DNA of 64,000 nt from Pseudacidovorax sp. RU35E (GTDB lineage: Bacteria; Pseudomonadota; Gammaproteobacteria; Burkholderiales; Burkholderiaceae_C), in assembly GCF_900156165.1 (NCBI RefSeq), contig NZ_FTMY01000006.1:248001-312000 (forward strand). The letters are read 5' to 3'. A model generated the notes under the pieces. That model saw only the letters and a list, made by a program, of their open reading frames with translations. It did not search any database and was not told the origin of the DNA. The position numbers were made by a program, and so were the translations under genes. Every line of letters starts with the position of its first letter. The stretch's first letter is position 1. Shown piece after piece: positions 1 to 64,000 of the stretch.

Positions 1-1268
1 GTGTTCACGCCCATGCACGAGGCGATGGGCCGGTTCTGCGTCACGCCGCGCACGAAGAGGCCCAGGCGCGTGCGGCTGATAAGCCAAGCCATCGATGCGA
101 GCACGAGGCCGGCAAAGATGATGATGCCGATGCGGTTCCAGGGCAGCACCAGGTTGGAAAGCACCTCCAGCCCGCCGCTCATCCAGCCGGGGTTCTCCAC
201 GCCCACGTTCTGCGCACCGAAGATCGTGCGCACCAGTTGCTGCAGCATGAGGCTGATGCCCCAGGTGGCCAGCAGCGTCTCCAGCGGCCGGCCGTACAGG
301 AAGCGGATCACGCCCCGCTCCAGCACCGCGCCTACCAGGGCCGAGGCCATGAACGAGACCGGGATGGCCGCCACCAGGTACCAGCCGAACAGAGACTCGG
401 GCAGGAAGCGCTGGAACACGCCCTGCATCACGTAGGTGGCATAGGCGCCGATCATCATCAGCTCGCCGTGGGCCATGTTGATCACGCCCATCAGGCCGTA
501 GGTGATGGCCAGGCCCAGGGCCGCCAGCAGCAGCACCGAGCCCAGGCTGATGCCGCTGAAGATCACGCCCAGCCGGTCGCCCCACACCAGCGCGCCATCG
601 ATGGACGCGATGCTGGCCTGGATGGCGGCCTTGACCTGCGGGTCGGTCTCATCGGCCAGGCGCTGGTTGAGCAGCAGCTTGGTGTCGGGGTTCTTGTTGT
701 CGCCCAGCGCCTTGGCGGCGGCCAGGCGCTTGGCGGCATCTGTGCTCGACAGCATGGAGGCGTCGCGCACCAGCATCAGCTTGGCCTTGACCTTGGCGCT
801 CTGCTCGGCGGCCAGGGCCTTCTCGACCAGCGGAACGCGCGACTCGTCGGGCTCCTTGAACAGGGCGTCGGCGGCTTCGAGCCGCACGGCCTCGTCGGGG
901 CTGGTGAGTTTGAGCGCGGACTGCGCGGCATCCAGGGCGCCGCGCATCAGGTTGTTGTTGACCACGTCCTCGGCCTCGGCCGGCACCTTCACCTCGGTGC
1001 CGGTGACCGGGTCGAAGCCCTTGTCGTCCTTCATGACGAAGGCCTGCTTGTCGGTGAACTTCACCGCCTCGTCCACCAGCGCCTGCAGGAAGGCCTTGGT
1101 CTTCTCGTCGGCCACGGCGACGGCCTTGTTGATGGCGGCGATGCGGCTTTCGGCATCGCCCGAGGCCATGGCCAGGGCCTCGTCGGCCGTCAGCGCCCTG
1201 GCCGGCCCGGCCAGCATCAGCAGGGCGAGGCACGCCAGCTGCATGAACAAGCGGAGAGGTGTTTTCAT
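1..1268 (-). CDS. urtB: Urea ABC transporter permease UrtB (3' part cut by window edge)
   Basis: One of the two membrane subunits of the high-affinity urea importer UrtABCDE. About 422 residues are visible, starting with a signal-like hydrophobic segment. A long soluble helical region of roughly 190 residues follows, which is the usual N-terminal extension of UrtB. Next comes the branched-chain-amino-acid-type permease core, beginning at GVIFSGISLGSVLLLAALG and including the conserved segment GLMGVINMAHGELMMIGAY. The family is about 520-540 residues long, so the C-terminus lies beyond the left edge. The ATG at 1268 follows a GAGGA ribosome site. urtA lies just upstream on the same strand, separated by an intrinsic terminator and a repeat-like element. 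The identity is firm. Confidence 0.93.
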   Translation of the reverse strand, partial: MKTPLRLFMQLACLALLMLAGPARALTADEALAMASGDAESRIAAINKAVAVADEKTKAFLQALVDEAVKFTDKQAFVMKDDKGFDPVTGTEVKVPAEAEDVVNNNLMRGALDAAQSALKLTSPDEAVRLEAADALFKEPDESRVPLVEKALAAEQSAKVKAKLMLVRDASMLSSTDAAKRLAAAKALGDNKNPDTKLLLNQRLADETDPQVKAAIQASIASIDGALVWGDRLGVIFSGISLGSVLLLAALGLAITYGLMGVINMAHGELMMIGAYATYVMQGVFQRFLPESLFGWYLVAAIPVSFMASALVGAVLERGVIRFLYGRPLETLLATWGISLMLQQLVRTIFGAQNVGVENPGWMSGGLEVLSNLVLPWNRIGIIIFAGLVLASMAWLISRTRLGLFVRGVTQNRPIASCMGVN

Positions 1269-1284
1269 GTCGTCCTCGACATCC

Positions 1285-1321
1285 AAAGAAAAGGCCCGAT
1301 CCCGACAAGCAAGATCGAGCC
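1285..1321 (-). terminator. Intrinsic terminator between urtA and urtB
   Basis: On the minus strand the sequence forms a 9-bp stem (GGCTCGATC pairing with GATCGGGCC, one G-T pair) with an 11-nt loop, directly followed by TTTTCTTT. It lies after urtA and ends about 17 nt before the urtB start. It could therefore lower expression of the permease genes relative to the binding protein, a common arrangement in ABC operons. Confidence 0.7.
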
Positions 1322-1370
1322 TGTGCGCCCATGAGCTCAGGGCAAGCGAAGCGAAGCCCGTTCGCACGCA

Positions 1371-1399
1371 CCCGCGGAACCGGCTTTGCCGGGCCGCCG
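1371..1399. repeat. Single copy of the intergenic repeat core found in tandem at 11.8-12.05 kb
   Basis: The 29 bases here match, with one mismatch, the reverse complement of the core in the three tandem units at 11839-11867, 11930-11958 and 12021-12049. The middle contains CCGGC-TTT-GCCGG, a small hairpin. It sits in the 269-bp gap between urtA and urtB. The two sites are 10 kb apart in unrelated intergenic gaps, which suggests a dispersed REP-like element family. Confidence 0.7.
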
Positions 1400-1537
1400 G
1401 GGTGGTCTTGCAGACCGCGCTGCGCCAGTGGCGCAGCTCTTCGCCAGTCGGGCGAGGTCCACCGGACCTTGCCCGTACAGGCTCAGCCCCTTAAGAGGGA
1501 TTCGGCTACACGAAGTGAGCAAGAAACGGGGTGGTCG

Positions 1538-2812
1538 TCACACCTTCGATTTGCCGTCGGGCTCGTCCTTCTTCTTGTCGTTGCCTTCGATGTACGGGCT
1601 CCAGGGCTTGGCCTTGACCGGCTCCTTGGTCTTCCACACCACCTTGAACTGACCGTCGGCCTGGATCTCGCCGATGAACACCGACTTGTGCAGGTGGTGG
1701 TTCTTCTCGTCCATCTTGCTCACGATGCCCGAGGGTGCGTTGAAGGTCTGGCCAGCCATGGCGGCGATGACCTTGTCGGTGTCGGTGGACTTGGCCTTCT
1801 CGACGGCCTGCTTCCACATGTTGATGCCGATGTAGGTGGCTTCCATCGGGTCGTTGGTCAGCGGCTTGTCCTTGTGGCCGGGGATGTTCTTGGCCTTGGC
1901 GTAGGCGGACCACTTCTTGATGAACTCGGTGTTGGCCGGGCTCTTGATGCTCATGAAGTAGTTCCAGGCGGCCAGGTGGCCCACCAGCGGCTTGGTGTCG
2001 ACGCCGCGCAGCTCTTCTTCGCCCACCGAGAAGGCGACGACCGGCACGTCCTTGGCCTTCAGGCCGGCGTTGCCCAGTTCCTTGTAGAAGGGCACGTTGG
2101 AGTCGCCGTTGATGGTGGACACCACGGCCGTCTTGCCGCCCTGGCTGAACTTCTTGATGTCGGCGACGATGGTCTGGTAGTCGCTGTGGCCGAAGGGGGT
2201 GTACTTCTCGTCGATGTCGCTGTCCTTCACGCCCTTGCTCTTGAGGTAGGCGCGCAGGATCTTGTTGGTGGTGCGGGGGTACACGTAGTCGGTGCCCAGC
2301 AGCACCCAGCGCTTGGCGGCGCCGCCTTCCTTGCTCATCAGGTAGTCGACGGCGGGAATGGCCTGCTGGTTGGGCGCGGCGCCGGTGTAGAACACGTTCT
2401 TGGACAGCTCTTCACCCTCGTACTGCACGGGGTAGAACAGCAGGCCGTTCATCTCTTCGACGACCGGCAGCACCGACTTGCGCGACACCGAGGTCCAGCA
2501 GCCGAAGATGACCGAGACCTTGTCCTGACCCAGCAGCTGCTTGGTCTTCTCGGCGAACAGGGGCCAGTTGGAAGCCGGGTCGACGATCACGGGCTCGAGC
2601 TTCTTGCCCAGCACGCCGCCCTTGGCGTTGATCTCGTCGATGGCCATCAGCACCGTGTCCTTGAGCACGGTCTCGGAGATGGCCATGGTGCCGGACAGCG
2701 AGTGCAGCACGCCGACCTTGATGGTCTCTTGCGAGAAGGCGGCAGGCGCGGCGCCGAGGGTGGCGAGGGCGACGCTGGCGGTCAGCGCCTTGAGGGTGAA
2801 GCGACGTTGCAT
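1538..2812 (-). CDS. urtA: Urea ABC transporter substrate-binding protein UrtA
   Basis: Periplasmic urea-binding component of the UrtABCDE importer, 424 residues. The N-terminus is a signal peptide (MQRRFTLKALTASVALATLG, cleavage near AFSQ-ET). The mature part begins IKVGVLHSLSGTMAISE, characteristic of the amide/urea branch of the type I periplasmic-binding-protein fold (Peripla_BP_5). The segments WTSVSRKSVLPVVEE and FYPVQYEGEE are typical of UrtA. The start at 2812 is chosen over an upstream in-frame start because it is followed by the signal peptide and preceded by AGGAG. The gene is first in the visible part of the urt operon, and urtB follows after a terminator-like hairpin. Such operons are usually induced under nitrogen limitation; no NtrC or sigma-54 site was recognised here. 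Confidence 0.96.
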   Translation of the reverse strand: MQRRFTLKALTASVALATLGAAPAAFSQETIKVGVLHSLSGTMAISETVLKDTVLMAIDEINAKGGVLGKKLEPVIVDPASNWPLFAEKTKQLLGQDKVSVIFGCWTSVSRKSVLPVVEEMNGLLFYPVQYEGEELSKNVFYTGAAPNQQAIPAVDYLMSKEGGAAKRWVLLGTDYVYPRTTNKILRAYLKSKGVKDSDIDEKYTPFGHSDYQTIVADIKKFSQGGKTAVVSTINGDSNVPFYKELGNAGLKAKDVPVVAFSVGEEELRGVDTKPLVGHLAAWNYFMSIKSPANTEFIKKWSAYAKAKNIPGHKDKPLTNDPMEATYIGINMWKQAVEKAKSTDTDKVIAAMAGQTFNAPSGIVSKMDEKNHHLHKSVFIGEIQADGQFKVVWKTKEPVKAKPWSPYIEGNDKKKDEPDGKSKV

Positions 2813-2891
2813 GGCTGCTCTTCTCCTGGGGGTTCGGTTGGCAAGGGATGAAAGGAACGGGATGGAGTCTCCTTGCCAGGCCCCGGGCGGG

Positions 2892-3917
2892 CTATACGCC
2901 GGGTGGCGTACATGCCGCGAAGGCGCGGCGCGCGAAGTCCCAGAACAGGCGGCCCGCGTCCGGCCCGGCAGGGTCTGCATAGCTGCCGCGGGCGCTCCCG
3001 CCGCTCCAGGCATGGCCGAGCGCCTCGATCTCAACCAATCGCACCTCCAGCACGCGGCCGCGGCGGTAGTCCGTGACCTGCATGGGAAGGCGTTTGCCGC
3101 GTTGCTGGATCACGGGCTCCGTGGCCTCCGCGCCGACGGCCCGCGCCCAGACCTCGGCCGCGAGGCGGCCGGCCGCGGGTCGCACCACCATGTCACGCCC
3201 GCCCTGCACCACCAGCAACCGCGGCAGCATGGCGGCGCCGTCTGCCGCCAGGTCGAGCGCAGGCGCGCGCCGTCCTGCCATGGCGCCCAGCGCCTGGCGC
3301 GCCGAGGTCGCGGCACCGGGCGCCACGCCCGAATGCATCATCACGGCCTGCAGTCGCTCTGGCGCGCGCATTGCGAGGCGCGACGCCAGCCCCGCCCCGG
3401 CCGACAGTCCGGCCACGGCGATGCGCGAGGCGTCGGCACCGTAGAGCAGGCAGGCCTGGTCGATCGCCGCCAGCACCAGGGCCGCCTCGGCGTCGGCCCG
3501 CTGCTCGGAGAACCAGTTCCAGCAGCCTTCGGGATTGGCCAGTGCCGACTGCTGTGGATAGAGCACCAGGAAGCCTTCCCGCCGCGCCAGCGCGTTCATG
3601 CGCGAGCCGATGGCGAAATCCCGCGCCGTCTGCCGGCAACCGTGCAGCATCACCACCATTGGCATGCCACGCACCGGGCGCCCCGGCACCGGAGGCGGCA
3701 CGAACAGGTGATAACGGCAGGCCCCGCCCGCCGCGAAGGCCATGCCGGTCAGCCAGTCGCCGGGCCCCGGTGGCGGACGGCTGCTCTCGGCCGCTGCGTC
3801 GCGCACGCGCTTGGCCGCCACCAGGCCGGCGCGCGACATCGCGCCCGTCACCGCCTTCAACTGCCGTTGATAGGCCTTCGCGAAGGTACGGCCGAGAGAG
3901 GGAGGACGACGGGGCAT
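2892..3917 (-). CDS. PHB depolymerase family esterase
   Basis: An alpha/beta-hydrolase of the extracellular-depolymerase/LpqC-like family (esterase_PHB), 341 residues. Visible marks are the oxyanion segment VVMLHGCRQTARDFA, the segment LYPQQSALANPEGCWNWF, and the lipase box GLSAG with the nucleophile near Ser172. A late histidine lies in EALGHAWSGG. No signal peptide is obvious; the first 50 residues are basic and Ala-rich, so an intracellular role is possible. The family hydrolyses polyhydroxyalkanoates or related esters, but the substrate cannot be set from sequence. The start at 3917 is preferred to the longer frame (3938) because AAGG lies 8-9 nt upstream. It lies 79 bp upstream of urtA on the same strand and downstream of ppk2. 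Confidence 0.88.
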   Translation of the reverse strand: MPRRPPSLGRTFAKAYQRQLKAVTGAMSRAGLVAAKRVRDAAAESSRPPPGPGDWLTGMAFAAGGACRYHLFVPPPVPGRPVRGMPMVVMLHGCRQTARDFAIGSRMNALARREGFLVLYPQQSALANPEGCWNWFSEQRADAEAALVLAAIDQACLLYGADASRIAVAGLSAGAGLASRLAMRAPERLQAVMMHSGVAPGAATSARQALGAMAGRRAPALDLAADGAAMLPRLLVVQGGRDMVVRPAAGRLAAEVWARAVGAEATEPVIQQRGKRLPMQVTDYRRGRVLEVRLVEIEALGHAWSGGSARGSYADPAGPDAGRLFWDFARRAFAACTPPGV

Positions 3918-4034
3918 GGGACAGCCTTGGAGAAGCAAAGCGCTGAATGCTTCGCCACCGCGGGCTGCCCGTCAATCAGCAGACTGCCCTGAGCCGCGCC
4001 GGCCATCGCAGAGGCTCCGCGCGGCCTGGGCAGC

Positions 4035-4958
4035 CTAATAGACCTCTGGAACGATCATGCTCTGGGGCACCGGCTGGCGGAAATAGTCGTCGTGCCGCTC
4101 CCGTTCGGGCAGCGCGATGGCGGCCCGCTCCACCTCGCGGTAGGGCATCTGGCCCAGCAGGTGCGAGATGCAGTTCAGGCGTGCCTTCTTCTTGTCCACC
4201 GCCTGCACCACCCACCACGGCGCCTCGGGGATGTGGGTGCGCTCCAGCATCGCCTCCTTGGCCTTGGTGTAGTCCTCCCAGCGCCGGCGGCTTTCCAGGT
4301 CCATGGGGCTGAGCTTCCACTGCTTGAGCGGATCGTGGATGCGGCCCAGGAAGCGCAGATGCTGCTCCTCGTCGGTGATGGAGAACCAGTACTTGATCAG
4401 ACGGATGCCCGAACGCACCAGCATCTTCTCGAACTCGGGCACCGTGCGGAAGAACTCCTCCAGCTCGTCGTCGGTGCAGAAGCCCATCACCTTCTCGACG
4501 CCAGCGCGGTTGTACCAGCTGCGGTCGAACAGCACCATCTCGCCCGCCGCCGGCAGGTGCGATACGTAGCGCTGGAAGTACCACTGCGTGCGCTCCCGGT
4601 CGTTGGGTGCGGGCAGGGCCGCCACCCGCGCCACCCGGGGATTCAGGCGCTGGGTGATGCGCTTGATCACCCCGCCCTTGCCTGCTGCGTCGCGGCCCTC
4701 GAACAGGATCACCACCTTCTGCCCGCTGTGCTGCACCCAGTCCTGCAGCTTGACCAGTTCGCCCTGCAGGCGAAAGAGGGCCTCGAAGTAGGTGCGGCGC
4801 GGCACACCGCCTTCCTCGTGCCGCAGCACGCCGTCGGCGCCGACCACGCGGTCTTCCAGCTCCAGCTCGATCTCCTCGTCGTAGCCGTCGATCAGGTCGT
4901 CGGCGATGCGGCGCATCAGTGCGTCATGGTCGGTGGGCGTGAAATCGGAAGAAGGCAT
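4035..4958 (-). CDS. ppk2: Polyphosphate kinase 2 family protein
   Basis: A PPK2-family enzyme of 307 residues that transfers phosphate between polyphosphate and nucleotides in the cytoplasm. The P-loop is GRDAAGKGG (about residues 88-96). The lid/Walker B region reads LFDRSWYNRAGVEKVMGF, and the segment YWFSITDEEQHLRF is also typical. The length and the single domain fit the class I (mainly NDP-phosphorylating) group, although class cannot be fixed by eye. The ATG at 4958 is chosen because the longer frame adds about 30 non-family residues. A 117-bp gap separates it from the downstream esterase gene, and it is divergent from the zntB-like gene. Storage-polymer enzymes for PHB and polyphosphate are therefore adjacent. 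Confidence 0.93.
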   Translation of the reverse strand: MPSSDFTPTDHDALMRRIADDLIDGYDEEIELELEDRVVGADGVLRHEEGGVPRRTYFEALFRLQGELVKLQDWVQHSGQKVVILFEGRDAAGKGGVIKRITQRLNPRVARVAALPAPNDRERTQWYFQRYVSHLPAAGEMVLFDRSWYNRAGVEKVMGFCTDDELEEFFRTVPEFEKMLVRSGIRLIKYWFSITDEEQHLRFLGRIHDPLKQWKLSPMDLESRRRWEDYTKAKEAMLERTHIPEAPWWVVQAVDKKKARLNCISHLLGQMPYREVERAAIALPERERHDDYFRQPVPQSMIVPEVY

Positions 4959-5101
4959 GGCGAGGCACCGGCAAGTGGACACGGGAAGGCCGCACATGCT
5001 CGTGCAGGCCCATGACGCGACCGTGACACTGTCGCCGCGCCCCGTCATCGGAATGACATGCCGACGTCACATCATCCCAGACCTACTTTCCCTCCTGCGC
5101 C

Positions 5102-6184
5102 GTGCCCTCGCCCCTGCCGCCTCCTGCTCCCCTCGCCGCTGGCGCCCATGGCGCGGACGCAGCCGGATTGATCTGCGGCTACCTCTTCGATGGCAGGCCG
5201 TGCTCGCCTGCCCGTCCGCTGGATCTGGACGAGGCGGCGTTGTGGCAGCAGGGGTTCACCGACACGCGCGCCGACGCCGACGCCACGGCCCCGCCGCAGC
5301 CGGACACCGCCCCGCCCTATGCCTGGCTGCACTTCAACCTGAACCATGCGCAGGCCCAGCGCTGGCTGGAACGGCACGCCGGCCTGCCCGACAGCTTCTA
5401 CGAAGCCCTGCGCGACGGCGCGCACTCCACCCGCATCGAGCGCGACGACGACGCCCTGGTGGCGATCATCAACGACCTGCATTTCGACTTCGGGTTCGAG
5501 CCCTCCGACATCGCCACGCTGTGGATCGGCGTCGGGCCGCGCCTCGTGGTGACCGCGCGCACGCGGCCGCTGCGCTCAGTCGACGACCTGCGCCTGGCCG
5601 TGCGCACGGGCGAGGCACCGCGTTCCACCACCGAGCTCCTGGAGCGGCTGATGCGCACCCAGGCGGACGTGCTGGTGGGCGTGGTGCGCACCGTCACCGG
5701 CCGTATCGACGCCATCGAAGACTCCCTGCTCGCGCGACGCCCCGACGCGCAGCGCGCGAGGCTGGGCGAACTGCGGCGCGTCCTTGTGCGGCTTCAGCGC
5801 CTGCTGGCACCCGAGCCGGCGGCCCTCTTTCGCCTGCTGCAGCGGCCGCCCGCCTGGATGGCCGAGGCCGACGCCCAGGGGCTGCGCGATGCATCGGAAG
5901 AGTTCTCGGTGGTGCTGCGCGACATGCACGGTCTGCAGGAGCGGGTGAAGCTGCTGCAGGAGGAGATCGCCGCCAGCGTGCAGGAGGACAACAACCGCAG
6001 CCTCTTCGTGCTGACGGTGGTGACCGTGCTGGCCCTGCCCATCAACATCCTGGCCGGCCTGTTCGGCATGAATGTGGGCGGCATCCCGCTGGCCGAGAAC
6101 CCGCACGGGTTCTGGCACCTGGTGGCCATCGTGGCCACCTTCACCGCCGTGGCGGCCTGGCTGGCTTTCAGGAAGAAGAAGTAG
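5102..6184 (+). CDS. zntB: CorA/ZntB family divalent-metal transporter
   Basis: A 360-residue inner-membrane protein of the CorA superfamily. A long soluble N-terminal region with long helices is followed by two C-terminal membrane segments (roughly residues 300-326 and 336-357). The signature GMN is present in GLFGMNVGGIPL between them. The segment GDLHFDFGFEPSD-like (NDLHFDFGFEPSD) and the short basic tail FRKKK fit ZntB, which moves zinc, rather than CorA proper. The start is a GTG without a clear ribosome site, and no better in-frame start was found nearby. It is divergent from ppk2. Its 3' end overlaps the convergent gene at 6168 by 17 bp. Confidence 0.85.
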   Translation: MPSPLPPPAPLAAGAHGADAAGLICGYLFDGRPCSPARPLDLDEAALWQQGFTDTRADADATAPPQPDTAPPYAWLHFNLNHAQAQRWLERHAGLPDSFYEALRDGAHSTRIERDDDALVAIINDLHFDFGFEPSDIATLWIGVGPRLVVTARTRPLRSVDDLRLAVRTGEAPRSTTELLERLMRTQADVLVGVVRTVTGRIDAIEDSLLARRPDAQRARLGELRRVLVRLQRLLAPEPAALFRLLQRPPAWMAEADAQGLRDASEEFSVVLRDMHGLQERVKLLQEEIAASVQEDNNRSLFVLTVVTVLALPINILAGLFGMNVGGIPLAENPHGFWHLVAIVATFTAVAAWLAFRKKK

Positions 6185-6467
6185 CGTCCGCGGGCGCCGT
6201 TGCACCAGCGGGCGCTTCGGGCGACTCGTGGACCTGCATCGACAGGTCGAACAGCTTGGCCTTGCCCGCGTAGTAGCGGTCCAGCCGCCAGTCGCGCAGC
6301 ACCTCGATGGCCAGGTCGAAGCTCTTGTAGTCCAGCGCGTAGAGCGAGGAAAGCTCGAAGCCGCGGTCGGTCTCCAGCGCCAGGACCAGGGCCGCCAGCG
6401 TACGTGCCGCGGGATCCTCCGGCGGACGGCGTTCGATGTATCGGCGGGCTTCCTTGATGGCGTTCAT
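6168..6467 (-). CDS. Small conserved-looking hypothetical protein
   Basis: A 99-residue soluble protein that I do not recognise. The N-terminal two thirds look helical and ordered (MNAIKEARRYIERRPPEDP, then ALDYKSFDLAIEVLRDWRLD). The last 20 residues are an Ala/Pro/Thr/Ser tail. The start at 6467 gives the natural-looking protein; the upstream extension reads like non-coding sequence. It is convergent with the zntB-like gene (17-bp overlap) and divergent from the PHP gene at 6630. Codon usage follows the rest of the window, which supports it being a real gene. No function can be assigned. Confidence 0.7.
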   Translation of the reverse strand: MNAIKEARRYIERRPPEDPAARTLAALVLALETDRGFELSSLYALDYKSFDLAIEVLRDWRLDRYYAGKAKLFDLSMQVHESPEAPAGATAPADATSSS

Positions 6468-6629
6468 GCGAGGTAAAAATGACGGACGGGCGGCGATTCT
6501 GCGCTGGCCCCGGCGCCAGAAATATGACAACTCCGAGCGGGTCCAAGGGTTGTTCCCAGCTCGCGCAGGCGCTCGCATGCCTCGGCCCCTTCACCATGAG
6601 GGCAAAGCGAAGTCCTTAGAATCGCACGA

Positions 6630-7487
6630 GTGTTCGATAACGACCTCAACGCCGACCTGCATTGCCACTCCGTGGTCTCGGACGGCACGTTGACGCCCGA
6701 AGACCTTGCGGCCCGTGCCGCCGCCAACGGCGTGCAGCTGTGGGCCCTGACGGACCATGACGAGGTCGGCGGACTGGATCGCGCGGCCGAGGCGGCCCGG
6801 GCCAACGGACTGCGATTCCTCACCGGGGTCGAGATCTCTGTCACCTTCTGCAATGAGACCGTCCACATCGTGGGCCTGGGCTTCGATGCCGGGGACGCGG
6901 CCGTGCGGCAGGGCCTGTACGACACCCGCAATGGTCGCGGCCCACGTGCGCGCGAGATCGCCGACCAACTCGCCCGCGTGGGCATCAAGGGCGCCTACGA
7001 GGGCGCGCTGCGCTTCGTCGGCAATCCCGAACTCATCTCGCGCACCCACTTCGCCCGCTTCCTGGTCGAGCAGGGCCACTGCCGGGACACCTCCGAGGTG
7101 TTCCGCAAGTACCTGACCGAAGGCAAGCCGGGTTACGTGCCCCACCGCTGGGCCAACCTGGGCGACGCCATCCGCTGGATCCGCGATGCGGGCGGCGTGG
7201 CGGTCATCGCCCACCCGGGCCGCTACAAGTTCAGCGCCAACGAGGAATATGCCCTTTTCACCGAATTCAAGGGCCACGGCGGCCAGGCGGTGGAAGTGGT
7301 CACCGGCAGTCATACCTCGGCCGAATACGTCGAATATGCCGAGAAGGCGCTCGAATTCGGCTTTGCCGCGTCGCGCGGCAGCGACTTCCACAGCCCCGAA
7401 GAGAGCCATTGCGATCTGGGGCGACTGCCCCTCCTTTCGCCCAGCCTGCAGCCCGTCTGGTCCCTGCTGGCGGACCGCGTGCAGTGA
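6630..7487 (+). CDS. rnm: PHP-domain 5'-3' exonuclease / phosphoesterase (YciV/TrpH/RNase AM family)
   Basis: A 285-residue PHP-fold metal-dependent phosphoesterase. Metal ligands are visible in NADLHCHSVVSDGTL near the N-terminus, in ALTDHDEVGG, in TGVEISV, in VAVIAHPGRY and in ASRGSDFHSPEE near the C-terminus, the full PHP set. E. coli RNase AM (formerly YciV/TrpH) matures rRNA 5' ends and degrades short oligonucleotides. The GTG start has no clear Shine-Dalgarno, but TTAGAAT lies just 8 nt upstream, so the mRNA may be leaderless. The next gene starts within the stop codon (GTGA overlap). Confidence 0.9.
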   Translation: MFDNDLNADLHCHSVVSDGTLTPEDLAARAAANGVQLWALTDHDEVGGLDRAAEAARANGLRFLTGVEISVTFCNETVHIVGLGFDAGDAAVRQGLYDTRNGRGPRAREIADQLARVGIKGAYEGALRFVGNPELISRTHFARFLVEQGHCRDTSEVFRKYLTEGKPGYVPHRWANLGDAIRWIRDAGGVAVIAHPGRYKFSANEEYALFTEFKGHGGQAVEVVTGSHTSAEYVEYAEKALEFGFAASRGSDFHSPEESHCDLGRLPLLSPSLQPVWSLLADRVQ

Positions 7488-8416
7488 CCGGCGTGGCCTG
7501 CGCCACGCAGGGAGCCGTCCCCTCGCGCGACACGCTGCGGACGCTGGCCGGCATGGCGCTGCTGCTGCTGGCCGTCGGGTGCTTCGCGGTGCTCGACACC
7601 ACCACCAAGGTGGCCTCGGCTACGGTGCCCGTCTTCATGGCCGTGTGGTTCCGCTATGCCTTCCAGGCCGTGGCCACCACCGCCATCCTGCTTCCCCTTC
7701 ACGGCACCGCGCTGCTGCGCACGCTGCACCCGCGCTTCCAGGTGCTGCGTGGAGCGCTGCTGCTGGGCAGCAGCCTGCTGGCCTATCTGAGCCTGGGCCA
7801 CATGCCCATGGCCGAATTCACTGCCATCGTCCTGGTCGTGCCACTGGCCGTCACGCTGATGGCGGCCACCGCCCTGGGCGAGCGGGTCTCGGCCCTGCGC
7901 TGGGCATTGGTCGCAGGCGGCTTCGTGGGCACGCTGCTGATCCTGCGCCCGGGCGGTGAGGGCTTCGGCTGGGCGGTGCTGATGCCCGTGGGACTGGTGG
8001 TGTGCAACGCCTGGTTCCAGGTGCTGACCAGCCGCCTTGCCCGCACCGAGAAGCCGCTCACGCTGCACTTCTACACCGGTTGGGTGGGCACGCTGATCGC
8101 CGCGCTGTTCCTGCCCCTCGCCTGGCAGGCGCTGCCTGGCTGGCAGGACTGGGCGCTGCTGGCGCTCATGGGGCTGATGGGCACGGTGGGCCACTTCCTG
8201 CTGATCCTGGCCTACCAACGCGCGAATGCCTCGACGCTCACGCCTTTTCTCTACGCGCAGATCGGCTTCGCCATGCTGGGTGGTTGGCTGGTGTTCGACC
8301 AGTTGCCCGACCGCATGTCGTTCGCGGGCATCGGCTTGATTGCCATCTGCGGCGCAGGCGGCGCCTGGCTCACGGTGCGGGAACGGCGCCAGCCCAACGA
8401 GCCCGTCGAGGGCTGA
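7484..8416 (+). CDS. DMT superfamily (EamA) transporter
   Basis: A polytopic inner-membrane protein of about 310 residues with around ten hydrophobic segments in two EamA repeats. The first begins TLAGMALLLLAVGCFAVLDT, and the second half contains GLMGTVGHFLLILAYQRANA, a typical EamA helix. The family exports metabolites or amino acids; no substrate is implied here. The GTG at 7484 forms a 4-bp GTGA overlap with the rnm stop and is preferred to the upstream in-frame ATG at 7409, which would overlap rnm by 79 bp. Translational coupling with rnm is likely. Confidence 0.87.
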   Translation: MTGVACATQGAVPSRDTLRTLAGMALLLLAVGCFAVLDTTTKVASATVPVFMAVWFRYAFQAVATTAILLPLHGTALLRTLHPRFQVLRGALLLGSSLLAYLSLGHMPMAEFTAIVLVVPLAVTLMAATALGERVSALRWALVAGGFVGTLLILRPGGEGFGWAVLMPVGLVVCNAWFQVLTSRLARTEKPLTLHFYTGWVGTLIAALFLPLAWQALPGWQDWALLALMGLMGTVGHFLLILAYQRANASTLTPFLYAQIGFAMLGGWLVFDQLPDRMSFAGIGLIAICGAGGAWLTVRERRQPNEPVEG

Positions 8417-8438
8417 ATTTCGGCAGAAAGACAAGACC

Positions 8439-9074
8439 ATGGCCCAGTATTTCGAGGTGCATCCCGACAATCCCCAGCCGCGCCTGCTCAAGCAGGCGGC
8501 GGCGCTGCTCGCCAAGGGCGAGGTAATCGCGGTGCCCACCGACTCCAGCTATGCGCTGGCCTGCCAGCTGGACGACAAGAACGCGGTCGACAAGCTGCGC
8601 CGCATCCGGCAGATCGACGAGAAGCGGCTGCTCACGCTGCTGTGCCGCGACTTGAGCGAACTGGCCAACTACGCCCGGGTCGACAACCGCCAGTACCGCC
8701 TGCTCAAGACCTGCACGCCCGGCCCCTACACCTTCGTCCTGGAAGCCACCAAGGAAGTCCCGCGCCGCGTGAGCCATCCGCAGCGCAAGACCATCGGCCT
8801 GCGCGTGCCCGAGCACCCGGTGCTGGCCGAACTGCTGGCGCTGCACGGCACGCCCCTCTTGGCCAGCACGCTGATCCCGCCCGGGGAGACCGAGCCGATG
8901 AACGATCCGCAGGAGATCCGCGACCGCTTCGAGAAGCTGATCGGTGCCGTGATCGACGCCGGCGCATGCACCTCCGAGCCCACCACGGTGGTCGACCTCA
9001 CGCCCATGGACGCAGGCGGCGAACCGGCCCTCATCCGCCAGGGCCGCGGCCCGCTCGGCCCGCTGGGCCTGTGA
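8439..9074 (+). CDS. YciO/Sua5/YrdC family protein (L-threonylcarbamoyladenylate synthase-like)
   Basis: A 211-residue single-domain protein of the Sua5/YciO/YrdC family. Motifs seen are the start PTDSSYALACQLDD, the KRLLTLLCRDLSELANYA core, PGPYTFVLEATKEVPRR and TIGLRVPEHPV. YrdC and Sua5 make threonylcarbamoyl-AMP for tRNA t6A modification. The SSYAL form of the usual TDTVYGL motif and the KRLL segment point to the YciO subgroup, whose in vivo role is less certain. The start at 8439 begins the conserved YciO N-terminus (MAQYFEVHPDNPQPRLLK). It lies 22 bp after the DMT gene. Confidence 0.88.
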   Translation: MAQYFEVHPDNPQPRLLKQAAALLAKGEVIAVPTDSSYALACQLDDKNAVDKLRRIRQIDEKRLLTLLCRDLSELANYARVDNRQYRLLKTCTPGPYTFVLEATKEVPRRVSHPQRKTIGLRVPEHPVLAELLALHGTPLLASTLIPPGETEPMNDPQEIRDRFEKLIGAVIDAGACTSEPTTVVDLTPMDAGGEPALIRQGRGPLGPLGL

Positions 9075-9097
9075 AACCCGTCTGAGACAATCCCGCG

Positions 9098-9769
9098 GTG
9101 GAAGCCTCCAACCTCATCCAGACCGTCCTCATCTACGCCCTGCCGGTGATCTTCGCGATCACGGTGCATGAGGCGGCCCATGGCTACGTGGCCCGCCATT
9201 TCGGCGACAACACGGCACAGATGATGGGGCGGCTCACGCTCAACCCGCTCAAGCACATCGATCCGATCGGCACCATCGCGATGCCGATCCTGCTGTACTT
9301 CGCCACCTCGGGCGCCTTCCTGTTCGGCTACGCCAAGCCCGTTCCGGTCAACTTCGGCCACCTGCGCAACCCCAAGCGCGACATGATCTGGGTGGCGCTG
9401 GCGGGTCCGGCCTCCAACTTCATCCAGGCCATCCTCTGGACGCTGTTCCTCGTCGGCATCACCGTGGCCGGCGTGCAGGAGCGCTTCTTCGTCGGCATGG
9501 CCAATGCCGGCATCCTGACCAACCTGGTGATGTGGGCCTTCAACCTGTTCCCGCTGCCGCCGCTCGACGGGGGCCGCATCCTGGCCGGCCTGCTGCCGCG
9601 CGGCCGGGCCCAGTACTGGCTGGCCCGCGTCGAGCCCTTCGGTTTCTTCATCGTGATGGGCCTGGTGGTGCTGGGCGTGGTCGGCTCGCTGTGGCTGCGG
9701 CCGCTGATGGGCCTGGGCTATGCCTTCCTGAACCTGCTGATCTCGCCCATTGCCGCGCTGCTGCGCTGA
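9098..9769 (+). CDS. Site-2 protease family zinc metalloprotease (rhomboid-sized S2P)
   Basis: A 223-residue intramembrane metalloprotease of the M50 family. The zinc motif HEAAHG (in ITVHEAAHGYVARHF) lies in the first helix, and the second site is FPLPPLDGGRILAGLLP. The segment MGRLTLNPLKHIDPIGT is a family hallmark. About six hydrophobic segments are seen; no PDZ domain. The cleaved substrate is unknown. The GTG start lies 7 nt after a GACAAT hexamer and has no Shine-Dalgarno, hinting at a leaderless transcript. It lies between the YciO-like gene and trpS; S2P-trpS adjacency is common in Burkholderiales. Confidence 0.9.
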   Translation: MEASNLIQTVLIYALPVIFAITVHEAAHGYVARHFGDNTAQMMGRLTLNPLKHIDPIGTIAMPILLYFATSGAFLFGYAKPVPVNFGHLRNPKRDMIWVALAGPASNFIQAILWTLFLVGITVAGVQERFFVGMANAGILTNLVMWAFNLFPLPPLDGGRILAGLLPRGRAQYWLARVEPFGFFIVMGLVVLGVVGSLWLRPLMGLGYAFLNLLISPIAALLR

Positions 9770-9796
9770 TCCCCTTTCGCTGTCGTCCGCCACGCC

Positions 9797-11131
9797 ATGT
9801 CCTCCGCCTCCGCTCCGACCCGCTTCCTGACCGGCATCACCACCACCGGCACGCCGCACCTGGGCAACTACGTCGGCTCGATCCGCCATTCGGTGCGATT
9901 CAGCCAGCGCCCGGATGTGCAGAGCTACTACTTCCTGGCTGACTACCACGCGCTCATCAAGTGCGACGAGCCGGCGCGCATCCAGCGCTCCACGCTGGAG
10001 ATCGCGGCCTCCTGGCTGGCCTGCGGCCTGGACCCCGAGCGCGTCACCTTCTACCGCCAGTCCGACATTCCCGAGATCCCGGAGCTGACCTGGTTCCTGA
10101 GTTGCGTGACCGGCAAGGGCGTGCTCAACCGCGCCCATGCCTACAAGGCCGCGGTGGACCGCAACACTGCCGCCGGCACCGACCCGGATGCAGACGTCAG
10201 CATCGGCCTGTTCATGTACCCGGCCCTGATGGCGGCGGACATCCTGATGTTCAACGCCCACAAGGTGCCGGTGGGCCGCGACCAGGTGCAGCACATCGAG
10301 ATGGCGCGCGACATGGCGCAGCGCTTCAACCACCTCTACGGCGAGCACTTCACCCTGCCCGAGGCCGAGATCGACGACGCCGTCGCCCTGCTGCCGGGTC
10401 TGGACGGCCGCAAGATGAGCAAGAGCTATGGCAACACCATCCCGCTGTTCTCCTCGCGCGCGCAGCTGCAGAAGCTGATCGCCGGCATCGTGACCGACTC
10501 GCGCGCTCCCGGCGAACCCAAGGACACCGAGGGCTCGGCCCTGTTCCAGATCTACCAGGCCTTCGCCACCGCCGAGGAAACCGCGGCACTGCGCAAGGCC
10601 TATGCCGAAGGCATCGCCTGGGGCGACGCCAAGCAGGTGCTGGTCGAGCGCATCGATCTCGAGGTGGCCCCGCTGCGCGAGCGCTACGAGGCGCTGATGG
10701 CCGAGCCCCAGCGCATCGAGGACACGCTGCGCGCCGGCGGCGAGAAGGCGCGCATCCTGTCGCGCGCACTCACCGCACGGCTGCGCGAGGCCGTGGGCCT
10801 GCGCAACCTCGGGCAGCTCGGCGCGGCCGCCAGCGGCACGCCGAAGGCCGCCAAGGCCGCACGACCCAGCTTCAAGCAGTACCGCGAGCGCGACGGCCAG
10901 TTCCATTTCAAGCTGCAGGACGCCCGCGGCACGGTGCTCCTGCAGAGCCGGGGCTTCGCCTCGCCGCAGGAGGCGGGCCGCGCCATCGCGCAGCTGCAGA
11001 CGGGCGGCGAGCCCGCCCTCAACGCGCTGGCTTCGCAGCTCGAGCCGCTGGACAATGCGGGCCTCGCAGCCGTTCTGGCAGCACTGGCCGTGCTGGCGGA
11101 GTCGGCGGCCGAATCCGCCCGCGCGTCCTGA
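9797..11131 (+). CDS. trpS: Tryptophan--tRNA ligase with C-terminal YegP-like (DUF1508) domain
   Basis: Charges tRNA-Trp. It is a 444-residue class I synthetase with the HIGH-type motif in [12 protein letters not shown] near residue 20 and KMSKS at residues 206-210. Bacterial TrpS is usually about 330-350 residues. Here roughly 90 extra residues follow, containing [20 protein letters not shown], which resembles the DUF1508/YegP repeat (a small beta-alpha unit of unknown role). An Ala-rich linker ([18 protein letters not shown]) joins the two. The start ATG at 9797 is 27 bp after the S2P stop. Confidence 0.95.
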
Positions 11132-11186
11132 ACCCGCCCCTGCCCCGACGGACGCCGCCTTCCGGCCCTCTCCCGACACGCACACC

Positions 11187-11786
11187 ATGAGCATCTACGT
11201 CATCGACGACCACCCCCTGATGCGCGAGGCCATCGTCATGGTCCTGCGCCGCCTCCGGCCTTCCGAGAACGTGGTCGAACTCGACCGCCTCGACAAGCTG
11301 GCCAATGCCGTGGAGCACCACGGCATGCCCAAGCTCTTCTGCTTGGACCTGAAGCTGCCCGATGTCACCGGCGTCTCGGGCGTGCTCGCGGTCAAGGAGT
11401 CGTATCCCGACATCCCGGTCGCCGTGTATTCGGCCTCGCCCGCCGCCGACATGGAAGAGGCCTGCATCGAGGCCGGCGCCGACATCTACATCGAGAAGTC
11501 CAGCGGCTCGGCCGAGCTTACGGCCGCCCTGCGCGGGCTGCTGCTGGCCGACGACGGCGACCTGGAGCCGCCGGCGCCCACCGGCAAGCTCTCGCGCCGG
11601 CAGACGCAGCTGATCGCCATGCTGGACCAGGGCCTGTCCAACCGGGACATCGCCACCCAGCTGGAGATCAGCGAGCACACCGTCAAGGTGCACCTGTGGC
11701 GGCTGTTCCGCCGCCTGGGCGTCAAGAGCCGCACGCAGGCGCTGCACCATGCCCGCAGCCACGGGCTGCTGTCGAATCTTCGCTGA
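11187..11786 (+). CDS. LuxR/NarL-type response regulator
   Basis: A 199-residue two-domain regulator. The receiver spans about residues 1-120 with acidic pocket VIDDHP and phosphoacceptor Asp54 (FCLDLKLP). The C-terminal LuxR-type helix-turn-helix reads LSNRDIATQLEISEHTVKVH. It should act as a transcription factor activated by phosphorylation. A convergent histidine kinase gene (12209-13597) lies beyond the repeat region and is the most likely partner. The receiver-HTH linker is short. The start at 11187 is the first residue of the conserved receiver fold; the longer upstream frame overlaps trpS. Confidence 0.92.
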   Translation: MSIYVIDDHPLMREAIVMVLRRLRPSENVVELDRLDKLANAVEHHGMPKLFCLDLKLPDVTGVSGVLAVKESYPDIPVAVYSASPAADMEEACIEAGADIYIEKSSGSAELTAALRGLLLADDGDLEPPAPTGKLSRRQTQLIAMLDQGLSNRDIATQLEISEHTVKVHLWRLFRRLGVKSRTQALHHARSHGLLSNLR

Positions 11787-12049
11787 CCCCCAGGCTGCGC
11801 GCTTCGCGCTCCGCCTCCCCCCTTGCAGGGGGCGCACTCGGCGGCCCGGCGAAGCCGGTTCCGCGGGGCTTCGCCAACCCCCAGGCTGCGCGCTTCGCGC
11901 TCCGCCTACCCCCTTGCAGGGGGCGCACCCGGCGGCCCGGCGAAGCCGGTTCCGCGGGGCTTCGCTAACCCCCAGGCTGCGCGCTTCGCGCTCCGCCTCC
12001 CCCCTTGCAGGGGGCGCACCCGGCGGCCCGGCGAAGCCGGTTCCGCGGG
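11787..12049. repeat. Tandem direct repeat, 91-bp unit, about 2.85 copies
   Basis: Units start at 11791, 11882 and 11973 (CAGGCTGCGCGCTTCGCGCT at each), giving an exact 91-bp period. The third unit stops at 12049. The copies differ at only a few positions. Each unit holds two short dyads (GCGCGCTTCGCGC-like, and CCGGC-GAA-GCCGG in its core). The array fills the gap between the convergent response regulator and histidine kinase genes. A further copy of the core, inverted, is at 1371-1399. No open reading frame is supported. It resembles REP/BIME-type elements and is not a CRISPR: there are no unique spacers. Confidence 0.9.
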
Positions 12050-12169
12050 TGCCCCGGCTTGGCCTGCTCCGCGGCCATTGGATCAGGGGTGATGCCGGAG
12101 CCTGCCGGCGATGGACGCGTGAGCTGCGCTCGATGCGCCACGCCACCGTGACGGCTCTGCACTGAGGGA

Positions 12170-12202
12170 CTTGCCGCGGCCTGGTGGAGGCCGTCCGGCA
12201 AG
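12170..12202. terminator. Hairpin between convergent genes, possible terminator
   Basis: CTTGCC-g-CGGCCT, loop GGTGG, AGGCCG-tcc-GGCAAG forms a 12-bp interrupted stem ending 6 nt beyond the histidine kinase stop. There is no T-run, so strong intrinsic termination is uncertain. The position after the minus-strand kinase and after the repeats suits a transcript end. The 12050-12169 stretch before it holds no recognisable gene. Confidence 0.4.
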
Positions 12203-12208
12203 CGCAAG

Positions 12209-13597
12209 TCAGCCCACGGCGTCCGACATGCGGGCCTGGGCCTCGGTCTCGTCGGCGTCGGTGAGGAGGACTCGGAAGACGCTGCCGACGCCGACGCGGG
12301 AGCGCACGCTCACCGGATGGCCCAGCGCATGCGAGAGGCGGGCCACGATGGCCAGGCCCAGGCCGAAGCCATCGGAGGTGCCGGCGTCGTGGTCGGCCAC
12401 CTTGTAGAACTCCAGGAAGACGTCGCGCAGGTGCTCGCGCGGGATGCCGATGCCGGTGTCCCACACCTCCACCCGCAGCCCTTCGCGGGTCTGGCGCGCG
12501 GCCAGCAGCACCCCGCCCTCGTGCGTGTACTTGATGGCGTTGGACAGCAGGTTGCCCAGCATGCGCCGCACCCGCACCGGGTCGGTCAGCACCGTGCCGG
12601 GCACGATGTGCACCCGGAAGCGCAGCCCCTTGGCCTCGGCCACCGGACGGTACTGCAGCTCGAGGTCGCGCAGCAGCTGGACCACGTCCACCCGCTCGAT
12701 GTGCAGTCGCACCTGGCCCGAGTCGATGCGCGCCAGGTCGAATAGGGAGTCGAACAGCACGTTCACGGCCTGGGTGGCGCCCGAGATCTTGGGCGCGATC
12801 TCGTGCACCAGCTCCGGCTCGTTGCGCAGCCAGTCGGCGTACAACGACAGCGCCAGCACCGGCTGGCGCATGTCGTGGGCGGCGCTCGCCAGGAAGCGGT
12901 TCTTCATCGCCACCGCCGAGACGGCCGCCTGCCGCTGCTGGGTGAGCGAGGCGATCAGGATCTTGTTGTGGAAGAGCAGCTCGAAGCTGTTGCGCGCCGT
13001 CTCGTAGATGCGCCGGCCGGCATGCAGCAGCAGCCACCAGTGCAGCGCGGGCAGCAGCGTAAACGGCAGGCCGAACTGCAACCCGCCGATACCGACCTCG
13101 GCGATGCGTACGCCCATCACCAGCAGCATGGTGCTGAACAGCGCCCCCAGGTAACGGCGCAGCACCGGCGGATGCAGCGCGATGCTCACCACCGGGAAGG
13201 TGGCGGCACCCGCCACGATGAACCAGCAGATGAACTGGTTGACCAGGGGCACGCGCTCGAAGAAGAGGTACGCCGACATGCCCCACACCACGCCGCTGGC
13301 GCCCCAGAGGTGCCGGTAGCGGTGGATGAAGTGCTCCTGCGCGTCGGCGTCGCGGCCTTCGAAGCGCTGGCGGTACACGTACTCGAAATGCACCCGCGCG
13401 ACGGACACGCAGATCACGCAGAAGACCCAGAACAGCGCGAGCCACCAGGGCACATCGCGCCAGCTGAGCGACACGATGATCGGCGTGAGCACCGCCGCCA
13501 GGATGTAGTTGCCCCGCGCCGCCCGCATGAGCGACCGAACCAGTTCGCCGCGGACCCAGCGGTCCGCCTCGTCGCCGGAAACGGGCGAGGGCGTCAT
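12209..13597 (-). CDS. Membrane sensor histidine kinase (six TM segments)
   Basis: About 462 residues. Six hydrophobic segments occupy the N-terminal half (for example VPWWLALFWVFCVICVSVAR and FICWFIVAGAATFPVVSIAL), then a HisKA helix with the phosphorylated His near residue 241 in AAHDMRQPVLALSLYADWL. The ATPase domain has an N-box NLLSNAIKYTHEGG and G-boxes DTGIGIP and GFGLGLAI. The HDMRQP form of the H-box marks the group of kinases often paired with NarL-type regulators, which fits the convergent regulator at 11187. Start is uncertain: ATG 13597 or ATG 13651, neither with a strong ribosome site. A start above 13673 is excluded because the cheB-operon terminator lies there. Confidence 0.88.
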   Translation of the reverse strand: MTPSPVSGDEADRWVRGELVRSLMRAARGNYILAAVLTPIIVSLSWRDVPWWLALFWVFCVICVSVARVHFEYVYRQRFEGRDADAQEHFIHRYRHLWGASGVVWGMSAYLFFERVPLVNQFICWFIVAGAATFPVVSIALHPPVLRRYLGALFSTMLLVMGVRIAEVGIGGLQFGLPFTLLPALHWWLLLHAGRRIYETARNSFELLFHNKILIASLTQQRQAAVSAVAMKNRFLASAAHDMRQPVLALSLYADWLRNEPELVHEIAPKISGATQAVNVLFDSLFDLARIDSGQVRLHIERVDVVQLLRDLELQYRPVAEAKGLRFRVHIVPGTVLTDPVRVRRMLGNLLSNAIKYTHEGGVLLAARQTREGLRVEVWDTGIGIPREHLRDVFLEFYKVADHDAGTSDGFGLGLAIVARLSHALGHPVSVRSRVGVGSVFRVLLTDADETEAQARMSDAVG

Positions 13598-13672
13598 TCC
13601 CACGAGGGACGAATGGCGCCATCCGCCTAACGACGTCACCGGAGCATCCATGTGCTGCTGTTGGGCCAGAAA

Positions 13673-13697
13673 GAAAAAAGCCCCGTCGAGGGGCCCC
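13673..13697 (-). terminator. Intrinsic terminator of the chemotaxis operon
   Basis: On the minus strand GCCCC-TCGAC-GGGGC is followed at once by TTTTTT and CTTTC, a compact rho-independent terminator. It lies 110 bp beyond the cheB stop and before the start of the downstream histidine kinase. This separates the chemotaxis operon from that gene. The 13698-13805 gap itself holds nothing else recognisable. Confidence 0.8.
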
Positions 13698-13805
13698 GAA
13701 GGCACCGCCGGACCAGGCGTTGACCGCCCGGCAGGTACCTCCCACATCGCCGTGCGAGGGTCGCTCGGCGCGGGCGCTAATGTAGCACCGCCCCCGACGG
13801 CTGGC

Positions 13806-14927
13806 TCACCCGGATGCCGCCGCATCGGCCAGGTCCTGCATCAGCACGGTGCCCAGCTGGCCCAGCGGCAGGACCCGCGCCGCCGCGCCCAGCGCGATCG
13901 CCTCGCGCGGCATGCCGAAGACGACACAGCTGGCCTCGTCCTGGGCATACGTCGCCGCCCCCGCGCGGCGCAGGGCCAGCAGGCCCGCTGCACCGTCGCG
14001 CCCCATGCCGGTCATCAGCACGCCGCTGGCGCGGCGGCCGATGAGGCCTGCCGCGCTGTCGAAGAGCACGTCGACCGAGGGGCGGTGCCGGTTCACCGGC
14101 GCCGTCTCCAGCAGGATGGCCTCGAGCCGGCCCTGGGCGCCGCGCCGAACCGCCAGATGGTGGCTGCCGGGCGCGATCAGCACCTGGCCGGGCAGCAGCG
14201 TCTGGCCGTCCTGCGCCTCGCTGACCTGCAGGGGCAGGTGGCGGTCCAGCCGGTCGGCGAAGCTTCGGGTGAAGCCAGCCGGCATGTGCTGCACCGCCAT
14301 CACGGGCGGGCAGTCGGGCGGCAGCTGGGCCAGGAAATGCAGCAGCGCCTCGGTACCGCCGGTGGAGGCACCCGCGACGATCAGGCGCTCGCCGCGCCAG
14401 CCCCGCCCGCCGGTCGCGGCGGCGGCCGCCGTGCGCGCGGACAGCGGTGCCCTGCCGGTCACAGGCCCAGACGCTGCAGGCGCCACCGCCGGCGGTCCGG
14501 CGTCGGCACGCACCCGCCCGGCGGCCTGCACCGCCTGCCGCAGTGCCTGGCAGATCGCCTCGCCCTCGTCCTGCAGGCCCTGCGCCACGCCCAGCCGCGG
14601 CTTGGGCAGCACGCCGCAGGCGCCCAGCGCTCGGGCCTGCTGCACCACCTGCGCCTGGGCCTCGGTGGGCGTGGCCACGATCAGCACCGGCAGCGGCGGG
14701 CCGCCGGCCAGCTCGCGCAGGAAATCCAGGCCGTTCATGCCCGGCAGCTGGATGTCGAGCGTCAGCGCGTCGGGGGCCAGCGCGGCGATGCGGGACCGCG
14801 CCGCGGCGGCGTCGCCGGCCGTGCCCACGGCCTGCATGTCGGGCTGGGCGTCGATGATGGCGCACAGCACCTGGCGCACCAGCGCCGAGTCGTCCACCAC
14901 GAGGACGCGCAATGGCCGGGTCGGCAT
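13806..14927 (-). CDS. cheB: Chemotaxis response regulator protein-glutamate methylesterase CheB
   Basis: Removes methyl groups from, and deamidates, chemoreceptors. A 373-residue protein. The receiver domain has VVDDSALVRQVL and phosphoacceptor Asp58 (LTLDIQLPGMNG). An Ala/Pro-rich linker joins a methylesterase domain with catalytic Ser in AGASTGGTEA, His in AVQHMPAGFT and Asp in MTGMGRDGAAGL. The NRHRPSVDVLF segment is also typical. The ATG at 14927 overlaps the cheD stop by one base (TGATG). It is the last gene of the chemotaxis operon, followed by an intrinsic terminator. Confidence 0.97.
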   Translation of the reverse strand: MPTRPLRVLVVDDSALVRQVLCAIIDAQPDMQAVGTAGDAAAARSRIAALAPDALTLDIQLPGMNGLDFLRELAGGPPLPVLIVATPTEAQAQVVQQARALGACGVLPKPRLGVAQGLQDEGEAICQALRQAVQAAGRVRADAGPPAVAPAASGPVTGRAPLSARTAAAAATGGRGWRGERLIVAGASTGGTEALLHFLAQLPPDCPPVMAVQHMPAGFTRSFADRLDRHLPLQVSEAQDGQTLLPGQVLIAPGSHHLAVRRGAQGRLEAILLETAPVNRHRPSVDVLFDSAAGLIGRRASGVLMTGMGRDGAAGLLALRRAGAATYAQDEASCVVFGMPREAIALGAAARVLPLGQLGTVLMQDLADAAASG

Positions 14928-15538
14928 CAGTCGAACAGCTCGATGGCACCCGCCACCGGCGTGCGGGCCAGACTGGCCTGGTAGAACTTCTCGTGGCTGG
15001 CCACGTTGGCGGGCAACGCGTCGTTGAGCCGCTTGACGCGGGCCTCGCCCGTGCGCGGAAAGTACGCGACCTTGCGCGGGCAGGTGTCCGCCAGGTCCTG
15101 GGCACGCACCACGATCCGCTCGGTGGCCAGGAAGTCGAGCACGAAGCGGGCATTGCGGTGGCCGATGTTGACCTGGTTCATGCCCGGGATGACGTTGGCG
15201 CCACCGAAGACCTTGGCCTCCAGCCGATGGCGCCGGGCGCCGAGCTTGACCAGCTGGTTGATCAGCACCTCCATGGCGTAGGTGCCGTAGCGCGCCGGCG
15301 CCGAATCGGCGCTGCCGGTGGCGGGGCCGGCGTCGGGCAGCATGAAGTGGTTCATGCCCCCCACGCCGCGCTCGGCGTCGCGGATGCACGCGGCCACGCA
15401 GGAGCCCAGCACGGTCACCAGCACGATGTCCTCGGCGGTGGCGTGGAACTCGCCAGGCAGCACGCGCACGCCGCGCCGGCCGAAGACGGTCTCGTAGTGC
15501 AGCGTACCGCTGCCGGCGGGATGCAGGTCCAGGCTCAT
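14927..15538 (-). CDS. cheD: Chemoreceptor glutamine deamidase CheD
   Basis: Deamidates glutamines on chemoreceptors. 203 residues. The catalytic Cys is in VTVLGSCVAACIRD, with His in GGMNHFMLPD and the Thr/Ser region later. KVFGGANVIPGMNQVNIGHR is also a CheD hallmark. It sits between cheR and cheB, the usual order in Burkholderiales. The start at 15538 gives the expected family length, 34 bp after cheR. Confidence 0.96.
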   Translation of the reverse strand: MSLDLHPAGSGTLHYETVFGRRGVRVLPGEFHATAEDIVLVTVLGSCVAACIRDAERGVGGMNHFMLPDAGPATGSADSAPARYGTYAMEVLINQLVKLGARRHRLEAKVFGGANVIPGMNQVNIGHRNARFVLDFLATERIVVRAQDLADTCPRKVAYFPRTGEARVKRLNDALPANVASHEKFYQASLARTPVAGAIELFD

Positions 15539-15572
15539 GGACGGGCTCCGGTTTCGCGCGGGCTGTCCGTGC

Positions 15573-16445
15573 TCATGCGGCGGCCTTCACGCGCTCGTAC
15601 ACCGTCTGCGCGCGCAGGCGGAACAGGTCCGAGGCGGACATCAGGCTTTCGGAATGGCCGACGAAGAGCAGACCGTCGGGCTCCAGCACCCGGGCGAGCT
15701 TGCGCAGGACCTGGTGCTGCGTCGGCTTGTCGAAATAGATCATCACGTTGCGGCAGAAGATGGCGTCGAAGGTGGGCAGCGCCGGCCAGTCGGGCGCCAG
15801 CAGGTTCAGCGGCTCGAAGCGGAGCAGCGCGCGCAGCTCGGGCCGCACCCGCGCCTTGCCGGCGTTGGGGCCCGTGCCGCGCAGGAAGTAGCGCTGCAGC
15901 TGCTCGGTATCGAGCCGGTCCAGCCGCTCCTGGTCGTAGATGCCGGCCTCGGCCGTGGCCAGCACGCGCGTGTCCAGGTCCGTCGCCAGGATCTCCAGCG
16001 GCGGGCTCAGGCTGGCCCAGGCCTGCGCCGTGGCCATGGCGATGGAGTACGGCTCCTCGCCGGTCGAGGCAGCGCAGCTCCAGACCCGCAGCGGCCGGTT
16101 GCGCCGCAGGCCCCGCAGGTGGCGCACCAGCACCGGGAAATGGTGCGGCTCGCGGAAGAAGGAGGTGAGGTTGGTGGTCAGCGCATTGATGAACTGCTCC
16201 CACTCCGGCTGGCCGGCGTCCGCCTCCAGCGTGTCCAGATAGTCGCGGAAGCGCTCGATGCCGCAGGCGCGAAGCCGGCGGGACAGCCGGCTGTAGACCA
16301 TCGCCTCCTTGCTCTCGGCCAGGGCGATGCCGGCGCGGGCATGGATCATCCGCCGCACGCGCGCGAAATCGGCCGGGCCGTAGTCGAACTCTCGGGGGGA
16401 GGACGCGGTCGCCGCCGGGGGCGACGCCAGGCTGCTGCGGCTCAC
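15573..16445 (-). CDS. cheR: Protein-glutamate O-methyltransferase CheR
   Basis: S-adenosylmethionine-dependent methylation of chemoreceptor glutamates. 290 residues. The N-terminal CheR helical domain (FARVRRMIHARAGIAL) is followed by the methyltransferase domain with RVWSCAASTGEEPYSIAM (SAM binding), ILATDLDTRVL and FDAIFCRNVMIYFD. GTG at 16445 forms a GTGA overlap with the cheW stop, and the first 20 residues are a low-complexity Ser/Ala leader. The receptor encoded at 19261 ends in an aromatic pentapeptide of the type that tethers CheR. Confidence 0.96.
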   Translation of the reverse strand: MSRSSLASPPAATASSPREFDYGPADFARVRRMIHARAGIALAESKEAMVYSRLSRRLRACGIERFRDYLDTLEADAGQPEWEQFINALTTNLTSFFREPHHFPVLVRHLRGLRRNRPLRVWSCAASTGEEPYSIAMATAQAWASLSPPLEILATDLDTRVLATAEAGIYDQERLDRLDTEQLQRYFLRGTGPNAGKARVRPELRALLRFEPLNLLAPDWPALPTFDAIFCRNVMIYFDKPTQHQVLRKLARVLEPDGLLFVGHSESLMSASDLFRLRAQTVYERVKAAA

Positions 16446-16918
16446 TTCGCCACGTGCGCCAGCAGCGCCTCCAGGTCGAGCAGCATGACCATGCGGTCCT
16501 GCAGCGTCGCCAGGCCGGTGATGCACGACAGGTCCACCGCCGCCATGTCGGGCCGCGGCTGGATCTGCTCCGCGGCCAGCGTCACCACTTCCGAGACGCC
16601 GTCCACCACCATGCCGATCACCTTCGCGCCGACGTTGACGATGATGACCGCGGTGAAGCGGTCGCAATCGGCCAGCGGCAGTCCGAATCGCAGCCGCAGG
16701 TCCACGATGGGCACGATGGCACCGCGCAGGTTGATCACGCCGCGCACCGCCGGATCGGCCTGCGGGATGCGGGTGACCGGCTCGTAGCTGCGGATCTCCT
16801 GCACCTTCAGGATGTCGATGCCGTAGTGCTCGGTGTCGAGCCGGAAGGTCAGGATGCCGGTCTGCGCCATCTGGATGGCAAGTTCGGCGGCGGGGGAAGC
16901 AGGTTCGGCAACGCGCAT
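16442..16918 (-). CDS. cheW: Chemotaxis adaptor protein CheW
   Basis: Couples receptors to CheA. 158 residues, a single CheW (SH3-like) domain. Recognised by ILTFRLDTEHYGIDILKVQE, VRGVINLRGAIVPIVDLRLR and VVDGVSEVVTL. The ATG at 16918 adds about 20 Ala/Glu-rich residues before the fold; the later in-frame ATG (MAQTG) is possible. It is between cheA (8-bp gap) and cheR (4-bp overlap). Confidence 0.96.
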   Translation of the reverse strand: MRVAEPASPAAELAIQMAQTGILTFRLDTEHYGIDILKVQEIRSYEPVTRIPQADPAVRGVINLRGAIVPIVDLRLRFGLPLADCDRFTAVIIVNVGAKVIGMVVDGVSEVVTLAAEQIQPRPDMAAVDLSCITGLATLQDRMVMLLDLEALLAHVAK

Positions 16919-16926
16919 GTCGGGCC

Positions 16927-18846
16927 TCAGGCAGGAGCGGTTTCGGAGAGGGAGGACGCGGCCTCCGGCAGCGGTGCGAAGCGGCCGGCCGAAGCCGCCA
17001 GCCGGCCCAGCCCCGCCGCATCGAGGATGAGGGCGACGCGGCCGTCGCCCATGATGGTGGCGCCCGAGATGCCGTCCACCTTGCGGTAGTTGGCCTCCAG
17101 GCTCTTGATGACGACCTGGTGCTGGCCCAGGAGCGCGTCCACGAAGAGCGCCACGCGCTGGCCGTCGGTCTCCAGCACGATGAAGATGCCGTCGGGCCCC
17201 GGGGCCTTGCTGCCCGGCAGGCCCAGCACCTCGTGCAGGGCCACCACGGGCAGGTAGCGCCCCCGGATGCCCAGAACCCGGCCCGCACCGGCCACGGTGC
17301 GCACGGCGTCGCCTTCGACCCGCAGCGATTCGACGATGAAGGCCAGCGGCACGATGAACACCTCGCCGCCGCAGGCCACCGACAGGCCGTCCAGGATGGC
17401 CAGCGTGAGCGGCAGCCGCACGGCGATGCGCGTGCCGCGGCCCTTCTCGCTGTGCACGTCCACCCGGCCGCCCAGGGCCTGGATGTTGCGGCGGACCACG
17501 TCCATGCCCACGCCGCGTCCCGACACGTCGGTCACGGCGGCGGCAGTGGAGAAGCCGGCCTCGAAGATCAGCGACCACACCTGCGCGTCGGTAGGCTGCT
17601 CGGGCACGGCCATGCCGCGCTCGCGCGCCTTGGCGAGGATGCGCTCGCGGTCCAGACCGCGGCCGTCGTCCGCCACCTCGATCACGATGCTGCCGCCTTC
17701 GTGGCGGGCGCTCAGCGTGATCGCGCCCGCGGCCGGCTTGCCGGCCGCCACGCGGTCGGCGGGCAACTCCAGTCCATGGTCCAGGCTGTTGCGCACGAGG
17801 TGGGTGAGCGGGTCCACGATGCGCTCGATCAGGCCCTTGTCCAGCTCGGTGCCCTCGCCTTCGAGCCGGATCTCGACTTCCTTGCCCAGGCGCTGCGCCA
17901 GATCGCGCGCCAGGCGCGGGAAGCGGTTGAACACGGCGGAGATCGGCATCATGCGGATGGCCATGGCGGCCTCCTGCAGACCCCGGGTGTTGCGGTCCAG
18001 CAGGTCCAGGCCCGAACGCAGGCGCTCGACCTGCTGCGGCGTCTCGCTCTGCGCGTGCTGGGCCAGCATGGACTGGATGATGACCAGCTCGCCCACCAGG
18101 TTGATGATCTGGTCGACCTTGTCGACGCTGACGCGGATGGAGCTCGATTCGTGCAGCGCCGCGGCCGGCGAGGCCGGGGCACCCGCTGCCATGGCAGGCA
18201 GGACGGGCGCGGCCGCCGGCGCGTTCGCCTCCGGCGGCGGCGGCGGCGGCGGTGGCGGCAGGAGGGGCGCCGGATCGGCCGCAGGCGCCGCCGCCTCGCG
18301 TTCGGCTCCCCCGCCCGGCTCGTCGTCGAAGAAGCCGAAATCGACACCTTCGCCTTTGATCTCTCCGGCCTGGGCCGAGGCCGCGTCCACGGCGGTCGGT
18401 GCCGAAGCAGGTGCCGGTGCCGGTGCGCACGCCTCGGGCGTCATCGGCGGCGTCCCGGCGGTGTCCGCCAGCGCCGCCAGCCGCGCGCGCACGGCCTCCA
18501 CGTCCGCGGCCGGCACGGGCGGCTGGCCTTCGAAGGCCGCGATCTGCGCCCGCATCACGTCATCGGCCACCAGCAGCGCATCCACGATCTCGGGCGTCAG
18601 CGCCACCCGGCGATCGCGCACGCGATCGAGCAGCGATTCGGCCACATGCGCCAGGCGCGTCACCTCGTCCAGGCCGAAGGTGGCGGCGCCGCCCTTGATG
18701 GAATGCGCCGCGCGGAACAGGGCATTGAGCGTCTCGCCGTCCACCTGCTGCGGGTCCAGGGCCAGCAGCAGCGACTCCATCACGTCCAGGTGCTCGCGGG
18801 CCTCTTCCACGAAGATGCCGACGAATTCGCCGAGGTCCACTTTCAT
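16927..18846 (-). CDS. cheA: Chemotaxis histidine kinase CheA
   Basis: Central kinase of the chemosensory array, 639 residues. The Hpt (P1) domain carries the phosphorylated His48 in RAAHSIKGGAATFG. A long linker of Ala, Pro and Glu, including a run of eight prolines coded by a GGC-rich tract near 18235-18260, replaces an obvious P2 domain. The dimerisation domain (VSVDKVDQIINLVGELVI) and the ATPase domain (HLVRNSLDHGLELP, DDGRGLD, GRGVGMDVV) follow. A CheW-like P5 domain is at the end (EVLGLPGSK region). The start at 18846 begins the Hpt fold directly. Confidence 0.97.
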   Translation of the reverse strand: MKVDLGEFVGIFVEEAREHLDVMESLLLALDPQQVDGETLNALFRAAHSIKGGAATFGLDEVTRLAHVAESLLDRVRDRRVALTPEIVDALLVADDVMRAQIAAFEGQPPVPAADVEAVRARLAALADTAGTPPMTPEACAPAPAPASAPTAVDAASAQAGEIKGEGVDFGFFDDEPGGGAEREAAAPAADPAPLLPPPPPPPPPEANAPAAAPVLPAMAAGAPASPAAALHESSSIRVSVDKVDQIINLVGELVIIQSMLAQHAQSETPQQVERLRSGLDLLDRNTRGLQEAAMAIRMMPISAVFNRFPRLARDLAQRLGKEVEIRLEGEGTELDKGLIERIVDPLTHLVRNSLDHGLELPADRVAAGKPAAGAITLSARHEGGSIVIEVADDGRGLDRERILAKARERGMAVPEQPTDAQVWSLIFEAGFSTAAAVTDVSGRGVGMDVVRRNIQALGGRVDVHSEKGRGTRIAVRLPLTLAILDGLSVACGGEVFIVPLAFIVESLRVEGDAVRTVAGAGRVLGIRGRYLPVVALHEVLGLPGSKAPGPDGIFIVLETDGQRVALFVDALLGQHQVVIKSLEANYRKVDGISGATIMGDGRVALILDAAGLGRLAASAGRFAPLPEAASSLSETAPA

Positions 18847-18871
18847 CGCCGTGCCCTTCCGCCGGCGCAGT

Positions 18872-19240
18872 TCACGCCAGCACCTTGCCGATCACCGCGA
18901 TCAGCGTCTGCGGATCGAAGGGCTTGACCATCCAGCCCGTCAGGCCGGCTGCGCGGCCGGCCGCCTTCATCTCGGCGCTGGACTCGGTGGTCAGCATCAG
19001 GATGGGCGTGCGCGCATGGGCGGCCTGCCCGCGCAGCCGGCGGGTGAAGGTCAGGCCGTCCACGTTCGGCATGTTCTGGTCGGTCACGATGGCATCGACG
19101 TGCACACCGCCGGCCAGCTTGTCCAGCGCCTCGGCGCCATCGGCGGCCTCCACCACGGCGTAGCCGCCCATGCGCAGCGTCATGGCCACCATCTGGCGGA
19201 TCGAGGGGGAGTCGTCCACGGTCATCACGGTCTTGTTCAT
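18872..19240 (-). CDS. cheY: CheY-type single-domain response regulator
   Basis: A 122-residue receiver-only protein. The acidic pocket is MTVDDSPSIRQM; the phosphoacceptor is Asp54 in AIVTDQNMPNVDG, with the Thr in MLTTESSAEMK and Lys in MVKPFDPQTL. It should carry phosphate from CheA to the flagellar switch, or act as a phosphate sink. It lies directly upstream of cheA (25-bp gap). A second receiver is encoded at 21930 in the same operon. Confidence 0.95.
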   Translation of the reverse strand: MNKTVMTVDDSPSIRQMVAMTLRMGGYAVVEAADGAEALDKLAGGVHVDAIVTDQNMPNVDGLTFTRRLRGQAAHARTPILMLTTESSAEMKAAGRAAGLTGWMVKPFDPQTLIAVIGKVLA

Positions 19241-19260
19241 GGCGTGTGTCGCTCCCGGCC

Positions 19261-20970
19261 TCAGAAGGATTCCCAACCGGCGTCCGCGCCGGCCGCGGCC
19301 AGCGCGGGCGTGGGGGCGGAAAGGCGCCGAGCCGGCGCTGCCTTGGCCCGCACGGGCGAGGCGCTGGCGGCGACCTTTGCCGCAGCCGCACGTGGCTTGC
19401 GCGTGGGCGCGGCCACCGGCACCACGGCATCGGCACCGAGGCGGAACACCGCCACGCTGCGCACCAGGTGCTCGGCCTGCTCCTTGAGCACGGCGGCCGC
19501 GGCCGACAGTTCCTCCACCACCGCCGCGTTCTGCTGGGTGGCCTGGTCCATCTGCACCACGGCCTGGCCCACCTGGGCGACGCCCAGGCTCTGCTCGCGG
19601 CTGGCCGCACTGATCTCGCCGGCCACCTGGGCCACGCCGCGGATGGCGCCGACCACCTGGTCCATGGTGCTGCCGGCCTGATCGGCCAGGGCCGAGCCGT
19701 GGGCCACCGTGTCCACACTGGCGGTGATCAGCGACTTGATCTCCTTGGCGGCCTCGGCGCTGCGCTGGGCCAGCGCGCGCACCTCGCTGGCCACCACCGC
19801 GAAGCCGCGGCCCTGCTCGCCGGCGCGGGCGGCTTCGACGGCGGCGTTGAGCGCCAGGATGTTGGTCTGGAAGGCGATGCCGTCGATCACGCTGATGATT
19901 TCGGAGATGCGCCCCGCGCTGTCGGCGATGCCACGCATGGTCTGCACCACCTGCGCCACGACGGCGCCGCCCTCGGCGGCCACCTCGGAAGCGCGGGTGG
20001 CCAGGTCGCTGGCGCGCTGCGCATGCTCCGAGTTCTGGCGCACGGTGGTGTTGAGCTGTTCCATGGAGGCCGCCGTCTCCTCCAGCGCCGAGGCCTGCTG
20101 CTCGGTGCGTGCCGACAGGTCGCTGCTGCCGGAGGCGATCTCCCGGCTGGCCGAGGCCAGCCCGTCGGCATTGCGGCGCACCTCGCTGACCACGGCCGCG
20201 AGCTTGCCGCGCATGGCCTCCAGGCTGTGCAGCAGGCGCGCGGTCTCGTCGCGGCCCTGGACCTCGACGCGCACGGTCAGATCGCCCGCGGCCACCGACT
20301 CGGCCACCCCCGAGGCGCCGGCGATGGGCCGCGTGATCGAGCGAGTGACCAGCACCGAGCACAGCCCGCCGAGCAGCACCGCGACGATGCCGCCCGCGAC
20401 GATCATCCACTCGCTGCGCTGCAGGCTTTCCAGCGTGAATGCGCGGTGGCGGCTGCCCGTGTCGCGGATGTCCTCGGTCACGCGATCGAGCGCGGCCAGG
20501 TAGGCCTCGCCATGCGCGATGAGCGAGCGTTCCTCCTCCATCGTCATGACGCGTCCTCCCGCCTGGGCGGTGAACAGCTGCTCGCGCATCCGGGTGTAGG
20601 TCCCGCGGTCGGCCACCACGCGGGCGATGTGCTGGCGGGCCTCCTCGTCGTCGGCCATGTCGGCCACCCGTCGCGCCGTCTCGCCGATGCGCTTCGAGGT
20701 CGCCTCCGTCTCGCGGGAGAGCGTCTGCACATAGGCCGCGTCGCGGCTGTGCAGGATGGCCAGTGCCCGCACCATGTTCAGGCGGATGTCGGCCGCCCAC
20801 TGCTGCGCGAGGACCTCGCGCTCATGGATCACCGTCGCCTGGTAGTCGATGGCCTGGCGCAGGGCCTTGAGCCGTGACACGGCCAGGGTCGCCACCAGGC
20901 CGGTGACGATCAGCACGAGGAGGAAGGCGACGGCGAGCCGGCTGCCGGTCTTGAAATTGGTGAGGCGCAT
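19261..20970 (-). CDS. Methyl-accepting chemotaxis protein with C-terminal pentapeptide
   Basis: A 569-residue receptor. TM1 is near residues 12-32, followed by a roughly 160-residue periplasmic four-helix-bundle-type sensor domain. TM2 ([14 protein letters not shown] region) is near residues 190-210. A HAMP domain and the long signalling hairpin follow, with tip [20 protein letters not shown]. The C-terminal tail is Ala/Pro/Lys-rich and ends GWESF, which fits the x-aromatic-x-x-aromatic CheR/CheB tether. The ligand is unknown. It lies 20 bp upstream of cheY. Confidence 0.95.
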
Positions 20971-20985
20971 CGCAACGCTTTCGGT

Positions 20986-21453
20986 TCAGAAGAATTCGTG
21001 GGAGCCGGCACGGCCCTTGCCGTGTGCCGGAAGAGAAGCCCCGTGCGCGTCGCCCCAGGCCATGGCCGCAGGCCACACGGCGCAGGAACGGTCCGCACCG
21101 GGGCCGGCGTCCGCGACGAGGCGCATGGCCCGCGCGAGCTGCGCATGCCGCCGCTCGGCGGCCTGCAGCAGCTGGCCGAGCGTGTCTTCGGCCTGCAGCG
21201 CGACCATGACCTGCTGCAGGGCGTCGCGCGCAAGGGCTTCGGGGCCGGGACGCAGGCCGGCCACCTGCACGAAGCCCGCGCGCAGATCGCCCATGGCCTG
21301 CGCCAGCATCGCGCTGGCCAGGGCGAGTTCACGGGCACCGGCCTCCAGCTGCAGCGCCATCGCCTCGGCAGTGGGCGGGCCGCCCGCGGTGCCGGGAGAC
21401 GAAGCGTCGCCGGCAGCGGGCAGCCCCAGGGCCACGGGCAGGGGCGTGCTCAT
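20986..21453 (-). CDS. Unrecognised 155-residue chemotaxis-operon protein with CheZ-like D-x3-Q signature
   Basis: No family assigned with confidence. After about 30 low-complexity residues the protein is mainly helical. Residues 84-98 read VALQAEDTLGQLLQA, where Asp90 and Gln94 (DTLGQ) match the D-x-x-x-Q catalytic signature of CheZ phosphatases (E. coli DLTGQ). The C-terminus ends in SHEFF after a Gly/Ala/Lys linker, also matching the x-aromatic-x-x-aromatic pentapeptide pattern. It sits inside the chemotaxis operon with an ATGA overlap with the preceding gene, and no classical cheZ is seen. A phosphatase acting on one of the two CheY proteins is therefore a reasonable inference, not a demonstration. 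Confidence 0.7.
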   Translation of the reverse strand: MSTPLPVALGLPAAGDASSPGTAGGPPTAEAMALQLEAGARELALASAMLAQAMGDLRAGFVQVAGLRPGPEALARDALQQVMVALQAEDTLGQLLQAAERRHAQLARAMRLVADAGPGADRSCAVWPAAMAWGDAHGASLPAHGKGRAGSHEFF

Positions 21454-21920
21454 GCCACGCCCCAGAGCCCGAGCAGGCCTTCGCCGTAGCCGTCGATCTC
21501 GACCTGGAAGAGCGCCCGGCGCATGCGGGCACCGGCCGGCGGAAGCAGCGCGGCAGCAGCGTCCCCGAAGCCGGTCTGCAGCAGGGTGAGGCGGCCGGCG
21601 TCGTCACGCACCATCAACCGGGCCCCGACGTTCAGCACCTCGGCGAAGTTCTCGCACAGGGTCTGGTCCAGCGAGCCGGCACGCACGCGGTCGTCGGCCG
21701 CATCCGCCGGCACCAGCGACAGGGCGGCCGCCATGTGGGCAGCCAGCGGCAGGTCGGCCGCCATCCAGGCCAGCGGCGTCTTGTCGCCGCCGTGGTAGCT
21801 GCCGGCCGCCGCGAAGCGGCAGCGCGTGGCCACGGGCTGCGTGGACACGTCCACGCCGCGGCGCAGCAGCAGGGACAGCGAGCGCTCCAGCTGGGCCGTT
21901 GTGGGCAGGGTCAGCATCAT
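21450..21920 (-). CDS. Unrecognised 156-residue chemotaxis-operon protein
   Basis: A small soluble alpha/beta protein not recognised with confidence. The central part LCENFAEVLNVGARLM (Glu94, Asn97) resembles the E-x-x-N helix of the CheC/CheX phosphatase fold. However, the acidic or Ser residue expected four positions earlier is Glu, and the spacing to a downstream proline does not fit the full signature. Two start codons in a row (MM, 21920 or 21917). Its stop overlaps the next gene start (ATGA), so the two products are probably made together. It lies 9 bp after the upstream cheY-like gene. Confidence 0.7.
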   Translation of the reverse strand: MMLTLPTTAQLERSLSLLLRRGVDVSTQPVATRCRFAAAGSYHGGDKTPLAWMAADLPLAAHMAAALSLVPADAADDRVRAGSLDQTLCENFAEVLNVGARLMVRDDAGRLTLLQTGFGDAAAALLPPAGARMRRALFQVEIDGYGEGLLGLWGVA

Positions 21921-21929
21921 GGCGTGCCT

Positions 21930-22292
21930 TCACTCCAGGATGTCGACCAGCGCCACCCGGAAGTCCTCGGCGCTGAAGGGCTTGCCGATCAGGAAGGCGG
22001 CACCGGCGTCGAAGGCCTGCTGCTGCATCTCGGTGCTCACCTCGGTGGTGACGAAGCCGAAGGGCGTGGTCGACTCCTCGCTTCGCAGCGCCTGCAGCAG
22101 CTCGATGCCGTTCATGGTCGGCATGTTCCAGTCCGAGATGATCAGCTCGGGCGATTCGGCATGGGCAGCCTGCAGGGCCTGCTGACCATCGGCCGCCTCG
22201 ACGATGTGGTGGCCGCGGAAGCCGGCTTCGCGCAGCATGTGGGCAATGACCTGCCGCATGGCACGGCTGTCGTCGGCAATCAGGATCTTCAT
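21930..22292 (-). CDS. CheY-type single-domain response regulator (second copy)
   Basis: A 120-residue receiver-only protein with acidic pocket ILIADDSRAMRQVI, phosphoacceptor Asp54 (LIISDWNMPTMNG), and Lys in LIGKPFSAEDF. The TVTTEVS position (FVTTEVSTEM) replaces the usual switch residues in a conservative way. It is only moderately similar to the other CheY of the operon, so the two probably have different partners. It lies 23 bp after the Aer-like receptor gene. Confidence 0.93.
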   Translation of the reverse strand: MKILIADDSRAMRQVIAHMLREAGFRGHHIVEAADGQQALQAAHAESPELIISDWNMPTMNGIELLQALRSEESTTPFGFVTTEVSTEMQQQAFDAGAAFLIGKPFSAEDFRVALVDILE

Positions 22293-22315
22293 GGCAGTTC
22301 CTTTGGGAATGGGGT

Positions 22316-23992
22316 TCAGGCACGCGCCAGCAGGCCGGCCGGGAGGTCGGAGGCGAACTCGCCGCCGTCGTCGGCACTCGCGTCGTCGGCACTCGCGGCG
22401 TGCGCGAGGGCGGAAGAGCGCTGGCCGGCGCCCCCGCCGCGGAAGACGCTCACCGCCTGGCCCAGGTGCTGGGCCTTTTCTTCCAGCGCGGCGGAGGCGG
22501 CAGCCACCTCCTCCACCAGCGCCGCGTTCTGTTGCGTGACCTGGTCGAGCTGGATCACCGTCTGGTTGATCTGCTGGATGCCGGCCGTCTGCTCGGCGCT
22601 GGCGGCGGCGATCTCGCCGATGAAGTCGGTGACCCGCTTGACGCTGCCCACCACCTCGCCCATGGTGCTGCCGGCCTCGCCCACCAGCCGGGTGCCGGTG
22701 TCCACCTGGGCCACCGCGTCGTCGATCAGCGTCTTGATCTCGCGCGCGGCCTGGGCCGAGCGCTGCGCGAGTTGCCGCACCTCGGCCGCCACCACGGCGA
22801 AGCCGCGGCCCTGCTCACCGGCACGGGCCGCCTCCACCGCCGCATTGAGCGCCAGGATGTTGGTCTGGAAGGCGATGCCGTCGATCACGTCGATGATCTC
22901 GACCACGCGCTTGGACGAGCGATGGATCGAGTCCATGGTCTGCACGACCTGCGCCACCACGCTGCCGCCGCGTGCGGCGACCTCGGACGCCGACACCGCC
23001 AGCTCGTTGGCCTGGCGTGCGTTCTCGGCGTTCTGGCCCACGGTGCTGGTGAGCTCCTCCATCGAGGCGGCGGCCTCTTCCAGTGCGCTGGCCTGCTCCT
23101 CGGTGCGCGCGGACAGGTTGAGGTTGCCCTGCGCGATCTCGGTCGATGCCGTGCTCACGCCCGACACGCCGCTGCCGACGTCGGCGATCACCGCCACGAA
23201 GTTGGCGCTCATCTGGTTGAGGGCACTCACCAGGGCCCGCGTCTCGTCGCCCCGGCGCAACACGAAGCGGCGCGGATCGGCGCTGGCGATGGCGCGCGCG
23301 GTGCGCACCGCACTGTCGAGCGGGCCGAGCACGGTGCGCTCGAGCATGAGTCCCAGCACCGTCCAGGCCAGCGCCGAGACGGCGGACAGGCCGGCAAGCA
23401 GGCCCGTGGCCGGCCCGGCTGCGCCGCTCCACGCCAGCCAGGCGCCGACCGCGGCGCTGGCCACGGCCAGCGTGCCCGTGGCCCAGGCCATGCGCCGCCG
23501 CAGCGGCAGCCGCCGAAGCGCGGCCATGGGATCGGCCCAGGCCGGCCCCACCGGCTCGCCCTGGCGCACCCGCAGGCGGCTGCTGCCCTTGCGCAGCCGC
23601 TCGTAGAGCTGCTCGGCGGCGCGCACCTCCTCGGGCGAGGGCTTGTTGCGCACCGACATGTAGCCTTCGATCCGGCCATTGGCGCAGATCGGGCTGGCGT
23701 TGGCGCGCACCCAGTAGAAGTCGCCGTTCTTGCAGCGGTTCTTCACCGTGCCGGTCCAGGGCAGGCCCTGCGCCAGCGTGGCCCACATGTCGGCGAACAC
23801 CTCCGGAGGCATGTCCGGGTGGCGAATGATGTTGTGCGCCCGGCCCAGCAGTTCCGCCTCGGCGAAGCCGCTGATGTCCACGAAGGTGCCGTTCACATAC
23901 GTGATGCGGCCCTTGAGGTCGGTGCGCGAGACCATGAAGCCGTTGTCCGGCAGCTGGCGCTCTTGGGTGGTGATCGGCAGGTTGATGCGCAT
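22316..23992 (-). CDS. PAS-domain (Aer-like) methyl-accepting chemotaxis protein
   Basis: A 558-residue energy/redox-taxis receptor type. An N-terminal PAS domain without a preceding TM segment ([43 protein letters not shown]) is like that of Aer, which binds FAD. Two hydrophobic segments around residues 165-205 follow, then a HAMP-like region and the signalling hairpin with [20 protein letters not shown]. The C-terminus lacks the pentapeptide seen in the other receptor. The ATG at 23992 has AAGGA upstream. It is first in the chemotaxis operon. A TTGAT-N4-ATCAA FNR-type box lies about 130 bp upstream, consistent with oxygen-linked control. Confidence 0.94.
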
Positions 23993-24327
23993 CGCAGGTC
24001 CTTGTCTGGTGACTTGCCGGGCATCGGCCAGGCATGTCATGGAAAGGATTGGAGCCAACAACTCGTGACAAATCGTTTCTTATCTGTGTCTTTGGCGGCT
24101 GGGCCCAGGTCTGTGGTTTTTTCTTGATCCAGATCAAACAGCCGGTCGCCGAACTATTCGAGGTGTCGCCGAGAGCCCACTCCTGGTGGTGAGAAGCGGG
24201 AGGATGAAACCCACTGCCGCGCTGGGATGTTCAGCTTCGGGACAGAACGTCTTGTTACCGTTTGATGACCGATGTGTCAGCACTCTGTTACAGATGGCGG
24301 CACGAAATGAGACAGAACTCCATAGTC
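23993..24327. other. Divergent intergenic region between chemotaxis and stress-signalling operons
   Basis: 335 bp without a supported gene. It holds the FNR-type box (24124-24137), a T-rich stretch at 24117-24125, and a short palindrome CTGTTACAG near 24287. The sequence is less G+C-rich than its surroundings, as expected for two divergent promoters. No sigma-28 promoter match good enough to call was found. Confidence 0.6.
24124..24137. promoter_or_regulatory. FNR/Anr-type binding box
   Basis: TTGATCCAGATCAA is an exact match to TTGAT-N4-ATCAA, the consensus of FNR/Anr/CRP-family oxygen regulators, and a perfect palindrome. Its centre is about 138 bp upstream of the Aer-like receptor start and about 197 bp upstream of the histidine kinase start. 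Either or both divergent operons could be targets. Promoter hexamers at the ideal spacing could not be fixed. Confidence 0.7.
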
Positions 24328-25791
24328 ATGCCTTCCACCACCTCTTTGCCCCTCCGGGTCCTCGTCGTCGACAGCGATGCCGCGGCCCGGGCAGCGCTGT
24401 GCGCGCGCCTTCAGGGCATGGGGCTTCGGGTGCGGCCCGCCGCCGGCATCGGCGAGGCGGCCGCCTGGGCGGGCTCGGGCGTTCCCATCGACGCCCTGAT
24501 GTGGGCGCCCTCGCCGGCCGACGGCGACGCCGGGCGCGCGTGCGCCCGCCTGAGGGCCGCGGACGCATACCTGCCGATCGTGGTGGTGCTCGACGCGCAG
24601 GACGATGCCCAGGCCCTGGCCGTCTTCGCGGCGGGCGCGGACGACCTCGTGCAGGGCGAGCTGGACGATGCGCTGCTCGGCGCACGCCTGGCGCGCCACG
24701 CCCAGCGCGCGGCCATGCTCGGCGCCTGCCGGCGGCAACTGGAGCGCCAGCGCGGAATCCAGGACAACATCGCCGACCCGGTGATCACCGTCGACGACCA
24801 CGGCACCGTGCTGGACCTGAACACGGCGGCCATGCGCCGCTTCGCCGCCCCCGGAGCGGCGGCGCTGGCCGGGCAGCCGCTGGAGGCCGTCATCGGCGCC
24901 GCACCTCGCCAGCTGGCCACCGGAGAGCGCGTCTGGCTGCGCGGCGTCGAGGGGGCAGGCTTCTGGGCCCAGGCCAGTGCCAGCCGGTGGGGCGAAGACG
25001 GCAGCGCCCGCACCACCTGGGTCCTGCGGGACCTGACCGAGACGATGCGCAACGAGCGCATGCACGACGAATTCCTCGCCAGCGTCAGCCATGAGCTGCG
25101 CACGCCGCTGACCTCCATCCTGGGAGCGGTGGGACTGTTGGCCTCGGGGGTGGCCGGTCGCCTGCCGCCCACGGCCGCGCCGCTGGTGGCGGCCGCCCAG
25201 CGCAACGGCGAGCGCCTGAGCAAGCTGATCGACGACGTGCTGGACCTGGCCAAGCTGGAAGGCGACCGCATGACGCTGCAGTGCCGGACCCAGGCCCTGG
25301 CGCCGCTGGCGGGCGAGGCGGTGAGCGCGGCGCAGGCCTATGCCGCGCGCGCCGGCGTCCACCTGCGCCTGCGCTGCCCCGCCAGCACCCCGTGCACCGG
25401 GCGCGGCGTCAGCGTGGACGCGGACCGCCTGCTGCAGGTGCTGGCCAACCTGATCTCCAACGCCATCAAGCATTCGGCACCCGGGCAGACGGTGGTGATC
25501 GAACTCAGCGACGCCGGCGATGGCCAGCGCATTGCGGTCACCGACGAAGGCAAGGGGGTGCCGAAGGACTTCCGCCCCCAGCTGTTCGAGAAGTTCGCCC
25601 AGGCGGGCGAGGGAGACCAGCGCGGCGCCGGCGGCACGGGCCTGGGGCTGCACCTGGCCCGGGTCCTGGTGCAACGCATGGGCGGGCGCATCGGCTATGC
25701 GCCCGGTCCCGGCGAGGTCGGCTCCACCTTCGACGTGTGGTTCCCGGCCGTCGCGGCCTCCAGGCCGGCCCGCGCCAGGGTGGCCCCGTGA
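24328..25791 (+). CDS. Histidine kinase with N-terminal degenerate receiver and PAS domain
   Basis: About 487 residues. A receiver-like domain opens the protein (LRVLVVDSDAAARAAL). Its phosphoacceptor position is not acidic: the beta-3 stretch reads DALMWAPSP with Ala where Asp is expected. This is therefore a pseudo-receiver. A PAS domain (NIADPVITVDDHGTVLDLNT) follows. HisKA has the H-box His near residue 255 (SVSHELRTPLTSI), and the ATPase domain has NLISNAIKHSAPG and GGTGLGLHLA. No TM segments, so it is cytoplasmic. Start: ATG 24328 is chosen; ATG 24307 is possible, and neither has a strong ribosome site. It heads a long operon, and the next gene begins inside its stop (GTGA). Confidence 0.9.
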   Translation: MPSTTSLPLRVLVVDSDAAARAALCARLQGMGLRVRPAAGIGEAAAWAGSGVPIDALMWAPSPADGDAGRACARLRAADAYLPIVVVLDAQDDAQALAVFAAGADDLVQGELDDALLGARLARHAQRAAMLGACRRQLERQRGIQDNIADPVITVDDHGTVLDLNTAAMRRFAAPGAAALAGQPLEAVIGAAPRQLATGERVWLRGVEGAGFWAQASASRWGEDGSARTTWVLRDLTETMRNERMHDEFLASVSHELRTPLTSILGAVGLLASGVAGRLPPTAAPLVAAAQRNGERLSKLIDDVLDLAKLEGDRMTLQCRTQALAPLAGEAVSAAQAYAARAGVHLRLRCPASTPCTGRGVSVDADRLLQVLANLISNAIKHSAPGQTVVIELSDAGDGQRIAVTDEGKGVPKDFRPQLFEKFAQAGEGDQRGAGGTGLGLHLARVLVQRMGGRIGYAPGPGEVGSTFDVWFPAVAASRPARARVAP

Positions 25792-26204
25792 ATCCCGGCC
25801 CCGACGCCGAGGCCGCGCTGCGCCGCGTGATGTGCGTGGAGGACGACGAGGACATCCGCTACATCCTCGACTTCAGCCTGCGCCAGATCGGCGGCTACGA
25901 GGTGTGCGCCGTGGGCAGCGGCGCGGAAGCCCTGGCGACCGCCCCCGGCTTCCGGCCCGACCTCGTGCTGCTCGACGTCATGATGCCGCAGCTGTCCGGG
26001 CCGCAGACGCTGGAGCAGTTGCGCCAGCAGCCCGGCATGGCCGGCGTGCCGGTGGTCTTCCTCACCGCCAAGGCGATGCCGGAGCAACTGGAGGACCTGC
26101 TGTGCCACGGGGCCACCGGCGTGATCGTCAAACCCTTCGACCCGGTACGGCTGCCGCAGGACATCCGCATGTACTGGGAGCACGGCCGTGGAAACCGAGC
26201 CTGA
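25788..26204 (+). CDS. Single-domain response regulator
   Basis: A 138-residue receiver-only protein. The acidic pocket is VMCVEDDEDIRYIL and the phosphoacceptor is Asp63 in LVLLDVMMPQLSG; Lys is in VIVKPFDPVRL. No output domain. Its GTG start overlaps the stop of the preceding kinase gene by 4 bp, and the Hpt gene starts before its own end. Kinase, receiver and Hpt protein therefore form a likely phosphorelay. Its target is not visible from sequence. Confidence 0.9.
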   Translation: MNPGPDAEAALRRVMCVEDDEDIRYILDFSLRQIGGYEVCAVGSGAEALATAPGFRPDLVLLDVMMPQLSGPQTLEQLRQQPGMAGVPVVFLTAKAMPEQLEDLLCHGATGVIVKPFDPVRLPQDIRMYWEHGRGNRA

Positions 26205-26526
26205 GCGCGCAGGCGCGGCGTATGCGGCGCTGCGCGGCCGTTTCCTGGATGGCCTCGGCGCGCGCCGGGCCGCGATCGTCGAGGCGGCCGACGAGGCCAG
26301 CCGCCTCGACGCCCTGCACCGCCTGGCCGGCGCTGCCGGCAGCTACGGCTTTGCGGCACTGGGCGAGCTGGCACGGCGGGCCGAGGCCGCCCGCACCCCC
26401 GGCGATATGCACAGCGCCCTCGCGTCGCTGACCTGCGCCATCGACGCACTGACAGGCGCCGCCCCCCAAGGAGACAACACGTCATGGAAATCAGCAGCCG
26501 GGACGCCGGATCCGACGTCGTCGTGA
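26188..26526 (+). CDS. Hpt domain protein
   Basis: A 112-residue histidine phosphotransfer-type protein. The phosphorylatable His is likely His44 in DALHRLAGAAGSYGFAALGE; the usual H-x-L-K-G has Ala in place of Lys. The GTG start overlaps the preceding receiver gene by 17 bp, and its 3' end overlaps the STAS gene by 43 bp. The last 20 residues look like read-through of that overlap rather than a folded region. In context it would relay phosphate between the nearby kinases and receivers. Confidence 0.8.
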   Translation: METEPERAGAAYAALRGRFLDGLGARRAAIVEAADEASRLDALHRLAGAAGSYGFAALGELARRAEAARTPGDMHSALASLTCAIDALTGAAPQGDNTSWKSAAGTPDPTSS

Positions 26527-26825
26527 TCGCCCTGCGCGAGGCCAACCTCGACGCCAGCAACGTGCGCGAATTCAAGGAGGCGGTGCAGGCCCTCGTCGGC
26601 CCGGCGGCCACCCGCGTCGTGTTCGACCTCGAGGGCGTCAAGTTCATCGACAGCTCCGGCCTGGGCGCGCTCATCTCCTGCCTGCGCCAGCTCAATGCGC
26701 GACGCGGCGACCTGCGGCTGTGCAGCCTCACGCCCACCGTCCAGGCGCTGCTCGCATTGATGCGCATGAACCGCGTGTTCCAGATCCACGCGGACCCGCA
26801 GGATGCCGTGGCGTCGTTCGACTGA
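26484..26825 (+). CDS. STAS-domain anti-sigma-factor antagonist
   Basis: A 113-residue SpoIIAA/RsbV-type protein. The phosphorylation motif is FIDSSGLGAL with Ser57 (first Ser after Asp) in the position of SpoIIAA Ser58. Family members bind a switch kinase/anti-sigma factor when unphosphorylated. They are phosphorylated by an RsbW-type ATPase and dephosphorylated by a SpoIIE/PP2C phosphatase. Both activities are present in the next gene, which overlaps it by 23 bp. The ATG is preceded by AAGGAG. No sigma factor is encoded nearby. Confidence 0.93.
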   Translation: MEISSRDAGSDVVVIALREANLDASNVREFKEAVQALVGPAATRVVFDLEGVKFIDSSGLGALISCLRQLNARRGDLRLCSLTPTVQALLALMRMNRVFQIHADPQDAVASFD

Positions 26826-29800
26826 GCCCGATCCCGCGGCGCCCGAGGCCGCGCTGGAGCGGGCGCTGCGCCGTCGCGAGCAGCAGCTGCGCTGGGTCGG
26901 CTGGCTGGTGGCCGTGGCGGTGCTGCTCACGCTCGCCGCGCGCATGGTCCAGGCCTGGCACGGCCTGCGCGACGAGGCGCAGGAGCACGTGCGGCTCCAT
27001 GCCCGGGCGCTGACGCGGCTGGTGGCGGCGAGCGTGGAGCCGGCACGTGCGGCCACGCAGGCCCTGGCGGCCGACACGCAGCAAGCCTCCACCCCCGTGC
27101 CGGATGCCGCGGCAGGCGGCGCGGCCATGCCGATGGTCTTCGCCCTCGACCCGCAGGGCCGGCTGCTGGCCGACCCGGCCGCGGCACCGCTGCCCCTGCC
27201 CGGACTGGCGCTGCCGGACGCGACCGCCTGCGATCCCTGCCTGGCCGGCCGGATCGCGCCCGACCGGCTTGCGCCGGCCATGGCCGCCCGCGCGCCCGGC
27301 GACGCGATGGCGCTGATGCAGCCGCTGCGGGAGGGCCGGGGCTGGGCCGTCGCCTTGCTGCCGGCGCGCCCCCTGGATCTGTTGATCGATGCCTTGGCCG
27401 AGGAGCGCGGCGACTGGGCCGTGCTGCTCGGCGCCCAGGGCCAGGTGCTCGCCGCGAGCGCGGCGGCACCATGGAGCGCCGGGGCGACCGCGGGGCCGCT
27501 GGCCGATGACGACCTCTTCGCCGACGAAGCGCTGCCGACGCTGGGCGTCGTGGTGCGCGTCGTGCAGCCCCATGCGCCGTTGATTCGCCGGCTGCCCGGG
27601 CAGCTGCGGGTGGGCGCGGCCCTGACCCTGATCACGCTCGCGATCGTGCTGGTGGCCCTGCGTGCCCTGCGCAGCAGCATCGCCAGCCAGCGCAGGGCCC
27701 GCGCAGCGCTGGCGCGCCTGCATGCCCAGGGCGAGCAGCGCACCCAGCGTTGGCGCCGCGCCCTGGCCGCCTCGGGCGACGCCTTGTGGGAATGGCGTCT
27801 GCCCCACGGCCGGGTGGACCTCAGCGAGCGCTGGGCCGCGATGCGCGGCGAGGCGGCCGCAGAGAGGCGCTACGACAGCGACGAATGGCTCGCGCTGCTG
27901 CATCCCGACGACCGCCGCACGCTGCAGGCGCAGCTCGAGCGCCACCTGCGCCGCGAACTGGCCAGCCTGCATTGCGAGGCGCGGGTGCGCTGCACCGACG
28001 GCCGCTGGAAATGGCTGCTGCTGCGCGGCGTGGCGCTGACGGTGGTGCGCGGCGACCAGGAAGCCATGCATGTGCTGGGCTTCGTCACCGACATCGCCGA
28101 CCAGCGCGCCAACGAGGCCGCCCTCAGCGATGCCCAGGCGCGGCACCAGGCCGTGCTGGACAGCGCGCTGGACGCCGTCATCACGGCGGACGCACGCGGG
28201 CGGGTGGTGGACTTCAACCCGGCCGCCGAGCGCATGTTCGACCTGCGCCGTGAACAGGCGTTGCACCATCCCATCCACCGGCTGCTGGCCCCCGGTGAAG
28301 CGCGGAAGGCGATGCGCCGCCGCGTGATGCATGTCCTGCGCGGCGCCGGCGCCGGTGTGCATGCGGGCGGGCGCATCGACGTGATGGCGGTGCGCACCGG
28401 CGGCGAGCATTTCCCGGTCGAGGCGACCGTGGTCGCGGTGCGCGCCGGCACGCAGACGCTGTTCACCGCCACCATGCGCGACATCTCTGAGCAGCGGCGG
28501 GTGGAGCACGCGCTGCGCGACAGCGAGGTACGGGCACGGGCCACCTTCGAGCAGGCGGCCGTGGGCATCTTCCTGCTCGACGAGCGGCAGCGGCTGGTGC
28601 GGGTCAACCAGACCCTGTGCCGCCTGCTCGGGCGCAATGCCTCGACCCTGCTGGGCCTGCCGCTGCGCAGCCTGCTGCACCCCATGGACGCTCCGGACGT
28701 GATGCAGGGCACGACGAGCCTGTTCACCGGCACCCGGCCGAGCCTGCGGCTGGAGGCGCGACTCACCCGGGCCACCGGTCGGCCCCTGTGGGTGCGCCTC
28801 ACGGCCTCGCTGGCGCATGACGACCGGGGCGGCGTGCTCTACATGATCGGCATCGTGGAGGACATCGAGGAGCAGCGCCAGCACCGCGAGGATCTGCGCG
28901 CCGCACGGCAGTTGGAGGTGATGATCAGCGCGCGCATCCAGGCCTCGCTGCTGGTGGCCGCCCCGGCGGTCGAGCTGCCGGGCCTCTGGCTGAGCAGCTT
29001 CAACCATGCCTCGCAGGACATCGACGGCGACTTCTTCGAGGTGATGCGTCCGGGGCCGCGCTGCGTCGACCTGATCGCGGGCGACGTGATGGGCAAGGGC
29101 GTGAACGCGGCCCTGCTGGGCGCCGCCGTGAAGATGCAGTTCAGCCGCTCGCTGGTCGAACTGATGATGCAGCCGGCCGCGCGGCATGCCACGCCCGAGC
29201 CGGCGGCCATCCTCGACGCGGTGCATGCGGCGATGACGCCACACCTGCAGGCGCTGGAGACCTTCGTCACCCTCGCCTACGTGCGCATCGACCTGGACCG
29301 CGGGCTGCTGACCTGGTGCGGCTGCGGCCATGAGGAGGTGATGCATGTGGGCCCCGCGGGCACCGTCGCGCTGCTGCGCAACCAGCATCCGCCGCTGGGC
29401 GTCCTGGCCGACACGCGCTTCACCCAGGAAAGCCGTCCCGTGGCGCCCGGCGATGCGCTGCTGCTGCATTCGGACGGGCTGTGCGATGCGCGCCGGCGCG
29501 ACGGCGAGCGTGTGGGCGTGGACGAGGTGCATGCCGCCTTCCGCCGGCTGGCCTGGTGCCACGACACGCCCGCCGCCATGCTGCACCGCATGCGCCAGCA
29601 GCTGCTCACGGGCACCGTGCTGACCGACGACGTCACGCTGGCCACGGTGCGGGTGTTCGACGCGCAGCAGGACGTGCACCGCATCGAGCTGCCGGCCGAG
29701 CCGCAGGCCCTGGGCGCCCTGCGCGCCCTGGTGGACCGCGGCCTGGCCGAAGCGGGCCAGACCGGCGCCGCCAGCGGCCTGTTCACGGTGGCCGTGGTCG

Positions 29801-30171
29801 AGGCCTTCACCAACATCGTGCGCCACAGCCGTGGCGCGTTGCCGCAGGCGCCGGTCGAGGCGGTGCTGCGCCGCCTGCCTGCCGCCCTGGAGGTGGACCT
29901 GATCCACATCGGCGAGCCCTACGCCCCGCCCGAGGACGAGGCGCTGACGAACTTCGACGAATACCCCGAAGGTGGCTTCGGCCTGACCATCATCCGCAAG
30001 GCCTGCGACCGTGTGGACTACCTGCACAGCGACGGCGTGAGCACCGTGCGCCTGAGCCGTTGGCTCGACACCCCGCCCGCCGACGCGAGTTTGCAATCCA
30101 GTCACGATCTGGCCATGCCTGGAGCCGTCCAATCCGGGGATCCCTCCGCGCTACACATCCTGCCCGCATGA
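26803..30171 (+). CDS. Membrane PAS-SpoIIE phosphatase with C-terminal RsbW-type ATPase domain
   Basis: A 1122-residue regulator. A TM segment (about residues 32-49), an extracytoplasmic region of around 220 residues and a second TM (270-289) form the sensor. Three PAS domains follow, starting near 317, 448 and 578. The PP2C/SpoIIE domain begins near residue 705, with metal-binding DIDGDFFEV (near 740), GDVMGKGVNAALL, LHSDGLCDAR (near 889) and DDVTLATVRV (near 943). The tail (about 960-1085) is a HATPase_c domain of the RsbW/SpoIIAB type with VVEAFTNIVRHS and GGFGLTIIRKACD. Phosphatase and kinase for the STAS antagonist are thus in one protein. The last 30 residues are unstructured. Confidence 0.92.
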   Translation: MPWRRSTEPDPAAPEAALERALRRREQQLRWVGWLVAVAVLLTLAARMVQAWHGLRDEAQEHVRLHARALTRLVAASVEPARAATQALAADTQQASTPVPDAAAGGAAMPMVFALDPQGRLLADPAAAPLPLPGLALPDATACDPCLAGRIAPDRLAPAMAARAPGDAMALMQPLREGRGWAVALLPARPLDLLIDALAEERGDWAVLLGAQGQVLAASAAAPWSAGATAGPLADDDLFADEALPTLGVVVRVVQPHAPLIRRLPGQLRVGAALTLITLAIVLVALRALRSSIASQRRARAALARLHAQGEQRTQRWRRALAASGDALWEWRLPHGRVDLSERWAAMRGEAAAERRYDSDEWLALLHPDDRRTLQAQLERHLRRELASLHCEARVRCTDGRWKWLLLRGVALTVVRGDQEAMHVLGFVTDIADQRANEAALSDAQARHQAVLDSALDAVITADARGRVVDFNPAAERMFDLRREQALHHPIHRLLAPGEARKAMRRRVMHVLRGAGAGVHAGGRIDVMAVRTGGEHFPVEATVVAVRAGTQTLFTATMRDISEQRRVEHALRDSEVRARATFEQAAVGIFLLDERQRLVRVNQTLCRLLGRNASTLLGLPLRSLLHPMDAPDVMQGTTSLFTGTRPSLRLEARLTRATGRPLWVRLTASLAHDDRGGVLYMIGIVEDIEEQRQHREDLRAARQLEVMISARIQASLLVAAPAVELPGLWLSSFNHASQDIDGDFFEVMRPGPRCVDLIAGDVMGKGVNAALLGAAVKMQFSRSLVELMMQPAARHATPEPAAILDAVHAAMTPHLQALETFVTLAYVRIDLDRGLLTWCGCGHEEVMHVGPAGTVALLRNQHPPLGVLADTRFTQESRPVAPGDALLLHSDGLCDARRRDGERVGVDEVHAAFRRLAWCHDTPAAMLHRMRQQLLTGTVLTDDVTLATVRVFDAQQDVHRIELPAEPQALGALRALVDRGLAEAGQTGAASGLFTVAVVEAFTNIVRHSRGALPQAPVEAVLRRLPAALEVDLIHIGEPYAPPEDEALTNFDEYPEGGFGLTIIRKACDRVDYLHSDGVSTVRLSRWLDTPPADASLQSSHDLAMPGAVQSGDPSALHILPA

Positions 30172-31697
30172 ACATCGCCCTCCTCGAAGACGACCCCGAC
30201 CAGCGGGACCTGGCCGCGCTGTGGCTGAGTCACGGCGGCCACCAGGTGACCAGCTTCGCCAGCACCGGCGAGCTCATCCGCGAGCTTGGGGCGCGCCGCT
30301 ATGACCTGCTGGTGCTGGACTGGATGCTTCCGGACGGCACCGGCGGCGACGTGCTGAGCTGGCTGCGCAACCGCCCGGGCGTGCAGCCGCCGGCCATCGT
30401 GCTGACCTCGCGCGACGAAGAGGCGCAGGTGGTCGAAGGCCTGAACTGCGGCGCCGACGACTACCTGGTCAAGCCCGCCCGGCCGGCGGAACTGCTGGCC
30501 CGCATCAGCGCGCTGGCGCGGCGCACCCGCACCCGCGGACCGCAGGTGCTGGAGCTCGGCGGCTACCGGGTCGACCTGGTTCAGCACCGCATCAGCATCG
30601 ACGGCACCCCCGCCGAGCTGACGCAGAAGGAATTCGACCTGGCCGTGTACCTGTTCCAGAACCCAGGCGTGCTGCTGTCCCGCGAGCATCTGCTGAACCG
30701 GGTGTGGGGCAAGACGGCGGACGTCACCACCCGCACCGTGGACACCCACGTGAGCCGGCTTCGGCGCAAGCTGCGGCTGGACGGACAGCGCCCGCTGCGT
30801 CTCACGCCGGTGTACGGGCAGGGCTACCGGCTCGACGCCCTCGAGACCGCGGCCCCGGCGCAGGCCGATGGCCCCGCTCGCGCAGGCACGCCCGGCGTGA
30901 CCACCGAGGTTGCGGACGTGGACTGCCCGGACGAGTGCCTGCCGGCGACGCTGCAGGCCGAGGAAGGTGCGGGCTCCGACGACGTGCCGCCCCCCGGCCT
31001 CGACTGCTGCGCGCTTGCCGAGACCGACGGCGGTCCGGTCGAGCCGCGCGAAGTGCTCGACCACCTGGCCCGCGCCGCACGCTTTCGCGACGGCGAAACC
31101 GCCGCGCACATGGTGCGGGTGGGCTTCCTCGCCTGGGCGCTGGCGCTGGCCGCCGGCTGCAGCCCCGAGGCCGCCCTGCTGCTGCGGCAGGCCGCGCCGA
31201 TGCACGACGTCGGCAAGATCGGCGTGGCCGACGCGCTGCTCAAGTACCCGGGTCGCTTCTCGTCGGACCAGCACCGGCAGATGGAGGCGCACACCCTCAT
31301 CGGCGCCGAGATCCTGGGCGGCTCGGAGCTGCCGCTGCTGCGCCTGGCGGCGGAGATCGCGCTGACGCACCACGAGCGCTGGGACGGCACCGGCTACCCC
31401 CGCGGGCTGCAGGGCAGCGCCATCCCGCTGCCGGGCCGCATCACGGCGCTGGTGGACTTCTATGACGCCCTGGCCAGCGAGCGCCGCTACCGCGCCCGCA
31501 TGCGCCCGGCCGAGGTGCTGAAGCTGCTGCAGGATCAGAGCGGTGCCGCCTTCGACCCGGCGCTGGTGGACCTGTTCGTGCGCCACGGCGCGCAGATGGT
31601 CCAGCTCAGCGACCAGGTGATGATGCACGGCCTGGGTTTCGAATCGCTGTCCGATCCGGCGGTGATGGCCTTCGTCCCGCTGCCTGCACCTCACTGA
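30168..31697 (+). CDS. Receiver - OmpR-type winged helix - HD-GYP fusion protein
   Basis: 509 residues with three recognisable domains. The receiver (1-120) has LLEDDPDQRDL, Asp51 in LLVLDWMLPDGTGG and Lys in YLVKPARPAEL. The DNA-binding domain (about 128-226) is OmpR/PhoB type: LTQKEFDLAVYLFQNPGVLL, then TRTVDTHVSRLRRKL and YGQGYRLDA. An acidic Ala/Pro linker of about 70 residues follows. The HD-GYP domain (about 295-480) has HD at 346-347 (MHDVGKIGV) and HHERWDGTGYPRGL at 401-414, so it looks catalytically intact for cyclic-di-GMP hydrolysis. Receiver-HD-GYP proteins (RpfG type) are common; an intervening OmpR DNA-binding domain is unusual. ATGA overlap with the phosphatase gene. Confidence 0.93.
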   Translation: MNIALLEDDPDQRDLAALWLSHGGHQVTSFASTGELIRELGARRYDLLVLDWMLPDGTGGDVLSWLRNRPGVQPPAIVLTSRDEEAQVVEGLNCGADDYLVKPARPAELLARISALARRTRTRGPQVLELGGYRVDLVQHRISIDGTPAELTQKEFDLAVYLFQNPGVLLSREHLLNRVWGKTADVTTRTVDTHVSRLRRKLRLDGQRPLRLTPVYGQGYRLDALETAAPAQADGPARAGTPGVTTEVADVDCPDECLPATLQAEEGAGSDDVPPPGLDCCALAETDGGPVEPREVLDHLARAARFRDGETAAHMVRVGFLAWALALAAGCSPEAALLLRQAAPMHDVGKIGVADALLKYPGRFSSDQHRQMEAHTLIGAEILGGSELPLLRLAAEIALTHHERWDGTGYPRGLQGSAIPLPGRITALVDFYDALASERRYRARMRPAEVLKLLQDQSGAAFDPALVDLFVRHGAQMVQLSDQVMMHGLGFESLSDPAVMAFVPLPAPH

Positions 31698-31799
31698 AGC
31701 CCAGGCCGACGGCCGATACAGCCGGTCGCCCGCCGAGGAAACGCAAGCAAAAGAGGCGTCGGCTGACAGGGGCGTTGTCAACGTTTTCCTACAATTTTT

Positions 31800-31836
31800 G
31801 ACGCTCCCATCTTCGATTCCAACAACCGGGAGCGTC
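31800..31836 (+). promoter_or_regulatory. Leader hairpin upstream of rsbR
   Basis: A perfect 9-bp inverted repeat, GACGCTCCC at 31800-31808 and GGGAGCGTC at 31828-31836, with a 19-nt loop. It lies 18 bp before the rsbR start and just after an A+T-rich stretch with TACAAT (31790-31795), a possible -10. No -35 at normal spacing was found. It may be an operator or an mRNA leader structure. The 31698-31853 gap holds no gene. Confidence 0.5.
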
Positions 31837-31853
31837 TTATCGAGGGCCCCTCC

Positions 31854-32699
31854 ATGAACCAGCAGATCGCGGCCCTTGTCCGTGTCCTGCGCGACGATCC
31901 GACCGCCGTGGTCGAGGATTGGTTGCGCGCATTGCAGGCCACGCAGGGTGTGCTCCACGCCAGTGCCAAGGCCGAGGCGGCCGCCATCGTCGACGACCTG
32001 CGCGCCGGCCTGGAGACCGGCGCCGATGCCGAATCCCTGCAGGGTGCGGGCTGGCAGCGGTTGCGCAGCACGCTCGAGCAGCTGTCGGCCAGCCGCGCCG
32101 CGAAGGGCGACTCGGCCGGCTCGACCAGCGTCTTCGTGCTCGCGCTCAAGAAGCCGCTGTTCGACCGGCTCCAGCTGGCGCTGGCGCAGGACCCGGCCGC
32201 CCTGGGCGGCGCGCTGTGGGCGCTGTCCGCGCTGGTCGACCGCCTGGCGCAGCACACGGCCGACACCTTCCAACAATCGCGCGAGGAAGTCATCCGCCGC
32301 CAGCAGGAGGACCTGCTCGAACTCTCCACCCCCGTGGTCAAGCTGTGGGACGGCGTCCTGGCCGTGCCCATGATCGGCACCCTGGACAGCAACCGCACCC
32401 AGGTCGTCATGGAGACGCTGCTGCAGACCGTGGTGGACACCGGCTCGTCGCTGGCCATCATCGACATCACGGGCGTGCCCACCGTGGACACGCTGGTGGC
32501 CCGCCACCTGCTCAAGACCGTCACGGCCATCCGCCTGATGGGCGCGGACTGCATCATCAGCGGCATCCGCCCGCAGATCGCACAGACCATCGTGCACCTG
32601 GGCATCGATCTGCAGGGCATCGTCACCAAGGCCACGCTGGCCGACGCCCTGGCACAGGCCCTCAAGACCAGCGGCTGGCGCATCAGCCGCGAGGCCTGA
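31854..32699 (+). CDS. rsbR: Stressosome protein RsbR (N-terminal sensor plus STAS)
   Basis: 281 residues. The N-terminal half (1-150) is helical and variable like the RsbRD/globin-like sensor part, beginning NQQIAALVRVLRDDPTAVVE. The C-terminal STAS domain has LLELSTPVVKLWDGVLAVP, IIDITGVPTVDT (Thr206/210/213) and SGIRPQIAQTIVHLGI (Thr245). These hold the threonines that RsbT phosphorylates in B. subtilis RsbR; exact residue correspondence was not fixed. With RsbS it would form the cytoplasmic stressosome that holds RsbT. It heads the rsbR-rsbS-rsbT-rsbX run, 6 bp before rsbS. Confidence 0.95.
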   Translation: MNQQIAALVRVLRDDPTAVVEDWLRALQATQGVLHASAKAEAAAIVDDLRAGLETGADAESLQGAGWQRLRSTLEQLSASRAAKGDSAGSTSVFVLALKKPLFDRLQLALAQDPAALGGALWALSALVDRLAQHTADTFQQSREEVIRRQQEDLLELSTPVVKLWDGVLAVPMIGTLDSNRTQVVMETLLQTVVDTGSSLAIIDITGVPTVDTLVARHLLKTVTAIRLMGADCIISGIRPQIAQTIVHLGIDLQGIVTKATLADALAQALKTSGWRISREA

Positions 32700-32705
32700 A
32701 CCCCT

Positions 32706-33086
32706 ATGGACCGCATCCCGATCCTGCGCATGGGCCAGACCCTGCTGGTCACCATCCAGATCGACCTGCAGGACCAGACCGCCATGGCACTGCAGGACGA
32801 CCTGGCCAACCGCATCGCGGCCACCGGCGCCACCGGCGTGCTGATCGACATCTCGGCACTGGAGGTGGTCGATTCCTTCATCGGCCGCATGCTCAGCACC
32901 ATCTCCGGCACGGCCGCCATCCTCTCGGCCACCGCGGTGGTGGTGGGCATGCAGCCGGCCGTGGCCATCACCCTCGTCGAGCTGGGCCTGTCGCTCGACG
33001 GCGTGCGCACCGCGCTGGACGTGGAGCGCGGCATGGCCCTGCTCGACCGGCTGCGCGCCCAGCAGGGAGTCCGCCTTGGCGCCTGA
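32706..33086 (+). CDS. rsbS: Stressosome scaffold protein RsbS
   Basis: A 126-residue single STAS protein. The key motif [18 protein letters not shown] places Ser57 where B. subtilis RsbS has its RsbT-phosphorylated Ser59. The start [20 protein letters not shown] is typical of RsbS. It scaffolds the stressosome with RsbR and releases RsbT when phosphorylated. It overlaps the rsbT start by 11 bp. Confidence 0.96.
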
Positions 33087-33480
33087 CCCCACTGGCACCC
33101 TGCCGCTGGCCAGCGAGCAGCACATCGTCGCCAGCCGGCAGACAGTGCGCGCCCTGTGCCAGGAACTGCGCTTTTCGCTGGTGGAGCAGACCAAGATGGT
33201 CACGGCCGCCAGCGAGCTGTCGCGCAACACGCTGATCCACGGGGGCGGCGGCCGCATGCACTGGGCCGTGCTGCAGGAAGGCGTGCGCCGCGGCCTGCAG
33301 CTGCGCTTCGAGGACGAAGGGCCCGGCATCGCCAACATCGACCTCGCCATGTCCGACGGCTACACCTCCGGCGCCGGCATGGGCCTGGGCCTGCCGGGCA
33401 GCAAGCGTCTGGTCCACGAGTTCGACATCCGCTCCACGCCCGGCCAGGGCACCTGCGTGAGCATCGTGAAGTGGAAGTGA
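33076..33480 (+). CDS. rsbT: Serine/threonine switch kinase RsbT
   Basis: A 134-residue HATPase_c kinase of the GHKL family. The N-box is [15 protein letters not shown], then [15 protein letters not shown] and [15 protein letters not shown]. In B. subtilis it phosphorylates RsbS and RsbR, then leaves the stressosome to activate the RsbU phosphatase. The start is a TTG at 33076 with GGGAG seven bases upstream, inside the end of rsbS. There is no rsbU next door; the SpoIIE phosphatase at 26803 or another partner may be the target. Confidence 0.95.
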
Positions 33481-34493
33481 TCCGCGGCTGGACGCACCGC
33501 GCGTTCCCCATCGAAGACCTGAGCTTCGTCGGCGAGGCCCGGCGCCATGTGGCGCGCCTGACCGCCGAGCGCGGCTGGCCAGAGCACGACGCCGCCCGCG
33601 CCGCCCTGGTGGCCACCGAGCTGGGCACCAACCTGGCCAAGCATGCGCAGGCCGGCCAGCTGCTGGTGGCCGCGCGCGACGCGCCGGGCGACATCGAACT
33701 GATCGCCGTCGACCGCGGGCCGGGCATGCCCGACCTGGCACGCTCGCTGCGCGACGGCTTCTCCACCACCGCCACCGCCGGCACCGGCCTGGGCGCCATC
33801 GCCCGGCAGAGCGAGCTGTTCGACCTCCATTCGGCGCCCGGCCTGGGCACCGTCTGCCTGGCCCGCGTGCGGCCCCGCACGGCCGAGGCCGCCACCCTCG
33901 TGACGGACGCCTTCGACTGGGGCGCCGTGTGCGTGCCGGTGCGCGGCGAGACCGCCTGCGGCGACGCCTGGATGCTGGCTTTCGAGGGCCATCGCGCCGC
34001 GGCCGTGCTGGCCGACGGACTGGGCCATGGGCCCGACGCGCAGGTCGCCGCCCAGGCGGCGCTGGAAGGCTTTGCCAGCCGGCCTTTCGACGATGGCGCG
34101 GCCACGATGCAGCGCATGCACGAGCGGCTGCGCACCACCCGCGGGGCAGCCGTCTTCGGCCTGTGGATGGACGGGGAGGAGGCATTGCGCTACACGGGGG
34201 CCGGCAACGTGGCCGGCCGGCTCATCTCGGGCACGGCCGACCAGTCCCTGGCCACCGCCCACGGCACGCTGGGCCTGCAGGTGCGTCGCTTCGACCTCGC
34301 CGCCGCCAAGCGGCCGCCGCACGCCCTCGCGCTGCTGCACAGCGACGGCGTGCAGACCCGCTGGCCCGGCAATGCCCTGGCACCGCTGCTCGCGCGCGAC
34401 CCCACCCTGCTGGCGGCGCGCATCTTCTGCGACTACGCACGCGGACGCGACGATGCCTGCATCGTGGTGCTGCGACCCGGAGAGCGCCCATGA
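33477..34493 (+). CDS. ATP-binding SpoIIE-family phosphatase (RsbX-like with N-terminal HATPase)
   Basis: 338 residues in two domains. The N-terminal HATPase_c domain (1-135) has ALVATELGTNLAKHAQAG, DRGPGMPDL and GTGLGAIARQ, like RsbT/RsbW. The C-terminal PP2C/SpoIIE domain (about 145-335) has AVLADGLGHGPDAQVAA, LLHSDGVQTRW and DDACIVVL. Classical RsbX is only the phosphatase part and dephosphorylates RsbS and RsbR; the ATPase extension is characteristic of many proteobacterial homologues. GTG 33477 overlaps the rsbT stop (GTGA); GTG 33471 is also in frame. Confidence 0.93.
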   Translation: MIRGWTHRAFPIEDLSFVGEARRHVARLTAERGWPEHDAARAALVATELGTNLAKHAQAGQLLVAARDAPGDIELIAVDRGPGMPDLARSLRDGFSTTATAGTGLGAIARQSELFDLHSAPGLGTVCLARVRPRTAEAATLVTDAFDWGAVCVPVRGETACGDAWMLAFEGHRAAAVLADGLGHGPDAQVAAQAALEGFASRPFDDGAATMQRMHERLRTTRGAAVFGLWMDGEEALRYTGAGNVAGRLISGTADQSLATAHGTLGLQVRRFDLAAAKRPPHALALLHSDGVQTRWPGNALAPLLARDPTLLAARIFCDYARGRDDACIVVLRPGERP

Positions 34494-35398
34494 GCGGCAG
34501 CAACGATCCCATGGCGCCCAACACGCTGCAGCAGCGCCTGCAGGCCGCCGAGGCCGAAGTGGCCCAGCTGCGCGCCGAGCTGGAGGAGACCAACCGCGGT
34601 GTCGTGGCGCTCTATGCCGAGCTGGACGAGCAGGCCATCGCCCTGAAACGGGCCACCGAACTCAAGAGCCGCTTCCTGGCGTACATGAGCCACGAATTCC
34701 GCACGCCCGTCAACGCCATCCGCAGCATCGCGCGGCTGATGAGCGACGAGGTGGACGGACCGCTCACCGAGGAGCAGCGCCGGCAGGTGCAGTTCATCCA
34801 GACCTCGGCGCGCGAATTCGCCGAAATGGTCGACGACCTGCTGGACCTTGCCAAGATCGAGGCCGGTCGGGTGGACATCTCGCCGGCCTGGTTCGAGATG
34901 GTCGACCTGTTCTCGGCGCTGCGCGGCATGTTCCGGCCCATGCTCGAGAACCAGGAGGTCACCCTGGCCTTCGAGGAGCCCGCCGACCTGCCGCGGCTGT
35001 ACACCGACGACCGCAAGCTCTCGCAGATCCTGCGCAACTACGTGTCCAACGCCCTCAAGTTCACTCCCAGGGGCGAAGTGCGGGTGGCCGCGTGCCGCAT
35101 CGGTGAGGACCGGGTGCGCTTCTCCGTCAGCGACACCGGCATCGGCATCGCGCGCGAGCACCAGGCGGCCGTGTTCGACGACTTCGCGCAGGTGGATTCG
35201 CCGGTGCAGAAGCGCCTGCGCGGCACCGGCCTGGGCCTGGCGCTGTGCCGGCAGCTGGCTGGCCTGCTCGGCGGCGAGGTGGGGGTGGACAGCGAACTCG
35301 GCCGTGGCTCCACGTTCTGGCTCACGCTGCCGGTCCAGCTGCCCGGTGCCCGCGTCAGCGATGCCGCACGGGAGGCCGGATGGAAGGCGCCGGCGTGA
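34490..35398 (+). CDS. Cytoplasmic sensor histidine kinase
   Basis: 302 residues with no TM segment. The N-terminal 60 residues form a coiled coil with heptads (LQQRLQAAEAEVAQLRAELE). HisKA has its phosphorylated His at about residue 68 (YMSHEFRTPVNAI). The ATPase domain has RNYVSNALKFTPRG, DTGIGIAREH and GTGLGLALCRQLAG. It starts within the stop of the RsbX-like gene (ATGA). It is the type of kinase found downstream of RsbRSTX in several proteobacteria, where it is thought to be the output of the stressosome; that role is inferred here from position. Confidence 0.92.
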   Translation: MSGSNDPMAPNTLQQRLQAAEAEVAQLRAELEETNRGVVALYAELDEQAIALKRATELKSRFLAYMSHEFRTPVNAIRSIARLMSDEVDGPLTEEQRRQVQFIQTSAREFAEMVDDLLDLAKIEAGRVDISPAWFEMVDLFSALRGMFRPMLENQEVTLAFEEPADLPRLYTDDRKLSQILRNYVSNALKFTPRGEVRVAACRIGEDRVRFSVSDTGIGIAREHQAAVFDDFAQVDSPVQKRLRGTGLGLALCRQLAGLLGGEVGVDSELGRGSTFWLTLPVQLPGARVSDAAREAGWKAPA

Positions 35399-37371
35399 TC
35401 CAGAGCACCATCGACCGCGGCGCCCACCGCATCCTGGTGGTGGACGACCATCCGACCACGCGCTATTCGACCGCGCGCACGCTGCGCGCCGCCGGCTTCG
35501 CCACGGAAGAGGCCGGCACCGGCGGGCAGGCGCTCGAGCTTGCCACCGAGGGCATGTCGGCGCTGGTGCTGGACGTGCACTTGCCCGATGTGGATGGCTT
35601 CGAGGTGTGCCGGCGCCTGCGCGAGGACCCGCGCACCGCCAGCCTGCCGGTGATCCACCTGTCGGCCACCTTCGTGCACGACCGGGACAAGGTCGCCGGA
35701 CTGAATGCGGGCGCCGATGCCTACCTCGTGCACCCGGCCGAGCCGGCGGTGCTGGTGGCCACGCTGCAGGCGCTGATCCGCGCCCGCAGTGCCGAGGACC
35801 GTCTGCGCCAGAGCGAGAGCCGCTTCCGCGCCATCTACAACCAGGTGCCCGACGGCATGGCGCTGCTCGATGCGACCGGCCGGCTGGACGATGTGAATCC
35901 GGCCCTCGCCACGCTGCTCGGGCGGGCACCCGACACCCTGCCCGGAATGCAGCTCGACGCCCTGGCGCCCGCGGACACCGCGGCCCAGGTGCGCGCATTC
36001 ATCGCCCAGGCCGCAGTCGGTCATGGCGGTCAGGCGGGCAGCGTCTGGCGGGCCGAATTCCCGCTGCTGCACGCCCACGGCCACGAAGTGCCGCTGGCCT
36101 GGAGCCTCTCGCCGCATGGCCCCACCGGCCTGCTGGTGGCGGTGGCCGTCGACATCTCCGAACGGCTGGCGCTGGAGCGGGCACGCCAGGAACTGCTGGA
36201 GCGCGAGCAGGCCGCGCGGGCCATGGCCGAGCGTCACAGCCGCACCAAGGACGACTTCGTCGCCGTGCTCTCGCACGAGCTGCGCACGCCGCTCAATGCC
36301 ATCAGCGGCTGGGTGCACATCCTGCAGAAGCATGGGGGGCGGCCCGACCTGATGGGCAAGGCGCTGGACGCCATCGGCCGCAGCGTCAAGGCCCAGAGCC
36401 GGATCATCTCGGACATCCTGGACGTCTCGCGCGTGAATGCCGGCAAGCTGCGGCTGCACCGCGAATGGACCGACCCGGTGGAGCTCACCCATGCGGCCAT
36501 CGACGCGCTGAAGGAGGACGTCGCGGCCCGCTCGCTGCGCGTGCTGCCGCATGCCGACGAGGACGCCCACCGCAGTGCCTGGCTCGATCCGACCCGCTTC
36601 CAGCAGATCGTGTGGAACCTGCTGAACAACGCGATCAAGTTCTCGGCCAACGGTGGCCGCATCGATGTGACGCTGCGGCGCGAGGCCCACCACCTGACGC
36701 TGGAGGTGCAGGACCAGGGCAAGGGCATCGCGCCGGACTTCCTGCCCCACCTGTTCGACCGCTTCGCGCAGAGCGACGGGCCCGACAACCGCCAGCACGG
36801 CGGCCTGGGCCTGGGCCTGTCGATCGTCAAGCGCCTGGCCGAACTGCATGGAGGCGCCGTGCAGGCCTTCAGCGAGGGCGAAGGCCGTGGAGCCCGGCTG
36901 GTGGTGCAACTGGACGTGGCCCCCGAAGAGGGCGCCGACGCCAGCGCCGAGCGGCCCTTGCCCGAGGTGACTGCGGCGGCCGGCCGCGACCAGCCGCTGC
37001 TGGGCCTGCAGGTGCTGGCGGTGGAGGACAACCCCGACGCCGCCGAGATGCTGCAGGTGGTGCTGCACGAGGCCGGCGCCCAGGTGCGCGTGGTGCACGA
37101 CCACGACAGCGCCCTCGCCGCCCTGCGTGCGCAATGGCCCGACCTGATGGTCAGCGACGTCGGCCTGCCCGGCCGCGATGGCTACGAGCTGGTGCGCGCG
37201 CTGCGCCGCACCGAGGCCGCCGAAGGCCGGGCCCGCACCCGCTGCGTGGCGCTCACCGCCTTCTCGCGCCCGCAGGACCGCGAGAAGGCGCTCGAGGCCG
37301 GCTTCGACGCGCATGTGTCGAAGCCGCTGGACACGCACACGCTGCTGGCGGCGTTGCGAGCAGGCGGCTGA
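35380..37371 (+). CDS. Hybrid histidine kinase: receiver - PAS - kinase - receiver
   Basis: 663 residues. An N-terminal receiver has Asp65 in LVLDVHLPDVDG and RILVVDDHPTTRYS. A PAS domain (about 145-265; FRAIYNQVPDGMALLDATG) is next. HisKA has the His near residue 299 (VLSHELRTPLNAI), and the ATPase domain has WNLLNNAIKFSANGG and GGLGLGLSIVKRLAELHGG. A C-terminal receiver has Asp593 (LMVSDVGLPGRDG). Both receivers keep the acceptor Asp. Start: ATG 35380 preceded by GGAGG, overlapping the upstream gene by 19 bp; GTG 35395 (GTGA overlap) is an alternative. It is the last gene of the signalling cluster. Confidence 0.92.
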   Translation: MEGAGVIQSTIDRGAHRILVVDDHPTTRYSTARTLRAAGFATEEAGTGGQALELATEGMSALVLDVHLPDVDGFEVCRRLREDPRTASLPVIHLSATFVHDRDKVAGLNAGADAYLVHPAEPAVLVATLQALIRARSAEDRLRQSESRFRAIYNQVPDGMALLDATGRLDDVNPALATLLGRAPDTLPGMQLDALAPADTAAQVRAFIAQAAVGHGGQAGSVWRAEFPLLHAHGHEVPLAWSLSPHGPTGLLVAVAVDISERLALERARQELLEREQAARAMAERHSRTKDDFVAVLSHELRTPLNAISGWVHILQKHGGRPDLMGKALDAIGRSVKAQSRIISDILDVSRVNAGKLRLHREWTDPVELTHAAIDALKEDVAARSLRVLPHADEDAHRSAWLDPTRFQQIVWNLLNNAIKFSANGGRIDVTLRREAHHLTLEVQDQGKGIAPDFLPHLFDRFAQSDGPDNRQHGGLGLGLSIVKRLAELHGGAVQAFSEGEGRGARLVVQLDVAPEEGADASAERPLPEVTAAAGRDQPLLGLQVLAVEDNPDAAEMLQVVLHEAGAQVRVVHDHDSALAALRAQWPDLMVSDVGLPGRDGYELVRALRRTEAAEGRARTRCVALTAFSRPQDREKALEAGFDAHVSKPLDTHTLLAALRAGG

Positions 37372-37421
37372 GGGGTCTTCCGCCTGCCGGTGCCCGACGC
37401 GCGCCGCCTCCTTTAGACTGC

Positions 37422-37433
37422 GCAGAATTCTGC
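37422..37433. promoter_or_regulatory. Palindromic operator of the phd-type antitoxin gene
   Basis: GCAGAATTCTGC is a perfect 12-bp palindrome, 18 bp before the antitoxin start and next to TTTAGACT, which could be the -10 region. Phd/YefM antitoxins repress their own operons by binding such sites. The role is inferred from position. Confidence 0.55.
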
Positions 37434-37451
37434 AATCTCAAGGAGCCGGCC

Positions 37452-37775
37452 ATGGGCTTTTCAGCCAGCGACGTCGTGCCTTTCACCCAGGCACGCGCCA
37501 ACCTCTCGGAGCTGGCCGACCAGGCCAAGGCCGGTGCCGAGAAGATCATCACCAAGAATGGTGAAAGCTACGTCGCACTCATCGACGCCGACCGACTGGA
37601 CTACTACCACCGCCTGGAGCGCGAGCGCATCCACCTGCTGCTGATCGACGATGCCCGACGCGGCATCGCCGACATCGAGGCCGGCCGCACCTACGGTGCT
37701 GACGCGGCCATCGCACAGCTTCAGCAGCGCCGTGGGGCCGCCCCCATTGGCAAGGTTGCCAAGAGACGTGGCTGA
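37452..37775 (+). CDS. Phd/YefM-family antitoxin
   Basis: A 107-residue antitoxin. The N-terminal Phd fold is VVPFTQARANLSELADQA followed by KIITKNGESYVALIDADRLD, the usual DNA-binding part. The C-terminal 50 residues are charged and likely wrap the toxin (GIADIEAGRTYGADAA). AAGGAG lies six bases before the ATG. Toxin and antitoxin genes overlap by 8 bp. The antitoxin neutralises the ParE/RelE-fold toxin and probably represses the pair through the palindrome upstream. Confidence 0.9.
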   Translation: MGFSASDVVPFTQARANLSELADQAKAGAEKIITKNGESYVALIDADRLDYYHRLERERIHLLLIDDARRGIADIEAGRTYGADAAIAQLQQRRGAAPIGKVAKRRG

Positions 37776-38169
37776 GGATCTGTACCAGGTCGAACTGACC
37801 GCGAGCTTCCTTGAGCGGCTGGACGCCATCGAGGCCTTTCTGGCCGAAGCCGATGCGGCATTCGCCTTCGATGATCTGCTGGCCGGGCTGCGTTCGACGG
37901 TCATCCCCAATCTAGCCCGGTTCCCGCGCATCGGCAGGCGCTACGTGGACAACCCGCCGCAGTCTGCCGAAGCACTGGCCCAACTCGCAGCGCTGCCGGC
38001 CGGCGCAGCCAGCGCTCTGCGCGAGTACCTGCATGGCGATTACTTGATGCTCTATACCGCGATGGAGGTCAGTGCGACGGTCCATCTTCTGTCCATTCGA
38101 CACCACCGCCAGCTTTCATTCGACTTCGCCCGCCTGTGGCCGGGCGCCAACCCGCAGGAGCGGCGCTGA
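37768..38169 (+). CDS. RelE/ParE-fold toxin
   Basis: A 133-residue protein of the RelE/ParE superfamily. Visible are LYQVELTASFLERLDAIEAF, VIPNLARFPRIGRRYVDN and the C-terminal HLLSIRHHRQLSFDFARLWP, where an R/H-rich strand is the usual active-site edge. Family members block translation or gyrase; which applies is not evident. GTG 37768, inside the antitoxin's last codons, gives the best length; AAGAGA lies just upstream. The pair is complete with no disruption. Confidence 0.85.
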   Translation: MAEDLYQVELTASFLERLDAIEAFLAEADAAFAFDDLLAGLRSTVIPNLARFPRIGRRYVDNPPQSAEALAQLAALPAGAASALREYLHGDYLMLYTAMEVSATVHLLSIRHHRQLSFDFARLWPGANPQERR

Positions 38170-38224
38170 GCGCCTATATCCGCTCTCTACCAAGTCCTGT
38201 CACACCATTTAAACGAGCAACCCC

Positions 38225-39139
38225 ATGGCTGAGATCACCCGCCGCCGTACCGGCGAATTTCTACGTGAGCTGTTCAGCATCCTCATGGCCGCACCGGAGG
38301 GCATGCGCGCGAGTGACGCCCTCCAGCAACTTGCTAGCCGCGTCACCTTGTCGGCCTACGAGGCAGACAGCTATCCATCCGGCGGGCGCCGCTTCGAGAA
38401 GATCGTCCGCTTCGCCACGGTCGACTGCGTCAAGGCTGGCTGGTTGGTCAAGGACAAGGGCATCTGGACCCTCACCGAGGCAGGCCAGGCGGCGCATGCA
38501 GAACTGCCGGACCCCGAGGCCTTCTACAAGCGCGCCTGCAAGTTGTACGCGGAATGGAAAGCTGCGCAGCCCGAGGCGGAAGGCAACGCTGCCGAGGTGG
38601 CGGCGGCCGTGAGCGCAGTGGACGATGTGGACAACAACGCCAAGGCGGCGAGCGTCACCTTCGACGAGGCCGAAGAGCAGGCTTGGGCGGAGGTGTCGCA
38701 GTACCTGCGCGCAATGAATCCCTACGACTTCCAGGAACTGGTGGCCGATCTGTTGCGTGCCATGTCGTACCACGTCGCCTGGGTGTCGCCGCCCGGCAAG
38801 GATGGTGGTGTGGACATCCTGGCCTGGCCTGATGCGCTGGGCACGCGCCCGCCACGCATCAAGGTTCAGGTGAAGAGGCAACTGCAGGCGGTCAGCGTCG
38901 AAGGCTTGAGGTCTTTCATGGCCGTGTTGGGTGATGACGACGTTGGCCTGTTCGTCTGTACCGGCGGTTTCACAAAGGACGCCGAAGCCGAGGCGCGCAC
39001 GCAGGAGAAGCGACGCATCACCTTGATCAGTCTTGAAAAGCTGTTCGATCTGTGGGACGAGCACTACGACAAGCTGACCGACAGGGCCCGACGCCGGCTG
39101 CCCCTGCGCTCGATCCGGTTTCTGGCCCCGGGCGGTTGA
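38225..39139 (+). CDS. mrr: Mrr-type restriction endonuclease
   Basis: A 304-residue two-domain protein. The N-terminal winged-helix Mrr_N part (to about residue 100) reads RRTGEFLRELFSILMAAPEG. The C-terminal Mrr_cat nuclease has FQELVADLLRAMSYH, catalytic Asp197 in GGVDILAWPD and the Q-x-K element Gln215/Lys217 (KVQVKRQ), so the PD-(D/Q)xK core is intact. Such enzymes usually cut modified DNA. It follows the toxin-antitoxin pair and precedes the rhuM-like gene, a typical defence-islet setting. The codons are somewhat less G+C-rich than in neighbouring genes. Confidence 0.9.
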   Translation: MAEITRRRTGEFLRELFSILMAAPEGMRASDALQQLASRVTLSAYEADSYPSGGRRFEKIVRFATVDCVKAGWLVKDKGIWTLTEAGQAAHAELPDPEAFYKRACKLYAEWKAAQPEAEGNAAEVAAAVSAVDDVDNNAKAASVTFDEAEEQAWAEVSQYLRAMNPYDFQELVADLLRAMSYHVAWVSPPGKDGGVDILAWPDALGTRPPRIKVQVKRQLQAVSVEGLRSFMAVLGDDDVGLFVCTGGFTKDAEAEARTQEKRRITLISLEKLFDLWDEHYDKLTDRARRRLPLRSIRFLAPGG

Positions 39140-39157
39140 GCCGACAGGGGAGCATGC

Positions 39158-40195
39158 ATGAAGAACACCGTCCCTTTCGTTCCTGGCGAGTTCCTGCTCT
39201 ACGAGACCGAAGACGGTCGTACACGGGTGGAATGCCGGTTTGTCGATGACACCTTGTGGCTGTCGCAGGCGGGCATGGCCGATCTGTTCCAGACGAGCAA
39301 GCAAAACATCGCCAAGCACCTCAAGGCCATCTTTGCCGAGGGGGAACTGGCTGCCGATTCAGTTGTCAACCGCTGGTTGACAACTGCGGCCGATGGCAAA
39401 GCCTACCGGGTGGCGCACTACAACCTCGACGCGATCCTGGCTGTGGGCTACCGGGTGCGCTCTCAGCGCGGCACGCAGTTCCGCCGCTGGGCAACCGAGC
39501 GCCTGAGCGAGTACCTGGTGAAGGGCTTTGTGCTCGATGACGAGCGCCTGAAGAACCCGCCTGTGGGCAGCTCAGCTGTGCCGGACCGCTTCGACGAGTT
39601 GCTTGAGCGCATCCGTGACATCCGGGCCAGTGAGCGCCGCATGTACCTGCGGGTGCGCGAGATTTTTGCCATGGCGGCCGATTACTCGCCGTCGCTGCCC
39701 GAAACCACCCAGTTCTTCCAGTCCATCCAGAACAAGCTGCACTTCGCCGTCACGGGCAAGACGGCGGCTGAGTTGATCGCGCAGCGTGCCGACAGCCACG
39801 CCCCGAACATGGGGCTCACTACCTGGAAGTCGGGCAGCGTGCAGAAGTCCGATGTGAAGGTGGCCAAGAACTACCTGCAGGAAGCTGAAGTCGGCGAACT
39901 GAACCGCGTTGTGACGATGTGGCTGGACTTCGCTGAAGACCAGGCGCGCCGACGCAAGGAGGTCTTCCTGAAGGACTGGGCGGAAAAGCTGGACGCGTTC
40001 CTCAAGTTCAACGAGCGTGACGTGTTGGACGGGCCGGGACGGGTGTCGAAGAAGCAAGCCGACGCCCACGCGGAAGCGCAATACGAAGCCTTTGCGGCCC
40101 AGCGCCGCGCCTTGCTTGAAGCCGAGGGCGCCGACGCCAACGTGCGCGCCCTGGAAGCGGCAGCCAAGGCACTGCCCAGGCCTGGCAAAAGGTGA
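39158..40195 (+). CDS. rhuM: RhuM family protein
   Basis: A 345-residue protein of the RhuM (virulence_RhuM) family, first named from Salmonella SPI-3; its biochemical function is not established. Recognised by LWLSQAGMADLFQTSKQNIA near residue 32 (an HTH-like module), HYNLDAILAVGYRVRSQRGT and FRRWATERLSEYL. It often occurs near restriction systems and on islands. The ATG follows GGGGAG closely. 18 bp separate it from mrr, so both are likely cotranscribed. Confidence 0.88.
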   Translation: MKNTVPFVPGEFLLYETEDGRTRVECRFVDDTLWLSQAGMADLFQTSKQNIAKHLKAIFAEGELAADSVVNRWLTTAADGKAYRVAHYNLDAILAVGYRVRSQRGTQFRRWATERLSEYLVKGFVLDDERLKNPPVGSSAVPDRFDELLERIRDIRASERRMYLRVREIFAMAADYSPSLPETTQFFQSIQNKLHFAVTGKTAAELIAQRADSHAPNMGLTTWKSGSVQKSDVKVAKNYLQEAEVGELNRVVTMWLDFAEDQARRRKEVFLKDWAEKLDAFLKFNERDVLDGPGRVSKKQADAHAEAQYEAFAAQRRALLEAEGADANVRALEAAAKALPRPGKR

Positions 40196-40235
40196 ACGCA
40201 ATGCGCTTGGCGGGTTTCCTGCAGGTCGACCCGCC

Positions 40236-41231
40236 TCACTCCACCCGCAGCCGCGCCGTCCTCGCCAGCGCCTGCCAGCTGTCCATGTCGCGCCAGACCG
40301 TCGCGCTGAATTCCTCGGCCGACTTCAGCGGGGGCCGCGGCATGTTCTGCGCCGCGAACTTCTGCACCACCTCGGGCGTTGCCAAGATGCGGTTGATCTC
40401 GCGGTTGAGCCGCTGCACCACCGCGGGCGACGTGCCCGCGGGCACGAAAACGCCGTACCAGCCATCGACGTCGAAGCGGTAGCCCTGCTCGGTCAGCGTG
40501 GGCACCTCGGGCAGGGCCGGGCCGCGGGCGGAGCCGGTGCAGCCCAGGGCCACCAGCTTGCCGGCGCGGATGTGCGGCACCGGCGACGCGATGTCGACGA
40601 AGCCCACGCCGATGGTGTTGGCCAGCAGGTCGGCCACCAGCGGCGACACGCCCTTGTACGGCACATGCGGCATGACCAGCCCGTATTCGGCCTTGATGCC
40701 TTCCATCACCAGGTGGCCCGTGGAGCCACTGCCCCAGGAGCCGTAGACGATGCGGTCCGGCTGCGCACGCACGGCGCGCACCAGGTCGGCCAGCGAGCGC
40801 AGTCCGGTGGCGGGGTTCGCCACCAGCAGCACGCCGGCCGATCCCACCTGTGCCACGGGCTGCAGGTCCTTGCGAGCGTCGTAGGGCATGCGCGGCTGGA
40901 TCACCGGGTTGATGGCGATGGCGGACGACGGCGACAGCAGCAGTGTGTAGCCGTCGGCCGCGGCGCGCGCCACGGCTTCGTTGCCGATCAGCCCGTTGGC
41001 GCCAGCCCGGTTGTCGACCACCACCGGCTGGCCCAGGGCCTCCTGCAGGTTCACGGCCAGCAGCCGGGCGAAGATGTCGGAGCCGGCACCGGGCGGGCCG
41101 GGCACCACCAGCTTGAGCGGCCGTTGCGGCCAAGCGCCGGACTGGGCGCCGGCCATCAAGGGATGCAGGCCCAGCAGCGCCGCGGCGCCCAGAAGGCGCC
41201 GGCGGCTGGAAAGCAGGGGGTTCATGGTCAT
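40236..41231 (-). CDS. Bug/TctC-type tripartite tricarboxylate transporter substrate-binding protein
   Basis: 331 residues with an N-terminal twin-Arg-like/Sec signal (SSRRRLLGAAALLGLHPLMA, cleavage near AGAQ). The mature fold carries PLKLVVPGPPGAGSDIFARL, VVVDNRAGANGLIGN and HVPYKGVSPLVADLLAN, the Bug family marks. Bug proteins bind carboxylates in the periplasm; the ligand is unknown. The ATG at 41231 overlaps the stop of the SDR gene by 4 bp and follows GAGGAG. It is therefore the last gene of the catabolic operon and probably delivers its substrate or a product. Confidence 0.92.
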   Translation of the reverse strand: MTMNPLLSSRRRLLGAAALLGLHPLMAGAQSGAWPQRPLKLVVPGPPGAGSDIFARLLAVNLQEALGQPVVVDNRAGANGLIGNEAVARAAADGYTLLLSPSSAIAINPVIQPRMPYDARKDLQPVAQVGSAGVLLVANPATGLRSLADLVRAVRAQPDRIVYGSWGSGSTGHLVMEGIKAEYGLVMPHVPYKGVSPLVADLLANTIGVGFVDIASPVPHIRAGKLVALGCTGSARGPALPEVPTLTEQGYRFDVDGWYGVFVPAGTSPAVVQRLNREINRILATPEVVQKFAAQNMPRPPLKSAEEFSATVWRDMDSWQALARTARLRVE

Positions 41232-42523
41232 GTCTCCTCAGGGTGGATCGTTGTCGTCGCTGCGGCGGCCGCACGCAGCCATTGGCCGGTGAGGAAGCGT
41301 GAGCGCGGGCTCGCGACGAAGGCCAGCAGTGCCTGTACGCCTCCGCCCACAGCGGGCCCGTCGATGGCCAGGGCGTTGATGCGAAGGCCCTGGCTGCCCC
41401 ATTCGGCGGCCAGCGTGTGCAGCAGCATGCGGGCGGCCGCCGGATCGCCCGCCTGCGCCCAGGGCAGCGCGGGCAACGCGGCCGGCACGAGCAGCGTGAG
41501 GCTGGCCTGGGCCGTGTGCGCGCGCCGGAAGCGCCGTGCGGCGGCCTGCAAGGTCTCCAGCCACTGCCCTGGCGCGGCCGTCATCAGGCTCGCATCGAGC
41601 ACGGCCGGATAGCCGCCCGCGCCGGGGGACGTGCCGGCGTCGTGCGGGGTGCAGGCCATGTCCAGTGGCGGCAGCGGTGCCTGGGCGGGCGGCAGCGGCT
41701 GGCTGCCGCCAGACACCGACGAGCCGCCATCCAGGACCAGCAGCTGGCCCGACAGCGGCCGGGCGCCCTCCCCTGCCAGGAAGCACAGCGCCTCGGCCAT
41801 GTCCTCGGGCTCGGCCATGTGGCCCCGCGGGATCTTGGCCGTGGCCTGCGCGGGCACCAGTCGGCCGCTGTCGATCAGCTGCTGCACCAGCTCGGTCCGC
41901 ACGAAGCCCGGAGCCAGCGCGGTGACCGTCCAGTCCGGGCGCGCCTGCGCCAGGGCCGCAGTCTGGGCGATGAGGCCGGCCTTGCTGGGGCTGTAGAGCC
42001 CGCGCCAGGGAATGGCGCGCAGGCCCGCACCGGAGGCCACGTTGACCACGCGTGCGCCGGGCCGCAGGCGGTCGGCGCAGGCTTGCACCAGCCGCGCAGG
42101 CGCATCGAGGTTGAGGGCCAGCAGCCGCTCGCTGCCGGCGTCGAGCGCATCGCGGCCGCCGGCCGACATGCCGGCGTTGTTGATCAACGCATCCAGCGCT
42201 GGCAGGTGGGCACCGAGCGCCGCGACCTGCGCGGCGTCGCACAGGTCGACGGGGTGGATGCGCGGCGACGGCGCATCGGTGGGCCAGTCGGCGGCGAGTT
42301 GGGCGAGGCGCGAGGTGTCGGCATCGACCAGCACGCAGTGCCAGCCGTCGCGCGCGAGCCGCAGGGCGGTGGCGCGGCCGATGCCGGCAGCGGCGCCGGT
42401 GACGAGCACATGCCGCGGCGCTGCGCCGCTGAAGGGTCCGCTGGCCGCACTGGCGAAGCCGCTTCCGGCGTCCTCTCGGCCGGGCCCGCTGTTCGGCGCG
42501 CTCGCGTGCACGCGGGTCGTCAT
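41228..42523 (-). CDS. SDR-family oxidoreductase with partial second SDR-like region
   Basis: 431 residues. The first 270 are a complete short-chain dehydrogenase: GAAAGIGRATALRLARDG for NAD(P), NNAGMSAGG, and catalytic Ser-Tyr-Lys in VASGAGLRAIPWRGLYSPSK. The C-terminal part after a Pro-rich linker (LPPAQAPLPP) has AARMLLHTLAAEWGSQGLRI and FLTGQWLRA, which look like the C-terminal half of a second SDR without cofactor or catalytic motifs. No such extension is normal in SDRs. Overlaps neighbours at both ends by 4 bp. Oxidises or reduces an alcohol/ketone intermediate of the operon's pathway. Confidence 0.88.
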   Translation of the reverse strand: MTTRVHASAPNSGPGREDAGSGFASAASGPFSGAAPRHVLVTGAAAGIGRATALRLARDGWHCVLVDADTSRLAQLAADWPTDAPSPRIHPVDLCDAAQVAALGAHLPALDALINNAGMSAGGRDALDAGSERLLALNLDAPARLVQACADRLRPGARVVNVASGAGLRAIPWRGLYSPSKAGLIAQTAALAQARPDWTVTALAPGFVRTELVQQLIDSGRLVPAQATAKIPRGHMAEPEDMAEALCFLAGEGARPLSGQLLVLDGGSSVSGGSQPLPPAQAPLPPLDMACTPHDAGTSPGAGGYPAVLDASLMTAAPGQWLETLQAAARRFRRAHTAQASLTLLVPAALPALPWAQAGDPAAARMLLHTLAAEWGSQGLRINALAIDGPAVGGGVQALLAFVASPRSRFLTGQWLRAAAAATTTIHPEET

Positions 42524-43074
42524 CGGCGCGCCGGCGCGTGCAGCGCCGCCAGCAGCGCATAGACCGGATCGGCGGGCGCCATCGCCGCCGTCGGCTGCCG
42601 CACGCCGAAGAGCTGCGCATCGCCCCGCGCCAGCTCGGGCCGCGCGCGCTCCTCGATCCAGTCGTACACGACCGTGCGGTCGGCGACGCGCCATTCGCCC
42701 TGGCGGCGTTCGAAGCGGTCGACGTAGCGACCGCAGAGGAAAGTCTCGTGCCCGGGCTGTGCCGCCGTCGACTGCAATGCGAGAAAGCTGCTCTCGACCG
42801 CCGCCGTGTCGCCCGCGAGTTCGATCAGGATGTTGCTGATCTGGTGCACCCGCCGGCCGCCCTTGCGCAGCTTCGTCAGCGCCTGGTCGATGAAGCCGGT
42901 GGCGCTGCCCTTCCAGGCGCCGTGGCAGTCCGTGGCATCGGGCCAGTAGGCCGAGCGCAGGGCCGCCTCGTCGCAGCGGTCGATGCCGCGGCAATAGCGG
43001 TACAGGCAGTCGCGGATGGCCTCGCGGTCCAGCAGGGCCTGCCATGCGTCCGCGCCGGCCAGGGTGCCGCTCAC
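42520..43074 (-). CDS. SnoaL-like / NTF2-fold protein
   Basis: 184 residues of the SnoaL_4 group. LLDREAIRDCLYRYCRGIDR near residue 15, then LRSAYWPDATD, and RRVHQISNILIEL are typical of the polyketide-cyclase/dehydratase-like NTF2 fold. Enzymes of this fold act as dehydratases, isomerases or as small subunits. Its place between VOC and SDR genes suggests a reaction in the same degradation route, but no activity is proven by motif. It is in an ATGA overlap chain. Confidence 0.85.
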   Translation of the reverse strand: MSGTLAGADAWQALLDREAIRDCLYRYCRGIDRCDEAALRSAYWPDATDCHGAWKGSATGFIDQALTKLRKGGRRVHQISNILIELAGDTAAVESSFLALQSTAAQPGHETFLCGRYVDRFERRQGEWRVADRTVVYDWIEERARPELARGDAQLFGVRQPTAAMAPADPVYALLAALHAPARR

Positions 43075-43469
43075 GACCGTGCCTTGGCGTCCGCCGGAGG
43101 CGAGCGCCGGAAGAGCTGCACCACATGCCCCTCGGGATCGCGCAGCGACAGCACCGCGCCATGCGGGCCCATGTCGCGCAGGCCCAGCACTTGGCCGCCG
43201 GCCGCCGCGATGCGCTCGGCGGCGCCATCGAAGTCCGCCACCTCGAACACCATCACCGCGCCCGAGGTGGCGGGCGCCGCCTCCTCGCGGCAGGCGAGCG
43301 AGACATTGCCGCCGCCCACGCCGTACTGGTACCAGCGCTCGCCATCAGCGAACTTGAGCGACAGGCCCAGGGCCTCGCTGTAGAAGGCATGCAGCGCGGC
43401 CGGTTGCTCGGCCACCAGGTAGACATTCTGCAACCGCGTGGGCGCGAAGGCCCTGGCCGGGGCGCTCAC
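43071..43469 (-). CDS. VOC (glyoxalase/dioxygenase superfamily) protein
   Basis: A 132-residue vicinal-oxygen-chelate protein. TRLQNVYLVAEQPAALHAFY, AVMVFEVADFDGAAERI and SLRDPEGHVVQLFRRSP show a paired beta-alpha-beta(3) module. The metal ligands of glyoxalase I (H/E pattern) are only partly visible; the first position is Asn/Tyr rather than His. It could be an isomerase, lyase or binding protein. Embedded in the catabolic operon by ATGA overlaps. Confidence 0.87.
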   Translation of the reverse strand: MSAPARAFAPTRLQNVYLVAEQPAALHAFYSEALGLSLKFADGERWYQYGVGGGNVSLACREEAAPATSGAVMVFEVADFDGAAERIAAAGGQVLGLRDMGPHGAVLSLRDPEGHVVQLFRRSPPADAKARS

Positions 43470-44233
43470 AGCGAGGTCTCCGAGGCACCGCCGTCCAGCC
43501 GCAGCACCTCTGCATTGAGAAAGCGCGCCTCGTCGCTGGCGAGGAAGACGATGGCATCCGCGATGTCCTGCACCGTGCCCAGCCGGCCCAGTGGCGTGCG
43601 GGCGATGCGCCTGGCATCCAGCTCGGCATTGCGGTTGCGCACCGTGCCTTCGGTGGGCACGGCGCCGGGTGCCACCGCATTGACGCGGATGCGGCGTGCA
43701 CCGAGGTCGGCCGCGGCGGCGCGGGTGATGCCCAGCACGCCGGCCTTGATGCCGCTGTAGACCACCGAGCGCATCGGCGACTTGAAGGCCGCGACGGAGG
43801 CCACATTGATGATGGCGCCGCCCCGTTCGGCATCCATGGCCTCGGCCGCGGCCTGGATGCCCCAGATCACCGACTTGAAGCCGATCTCCACCATGCGGTC
43901 CATCACCTCGGGCGTGATCTCCGCCACCGTCTGGTAGCGCACCCAGGCGGCGTTGTTGACCATCACGTCGAGCCGGCCGGCGTCGGAGGCGAAACGCTGC
44001 ACCGCCTCGCGCATGCCGTCGCGGGTGGAGACGTCGCAGGGCAGGCCGATGGCCTGGCCGCCCGCGGCGCGCACCGCTGCCACGGCGTCTTCCACGAACT
44101 CGGGCTTGAGGTCATTGATGCCGACGACGGCGCCGCGCGCCGCCAGGGCCAGCGCCGTGGCACGGCCGATGCCGTGGCCGGCGCCGCTGATGAAGGCCGT
44201 GCGGCCCGTCAGTGGGGAAAGGGTGGCGGTCAT
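43466..44233 (-). CDS. SDR-family NAD(P)-dependent oxidoreductase
   Basis: A 255-residue classical SDR. The cofactor motif is GAGHGIGRATALALAARG; NNAAWVRYQ and catalytic Ser/Tyr/Lys in NVASVAAFKSPMRSVVYSGI then KAG, and PGAVPTEGTV follow. The D in INDLKP near residue 40 favours NAD. It would oxidise a 3-hydroxyacyl or alcohol intermediate. Its start overlaps the acyl-CoA synthetase stop by 4 bp. Confidence 0.92.
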   Translation of the reverse strand: MTATLSPLTGRTAFISGAGHGIGRATALALAARGAVVGINDLKPEFVEDAVAAVRAAGGQAIGLPCDVSTRDGMREAVQRFASDAGRLDVMVNNAAWVRYQTVAEITPEVMDRMVEIGFKSVIWGIQAAAEAMDAERGGAIINVASVAAFKSPMRSVVYSGIKAGVLGITRAAAADLGARRIRVNAVAPGAVPTEGTVRNRNAELDARRIARTPLGRLGTVQDIADAIVFLASDEARFLNAEVLRLDGGASETSL

Positions 44234-46374
44234 GCGTGAACGTCCTTCTCGGTCTTGGAGGTGGGCACCAGCAGCGCATCGAGCGCAAAGGCACCCTGGC
44301 CGGCGTCGAGCACCACCAGCGGGTTGATGTCGATCTCGGCCACGTCGTCGGCATGCCGGGCGGCAAAGCGCGACAGCGCGGCGATGGCCTGGGCGGCGGC
44401 GGCCACGTCCGCCTTGGGGCGGCCGCGCGCGCCGTCCAGCAGCGCGAAGGATTGGAGCGAACGCAGCATGGCCTCGGCACCGGCCGCATCGACGGGTGCG
44501 GGGCGCAGGGCCACGTCCTTCCAGATCTCGGCATGGATGCCGCCCAGGCCGACCATGACCATGGGCCCGAAGACGGGATCGGTCTTGGTGCCCAGGATCA
44601 GCTCGCAGCCGGCCGGCGCCATCTGCGCCACCAGCACGCCGTCGATGCGGGCATGGGGCGCCTTGTCGGCGACGCGGGCCCGCATGGTGTCGTGCGCGTC
44701 GATGAGCTGGCCCTCGCTGCGCACGTCCACCACCACGCCCCCCACCTCGGTCTTGTGGGCGATGTCGGGCGAGACGATCTTCAGCACCACCGGGAAGCCG
44801 ATGGCGCGTGCCGCGGCCACCGCCTCGTCGCGCGTGGTGGCGACCACCTCGCGCAGCACCGGCAGGCCGGCGGCGGCCAGGGCCGCCTTGGCGCTGGCCT
44901 CGGTGGCGAAGGCTTCGGCCGCAAGGGGCGCGCGTGGCATCGTTTCGACGGTCGGTTGTTGCGCGGACTGCGTGCCCAGCGTCGCCAAAGCCGCCACGGT
45001 GGCGCAGGCGGCGTCGATGCCCTCGATGGCCGGGATGCCCAGCGCGTCCAGTTGCCGCCGCACCTCCGCAGGCGCCCGCGCGCACAGCACGATGAGCCGC
45101 TGCGGATGCCGCTCGCGCATCTGCGTGAGCGCGGCCAGGAAGACGTCGCGCAGCCGCGGCACATGGAAGGCATTGGCCGACTGAAGCAGCAGCGTGTCGC
45201 AGACCGGATCGGCAGCCACAGCGTCCAGCACCTGGGCCAGCACTTCGGGCCGGCTGGAGACCTGGGCCGTCATGTCCACCGGATTGGCCGGTGCCGCGAA
45301 GGCCACCGCCTGCAGGATGCGCTGCTGGGTGGCCTCGGCCAGGCGCGGCAGCGTCAGGCCTTGCGCACTGGCCGCATCGGCCAGCAGCACGCCGAAGCCG
45401 CCCGAGGCCGTGAGCACCGCGATGCGCCGGCCCTTGGGCAGACGGCCTTCGCCGAGCACGGCCAGCGCATGGCCCACGTCCAGCAGCTGCTCGATGCTGG
45501 GCACGCGCAGGGCGCCGCCCTCGCGCAGCACGGCGTCGAACACCGCATCGGAGCCGGCCAGTGCGCCGGTGTGCGAGGCCGCTGCGGCGCTGCCGGCTTC
45601 GGAGACGCCGACCTTCAGCACCACCAGGGGCTTCCCCGCGGCGCGGGCCAGGGCCATCGCGCGGCGCAGCTTGTCGCCGTCGCGGCAGGTTTCCATGCAG
45701 CAGAGGATGACGCGGGTGCCCGGGTCGGCCGCGGCCGAGGCGATGGCATCGGCGATGTCCACGTCACACTCGTTGCCGGTGGTCAGCATGCGGCTGATGC
45801 CCAGGCCTCGCTCGGACGCGAGGCGCAGCGTGTAGCTGCCCAGGTTGCCGCTTTGCGAGACGATGCCCACGGGCCCCGGCGCAGGAAAGGCGGACTCCAG
45901 CGCCACCGAGAAGGTGGCGATGCTCTTCGCCGGCACGCCGATGGCGCCCAAACAGTTGGGACCCACCACGCGCAGGCCGGTGTCGCGGGCGATGCGGCCG
46001 ATCTCGGCCTGCAGCCGCGCCCCGGCCTCGCCCATCTCGGAGAAGCCTGCGGAGAGCACCACGGCCGCCTTCACGCCGCGGGCGGCGCAGTCGCGCACGG
46101 CCTGCGGCACGCTCTCGGGCGGCACGGCGATGACGGCCAGCTCGGGCGCCTCGGGCAGCGCAGCCACATCGGGGTAGGCGCGCAGCGACTGCACCTCGGC
46201 CGCCTTGCGGTTGACCGGGTAGATCGCGCCCGCGAAGCCGTACTTGCGCAGGAACTGCAGCGGCCGGCCGCCGATCTTGGTCACGTCGTCGGACGCGCCC
46301 ACGATGGCGATGGAACGCGGCGCGAACAGCGCCTCCAGGCCGTGGCCGACGTCGATGTCGGGGCGCATGCTCAT
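44230..46374 (-). CDS. NDP-forming acyl-CoA synthetase (acetate--CoA ligase family)
   Basis: 714 residues, fused alpha and beta parts of the ADP-forming acyl-CoA synthetase family. The alpha part has CoA_binding PRSIAIVGASDDVTKIGG and phosphohistidine region SQSGNLGSY; the ATP-grasp part is GFPVVLKIVSPDIAHKTEVG with VMVGLGGIHAEIWKD and EIDINPLVV. The family joins carboxylic acids to CoA, and members include pimeloyl- and feruloyl-CoA ligases. Its place upstream of an enoyl-CoA hydratase and acyl-CoA dehydrogenases suggests it activates the pathway acid. 4-bp overlap at each end. Confidence 0.92.
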   Translation of the reverse strand: MSMRPDIDVGHGLEALFAPRSIAIVGASDDVTKIGGRPLQFLRKYGFAGAIYPVNRKAAEVQSLRAYPDVAALPEAPELAVIAVPPESVPQAVRDCAARGVKAAVVLSAGFSEMGEAGARLQAEIGRIARDTGLRVVGPNCLGAIGVPAKSIATFSVALESAFPAPGPVGIVSQSGNLGSYTLRLASERGLGISRMLTTGNECDVDIADAIASAAADPGTRVILCCMETCRDGDKLRRAMALARAAGKPLVVLKVGVSEAGSAAAASHTGALAGSDAVFDAVLREGGALRVPSIEQLLDVGHALAVLGEGRLPKGRRIAVLTASGGFGVLLADAASAQGLTLPRLAEATQQRILQAVAFAAPANPVDMTAQVSSRPEVLAQVLDAVAADPVCDTLLLQSANAFHVPRLRDVFLAALTQMRERHPQRLIVLCARAPAEVRRQLDALGIPAIEGIDAACATVAALATLGTQSAQQPTVETMPRAPLAAEAFATEASAKAALAAAGLPVLREVVATTRDEAVAAARAIGFPVVLKIVSPDIAHKTEVGGVVVDVRSEGQLIDAHDTMRARVADKAPHARIDGVLVAQMAPAGCELILGTKTDPVFGPMVMVGLGGIHAEIWKDVALRPAPVDAAGAEAMLRSLQSFALLDGARGRPKADVAAAAQAIAALSRFAARHADDVAEIDINPLVVLDAGQGAFALDALLVPTSKTEKDVHA

Positions 46375-47132
46375 CGTCCCTTGTAGACCGGTGGGCGCTT
46401 TTCAAGGAAGGCCTGGCGGGCCTCCTTGGCGTCCTCGGTGCGCGACAGCGCCATGGTGAAGTTCTGCTCCACGCGGTAGCCGTCGCGCTGGGGCATCAGG
46501 TCCATCATGTTGGCGGCCTGCTTGGCATAGGCCACGGCCAGCGGCGCCTTGGACGCGATGTCCTGCGCGATCTCCATGGCCAGCGGCATCAGCTGATCGG
46601 CCGGCACCACCTCGTCGAGCACGCCGCGGCGGTACAGCTCGGCGGCCGACACCTTCATGCCGGTGAAGAACATGCGCCGCGTGAACGAGCGGCCCACCAG
46701 CGTGCGCAGCATCGAGACGCCGCCGGCCAGGCCGACGTTGATCTCGGGCATGGCGAAGGTGGCGTCCTCGCTGGCCAGGAAGATGTCGCAGGCCGCCATC
46801 AGGCCGAAGCCCGCGCCCAGCGCCGGGCCGTTGATGGCCGCGATCACCGGCTTGGCGCATTCGCGGATGGCATTGCCCGTCTCGCGGGTCCAGCGGTTGT
46901 GGTCGAGGAAGTCGCCCGCCTTGTCGGCGTTCGGCCGGTCCTTGAGGTCGGCACCGGCGCAGAAGGCCTTGCCGGTGCCGGTGAGGATGGCCACGCGCAC
47001 GTCGCTGCGTTCGGAGATCTCGTCGAAGGCGGCGATGAGGTCGCGGCGCGAGGCGCGGTCGAGGGCGTTGACGGGCGGCTTGTCCAGCCGCACGACGGCG
47101 ATGTATTCGGAGACTTCGAGGTGGATGCTCAT
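46371..47132 (-). CDS. Enoyl-CoA hydratase/isomerase family protein
   Basis: 253 residues, crotonase fold. VRLDKPPVNALDRASRRDLI at the start, ILTGTGKAFCAGADLKD (oxyanion hole), AINGPALGAGFGLMAACDIF and FAMPEINVGLAGG. A catalytic Glu is in the PEINVGL region as in ECH. It hydrates or isomerises a CoA thioester made by the acyl-CoA dehydrogenases encoded just upstream. It overlaps both neighbouring genes by 4 bp. Confidence 0.93.
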   Translation of the reverse strand: MSIHLEVSEYIAVVRLDKPPVNALDRASRRDLIAAFDEISERSDVRVAILTGTGKAFCAGADLKDRPNADKAGDFLDHNRWTRETGNAIRECAKPVIAAINGPALGAGFGLMAACDIFLASEDATFAMPEINVGLAGGVSMLRTLVGRSFTRRMFFTGMKVSAAELYRRGVLDEVVPADQLMPLAMEIAQDIASKAPLAVAYAKQAANMMDLMPQRDGYRVEQNFTMALSRTEDAKEARQAFLEKRPPVYKGR

Positions 47133-48244
47133 CGCGCGCTCCCAGGGAGGGTGTTGGCAGAAGAAGGGGTGGAGGAAGCGGGGGCCGCATGCAGCAGCAC
47201 GGCGAGCTGGGTCAGCCGGTCGCCGTAGCGGAACTCCGAGGCGATCAGCCGCTGGGCCAGGCGGGTGGCCAGCACCTCCTCGCTCAGGCCCATGCCGCCG
47301 TGCATCTGGATGGCCGCCTCGGCCGCGGCGCGCGCCGTCTCGGCGATGGAGAGCTTGGCCAGCTGCAGCGTGCGGCGCAGCTGGGGCGCGGCCGACTCCT
47401 GCGCCTGGAAGGCATGCACCACCAGGCCCTGGGCGCACTGCGCCTTGACGTACATGTCGGCCACGCGGTGGCGCAGCACCTGGAAGGTGGCGAGCGCCAC
47501 GCCGAACTGCCGGCGTTCCTGCAGGTGCGTGATCGTGTGGCGGATCAGCGCGGCCTGCGCCGCGACGGTGTCGACCAGCGTGAGCAGCAGGGCCGCGTCG
47601 CCCGCGTCGGCCAGCGCGGCGCGCAGCGGCTCGCCCTGCATCAGCAGGGCGGTGGCGGGCACCGAGACACCGGTCAGCACGAAGTCCGCGCCTTGCCGGC
47701 CTTCCATGGTGCGGTAGCGGGCGGCGGGGGCGCCGATGCGCTCCGCATCGACGAGGAAGAGCGCCGGCGCGCCGTCCAGCGTGGCGGCGGCCAGCCAGTG
47801 GCTGGCGGGCAGCGTGGCGTCCACGCCGTCCACGCGGCCGTCGAGCACGAAGCCGCTTTCGCTGCGGACCGCACGCAGGGTGCCGTCTTCGGGCAGATGC
47901 GACAGCGCGGCCAGCGGCGCGATCTGCACCTCGGACTCGGCCACGGCCTGCAGCCAGGGCCCGGCCACCTCGGCCGGCGCGGCACGCAGCAGCAGCGGCA
48001 CCACGGCGCAGGTCTCGATCACGGGCAGTTGCAGGCCCTGGGCGGCCAGGCCCTCGACCACGCTGGCGAGGTCGGCCAGCGTGCCGCCGACGCCGCCGTC
48101 GGCCTCGGGCACGAGCGTGGCAGTCCAGCCCAGTTCGCGCACGGGGTCGCCGGGCAGGGTGGCGCTGTGCTGATGGTCCTGCGCAAAGCGGTCGGCCGCG
48201 TCGAAGAGCATGCCGGGGAAGAGCGGGGAGAAGTGGTTCGACAT
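47129..48244 (-). CDS. Acyl-CoA dehydrogenase (shorter, divergent subunit)
   Basis: 371 residues. N-terminal helices are followed by the beta domain and C-terminal four-helix bundle (RRQFGVALATFQVLRHRVAD, IQMHGGMGLSEEVLATRLAQ). It lacks several residues of the canonical FAD/substrate motifs and is typical of the smaller partner in heteromeric acyl-CoA dehydrogenases (PimD-like). The adjacent longer dehydrogenase (48249) is the natural partner. It lies 4 bp after that gene. The active-site base cannot be assigned by eye. Confidence 0.88.
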   Translation of the reverse strand: MSNHFSPLFPGMLFDAADRFAQDHQHSATLPGDPVRELGWTATLVPEADGGVGGTLADLASVVEGLAAQGLQLPVIETCAVVPLLLRAAPAEVAGPWLQAVAESEVQIAPLAALSHLPEDGTLRAVRSESGFVLDGRVDGVDATLPASHWLAAATLDGAPALFLVDAERIGAPAARYRTMEGRQGADFVLTGVSVPATALLMQGEPLRAALADAGDAALLLTLVDTVAAQAALIRHTITHLQERRQFGVALATFQVLRHRVADMYVKAQCAQGLVVHAFQAQESAAPQLRRTLQLAKLSIAETARAAAEAAIQMHGGMGLSEEVLATRLAQRLIASEFRYGDRLTQLAVLLHAAPASSTPSSANTLPGSAR

Positions 48245-48248
48245 GGGC

Positions 48249-49412
48249 TCAGGCTCCCAGCAGCGCGTTGGCGATCACGTTGCGCTGCACCTCGGAGGTG
48301 CCACCGGCGATGGTGCGGGCGCGGGTGAACATGTAGTTCTGGATCCAGGTGGCGGCGGGCAGCTCCTCGCCGCCGGCCTCGGCCAGGAAGCGGTGCGCGG
48401 CCTCGGGGCCGACCGCGTCGAGGGCGATGGTGGTCAGGCGCTGCGCCACGTCGGCGCAGGTCATCTTGATGGCCGAGGGCTGCACGCCCAGTGGCCGCTG
48501 GTGGATCAGGTCGTCGGTGGCGCTGGCCATCATCACGCGCGCCCCCTGCAGCTCGGCCTCGCACAGCAGCAGCTTGTGCTGCAGCACGCCGAAGTCGCGC
48601 CGGCTGCCGGCCGCCTGCGCGGCCTGCTGCAGCAGCGCCGAGACCTGGCGGTGCATCAGTGCCAGCCGGGCCACGTTGGCCGGGGGCAGGCGCTCGCGTT
48701 CCAGCAGGAACTTGGCGCAGGTCCAGCCCTTGCCTTCCTCGCCGATGAGGTTGTCGGCACGCACGCGCACCTCGTCGAAGAAGACCTCGTTGAGGTGGTG
48801 CCAGCCGTCGATGGTGCGGATGGGCCGCACGGTGATGCCGGGCGTGTCCATGGGCACCAGCAGCAGCGAGATGCCCTCCTGCTTCTTCGCCTCTTTCGAG
48901 GTGCGCACCAGCATGTAGATCATGCTGGCCTCGTGCGCGTGGGAGGTCCAGATCTTCTGGCCATTGACCACCCAGTGCTCGCCATCGCGGCGGGCGCTGG
49001 TCTGCAGCGAGGCCAGGTCGGAGCCCGAACCGGGCTCCGAATAGCCCTGGCACCACCAGTCCGCGCCATCCAGGATGCGCGGCAGGAAGCGCGCCTTCTG
49101 CTCGGGCGTGCCGAAGCGGATGATGACCGGGCCGATGTGGCCCAGGCCATGGTGGTACAGCGGCGGGCAGTCGTTCTCGGCCATCACCTCTTCGAAGATC
49201 AGGCGCTGGCGGATGTCCCAGCCGGTGCCGCCGACTTCCACCGGCCAGCTGGGTGCGCCCCAGCCGCGGTCGTTCAGGATCTTCTGCCAGGCCTGGTACT
49301 CGCGCTTGGTGATCTTCTGGCCGGCGGCCACCACGGCCCGGATCTCCGGCGGGCAGGCCTCGCGGGCGAAGGCCTCCAGTTCACGCCGGAACGCGGCGTA
49401 GTCGATGGACAT
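48249..49412 (-). CDS. Acyl-CoA dehydrogenase (larger subunit)
   Basis: 387 residues with the full family pattern. Motifs are WCQGYSEPGSGSDLASLQT (FAD), VVNGQKIWTSHAHEASM, and C-terminal IAGGTSEVQRNVIANALLG. The beginning (YQAWQKILNDRGWGAPSWP) and PVEVGGTGWDIRQRLIFEE fit PimC-like enzymes for dicarboxylic or branched acyl-CoA. Together with the next gene it should introduce a double bond into a CoA-bound intermediate. It follows the flavin reductase gene by 68 bp. Confidence 0.92.
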   Translation of the reverse strand: MSIDYAAFRRELEAFAREACPPEIRAVVAAGQKITKREYQAWQKILNDRGWGAPSWPVEVGGTGWDIRQRLIFEEVMAENDCPPLYHHGLGHIGPVIIRFGTPEQKARFLPRILDGADWWCQGYSEPGSGSDLASLQTSARRDGEHWVVNGQKIWTSHAHEASMIYMLVRTSKEAKKQEGISLLLVPMDTPGITVRPIRTIDGWHHLNEVFFDEVRVRADNLIGEEGKGWTCAKFLLERERLPPANVARLALMHRQVSALLQQAAQAAGSRRDFGVLQHKLLLCEAELQGARVMMASATDDLIHQRPLGVQPSAIKMTCADVAQRLTTIALDAVGPEAAHRFLAEAGGEELPAATWIQNYMFTRARTIAGGTSEVQRNVIANALLGA

Positions 49413-49480
49413 CGTGTCTCCTCGTCTCTCTCATTCGGACCGCCCCAGGCGCACGGGCCACGGGGCGGAAGGAGCGGCGC

Positions 49481-50422
49481 TCAGCCGCGGCGCAGCTGGT
49501 CGATCAGCGCATCGAGCGCGGCGGCAGCGCCTTCGGCATCGCGGGCGCGCAGGTGGCGCACCACGGCGCGCCGCAGCGGGTACAGGTCGGGCCGCGCGCG
49601 CACCGACAGCACATGGGTCATGCGCTCGCGCAGCACCGTGGTCATGGTCTGGGCCATGAGCATCAGCGCGTCGTTGTGGCCAGCAGCGGCGATGGCGCCG
49701 AAGAAGGCGCTGGCCGAGTCGATGCGGGCCTTGAGCGGTGCATCCTCGGGATGGGCCTCGATCAGCGCGGCGGCCGCCTCGATGGCGTCGATCTCGTCCT
49801 CGCTCGCGCGTTCGCACGCCAGGCGCAGCAGCCGGCCGTAGAGCGTGCGGTAGGCCTCGTCCACGTCGGCATCGCCCATGCCGCCCTGCACCACGCGCTG
49901 ACGCAGCGACTCGGCCAGGCGCATGTAGGCGCCCTTGTAGAACACCAGCGCCTGCTCGCCGGTGCCGGCGCCCAGGTGGTGAACCTCGCCGATGAAGATG
50001 ACATGGTCGCCCGCGTCATGGGCGGCGAACAGGCGGCATTCGAAGCTGGCCAGGCAGTCGTCCAGCAGCGGCATGCCCAGCTCGCCCTCGCGCCAGGCCA
50101 CGCCCTCGAACTTGTGCTCGATCCTGCTGGAGGCGAAGCGGCCCGACAGCGCGTCCTGGTGCTCGCCCAGGATGTGGATGGCGAAGCCCTCGGCCTGCTG
50201 GAAGGTTTCCAGCAGGCGGCTGGCCTTGCGCAGGCTGAACAGCACCAGCGGCGGCTCCAGCGAGACCGAGCTGAAGCTGTTGCAGGTCAGCCCCGCGGGC
50301 TGGCCGTCGGCCGTGCGCGTGGTGACGATGGCCACGCCGGTCGGGAAGCAGCCCAGGTGCTGGCGCAGCAACGTGGGCTCGATGGCGGGCCGGGTGCGTT
50401 CGGCGGTGGCAAGCGCGGTCAT
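49481..50422 (-). CDS. Flavin reductase domain fused to an FCD (GntR-type ligand-binding) domain
   Basis: 313 residues. Residues 1-165 are a HpaC-like flavin reductase: LRQHLGCFPTGVAIVTTRTA, AGLTCNSFSSVSLEPPLVLF and LSGRFASSRIEHKF. The C-terminal part (about 175-310) has the FCD helical fold of FadR/GntR regulators (YGRLLRLACERASEDEIDAI, SASAFFGAIAAAGHNDALM, HVLSVRARPDLYPL), without the DNA-binding domain. It should supply reduced flavin to the LLM monooxygenase encoded immediately upstream, perhaps gated by a ligand bound to the FCD part. Some known reductases carry a MarR-like C-terminal domain with such a role. Confidence 0.9.
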   Translation of the reverse strand: MTALATAERTRPAIEPTLLRQHLGCFPTGVAIVTTRTADGQPAGLTCNSFSSVSLEPPLVLFSLRKASRLLETFQQAEGFAIHILGEHQDALSGRFASSRIEHKFEGVAWREGELGMPLLDDCLASFECRLFAAHDAGDHVIFIGEVHHLGAGTGEQALVFYKGAYMRLAESLRQRVVQGGMGDADVDEAYRTLYGRLLRLACERASEDEIDAIEAAAALIEAHPEDAPLKARIDSASAFFGAIAAAGHNDALMLMAQTMTTVLRERMTHVLSVRARPDLYPLRRAVVRHLRARDAEGAAAALDALIDQLRRG

Positions 50423-50442
50423 GGCAGGCCTCGGCGTGCGGC

Positions 50443-51537
50443 TCAGGCGGTGGCCAGCTCGGGCTGGGCGGCCGCGGCGCGGTGCGGCGGATCGTTGGCG
50501 ATCTCCTGCTGCACGGTCGGGATGATGACCTCGGCCCAGGTGCGCAGCTGGCGCAGCATGGTCGGGTGGTCGAAGTCGCCCATCTGCGTCTGGAAGCAGT
50601 AGTGCACCGGCTTGAGCGTGCGGATCTCGTTGACCACGCGCTCGATCACCGTGTCGATGCTGCCCACGGGCAGCAGGGCGCGCATTTCGTCCAGCGTCGG
50701 CTCGCCCTCGACGATGCCTTCCTCGACCTGGTAGTCGTCGGCGATCTGCGCCGTGCGCCGCTTGAGGCTGACGGCGATGCGGCGCTGGTAGCGGGCGCAG
50801 TCCAGGTACTTCTCGACCTCGTCCTTGTCGTTGCTGGCGTAGGCGGCGCGCAGCAGGCCCACGGGCACGGCGGCAGGGTCCTTGCCCTCCTGCGTGGCCA
50901 CGCGGTCGATGAGGGCGCGGGTGCCGGCCAGCTTCTCCAGGCCGCCATCGCCGCCGGAGACGAACACATGGTGATTGCCGCGCACCGCGCGGGCGACGAA
51001 GCTCGGATCGACGCTCGTGATCCACATCGGCGGGCCGGGCTGCTGCACGGCGCGCTGGCTGATGGCGCTCATCGGCTGCTGGTAGTACTGGCCGTCGTAG
51101 CTGAACTTGGGCTGCTTGAGGCCCATTTCCAGCATGTCGAGCATCTCGAAGGTGCGGGCCTTGGCCGTGTCCAGCGCGACGCCGAAGCGCTCGAATTCGA
51201 AGTGCTGGTAGCCCGAGCCGATGCCCAGGTTGAGCCGGCCGTTGGACAGCTGGTCCACCATCGCCACGTCGGCGATCAGGCGGGCCGGCGTGTACAGCGG
51301 CGCCACCACGATGCCCGTGCCCAGGCGGATGCGGCGCGTGGCGGCCGCGCAATGCGCGATCATCGTCAGCGGCGACGAGCACATGCCGTAGTTGCTGAAA
51401 TGGTGCTCGGCATACCATGCCGCGCCGAAGCCCAGCTCGTCCGCCAGACGCGTCTGTTCGACGGCGTCCCGCAGGATCTCGTGCGAGGTCTTATGTTTGT
51501 TTCGCTGCTGCATCAGAATGAAGATTCCGAAGTCCAT
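50443..51537 (-). CDS. LLM-class flavin-dependent monooxygenase
   Basis: 364 residues, bacterial luciferase-like fold. MDFGIFILMQQRNKHKTSHE, AWYAEHHFSNYGMC and IRLGTGIVVAPLYTPARLIA are typical; RLNLGIGSGYQHFEFERFGV is the FMN-region hallmark. Together with the reductase encoded next it would form a two-component oxygenase acting on the first substrate of the operon. It is the first gene of the operon, 102 bp from the divergent lysR gene at 51640. The ATG at 51537 starts the conserved N-terminus. Confidence 0.94.
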   Translation of the reverse strand: MDFGIFILMQQRNKHKTSHEILRDAVEQTRLADELGFGAAWYAEHHFSNYGMCSSPLTMIAHCAAATRRIRLGTGIVVAPLYTPARLIADVAMVDQLSNGRLNLGIGSGYQHFEFERFGVALDTAKARTFEMLDMLEMGLKQPKFSYDGQYYQQPMSAISQRAVQQPGPPMWITSVDPSFVARAVRGNHHVFVSGGDGGLEKLAGTRALIDRVATQEGKDPAAVPVGLLRAAYASNDKDEVEKYLDCARYQRRIAVSLKRRTAQIADDYQVEEGIVEGEPTLDEMRALLPVGSIDTVIERVVNEIRTLKPVHYCFQTQMGDFDHPTMLRQLRTWAEVIIPTVQQEIANDPPHRAAAAQPELATA

Positions 51538-51600
51538 GGCCGTTGCTCCTGATCGTTGGTTCGTGACGTGGATCAATGCTAGGAACGCCCCGGCCTGCCA

Positions 51601-51616
51601 GCGCACCGTCATGCGC
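51601..51616. promoter_or_regulatory. Inverted repeat in the LysR - monooxygenase divergent region
   Basis: GCGCA-CCGTCA-TGCGC, a 5-bp perfect dyad 24 bp before the lysR start and 64 bp before the monooxygenase start. It may be an operator of the LysR regulator; no clear T-N11-A match was found. Confidence 0.35.
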
Positions 51617-51639
51617 ACACCTTCTTTGCGTCTTTCGAA

Positions 51640-52557
51640 ATGAAGGCCCTCGACTCGCTGCGCATCTTCGTCACCACCCAACGCAAGGGCAGCCTCTCGG
51701 CCGCGGCCCGCAGCCTGAGCCTGTCGCCGGCCACCATCTCGCGGCGCATCAGCGCGCTGGAGGAGGAGCTGGGCGTGCAGCTGGTGGATCGCACCAGCCG
51801 CAACCTCAAGATGACCGAGGCCGGCCAGGCCTTCCTCTCGCGCGCCGAGGGCGTGCTGGAGGCCATGGCCGATGCCGAGCAGGCCGCGCGCAGCGCCCGC
51901 CAGCGGCCCGAAGGCCGGCTGCGGGTGCATTCGCGCACCCACATCGGCCTGCGCGTGGTGGCGCCGCTGCTGCCGCGCTTCGCCCAGCGCTATCCGGACA
52001 TCCAGGTGCAGATCGAGCTGTCGGAGCATCCGGTCAACCTGGTCGAGCACGACTTCGACGTGGACATCCGCACCGGCGAATCCAACGACTCGGGCTTCGT
52101 CATCAAGCGGCTGCTCTCCAGCGACGAGGTGCTGGTGGCCAGCCCGGCCTACCTCAAGACCAATTCGCGCATCAGGCACCCGAACGACCTGCCGCAGGCC
52201 CGGTGCCTCACCTACCGGCGCGAGCACGAGGCCACGAGCTGGAAGTACGTGGACGAACAGGGCGTGCAGCAGGAGCTGGCGATCCAGGGCGTGCTGAGCG
52301 CCAACAACGGCGAGATGCTGCGGCTGGCCGCGCTGGGCGGCATGGGCGTGGCGCTGCTGTCCGAGCCCACGGTGCGCAGCAACCTGCAGGACGGCACGCT
52401 GGTGCGCCTGCTGCCCGAGTACCGCTTCGCGGTGCGGGCTTTCTCCAACGGCATCTTCGCGGTGTTCCGCCAGAACCGCGCCCTGCCGCTGAAGGTGCGG
52501 GCCTTCGTGGACTTCGTGGCCGAGGCGCTGCAGGACGACGCGCCGGCCGATCTCTGA
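51640..52557 (+). CDS. LysR-family transcriptional regulator of the catabolic operon
   Basis: 305 residues. The N-terminal winged HTH is LSAAARSLSLSPATISRRIS, in a typical LysR arrangement with a linker helix. The effector domain starts near residue 90 (GRLRVHSRTHIGLRVVAPLL). The ATG at 51640 is the first residue of the conserved fold. It is divergent from the monooxygenase-led operon, the standard LTTR arrangement, so it probably controls that operon and itself. The coinducer is unknown. It converges with the next lysR gene with a 9-bp gap. Confidence 0.92.
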   Translation: MKALDSLRIFVTTQRKGSLSAAARSLSLSPATISRRISALEEELGVQLVDRTSRNLKMTEAGQAFLSRAEGVLEAMADAEQAARSARQRPEGRLRVHSRTHIGLRVVAPLLPRFAQRYPDIQVQIELSEHPVNLVEHDFDVDIRTGESNDSGFVIKRLLSSDEVLVASPAYLKTNSRIRHPNDLPQARCLTYRREHEATSWKYVDEQGVQQELAIQGVLSANNGEMLRLAALGGMGVALLSEPTVRSNLQDGTLVRLLPEYRFAVRAFSNGIFAVFRQNRALPLKVRAFVDFVAEALQDDAPADL

Positions 52558-52566
52558 GGCGGGTGC

Positions 52567-53487
52567 CTACGCGCCGGCGCTGCCGTTGAGCTGCAGCGCC
52601 AGGCTGTCGACGAAGGCGCGCACGCGCGCCGAGTGCTGGTGCCGCTGCGGATAGACCGCATAGATGTCGGCGTCGGGCGTGTCGAACTGCGGCAGCACCT
52701 GCACCAGCCGGCCGCTGTCCAGGTAGCGGCGGATGTCCCATTCGGCCCGCATCAGGATGCCGTGGCCCGCCAGCGCCCAGGCCACGGCGATCTCGCCGTC
52801 GTTGGTCGTGAGGTTGCCGCGGATCTTGACCGACTCGGCGGCCTTGCCCCGCGTGCGATGGCTGGCGAGCCGCCACACGCCATACGCCTCCTCGCCCTGC
52901 CGGATGCCGATGCAGTTGTGCCGCACCAGGTCGGCCGGATTGCGCGGGTGGCCGTGCCGGGCCAGGTAGGCCGGCGCCGCGCACAGCAGCCGCCGGTTGG
53001 CCGCCACATGCCGGGCGATCACGCGGGCCTCGGGCGGCGCGCCGAAGCGCACGCAGACGTCGTAGGCGTCGTCGGTCAGCGGCGGTGGATTGACAGACAG
53101 CTGCAGCTGCACCTCCACGTCGGGGTACTGGCGGACGAAGCGGGAGATGACGGGCGCCACATGGCTGCGGCCGAAGCCCAGCGTGGCATTGACCCGCAGC
53201 AGCCCCTGTGGCTGCGCCTGCGTGCCCGAGAGCAGCTCGTCCAGCGAATCGATCTCGGCCAGCACCCGGCGGGCGCCCGCCAGCAGCGTCTCGCCCTCGG
53301 GCGTGAGGCTCATGCGGCGGGTGGTGCGGTTGACCAGCGCGACCTGCAGGCGCGCCTCCATCTGGGCCAGGTGCTTGCTCACGGCGGGCGTGGTGATGCC
53401 GAGTTCCCGGGCCGCCGCGCTCAGGCTGCCCGAACGCGCCAGCGCCGAGAAGAAGCCGATGTCGCCCGGAAGAATCCTGCCGCTCAT
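52567..53487 (-). CDS. LysR-family transcriptional regulator next to the tartrate operon
   Basis: 306 residues. N-terminal HTH LSAAARELGITTPAVSKHLA, then the effector domain (GLLRVNATLGFGRSHVAPVI). The start at 53487 is close to the family N-terminus. It is divergent from ttuC with a 110-bp spacer, so control of the tartrate operon, with a sugar acid as likely coinducer, is inferred. The spacer contains CAGTGcctaCAGTG, a direct repeat that might be part of the operator, but no firm site is claimed. Confidence 0.92.
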   Translation of the reverse strand: MSGRILPGDIGFFSALARSGSLSAAARELGITTPAVSKHLAQMEARLQVALVNRTTRRMSLTPEGETLLAGARRVLAEIDSLDELLSGTQAQPQGLLRVNATLGFGRSHVAPVISRFVRQYPDVEVQLQLSVNPPPLTDDAYDVCVRFGAPPEARVIARHVAANRRLLCAAPAYLARHGHPRNPADLVRHNCIGIRQGEEAYGVWRLASHRTRGKAAESVKIRGNLTTNDGEIAVAWALAGHGILMRAEWDIRRYLDSGRLVQVLPQFDTPDADIYAVYPQRHQHSARVRAFVDSLALQLNGSAGA

Positions 53488-53597
53488 GCCACCATCCTTG
53501 ACCCCAGGTTAAAAGCGGGTTGACTGTAGCGGCGTTCGCCGAGGCGTGCAGTGCCTACAGTGACCCCATCGCAATCCATCACTGCAGCGGAGACAGC

Positions 53598-54686
53598 ATG
53601 AAGGTCTACAAGATCGCAACCATTCCCGGAGACGGCATCGGCAAGGAGGTCGTGCCCGCGGGGCGGCAGGTGCTGGAGGCGCTGGCCGAGGGCAGCGCGG
53701 CCTTCCGCTTCGAGTTCGAGGACTTCGGCTGGGGCGGCGACTACTTCCGCGAGCACGGCGTGATGATGCCGGAGGACGGCCTGTCGGCGCTGCGCGGCAA
53801 GGACGCCATCCTCTTCGGTTCGGCCGGCGATCCGCACATCCCCGACCATGTGACGCTCTGGGGCCTGCGCCTGAAGATCTGCCAGGGCTTCGACCAGTAC
53901 GCCAACGTGCGTCCCACGCGCATCCTGCCGGGCATCGACGCGCCGCTCAAGCGCTGCGGGCCGCAGGACCTGAACTGGGTCATCGTGCGCGAGAACTCCG
54001 AGGGCGAGTACTCGGGCGTGGGCGGCCGCGTGCACCAGGGGCATCCCATCGAGGCGGCCACCGACGTGTCCATCATGACCCGCGTGGGCGTGGAGCGCAT
54101 CCTGCGCTTCGCCTTCCGCCTGGCCCAGTCGCGGCCGCGCAAGCTGCTGACGGTGGTCACCAAGAGCAACGCGCAGCGCCATGCCATGGTGATGTGGGAC
54201 CAGATCGCCGCGGAGGTGGCGGACGAGTTTCCAGACGTCACCTGGGACAAGGAACTGGTGGACGCCATGACGGCGCGCATGGTCAACAAGCCGGCCACGC
54301 TCGACACCATCGTCGCCACGAACCTGCATGCCGACATCCTGAGCGACCTGGCCGCCGCGCTGGCCGGCAGCCTGGGCATCGCGCCCACCGGCAACATCGA
54401 CCCGGAGCGCCGCTATCCCTCGATGTTCGAGCCCATCCACGGCTCGGCCTTCGACATCATGGGCCAGGGGCTGGCCAACCCGGTGGGCACCTTCTGGTCG
54501 GTGGTGATGCTGCTGGAGCACCTCGGCGAGCACGAGGCCGCCGCCCGCGTCATGCAGGCCGTCGAGCAGGTCACGGCGGACGTGCGCCTGCACACCCGCG
54601 ACCTGGGCGGCAGCGCCACCACGGCCCAGGTGACGGAGGCCGTCTGCCGCCAGCTGGCCGGCTCGCCTGCGCGCATGGCGGCCTGA
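53598..54686 (+). CDS. ttuC: Tartrate dehydrogenase/decarboxylase TtuC
   Basis: A 362-residue isocitrate/isopropylmalate-dehydrogenase-family enzyme. ATIPGDGIGKEVVPAGRQVL at the N-terminus, SAGDPHIPDHVTLWGLRLKI, WVIVRENSEGEYSGVGGR and ATNLHADILSDLAAAL match tartrate dehydrogenase. It oxidises tartrate (and malate analogues) with NAD and Mn2+. The ATG at 53598 is used rather than the longer frame, because the enzyme fold starts at MKVYKIATIPGDG. It is followed by ttuD (glycerate kinase) and ttuE (pyruvate kinase), the Agrobacterium vitis-type route from tartrate to pyruvate. Confidence 0.94.
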   Translation: MKVYKIATIPGDGIGKEVVPAGRQVLEALAEGSAAFRFEFEDFGWGGDYFREHGVMMPEDGLSALRGKDAILFGSAGDPHIPDHVTLWGLRLKICQGFDQYANVRPTRILPGIDAPLKRCGPQDLNWVIVRENSEGEYSGVGGRVHQGHPIEAATDVSIMTRVGVERILRFAFRLAQSRPRKLLTVVTKSNAQRHAMVMWDQIAAEVADEFPDVTWDKELVDAMTARMVNKPATLDTIVATNLHADILSDLAAALAGSLGIAPTGNIDPERRYPSMFEPIHGSAFDIMGQGLANPVGTFWSVVMLLEHLGEHEAAARVMQAVEQVTADVRLHTRDLGGSATTAQVTEAVCRQLAGSPARMAA

Positions 54687-54736
54687 TGAGCCCACCGTCC
54701 GCGGCCCTGCGCTGCGCGCGGCGCCGCGGCGCCTGA

Positions 54737-54776
54737 GGCCCGCCTCCTGCGCTGCCACACGGCAGCGCGGCGGGCC
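54737..54776 (+). promoter_or_regulatory. Strong hairpin between ttuC and ttuD
   Basis: GCGCTGCC-acac-GGCAGCGC (perfect 8 bp) stacks on GGCCCGCC/GGCGGGCC with a 4-nt bulge (tcct) on the 5' arm. No T-run follows, so it is not a canonical terminator. In an operon this could protect or process mRNA between the cistrons. It fills the 118-bp ttuC-ttuD gap. Confidence 0.5.
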
Positions 54777-54804
54777 CTCCCCTTCACTTCGCCAAGGAAT
54801 TGCC

Positions 54805-56124
54805 ATGCAGTTTGCGCTGCAGGATCCGCTGCGCCTGCTGCGCGGCATGTTCGACGCCGCCGTCGCCGCCGCCCAGCCGGCGCTGTGCCTGCCGGCGCTG
54901 CTGCCGTCGCCGCCCGCCGGCAGGACCGTGGTGATCGGCTTCGGCAAGGCCGCGGCGGCCATGGCGCAGGTGGTCGACGACCGCTGGGCCGGCGAGCTCT
55001 CGGGCGTGGTCGTCACGCGCTACGGCCATGGCGCCCCCTGCGGCCGCATCCGCGTGATGGAGGCGGCTCATCCCGTGCCGGACGACGCCGGCCTGGCCGC
55101 CAGCGCGGCCCTGCTGGCGGCCGTGCGGGGCCTGGGGCCTGAGGACCTGGTGCTGTGCCTGGTCTCCGGCGGCGGCTCCGCCCTGCTGCCCTGGCCGCTG
55201 CCGGGGCTGACCCTGGCCCACGAACAGGCCATCGCCCGCCAGCTGCTGGCCAGCGGCGCATCCATCGCCGAGATGAACTGCGTGCGGCGGCACCTGTCCG
55301 GCATCAAGGGCGGCCGCCTGGCGCTGGCCTGCCGGCCCGCGCGGGTGGTCAACCTGCTGCTGTCGGACGTGCCGGGCGACGACCCGGCGGACATCGCGTC
55401 CGGCCCCACGGTGCCCGATCCAAGCGACTGTGCGCAGGCACTGGAGATCCTCCACCGGCGCCGCATCGCCGTGCCCGAGGCCGCCATGGCGCTGCTGCGC
55501 ACCGGCGAGGCCGAGACACCGAAGCCGCACGATCCCCGCCTGCCCCTCATCGAGAACCGCATGGCGGTCACGCCGCAGCGGGCGCTCGAAGCCGCGGCGC
55601 AGGTGGCCGAGCGCGCGGGCATCGCCGTGCACATCCTCGGCGATGCCATCGAGGGCGAGTCGCGCGACGTGGCCAAGGTCATGGCCGGCATGGCGCTGCA
55701 GGTGGCACGCCGCAACCAGCCTTTCGTGGCTCCCTGCGTGCTGCTCTCGGGCGGTGAGACCACGGTGAGCCTGCGCGGCCACGGGCGGGGCGGGCGCAAC
55801 GTGGAGTTCCTGCTCGCGCTGGCCCTGGCGCTGCAGGGGCATCCGCGCATCCATGCGCTGGCGGCCGACACCGACGGCGTGGATGGCATCGAGGAGACCG
55901 CCGGCGCCGTGATCGGCCCGCAGACGCTGGCCCGCGCCCATGCGGCCGGCCTGCGCCCGCGCGAGCGGCTCGACGACAACGACGCCCACGCCTTCTTCGA
56001 GGCGCTGGGCGATGCCGTGGTCACGGGCCCGACCCGCACCAACGTGAATGACTTCCGGGCCGTGCTGGTGCTGCCCCCGCACGGCGAGTCCAACGACGCG
56101 GCCCGTCCGCACGCCCGCCCATGA
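54805..56124 (+). CDS. ttuD: Glycerate 2-kinase (TtuD, MOFRL family)
   Basis: A 439-residue enzyme with the GckA/TtuD fold. Recognised by RTVVIGFGKAAAAMAQVV, VLCLVSGGGSALLPWPLP, MNCVRRHLSGIKGGRLALAC, LLLSDVPGDDPADIASGPTV and C-terminal MOFRL region LLSGGETTVSLRGHGRGGRN and NDAHAFFEALGDAVVTGPT. It phosphorylates D-glycerate, probably at position 2, giving 2-phosphoglycerate. Family members occur in tartrate and glyoxylate pathways. Start ATG at 54805; overlaps ttuE by 4 bp (ATGA). Confidence 0.95.
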   Translation: MQFALQDPLRLLRGMFDAAVAAAQPALCLPALLPSPPAGRTVVIGFGKAAAAMAQVVDDRWAGELSGVVVTRYGHGAPCGRIRVMEAAHPVPDDAGLAASAALLAAVRGLGPEDLVLCLVSGGGSALLPWPLPGLTLAHEQAIARQLLASGASIAEMNCVRRHLSGIKGGRLALACRPARVVNLLLSDVPGDDPADIASGPTVPDPSDCAQALEILHRRRIAVPEAAMALLRTGEAETPKPHDPRLPLIENRMAVTPQRALEAAAQVAERAGIAVHILGDAIEGESRDVAKVMAGMALQVARRNQPFVAPCVLLSGGETTVSLRGHGRGGRNVEFLLALALALQGHPRIHALAADTDGVDGIEETAGAVIGPQTLARAHAAGLRPRERLDDNDAHAFFEALGDAVVTGPTRTNVNDFRAVLVLPPHGESNDAARPHARP

Positions 56125-57536
56125 GACGACACCGACAGGCCAAGATCGTGGCCACGCTGGGCCCCGCCAGCGACCATCCCGAGCGCATCCGCGCGCTCTT
56201 CGACGCAGGTGCGGATGTGTTCCGCCTGAACTTCAGCCATGGCACCGCGCAGGACCACCAGCGGCGCTTGGCGGCCATCCGCGAGATCGAGCGCCAGACC
56301 GGGCGCCCCATCGGCGTGCTGATGGACCTGCAGGGCCCCAAGCTGCGCATCGGTACCTTCGCTGCCGGCCCGGTGACGCTGGCCGACGGCGCGCGCTTCG
56401 ACCTGATGCTGGACGCCGACACGGCGGGCGATGCCACGCAGGTCGCCCTGCCCCATCCGGAGATCTTCGAGGCGCTCGGTGCCGGCACCGAACTGCTGCT
56501 CGACGACGGGCGCATCCGGCTGCGCGTGGAAGCCTGCGGGCCGGGCTTCGCACACACGCGGGTCGTGACGGGCGGGCGCCTGTCCGACCGCAAGGGCGTG
56601 AACGTGCCCGGGGTGGTGCTGCCGCTGTCCGCACTCACGGCCAAGGACCGCGCCGACCTCGCCGTCGGGCTGCAGCTGGGCGTGGACTGGGTCGCCCTGT
56701 CCTTCGTGCAACGGCCCGAGGACATCGTGGAACTGCGCGCCCTGGTGGGCGGACAGGCCGGCATCGTGGCCAAGCTGGAGAAGCCCGCAGCCATCGCCAG
56801 CCTGGAGGCCATCGTGGCCGAGGCCGATGCCGTGATGGTGGCGCGTGGCGACCTCGGCGTGGAACTGCCGGCCGAACAGGTGCCCGCCCTGCAGAAGCGC
56901 ATCGTGCGGGCCTGCCGCGACGCCGGCAAGCCGGTGATCGTGGCCACGCAGATGCTCGAATCGATGGTGGCCGCCCCCGTGCCCACGCGCGCCGAGGCGT
57001 CGGACGTGGCCACCGCCATCTACGAAGGCGCCGATGCGGTGATGCTGTCGGCCGAATCGGCCAGCGGCAACCATCCGGTCGAGGCCGTGCGCATGATGGA
57101 CCGCATCGTCCACCACACCGAACGCGATGCTGCGTACCGGCCGGGCATCGACGCCTCGCGCGCCCTGCCCCAGGCCCGCGTGGCCGATGCGATCGGCGCG
57201 GCCCTGCGCGACGTGGCCGGCCTGCTGCGGGCGGCGGCGGCCGTCGCCTATACCAGCTCCGGCCACTCGGCACTGCGCATGGCGCGCGAACGGCCCGACG
57301 CACCCATCATCGGCATGACGCCCCGCACCGCCACCGCACGCCGGCTGGCCCTGGCCTGGGGTGTCCATGCCGTGCTCTGCCATGAAGTGCAGAGCGTGTC
57401 GGAGATGACCGAGGTGGCGGTGGACACCGCGCTGCGCGGCGGCTTCGGCACGACAGGCCAGTTCCTCGTGATCGCGGCGGGCATGCCCTTCGCCACGCCG
57501 GGCACCACCAACCTGCTGCGAGTGGCACCGCTGTGA
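56121..57536 (+). CDS. ttuE: Pyruvate kinase (TtuE type)
   Basis: A 471-residue pyruvate kinase. TLGPASDHPERIRALFDAGA, RLNFSHGTAQDHQRRL, IGVLMDLQGPKLRIG, active-site AIVAEADAVMVARGDLGVE and VIVATQMLESMV are all present. It converts phosphoenolpyruvate and ADP to pyruvate and ATP; in this operon it ends the tartrate-glycerate route (A. vitis ttuE product). Starts within the ttuD stop (ATGA). No terminator was recognised in the following 103 bp. Confidence 0.95.
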   Translation: MRRHRQAKIVATLGPASDHPERIRALFDAGADVFRLNFSHGTAQDHQRRLAAIREIERQTGRPIGVLMDLQGPKLRIGTFAAGPVTLADGARFDLMLDADTAGDATQVALPHPEIFEALGAGTELLLDDGRIRLRVEACGPGFAHTRVVTGGRLSDRKGVNVPGVVLPLSALTAKDRADLAVGLQLGVDWVALSFVQRPEDIVELRALVGGQAGIVAKLEKPAAIASLEAIVAEADAVMVARGDLGVELPAEQVPALQKRIVRACRDAGKPVIVATQMLESMVAAPVPTRAEASDVATAIYEGADAVMLSAESASGNHPVEAVRMMDRIVHHTERDAAYRPGIDASRALPQARVADAIGAALRDVAGLLRAAAAVAYTSSGHSALRMARERPDAPIIGMTPRTATARRLALAWGVHAVLCHEVQSVSEMTEVAVDTALRGGFGTTGQFLVIAAGMPFATPGTTNLLRVAPL

Positions 57537-57639
57537 GCGCGCCACTGTTGAACAGCGGTTAAGAAAGCCTTCACTGCACAGGCATGTCGTGATGGGACGG
57601 CCTGCCTACCCTTGAGTCCACAACCGAAACGGAGACAAC

Positions 57640-58614
57640 ATGAGCAAGAGCCGCATCCTTTGCAAGGCGGGAATCGCCACGGCCCTGACCCTGGCCGCAA
57701 CGCTGGCCGGTGCACAGAACTGGCCTTCACGGCCCATCAGCCTGATCGTGCCCTTCCCACCCGGCGGCAGCTCGGACGTGCTGGCACGCTCGCTCACCGA
57801 CAAGCTGTCGCAGACCCTGGGGCAGCCTGTGCTGGTCGAAAGCCGGCCCGGCGCGGGGGCCACGGTGGGCGCCGACTTCGTGGCCAAGGCCAAGCCCGAC
57901 GGCTACACGCTGCTGATGGGGGCCGTTCACCACACCATCGCGACGAGCGTCTACCGCAAGCTTCCCTACGACTTCGAGAAGAGCTTCGAGCCCGTGACCA
58001 CCATCGCGTTGGTGCCCAACGTGCTGGTCGTCAACGCCAAGAACAGCGCCACCGACGTGAAGGCCCTGGTGGCCCAGGCCAAGGCTGCTCCGGGCCGCCT
58101 GTCCTATGGCTCCAACGGCAATGGCACCGTGCAGCATCTGATCGGCACGCAGTTCGCGAGCCAGACCGGCGTCGAGCTGCTGCATGTGCCGTACAAGGGC
58201 AGCGCGCCGCTGACCACCGACCTGCTGGGCGGCCAGGTCGACATGTCCTTCGACACCATCACGCCGGTCATCCAGCACATCCGTGCCGGCAAGCTGCGGC
58301 CCCTGGCCGTGACCACCGCGAAGCGCTCCAGCGCGCTGCCCGACGTGCCCACGCTGGCGGAGTCCGGCCTGAAGGACTTCGACCAGGGCACCTGGTTCGG
58401 CGTGCTGGCACCCAAGGGCACGCCACGCGACATCGTGGTCAGGCTCAACGCCGAGATGGGGAAGATCATCCAGTCGCCCGACTTCCGCAAGCGCATGGAA
58501 GAGATCGGCGCCGAGCCCGTGGGCAACACGCCCGAGCAGATGGCCGCGCAGATCCGCGGCGACACCGCCAAGTACGCGCAGCTCGTCAAGGACGCCAAGG
58601 TGTCCGTCGACTGA
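57640..58614 (+). CDS. Bug/TctC-type substrate-binding protein
   Basis: 324 residues, Sec signal peptide (ILCKAGIATALTLAATLA, cleavage near GAQ-NW). RPISLIVPFPPGGSSDVLAR, HVPYKGSAPLTTDLLGGQVD and SFDTITPVIQHIRAGKLRPL are family marks. It would bind a carboxylate and possibly feed the tartrate pathway, as it follows ttuE by 103 bp with the same orientation. It is not certain to be in the same transcript. GGAGA lies before the ATG. Confidence 0.93.
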   Translation: MSKSRILCKAGIATALTLAATLAGAQNWPSRPISLIVPFPPGGSSDVLARSLTDKLSQTLGQPVLVESRPGAGATVGADFVAKAKPDGYTLLMGAVHHTIATSVYRKLPYDFEKSFEPVTTIALVPNVLVVNAKNSATDVKALVAQAKAAPGRLSYGSNGNGTVQHLIGTQFASQTGVELLHVPYKGSAPLTTDLLGGQVDMSFDTITPVIQHIRAGKLRPLAVTTAKRSSALPDVPTLAESGLKDFDQGTWFGVLAPKGTPRDIVVRLNAEMGKIIQSPDFRKRMEEIGAEPVGNTPEQMAAQIRGDTAKYAQLVKDAKVSVD

Positions 58615-58648
58615 GTGCCAGAGGCCGCCAGCGCCGGCCTCCCGCGGA

Positions 58649-58673
58649 ACCTGCGGCACCTGCGGCACCTGCG
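58649..58673. repeat. Short 9-bp tandem repeat
   Basis: ACCTGCGGC twice plus ACCTGCG, in the gap between the Bug gene and the lipoprotein gene. Probably simple-sequence drift; no function visible. Confidence 0.5.
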
Positions 58674-58759
58674 TGCCGCCCTTCACCTTGCACCCGCCGT
58701 TCGCCGACCCACGCGGCGAGGACGGCCTGCGTGCGCCCCCAGCACCAAGAGGAGACATC

Positions 58760-60328
58760 ATGGACAAAAACAGCACGAAGAGAACCGTGCGCGGCGCGGC
58801 CGTCGCCGCACTCGTCGGCGGACTGGCCATCGCGGCCTGCGGCGGTGGCGGTGGCGACAGCGGCTTCAACCCCGCACTGCTGGCACTGGGCGCCACGCCT
58901 GCCCCGGCGCCAGCCCCCGCCCCCGCCCCCGCACCGGCGGCGCCCCCTGCCGAACCCGGCCTGCCCGCCGTGCAGCAGACCGAGTTCGAACGGCATATGG
59001 AGGCCTCGCGCCTGAACACGGGCGGCGATCCGCAGATGGCCTATCCGTGGCGCGCCTTCTACTGCAACCTGTCCGACGACAACAACGCCATCGTGCTCGC
59101 CGAACGCGCCAAGAACAGCATCCGGGTGCCGTTGACGCAGCTCTTCGACGACGTCTGGTACATCGGCACCGAGTATGTCGGCCAGTACATCCTGCGCGAC
59201 GCCAACGGCTTTGTCATGATCGACGCGGGCAACAACGCCCAGGAGATGCGTGACTACGACCTGCCGGCGCTGCGCCAGCTCGGCCTGTCGCCCACCCTGC
59301 CACTTCATGGCGTGCTGGTCACCCACGGGCATTTCGATCACGACGGCGGCGCCCTGGAGCTGAAGACCGCCACTGGCGCACCGATCTACCTCGGCTCAGC
59401 CGACGCGATCAACAAGGCGTACGACCCGGTCAAGCTGGACTCGATGGTGCAGGACCCCTACGACATCGTGGTGGGCGGCCGCACGGTCACGGTGCTGTCC
59501 ACCCCGGGGCACACGGCGGGCACCACCGGCTTCGTGGTGCGCGCCAAGGACGGTGGCAAGGACGTGAAGCTCTTCGTCTCGGGCGGCTCGTCGCTGGTGA
59601 CCGACAACGTGGCCCTGATCCAGGCGTACCTGCACTCGATGGAGCGCACCTATGCGCTCATCAAGACGCTGAAGGTCGACACGGCCTCCAATCCCCACAT
59701 CTACTGGGACGGCTCTCGCGCGCTGATCTACAAGATCCGCGAGCAGGGCCTGAAGTCGCCCAGCCAGTTCGTGATCGGCAACGAGAAGCTGCTGCGGGCC
59801 ATGGCCATCGGTTACTCCTGCACCGCTGCCTGGCTCGCCAAGAAGTCCCCTGAAGCGGCCGTGCCCGTGTGGCGCGTGAGCGCGCTCGACTTCATCGCCG
59901 GCAGCCCGAGTCCCAATCGCATTGCGGCCCGCCTCGTCAACGGCTGGGGGCCGGTGGCCGGAAAAACGGTGAGCTTCGCCACGGCCAGTGGCGAGGCCGT
60001 CTGCCAAGCCACCACCGATGCCAAAGGCCTCGCAAGCTGCGCCACGCCCACACCCGCGCTGGCTGTGGGGACCGACCAGCTGGTCGCGCGCTTCGCAGGC
60101 ACGAGCACGCAGCAGACGGTCGATCTGGGCAGCGAAGCCACGGCATCCTTCGAGGATCTCAAGTCTTCACTGTGTCGCGACCTGGGCCAGGCCAGGCAGG
60201 CGAGCGGATCGCGTGTGGGCGACAGCACCTACAAGGCACGACTGGACGCCGATGGCGATGGTGTGATCGGCGTGGGCGACGTTCAGCAGATGACGGCGCT
60301 GCTGCCAAATGGGAGCGCCTGCCCGTGA
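58760..60328 (+). CDS. Secreted lipoprotein with metallo-beta-lactamase fold and C-terminal EF-hand-like motif
   Basis: 522 residues. A lipobox ends at Cys (VGGLAIAACGGGGG), followed by an APAPAP tract; the protein would be anchored in the envelope. The MBL core has T-H-G-H-F-D-H at residues 188-194 and STPGHTAGTTG (His251), so a dinuclear metal site is likely. After residue 380 comes an Ig-like/Big-type segment, then DADGDGVIGVGD (from Asp496), a complete Ca-binding loop like dockerin. Substrate unknown. The ATG at 58760 follows GAGGAG. It is 121 bp before the tannase gene and shares its leader type. Confidence 0.88.
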   Translation: MDKNSTKRTVRGAAVAALVGGLAIAACGGGGGDSGFNPALLALGATPAPAPAPAPAPAPAAPPAEPGLPAVQQTEFERHMEASRLNTGGDPQMAYPWRAFYCNLSDDNNAIVLAERAKNSIRVPLTQLFDDVWYIGTEYVGQYILRDANGFVMIDAGNNAQEMRDYDLPALRQLGLSPTLPLHGVLVTHGHFDHDGGALELKTATGAPIYLGSADAINKAYDPVKLDSMVQDPYDIVVGGRTVTVLSTPGHTAGTTGFVVRAKDGGKDVKLFVSGGSSLVTDNVALIQAYLHSMERTYALIKTLKVDTASNPHIYWDGSRALIYKIREQGLKSPSQFVIGNEKLLRAMAIGYSCTAAWLAKKSPEAAVPVWRVSALDFIAGSPSPNRIAARLVNGWGPVAGKTVSFATASGEAVCQATTDAKGLASCATPTPALAVGTDQLVARFAGTSTQQTVDLGSEATASFEDLKSSLCRDLGQARQASGSRVGDSTYKARLDADGDGVIGVGDVQQMTALLPNGSACP

Positions 60329-60448
60329 TTCGGAAATGGGCACAGATGCTCATAAAGACAACTCCCGCTAGGGTTTTCACGTGATTCATCGCTGCCTCAT
60401 CAGTTCTACATTGGTTATGCAACTGAACTATTTTGAGGAGAGACAGAT

Positions 60449-62245
60449 ATGTCATTCACGTCCCTTGCGAGGTTGACCGCACCGCTCGCTGCGGCTGCCC
60501 TGGCGGCAGCGTGCGGTGGCGGTGGTTCGTCGTCGCTGGCCTTCGTGCCCAACACCGCGGCGCCTGCACCCGCTCCCGCACCCGCCGGTGCCCCCGCGAC
60601 GGCACCGGCCACGCCATCCGATCCGCCGCTGCCTCAGCTGGCCGCTGCGGTGGGCGCTGCGTTGCAGGGCGACTGCACCTCGCTATCCGGCTTCAGCTTT
60701 GCCAACACCACCATCATCAGCGTGACGACCGCCGCAGCTGGCGCGCTCAAGGTCGCCGGCAAGGACATCGGCGCGCATTGCGTCGTCACCGGCAAGATGT
60801 TCGAGCGCGTCAGCCCCGTCGATGGCCAGACCTACTCTGTCGGCTTCCAGATGCGCTTGCCCGTGGCCTGGAACGGACGTTACCTGTACCAGGGCAACGG
60901 CGGCACGGACGGCGTGGTCTCCAACGCCACCGGCGCCGTCGGCAGCGGCGGACCGCTGACCAATGCGCTCTACAACGGATTTGCCGTGATCTCCTCGGAC
61001 GCGGGGCACAGCAGCGCACAGAACCCGTTGTTCGGCCTCGACCCCGAGGCGCGCATCGACTACGGCTACGGTGCGGTGCGCAAGCTCACGCCCATGGCCA
61101 AGGCACTGATCAAGGCCGCCTACGGCAAGGGTCCGGACCGCTCCTACGTGGGTGGCACGTCCAACGGCGGCCGCCATGCCATGGTCACGGCCTCGCGCCT
61201 GCCCGCCGAGTACGACGGCGTGCTGGCCAACTCGCCCGGCTTCAGCCTGCCCAAGGCGGCAGCCGCGCAGCTCTACAGCGCCCAGCAGTTCCGCAAGGTG
61301 GCCACCGACGAGACCGACCTGTCGACGGCCTTCACCGTCGCCGAACGCAACCTGGTGGCACAGAAGATCAACGACCGCTGCGACGCGCTGGACGGTGTCA
61401 AGGACGGACTGGTGCAAGACGTGGAAGCTTGCCGCACCGCCTTCAATCTGTTCCGCGACGTGCCGACCTGCGTCGGTGCCCGCGATGGCACCTGCCTGAC
61501 CGGCGCCCAGAAGAGCGCCATCGACGCGATGTACTACGGCCCGGTCAACAGCCGCGGCGAGCAGCTCTATGCCACGCAACCGTACGACCCGGGTCTGGCA
61601 GGCAGCGGCTGGGCCGGCTGGAAGTTCGTCAACTCGGTGGGTGCAGCGCGCGATCCGGTGGCCGTGGGCATCATCTTCCAGGTGCCGCCGGACGCAAGCA
61701 TCGTGAGCAACACCCGGGCCTTCGCGTTCAACTACAACTTCGACCTGGACTATCCCAAGCTCTTCGCGACCAACACGCTCTACACCGAAAGCGCCTGGTC
61801 CTTCATGACGCCGCCCAACCCGACAAAGCTGGACACGCTGCGCGACCGCGGCGCCAAGATGATCGTGGTGCAGGGCGTGTCGGACGGCGTGTTCTCGATC
61901 GACGACACGAAGCGCTGGTATGACGAGCTCAACGCCGACAACAAGGGCAAGGCCGCACGCTTTGTCCGCTTCTTCCGCGTGCCGGGCATGAACCACAGCA
62001 GCGGCGGCATCGCGACCGACCAGTACGACGCGCTGGATGCGCTGGTGAAATGGGTGGAGCAGGGCGTGGCCCCGGACCGCATCGTCGCCACGGCGCGCGG
62101 CACGGGCAATGCGGGCGGCGTGAACGCCGAGCTGCCTTCCGGTTGGACCGCCGACCGCACGCGCCCCTTGTGCCCCTATCCGCTGGTGGCCCGCTACAAC
62201 GGTACAGGCGACAGCGAGAAGGCCGAGAACTTCAGCTGCAAGTGA
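60449..62245 (+). CDS. Tannase/feruloyl esterase family lipoprotein
   Basis: 598 residues. The N-terminus is a lipoprotein signal (AALAAACGGGG) plus an APAPAP linker like that of the preceding gene. The serine-esterase fold has catalytic Ser238 (GGTSNGGRH), Asp479 (GVSDGVFS) and His516 (GMNHSSGG), as in tannase-family esterases; CDLDY-type lid regions (CDALDGVKDGLVQD) are also present. It cleaves phenolic or other esters outside the cytoplasm, but the substrate cannot be told from this. The upstream 120 bp are unusually A+T-rich, so a promoter there is likely. A GAGGAG ribosome site precedes it. Confidence 0.92.
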   Translation: MSFTSLARLTAPLAAAALAAACGGGGSSSLAFVPNTAAPAPAPAPAGAPATAPATPSDPPLPQLAAAVGAALQGDCTSLSGFSFANTTIISVTTAAAGALKVAGKDIGAHCVVTGKMFERVSPVDGQTYSVGFQMRLPVAWNGRYLYQGNGGTDGVVSNATGAVGSGGPLTNALYNGFAVISSDAGHSSAQNPLFGLDPEARIDYGYGAVRKLTPMAKALIKAAYGKGPDRSYVGGTSNGGRHAMVTASRLPAEYDGVLANSPGFSLPKAAAAQLYSAQQFRKVATDETDLSTAFTVAERNLVAQKINDRCDALDGVKDGLVQDVEACRTAFNLFRDVPTCVGARDGTCLTGAQKSAIDAMYYGPVNSRGEQLYATQPYDPGLAGSGWAGWKFVNSVGAARDPVAVGIIFQVPPDASIVSNTRAFAFNYNFDLDYPKLFATNTLYTESAWSFMTPPNPTKLDTLRDRGAKMIVVQGVSDGVFSIDDTKRWYDELNADNKGKAARFVRFFRVPGMNHSSGGIATDQYDALDALVKWVEQGVAPDRIVATARGTGNAGGVNAELPSGWTADRTRPLCPYPLVARYNGTGDSEKAENFSCK

Positions 62246-62270
62246 GCACCTGGGCCCCGCCCTTCAGCGT

Positions 62271-63158
62271 TCACCCCCCGAAACGCTGCGTCGGCAGGCC
62301 CACCGCCGGCAGACCCTCGACGACGAACAGCCCCCCGTCCTGCGGCAGCCGGCCTTCCAGCCGGGTGCTGCGCGAGATGCTGGTCACGTAGAGCTGCGCG
62401 TACCCAGGCCCGCCGAAGCACAGGCTGGTCGGGTAGGTGAGTGGCAGCGGCACGAGCCGCTCCAGTTCACCCGTGGGCGAGAAGCGCGCCAGCTGCGCCG
62501 CGCGCACCAGCACGCTCCAGACGAAACCCTCGGCGTCGACCGTGGCGCCATCGGGCCCCGAGTCGAAGCCATCGGTCTGCACGAAGCAGCGCTTGCCCGA
62601 CAGCGGGCCATCGGGGTCGTAGTCGTAGGCCCAGATCACGCGCGCCAGGCTGTCGGCCAGGTACAGCGTGCGGCCGTCGGGACTGAAGCACGGGCCGTTG
62701 GCAAAACCGATGTCGTCGGCCAACTGCTCCACGCGGCCCTGAGGCCGCAGGCGGTACAGCCCGCCGCGCACCGGGGTGCCCTCGGGCCGGTTCATGTGCA
62801 TGGTGCCGGCGACGAAGTTGCCCGCGGCGTCGCACTTGCCGTCGTTGAGCCGCACATCGGCGTCCGAGAGGCCGATGTCGCCGAGCAGGGTCAGTTCCCG
62901 CGTGCCGAAGTCGTAACGGCCGAAGCCATGGCGCAGGGCCACCACCACCGCATCACCCTGCGCCGGCGCAATGGCGCCCAGTGGCGCCGGCAGCGGGTGC
63001 GATGACAGCGCCCCCGTGGCAGGCGCCCGGCGGTGCACTGTGCCGACCAGCGCATCGATCCAGCACAGGGCCTGGGCCTCGGCGTCCCAGCAGGGGCTTT
63101 CGCCCAACTGGTCGCGCGTGGCGCCCACGCGGCGGATGTCGATTCGGGAAGAAGGCAT
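62271..63158 (-). CDS. SMP-30/gluconolactonase family protein
   Basis: 295 residues, six-bladed beta-propeller lactonase fold. GESPCWDAEAQALCWIDALV at the N-terminus, DVRLNDGKCDAAGNFVAGTM, GFANGPCFSPDGRTLYLADS, and VDAEGFVWSVLVRAAQ hold the metal ligands (Glu, Asn, Asp). It hydrolyses sugar or aldonic lactones. The ATG at 63158 is supported by conserved length. Divergent from the Bug gene at 63301 and convergent with the tannase gene (25 bp apart), so it may be part of a sugar-acid or lactone route with the Bug protein. Confidence 0.93.
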   Translation of the reverse strand: MPSSRIDIRRVGATRDQLGESPCWDAEAQALCWIDALVGTVHRRAPATGALSSHPLPAPLGAIAPAQGDAVVVALRHGFGRYDFGTRELTLLGDIGLSDADVRLNDGKCDAAGNFVAGTMHMNRPEGTPVRGGLYRLRPQGRVEQLADDIGFANGPCFSPDGRTLYLADSLARVIWAYDYDPDGPLSGKRCFVQTDGFDSGPDGATVDAEGFVWSVLVRAAQLARFSPTGELERLVPLPLTYPTSLCFGGPGYAQLYVTSISRSTRLEGRLPQDGGLFVVEGLPAVGLPTQRFGG

Positions 63159-63300
63159 CGGCGCAGTGTGCGCATCGGCGACGGCCGCCCATGTGCAGGA
63201 GTCGGAAAGCATCTTTTCATTGATCGGCGTCAAGGTCCGTGGACGCCCCCCTAGACTGGTCGCCATGCCCGAGACAGGGCCAAGGACTAGGAGACACACC

Positions 63301-64000
63301 ATGAGCCAACGCCGCCATTTCCTGGCGGGCCTGCTGCTCGGCGCCTGCGCGCTGAGCCCGGCCCTCGCCCAGCAGAACGTCACCCGCATCGTGGTGCCCT
63401 TCGCCGCCGGAGGCGGCACCGACCAGTACTGCCGCATCCTGGCCCAGGAGCTGAACAAGCACGGCATGAACGTCATCATCGAGAACAAGCCGGGCGCCAG
63501 CGGCATCCTCGCGGCCGACTACGTGGCCCGCTCCAAGCCGGACGGCCAGACGGTGCTGGTCTCGTCGCTGGGCACGCTGGCCAACAACATCGCGCTGTAC
63601 GACAAGCTGCCCTACGACCCGGCCAAGGACTTCGCCTCGGTCACGCAGATCGCCTACCAGCCCTCGGTGATCGTGGGCCGCACCGACCTGCCCTACAAGA
63701 ACATCAAGGAGATGGTGGCCTATGCCAAGGCCAACCCCGGCAAGATCAACCGCGGCTCGCCGGGCGCCTCCATCCTGACCAACCTGGCGCCCATCGCCTT
63801 CGAGCGCGCCCAGGGCTTCAGCACCACGCACATCCCCTTCAACGGCGACGCGCCGGCGCTGCAGGCACTGCTGGGTGGGCAGATCGACATCCACGGCACG
63901 TCCATCACCGGCTCGCTGCCCTACATCAAGGCCGGCAAGCTGCGCGTGCTGGGCGTGATGGACGACCAGCGCCTGCCGCAGGTGCCCGATGCGCCCACCT
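63301..64000 (+). CDS. Bug/TctC-type substrate-binding protein (cut by right edge)
   Basis: 233 residues are visible before the window ends. N-terminal signal (HFLAGLLLGACALSPALA, cleavage near AQQ) and VTRIVVPFAAGGGTDQYCRI, then VIIENKPGASGILAADYV and HIPFNGDAPALQALLGGQID, all typical of the Bug family. It is divergent from the SMP-30 gene with a 142-bp spacer. AGGAG precedes the ATG. Full length is expected to be about 320 residues. Confidence 0.92.
   Translation, partial: MSQRRHFLAGLLLGACALSPALAQQNVTRIVVPFAAGGGTDQYCRILAQELNKHGMNVIIENKPGASGILAADYVARSKPDGQTVLVSSLGTLANNIALYDKLPYDPAKDFASVTQIAYQPSVIVGRTDLPYKNIKEMVAYAKANPGKINRGSPGASILTNLAPIAFERAQGFSTTHIPFNGDAPALQALLGGQIDIHGTSITGSLPYIKAGKLRVLGVMDDQRLPQVPDAPT

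Follow-up and report, generated by a model that had tools for sequence, protein, structure and literature searches.

A stressosome gene set and a partner-switching module adjoin in Pseudacidovorax and occur apart in other genomes sampled

Twelve open frames, all on the plus strand at 24328-37371 of the window (the whole 64,000-nucleotide stretch analysed, from a Pseudacidovorax genome), comprise two signalling gene sets that adjoin here and stand apart in other genera among the samples examined. Module 1 (A-F, 24328-31697) contains a His-Asp relay, a STAS protein, the PAS/PP2C/RsbW-type protein E and a response regulator. Module 2 (G-L, 31854-37371) contains rsbR-S-T, an ATPase-PP2C "RsbX", the kinase K and the hybrid kinase L. 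In our judgement the best explanation, and a rather probable one, is that two separately distributed modules lie side by side, with E acting on D in the first, and RsbT, perhaps also J, acting on a linker in K to feed a His-Asp relay in the second. The stressosome kit probably signals to its own kinases rather than to the neighbouring module, and the case warns that gene adjacency in one genus is not the same as one pathway.

Gene content of the locus

An earlier note on this DNA, made from the sequence alone, had described a twelve-gene signalling island whose genes mostly overlap by 4-43 bp. All twelve frames are confirmed in position (Table 1), and 9 of the 11 junctions overlap by 4-43 bp, the other two being the 156-bp F-G gap and the 6-bp G-H gap. 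Motif strings that we take to be catalytic or phospho-acceptor sites are present in 12/12 proteins. The absence of a sigma factor among the twelve genes, also claimed earlier, is confirmed, and the domains support the description of a sigma-free stressosome beside a partner-switching set (STAS, PP2C, ATPase). The label "RsbX-like" suits J in part: J directly follows rsbT (I), with an overlap of 4 bp, and has a PP2C domain (23.6 bits, just below the Pfam cut-off of 25 bits), but a GHKL ATPase domain (residues 15-128) is added N-terminal to it, so J is not a plain RsbX.

Table 1 Features of the locus, in window coordinates.
Feature	Position	Strand	Basis
A, histidine kinase, module 1	24328..25791	+	HisKA 9.4e-19, HATPase_c 9.2e-27 (Pfam)
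B, stand-alone receiver, module 1	25788..26204	+	Response_reg 2.6e-25
C, Hpt protein, module 1	26188..26526	+	Hpt 1.1e-5 (26.0 bits, cut-off 24.6)
D, STAS anti-sigma-antagonist-type protein, module 1	26484..26825	+	STAS 2e-17
E, PAS repeats-SpoIIE(PP2C)-RsbW-type ATPase in one protein, module 1	26803..30171	+	SpoIIE 6.8e-35, HATPase_c_2 2.5e-15
F, REC-Trans_reg_C(wHTH) response regulator with C-terminal HD-GYP domain, module 1	30168..31697	+	Pfam REC-Trans_reg_C-HD
HD domain part of F	31101..31565	+	present in five Pseudacidovorax genomes
Promoter-like block [GC]GCTGACA-N21-TANANT upstream of rsbR	31761..31795	+	alignment of rsbR loci
G, RsbR (RsbRD_N-STAS), module 2	31854..32699	+	Pfam; RsbR-type structures, best 1.6e-32
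H, RsbS (STAS), module 2	32706..33086	+	RsbS structure 6jhk, 4.5e-31
I, RsbT-type GHKL kinase, TTG start, module 2	33076..33480	+	GHKL ATPase domain match
J, GHKL ATPase and PP2C domains in RsbX position, module 2	33477..34493	+	HATPase_c_2 1.2e-9, SpoIIE 5.4e-5
K, short histidine kinase (HisKA-HATPase), module 2	34490..35398	+	Pfam; no predicted membrane segment
K linker, residues 27-66, before phospho-histidine domain	34568..34687	+	near-invariant in 33 sequences
L, hybrid kinase REC-PAS-HisKA-HATPase-REC, module 2	35395..37371	+	Pfam

In module 2, the alignment of G to RsbR-type structures keeps both STAS threonine regions and H aligns the DSFI of RsbS, which we take to be the phosphorylation sites. 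The structure comparison for I is weak (7e-4, to SpoIIAB-type chains). By these matches G, H and I are the RsbR, RsbS and RsbT genes of a stressosome, and the complex is predicted to assemble. A search of E, I, J and K for RsbU_N, at E values up to 5 and with speed filters on, found none.

In module 1, the N-terminus of A is receiver-like by eye, and Pfam Response_reg was not found there. Ser57 of D is invariant among 10 compared sequences. Two hydrophobic segments, starting at residues 28 and 266, indicate that E is probably membrane-bound. F contains HD and HHExxDGxGYP strings, presumably the HD-GYP motifs. Its match to structure 4mcw is 4.6e-47. In the scheme that we infer, for all enzyme activities as for the action of RsbT or J on K, E would phosphorylate D through its RsbW-type domain and dephosphorylate it through its PP2C domain; A, B and C would form a His-Asp relay; and F would be a response regulator that binds DNA and, in Pseudacidovorax, acquired an HD-GYP (c-di-GMP hydrolase) domain.

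Mycobacterium tuberculosis Rv1364c has a fused STAS domain too, whereas D here is a separate gene. It is a structure match of E (3ke6) and likewise carries a PP2C and an RsbW-type domain on a single polypeptide. Module 1 could also work like HsbR/HsbA, with D or the ATPase domain of E controlling FlgM/FliA or an ECF sigma factor; we regard this as possible if on balance unlikely, and, as it concerns module 1 output, it is compatible with the two-module explanation. PMC6482189 describes the Pseudomonas aeruginosa HptB-HsbR-HsbA system as an Hpt protein, a STAS protein, and a single protein that combines a PP2C with a kinase/anti-sigma domain, an arrangement that E, its STAS partner D and the neighbouring Hpt protein resemble; FlgM and FliA are both encoded in the genome. 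HsbR as described there has a receiver, however; in its place E carries PAS domains and hydrophobic segments, and no Pfam receiver domain match was found in E. The locus further differs in its separate A/B relay, in having no flgM or cyclase gene (HsbD-type included) among the twelve, and in the absence of RpoS from the 10 proteins that matched sigma-70 region 2 in this genome, which are RpoD, RpoH, FliA and seven ECF-type proteins; SigB is not among them either. RpoS as a target of E is rejected for this genome, since none of the 10 is RpoS.

Distribution of the two halves

Among 15 Pseudacidovorax genomes the joint order is intact in 5 and split by contig ends in a sixth; RsbS is present in 6/6 genomes with E, and adjacency is kept in 5. 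This order is seen in Pseudacidovorax only. In a family sample of 250 genomes, RsbS occurs in 30 (at least 43% identity; 35 genomes matched, 5 with remote matches only being excluded), the E-type C-terminus in 12 (E 1e-40 or better; 19 matches, the 7 weaker ones excluded) and both in 5, where multiplying the frequencies (30 x 12 / 250) would give 1.4; this is a plain comparison of counts, and the five belong to two genera. Both lie on the same contig in 2 genomes, each Pseudacidovorax, while the Azohydromonas genomes G052, G168 and G246 carry the halves on different contigs. RsbS went unmatched in 7 of the 12 genomes with E, and D and E are present together in G028, G245 and G051, all without an RsbS match. 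With one of the 30 RsbS genomes excluded (G116, a 10-kb contig), 29 loci were inspected, the window included; module 1 is absent from 27 of these, in which rsbR-S-T-X stands without it.

The other samples agree. Across 399 genomes of the order, E occurs in 5, RsbS in 18 (G000, G088 and G190 already covered, 14 newly inspected, G630 excluded) and both in the window only; three remote RsbS loci (L237-L239) were kept out of the counts. A genome-collection scan kept 80 E-type loci, 3 of them from Pseudacidovorax; the other 77, of which 33 have full flanks (6 kb downstream, 5 kb upstream) and 44 do not, include rsbS in 0, D in 58 and A+B+D in 18. Of the loci inspected, 24/29 in the family and 10/14 in the order have a K-type kinase after the stressosome, making a phosphorelay the likely output of module 2. 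In a plasmid collection (79 records, 9 opened), R-S-T-X followed by a K-type kinase is found in 8/9 loci, the exception (L246) lacking R-S-T-X. In G260, DNA tiles share 96-100% identity with the window as far as about 29 kb and 70-96% past that point, as against 92% over the rpoD region; the halves therefore differ in history there, although the breakpoint may be an assembly chimera because G260 is a metagenome bin.

These distributions bear on several claims of the earlier note. It had treated the two halves as one joint system, to be checked by their co-occurrence across genomes, and had the stressosome feed the STAS/PP2C/ATPase set; neither is supported, since separate halves in other genomes, which the note named as what would count against a joint system, are what the samples examined show outside the genus, and the missing RsbU_N match in E also argues against the second. 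Of the proposed output to phosphorylation and c-di-GMP, the first part survives as the likely phosphorelay, while the second is not supported, the HD-GYP domain being genus-limited among the homologues examined. It is absent from F in all 14 homologues chosen outside Pseudacidovorax for reading F length, and also in G253, apparently a joint-locus genome.

The restriction of HD-GYP-bearing F to loci where the modules adjoin counts against the two-module explanation. It would suit an integration confined to Pseudacidovorax, whereby, once adjacent, L or K phosphorylates F (or B/C) and stressosome output reaches the new HD-GYP domain. Besides the presence of this domain only in five joint-locus genomes, several receivers and one Hpt nearby and the conserved flanks and order are consistent with this idea, but G253, the relay already supplied by A, B and C, and the lack of any sequence sign of cross-phosphorylation make it improbable. 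Local cross-talk between the halves may nonetheless occur, because adjacency is stable in the genus and family co-occurrence exceeds the product of frequencies. That excess, the order kept in five Pseudacidovorax genomes and compatible in a sixth, and the matching domain set would also fit a joint twelve-gene system, in which RsbT would activate the PP2C of E, the signal would pass on through E and D, and F would alter c-di-GMP, but we reject it as very unlikely on the distribution of the halves across the genome samples, with the E genomes lacking an RsbS match, the missing RsbU_N match in E, the kinases of module 2 itself and the promoter-like block before rsbR also against it.

The K linker and stressosome output

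For module 2, the two-module explanation proposes that RsbR and RsbS hold RsbT, which upon stress would phosphorylate both and leave, and that J, by removing the phosphates, would reset the complex. The K linker would be the target of free RsbT, and perhaps also of the J ATPase domain, and K with the hybrid kinase L would pass the signal into a His-Asp relay. The linker carries near-invariant TNRGVVALYAEL, and the closest other linker-like sequence in the genome is 38% identical to it; none is present in L237-L239. An RsbT-like domain is fused ahead of the linker in 17/48 K-type frames, 10 of them at E 1e-25 or better, although several fused loci belong to one genus and the 17 are not a count of independent events. 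Pfam detects the fused domain in one Deinococcus protein, and in the fusions L243 and L245 the RsbT-like match spans only about 45 residues. A single-sequence model of K has a mean pLDDT of 53 and is confident only for the N-terminal helix at residues 11-40 (block means 88-94). Conservation and fusions suggest, as a tentative proposal rather than our expectation, that free RsbT or the J ATPase domain docks on the K linker without RsbU_N, so that the stressosome would serve as a switch for a His-Asp phosphorelay. In the literature searched, with most subscription journals outside it, we found neither the K linker nor an RsbT fusion to it, nor a Pseudacidovorax stressosome, nor an HD-GYP domain with Trans_reg_C. 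The linker and its RsbT-like fusions offer a concrete place to look for SigB-free stressosome output.

Sigma-free stressosomes linked to kinases or c-di-GMP are already published, and for Vibrio vulnificus both phosphorelay and c-di-GMP outputs have been proposed (PMC10014275, PMC9237108). As described there, its RsbRSTX and two-component D1/D2 genes share the order rsbR-S-T-X then kinase/receiver genes, with no SigB, D1/D2 standing downstream where K and L stand here. According to PMC9237108, its RsbR has a globin sensor, whereas G has RsbRD_N, and its RsbX is a single-domain PP2C, whereas J adds an ATPase domain; most downstream proteins considered there had no detected RsbU_N, and the VvRsbT-VvD1 interaction could not be demonstrated. 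The Bacillus subtilis sigB operon, also described in PMC9237108, likewise has RsbR, RsbS and RsbT homologues. Here, in contrast, E, I, J and K give no RsbU_N match, the genome has no SigB, and D/E do not accompany the stressosome across genomes. Output without a sigma factor is shared with the Moorella thermoacetica stressosome and its diguanylate cyclase, in which, according to PMC4976288 and PMC12143880, an RsbU N-terminal domain carries the contact, a domain not matched here.

The F-G gap

The promoter-like block, with 21 bp between its two parts, is conserved before rsbR in 9/9 Pseudacidovorax loci and found in 0/38 other loci, its pattern having been fixed after viewing the alignment. Three of these 9 genomes are without module 1. 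A consensus scan of the F-G gap found neither a sigma-70 promoter nor an intrinsic terminator. A leader hairpin precedes rsbR (z -2.97); its changes do not look compensatory, and by eye it is partly kept in some relatives with module 1.

Distribution of the two probable modules

The twelve plus-strand genes described in the earlier note, with their overlaps, are borne out by the window sequence, and the domain content of their proteins was taken from Pfam. The genes look like two modules. Module 1 comprises a histidine kinase (A), a receiver (B), an Hpt protein (C), a STAS protein (D), a PAS/PP2C protein with an RsbW-type ATPase (E) and a REC-wHTH-HD-GYP protein (F), and module 2 comprises RsbR, RsbS, RsbT, J in the RsbX position, a short histidine kinase (K) and a hybrid kinase (L). 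J, previously read as RsbX-like, has the PP2C domain, but Pfam places an ATPase domain in the same protein. A recognised receiver was not found in A, and hydropathy indicates that E is probably membrane-bound.

The proposal that all twelve genes form a joint system is not supported by their distribution. Among 250 family genomes, RsbS (at least 43% identity) occurs in 30, and 12 have the E C-terminal part at an E-value of 1e-40 or lower. Five genomes have both; the two genes share a contig only in the two genomes from the window's genus, Pseudacidovorax, and lie on separate contigs in G052 and in the Azohydromonas genomes G168 and G246. These five co-occurrences, from two genera only, compare with 1.4 from the product 30 x 12 / 250, which counts against a two-module reading. 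Among 399 order genomes (cut-offs 1e-30 for E, 1e-10 for RsbS), E is found in 5, RsbS in 18 and both in the 5.69-Mb window genome alone. Within the genus (n = 15), RsbS is present in nine genomes and E in six, all six also having RsbS. Genes A–L run in order in the window genome, G177, G256, G259 and G260; in G253, E is cut off by the end of one contig and F by the start of another. Since the flanking neighbours are also mostly syntenic (the ParE-like gene was not found in G259), this shared order is no proof of a functional bond.

A genome collection was searched with A1, an alignment of the C-terminal parts of E proteins, and the best 80 of 515 loci were taken, three of them from Pseudacidovorax. 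By score thresholds that we set, D is present in 58 of the other 77, A, B and D together in 18, and an F-type REC-wHTH protein in 15. Neither rsbS nor rsbR was detected at any of these 77 loci, the best test of absence being the 33 with full flanks (6 kb or more downstream and 5 kb or more upstream). At the whole-genome level, an RsbS match is missing in 7 of 12 family genomes with E.

Conversely, 29 rsbS loci of the family were inspected, and the A–F set is absent from 27 of them; 24 of the 29, and 10 of 14 fetched order loci, encode a K-type kinase that bears the linker motif. Nine plasmid-collection loci were picked out of 79 matching records, several of the nine being very large records labelled plasmid, and in eight of them R-S-T-X lies directly ahead of a K-type kinase (Variovorax (2), Xanthomonas, Caballeronia, Deinococcus (2), Nonomuraea and Embleya). 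The gene after K is variable, an L-like hybrid kinase being clear in some and partial in others. R-S-T-X-K is carried on the 29-kb plasmid pXVH29, so module 2 may travel.

Coordinates of features in the window and elsewhere
Feature	Location	Strand	Observation
Module 1 (A–F)	24328-31697	+	
Module 2 (G–L)	31854-37371	+	
Identity fall in G260 (L116/L141)	near 29000-29500		sharp, within E
rsbR-leader stem	31800-31836		perfect 9-bp stem, fold z -2.97
K linker	34568-34687	+	K residues 27-66
Genes after L	37651-40195		ParE-like toxin gene, Mrr-type endonuclease, RhuM-family gene
Weaker K-linker match	G000:C10:226171-226410		inside 1204-aa open frame
flgM and fliA	G000:C13:258494-260113		close together; possible module 1 target
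R-S-T-X-K, Xanthomonas vasicola pXVH29	L240:3327-8746		with L-like hybrid kinase (32%)

A putative partner switch and the history of F

E and D together resemble a partner switch that is complete in itself. By sequence, the PP2C part of E is nearest to Rv1364c and to 3es2 and 3eq2, whose chains are named two-component response regulator; 3eq2 is grouped with 3f7a, called RssB in PMC12143880. The ATPase part of E is nearest to RsbW. D, in which Ser57 is invariant, is closest to TM1442 and SpoIIAA. E and D may work in the same way as HsbR/HsbA, as described in PMC6482189, although E lacks the receiver that HsbR has. RpoS was not found in the window's genome, and our best guess for the module 1 output is FlgM/FliA.

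The c-di-GMP enzyme of the earlier note stands as a domain: F (509 aa; 512–519 aa in four relatives) contains HD-GYP with its motifs. In G253, F stops after the wHTH, and the 14 homologues inspected from other genera, all without the HD-GYP part, measure 226–238 aa. By parsimony, the c-di-GMP link is recent and belongs to the core of neither module. In 500-bp tiles, G260 is 96–100% identical to the window up to ~29 kb and 70–96% thereafter, the shift lying inside E, versus 92% over the 4-kb rpoD region; its left half was either exchanged between species or belongs to a chimeric metagenome contig.

The stressosome and the K linker

Stressosomes without SigB linked to two-component genes and c-di-GMP are already described in PMC10014275, PMC9237108 and PMC4976288, and this locus is thus a variant on known kinds, the K linker offering one testable lead. 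RsbR and RsbS match solved homologues and retain the regions of their phospho-sites, and RsbT matches solved structures weakly. J, in the RsbX position, would reset the complex. No RsbU_N match was obtained in E, RsbT, J or K.

K begins with a predicted helix, and its linker precedes the phospho-histidine domain. Across 33 K sequences the helix residues E30, T34, N35, G37, A40, L41, E44, A49, L52, A55 and K59 are invariant, as are residues around the phospho-histidine; some of these helix residues vary in a wider set (for example, L243). Elsewhere in the genome, the next best match to the linker shares 38% identity. Among 75 loci scanned, an RsbT-like domain precedes the linker motif in 17 of 48 frames, a count of frames and not of independent fusions, several coming from one genus; ten of the matches have an E-value of 1e-25 or lower, and two span only ~45 residues. 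Pfam confirms the fusion in a plasmid-encoded protein of Deinococcus radiodurans that is annotated as a single gene. RsbT is reported to bind the RsbU N-terminal domain and linker (PMC12143880). We infer that RsbT or J may act on the K linker.

The rsbR leader and the right flank

A promoter-like block, [GC]GCTGACA-N21-TANANT, starts 91–114 bp upstream of rsbR in all nine Pseudacidovorax genomes with this gene, three of which are without E (two of these, G071 and G254, are identical there). None of 38 loci from other genera and from plasmid records has the block; for several of these the start position is an estimate based on alignment. The pattern, defined after the alignment was viewed, occurs at 0.005 loci per set of 47 shuffled sequences. 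A consensus scan found no sigma-70 site in the gap before rsbR, and the block's spacing is unusual. This conserved block suggests that rsbR has its own transcription start. By eye, the leader stem is partly retained in some relatives with module 1.

Among the relatives' fetched stretches, Mrr recurs only in G256, split over two frames, and RhuM in none; the stretch after L thus varies between species.
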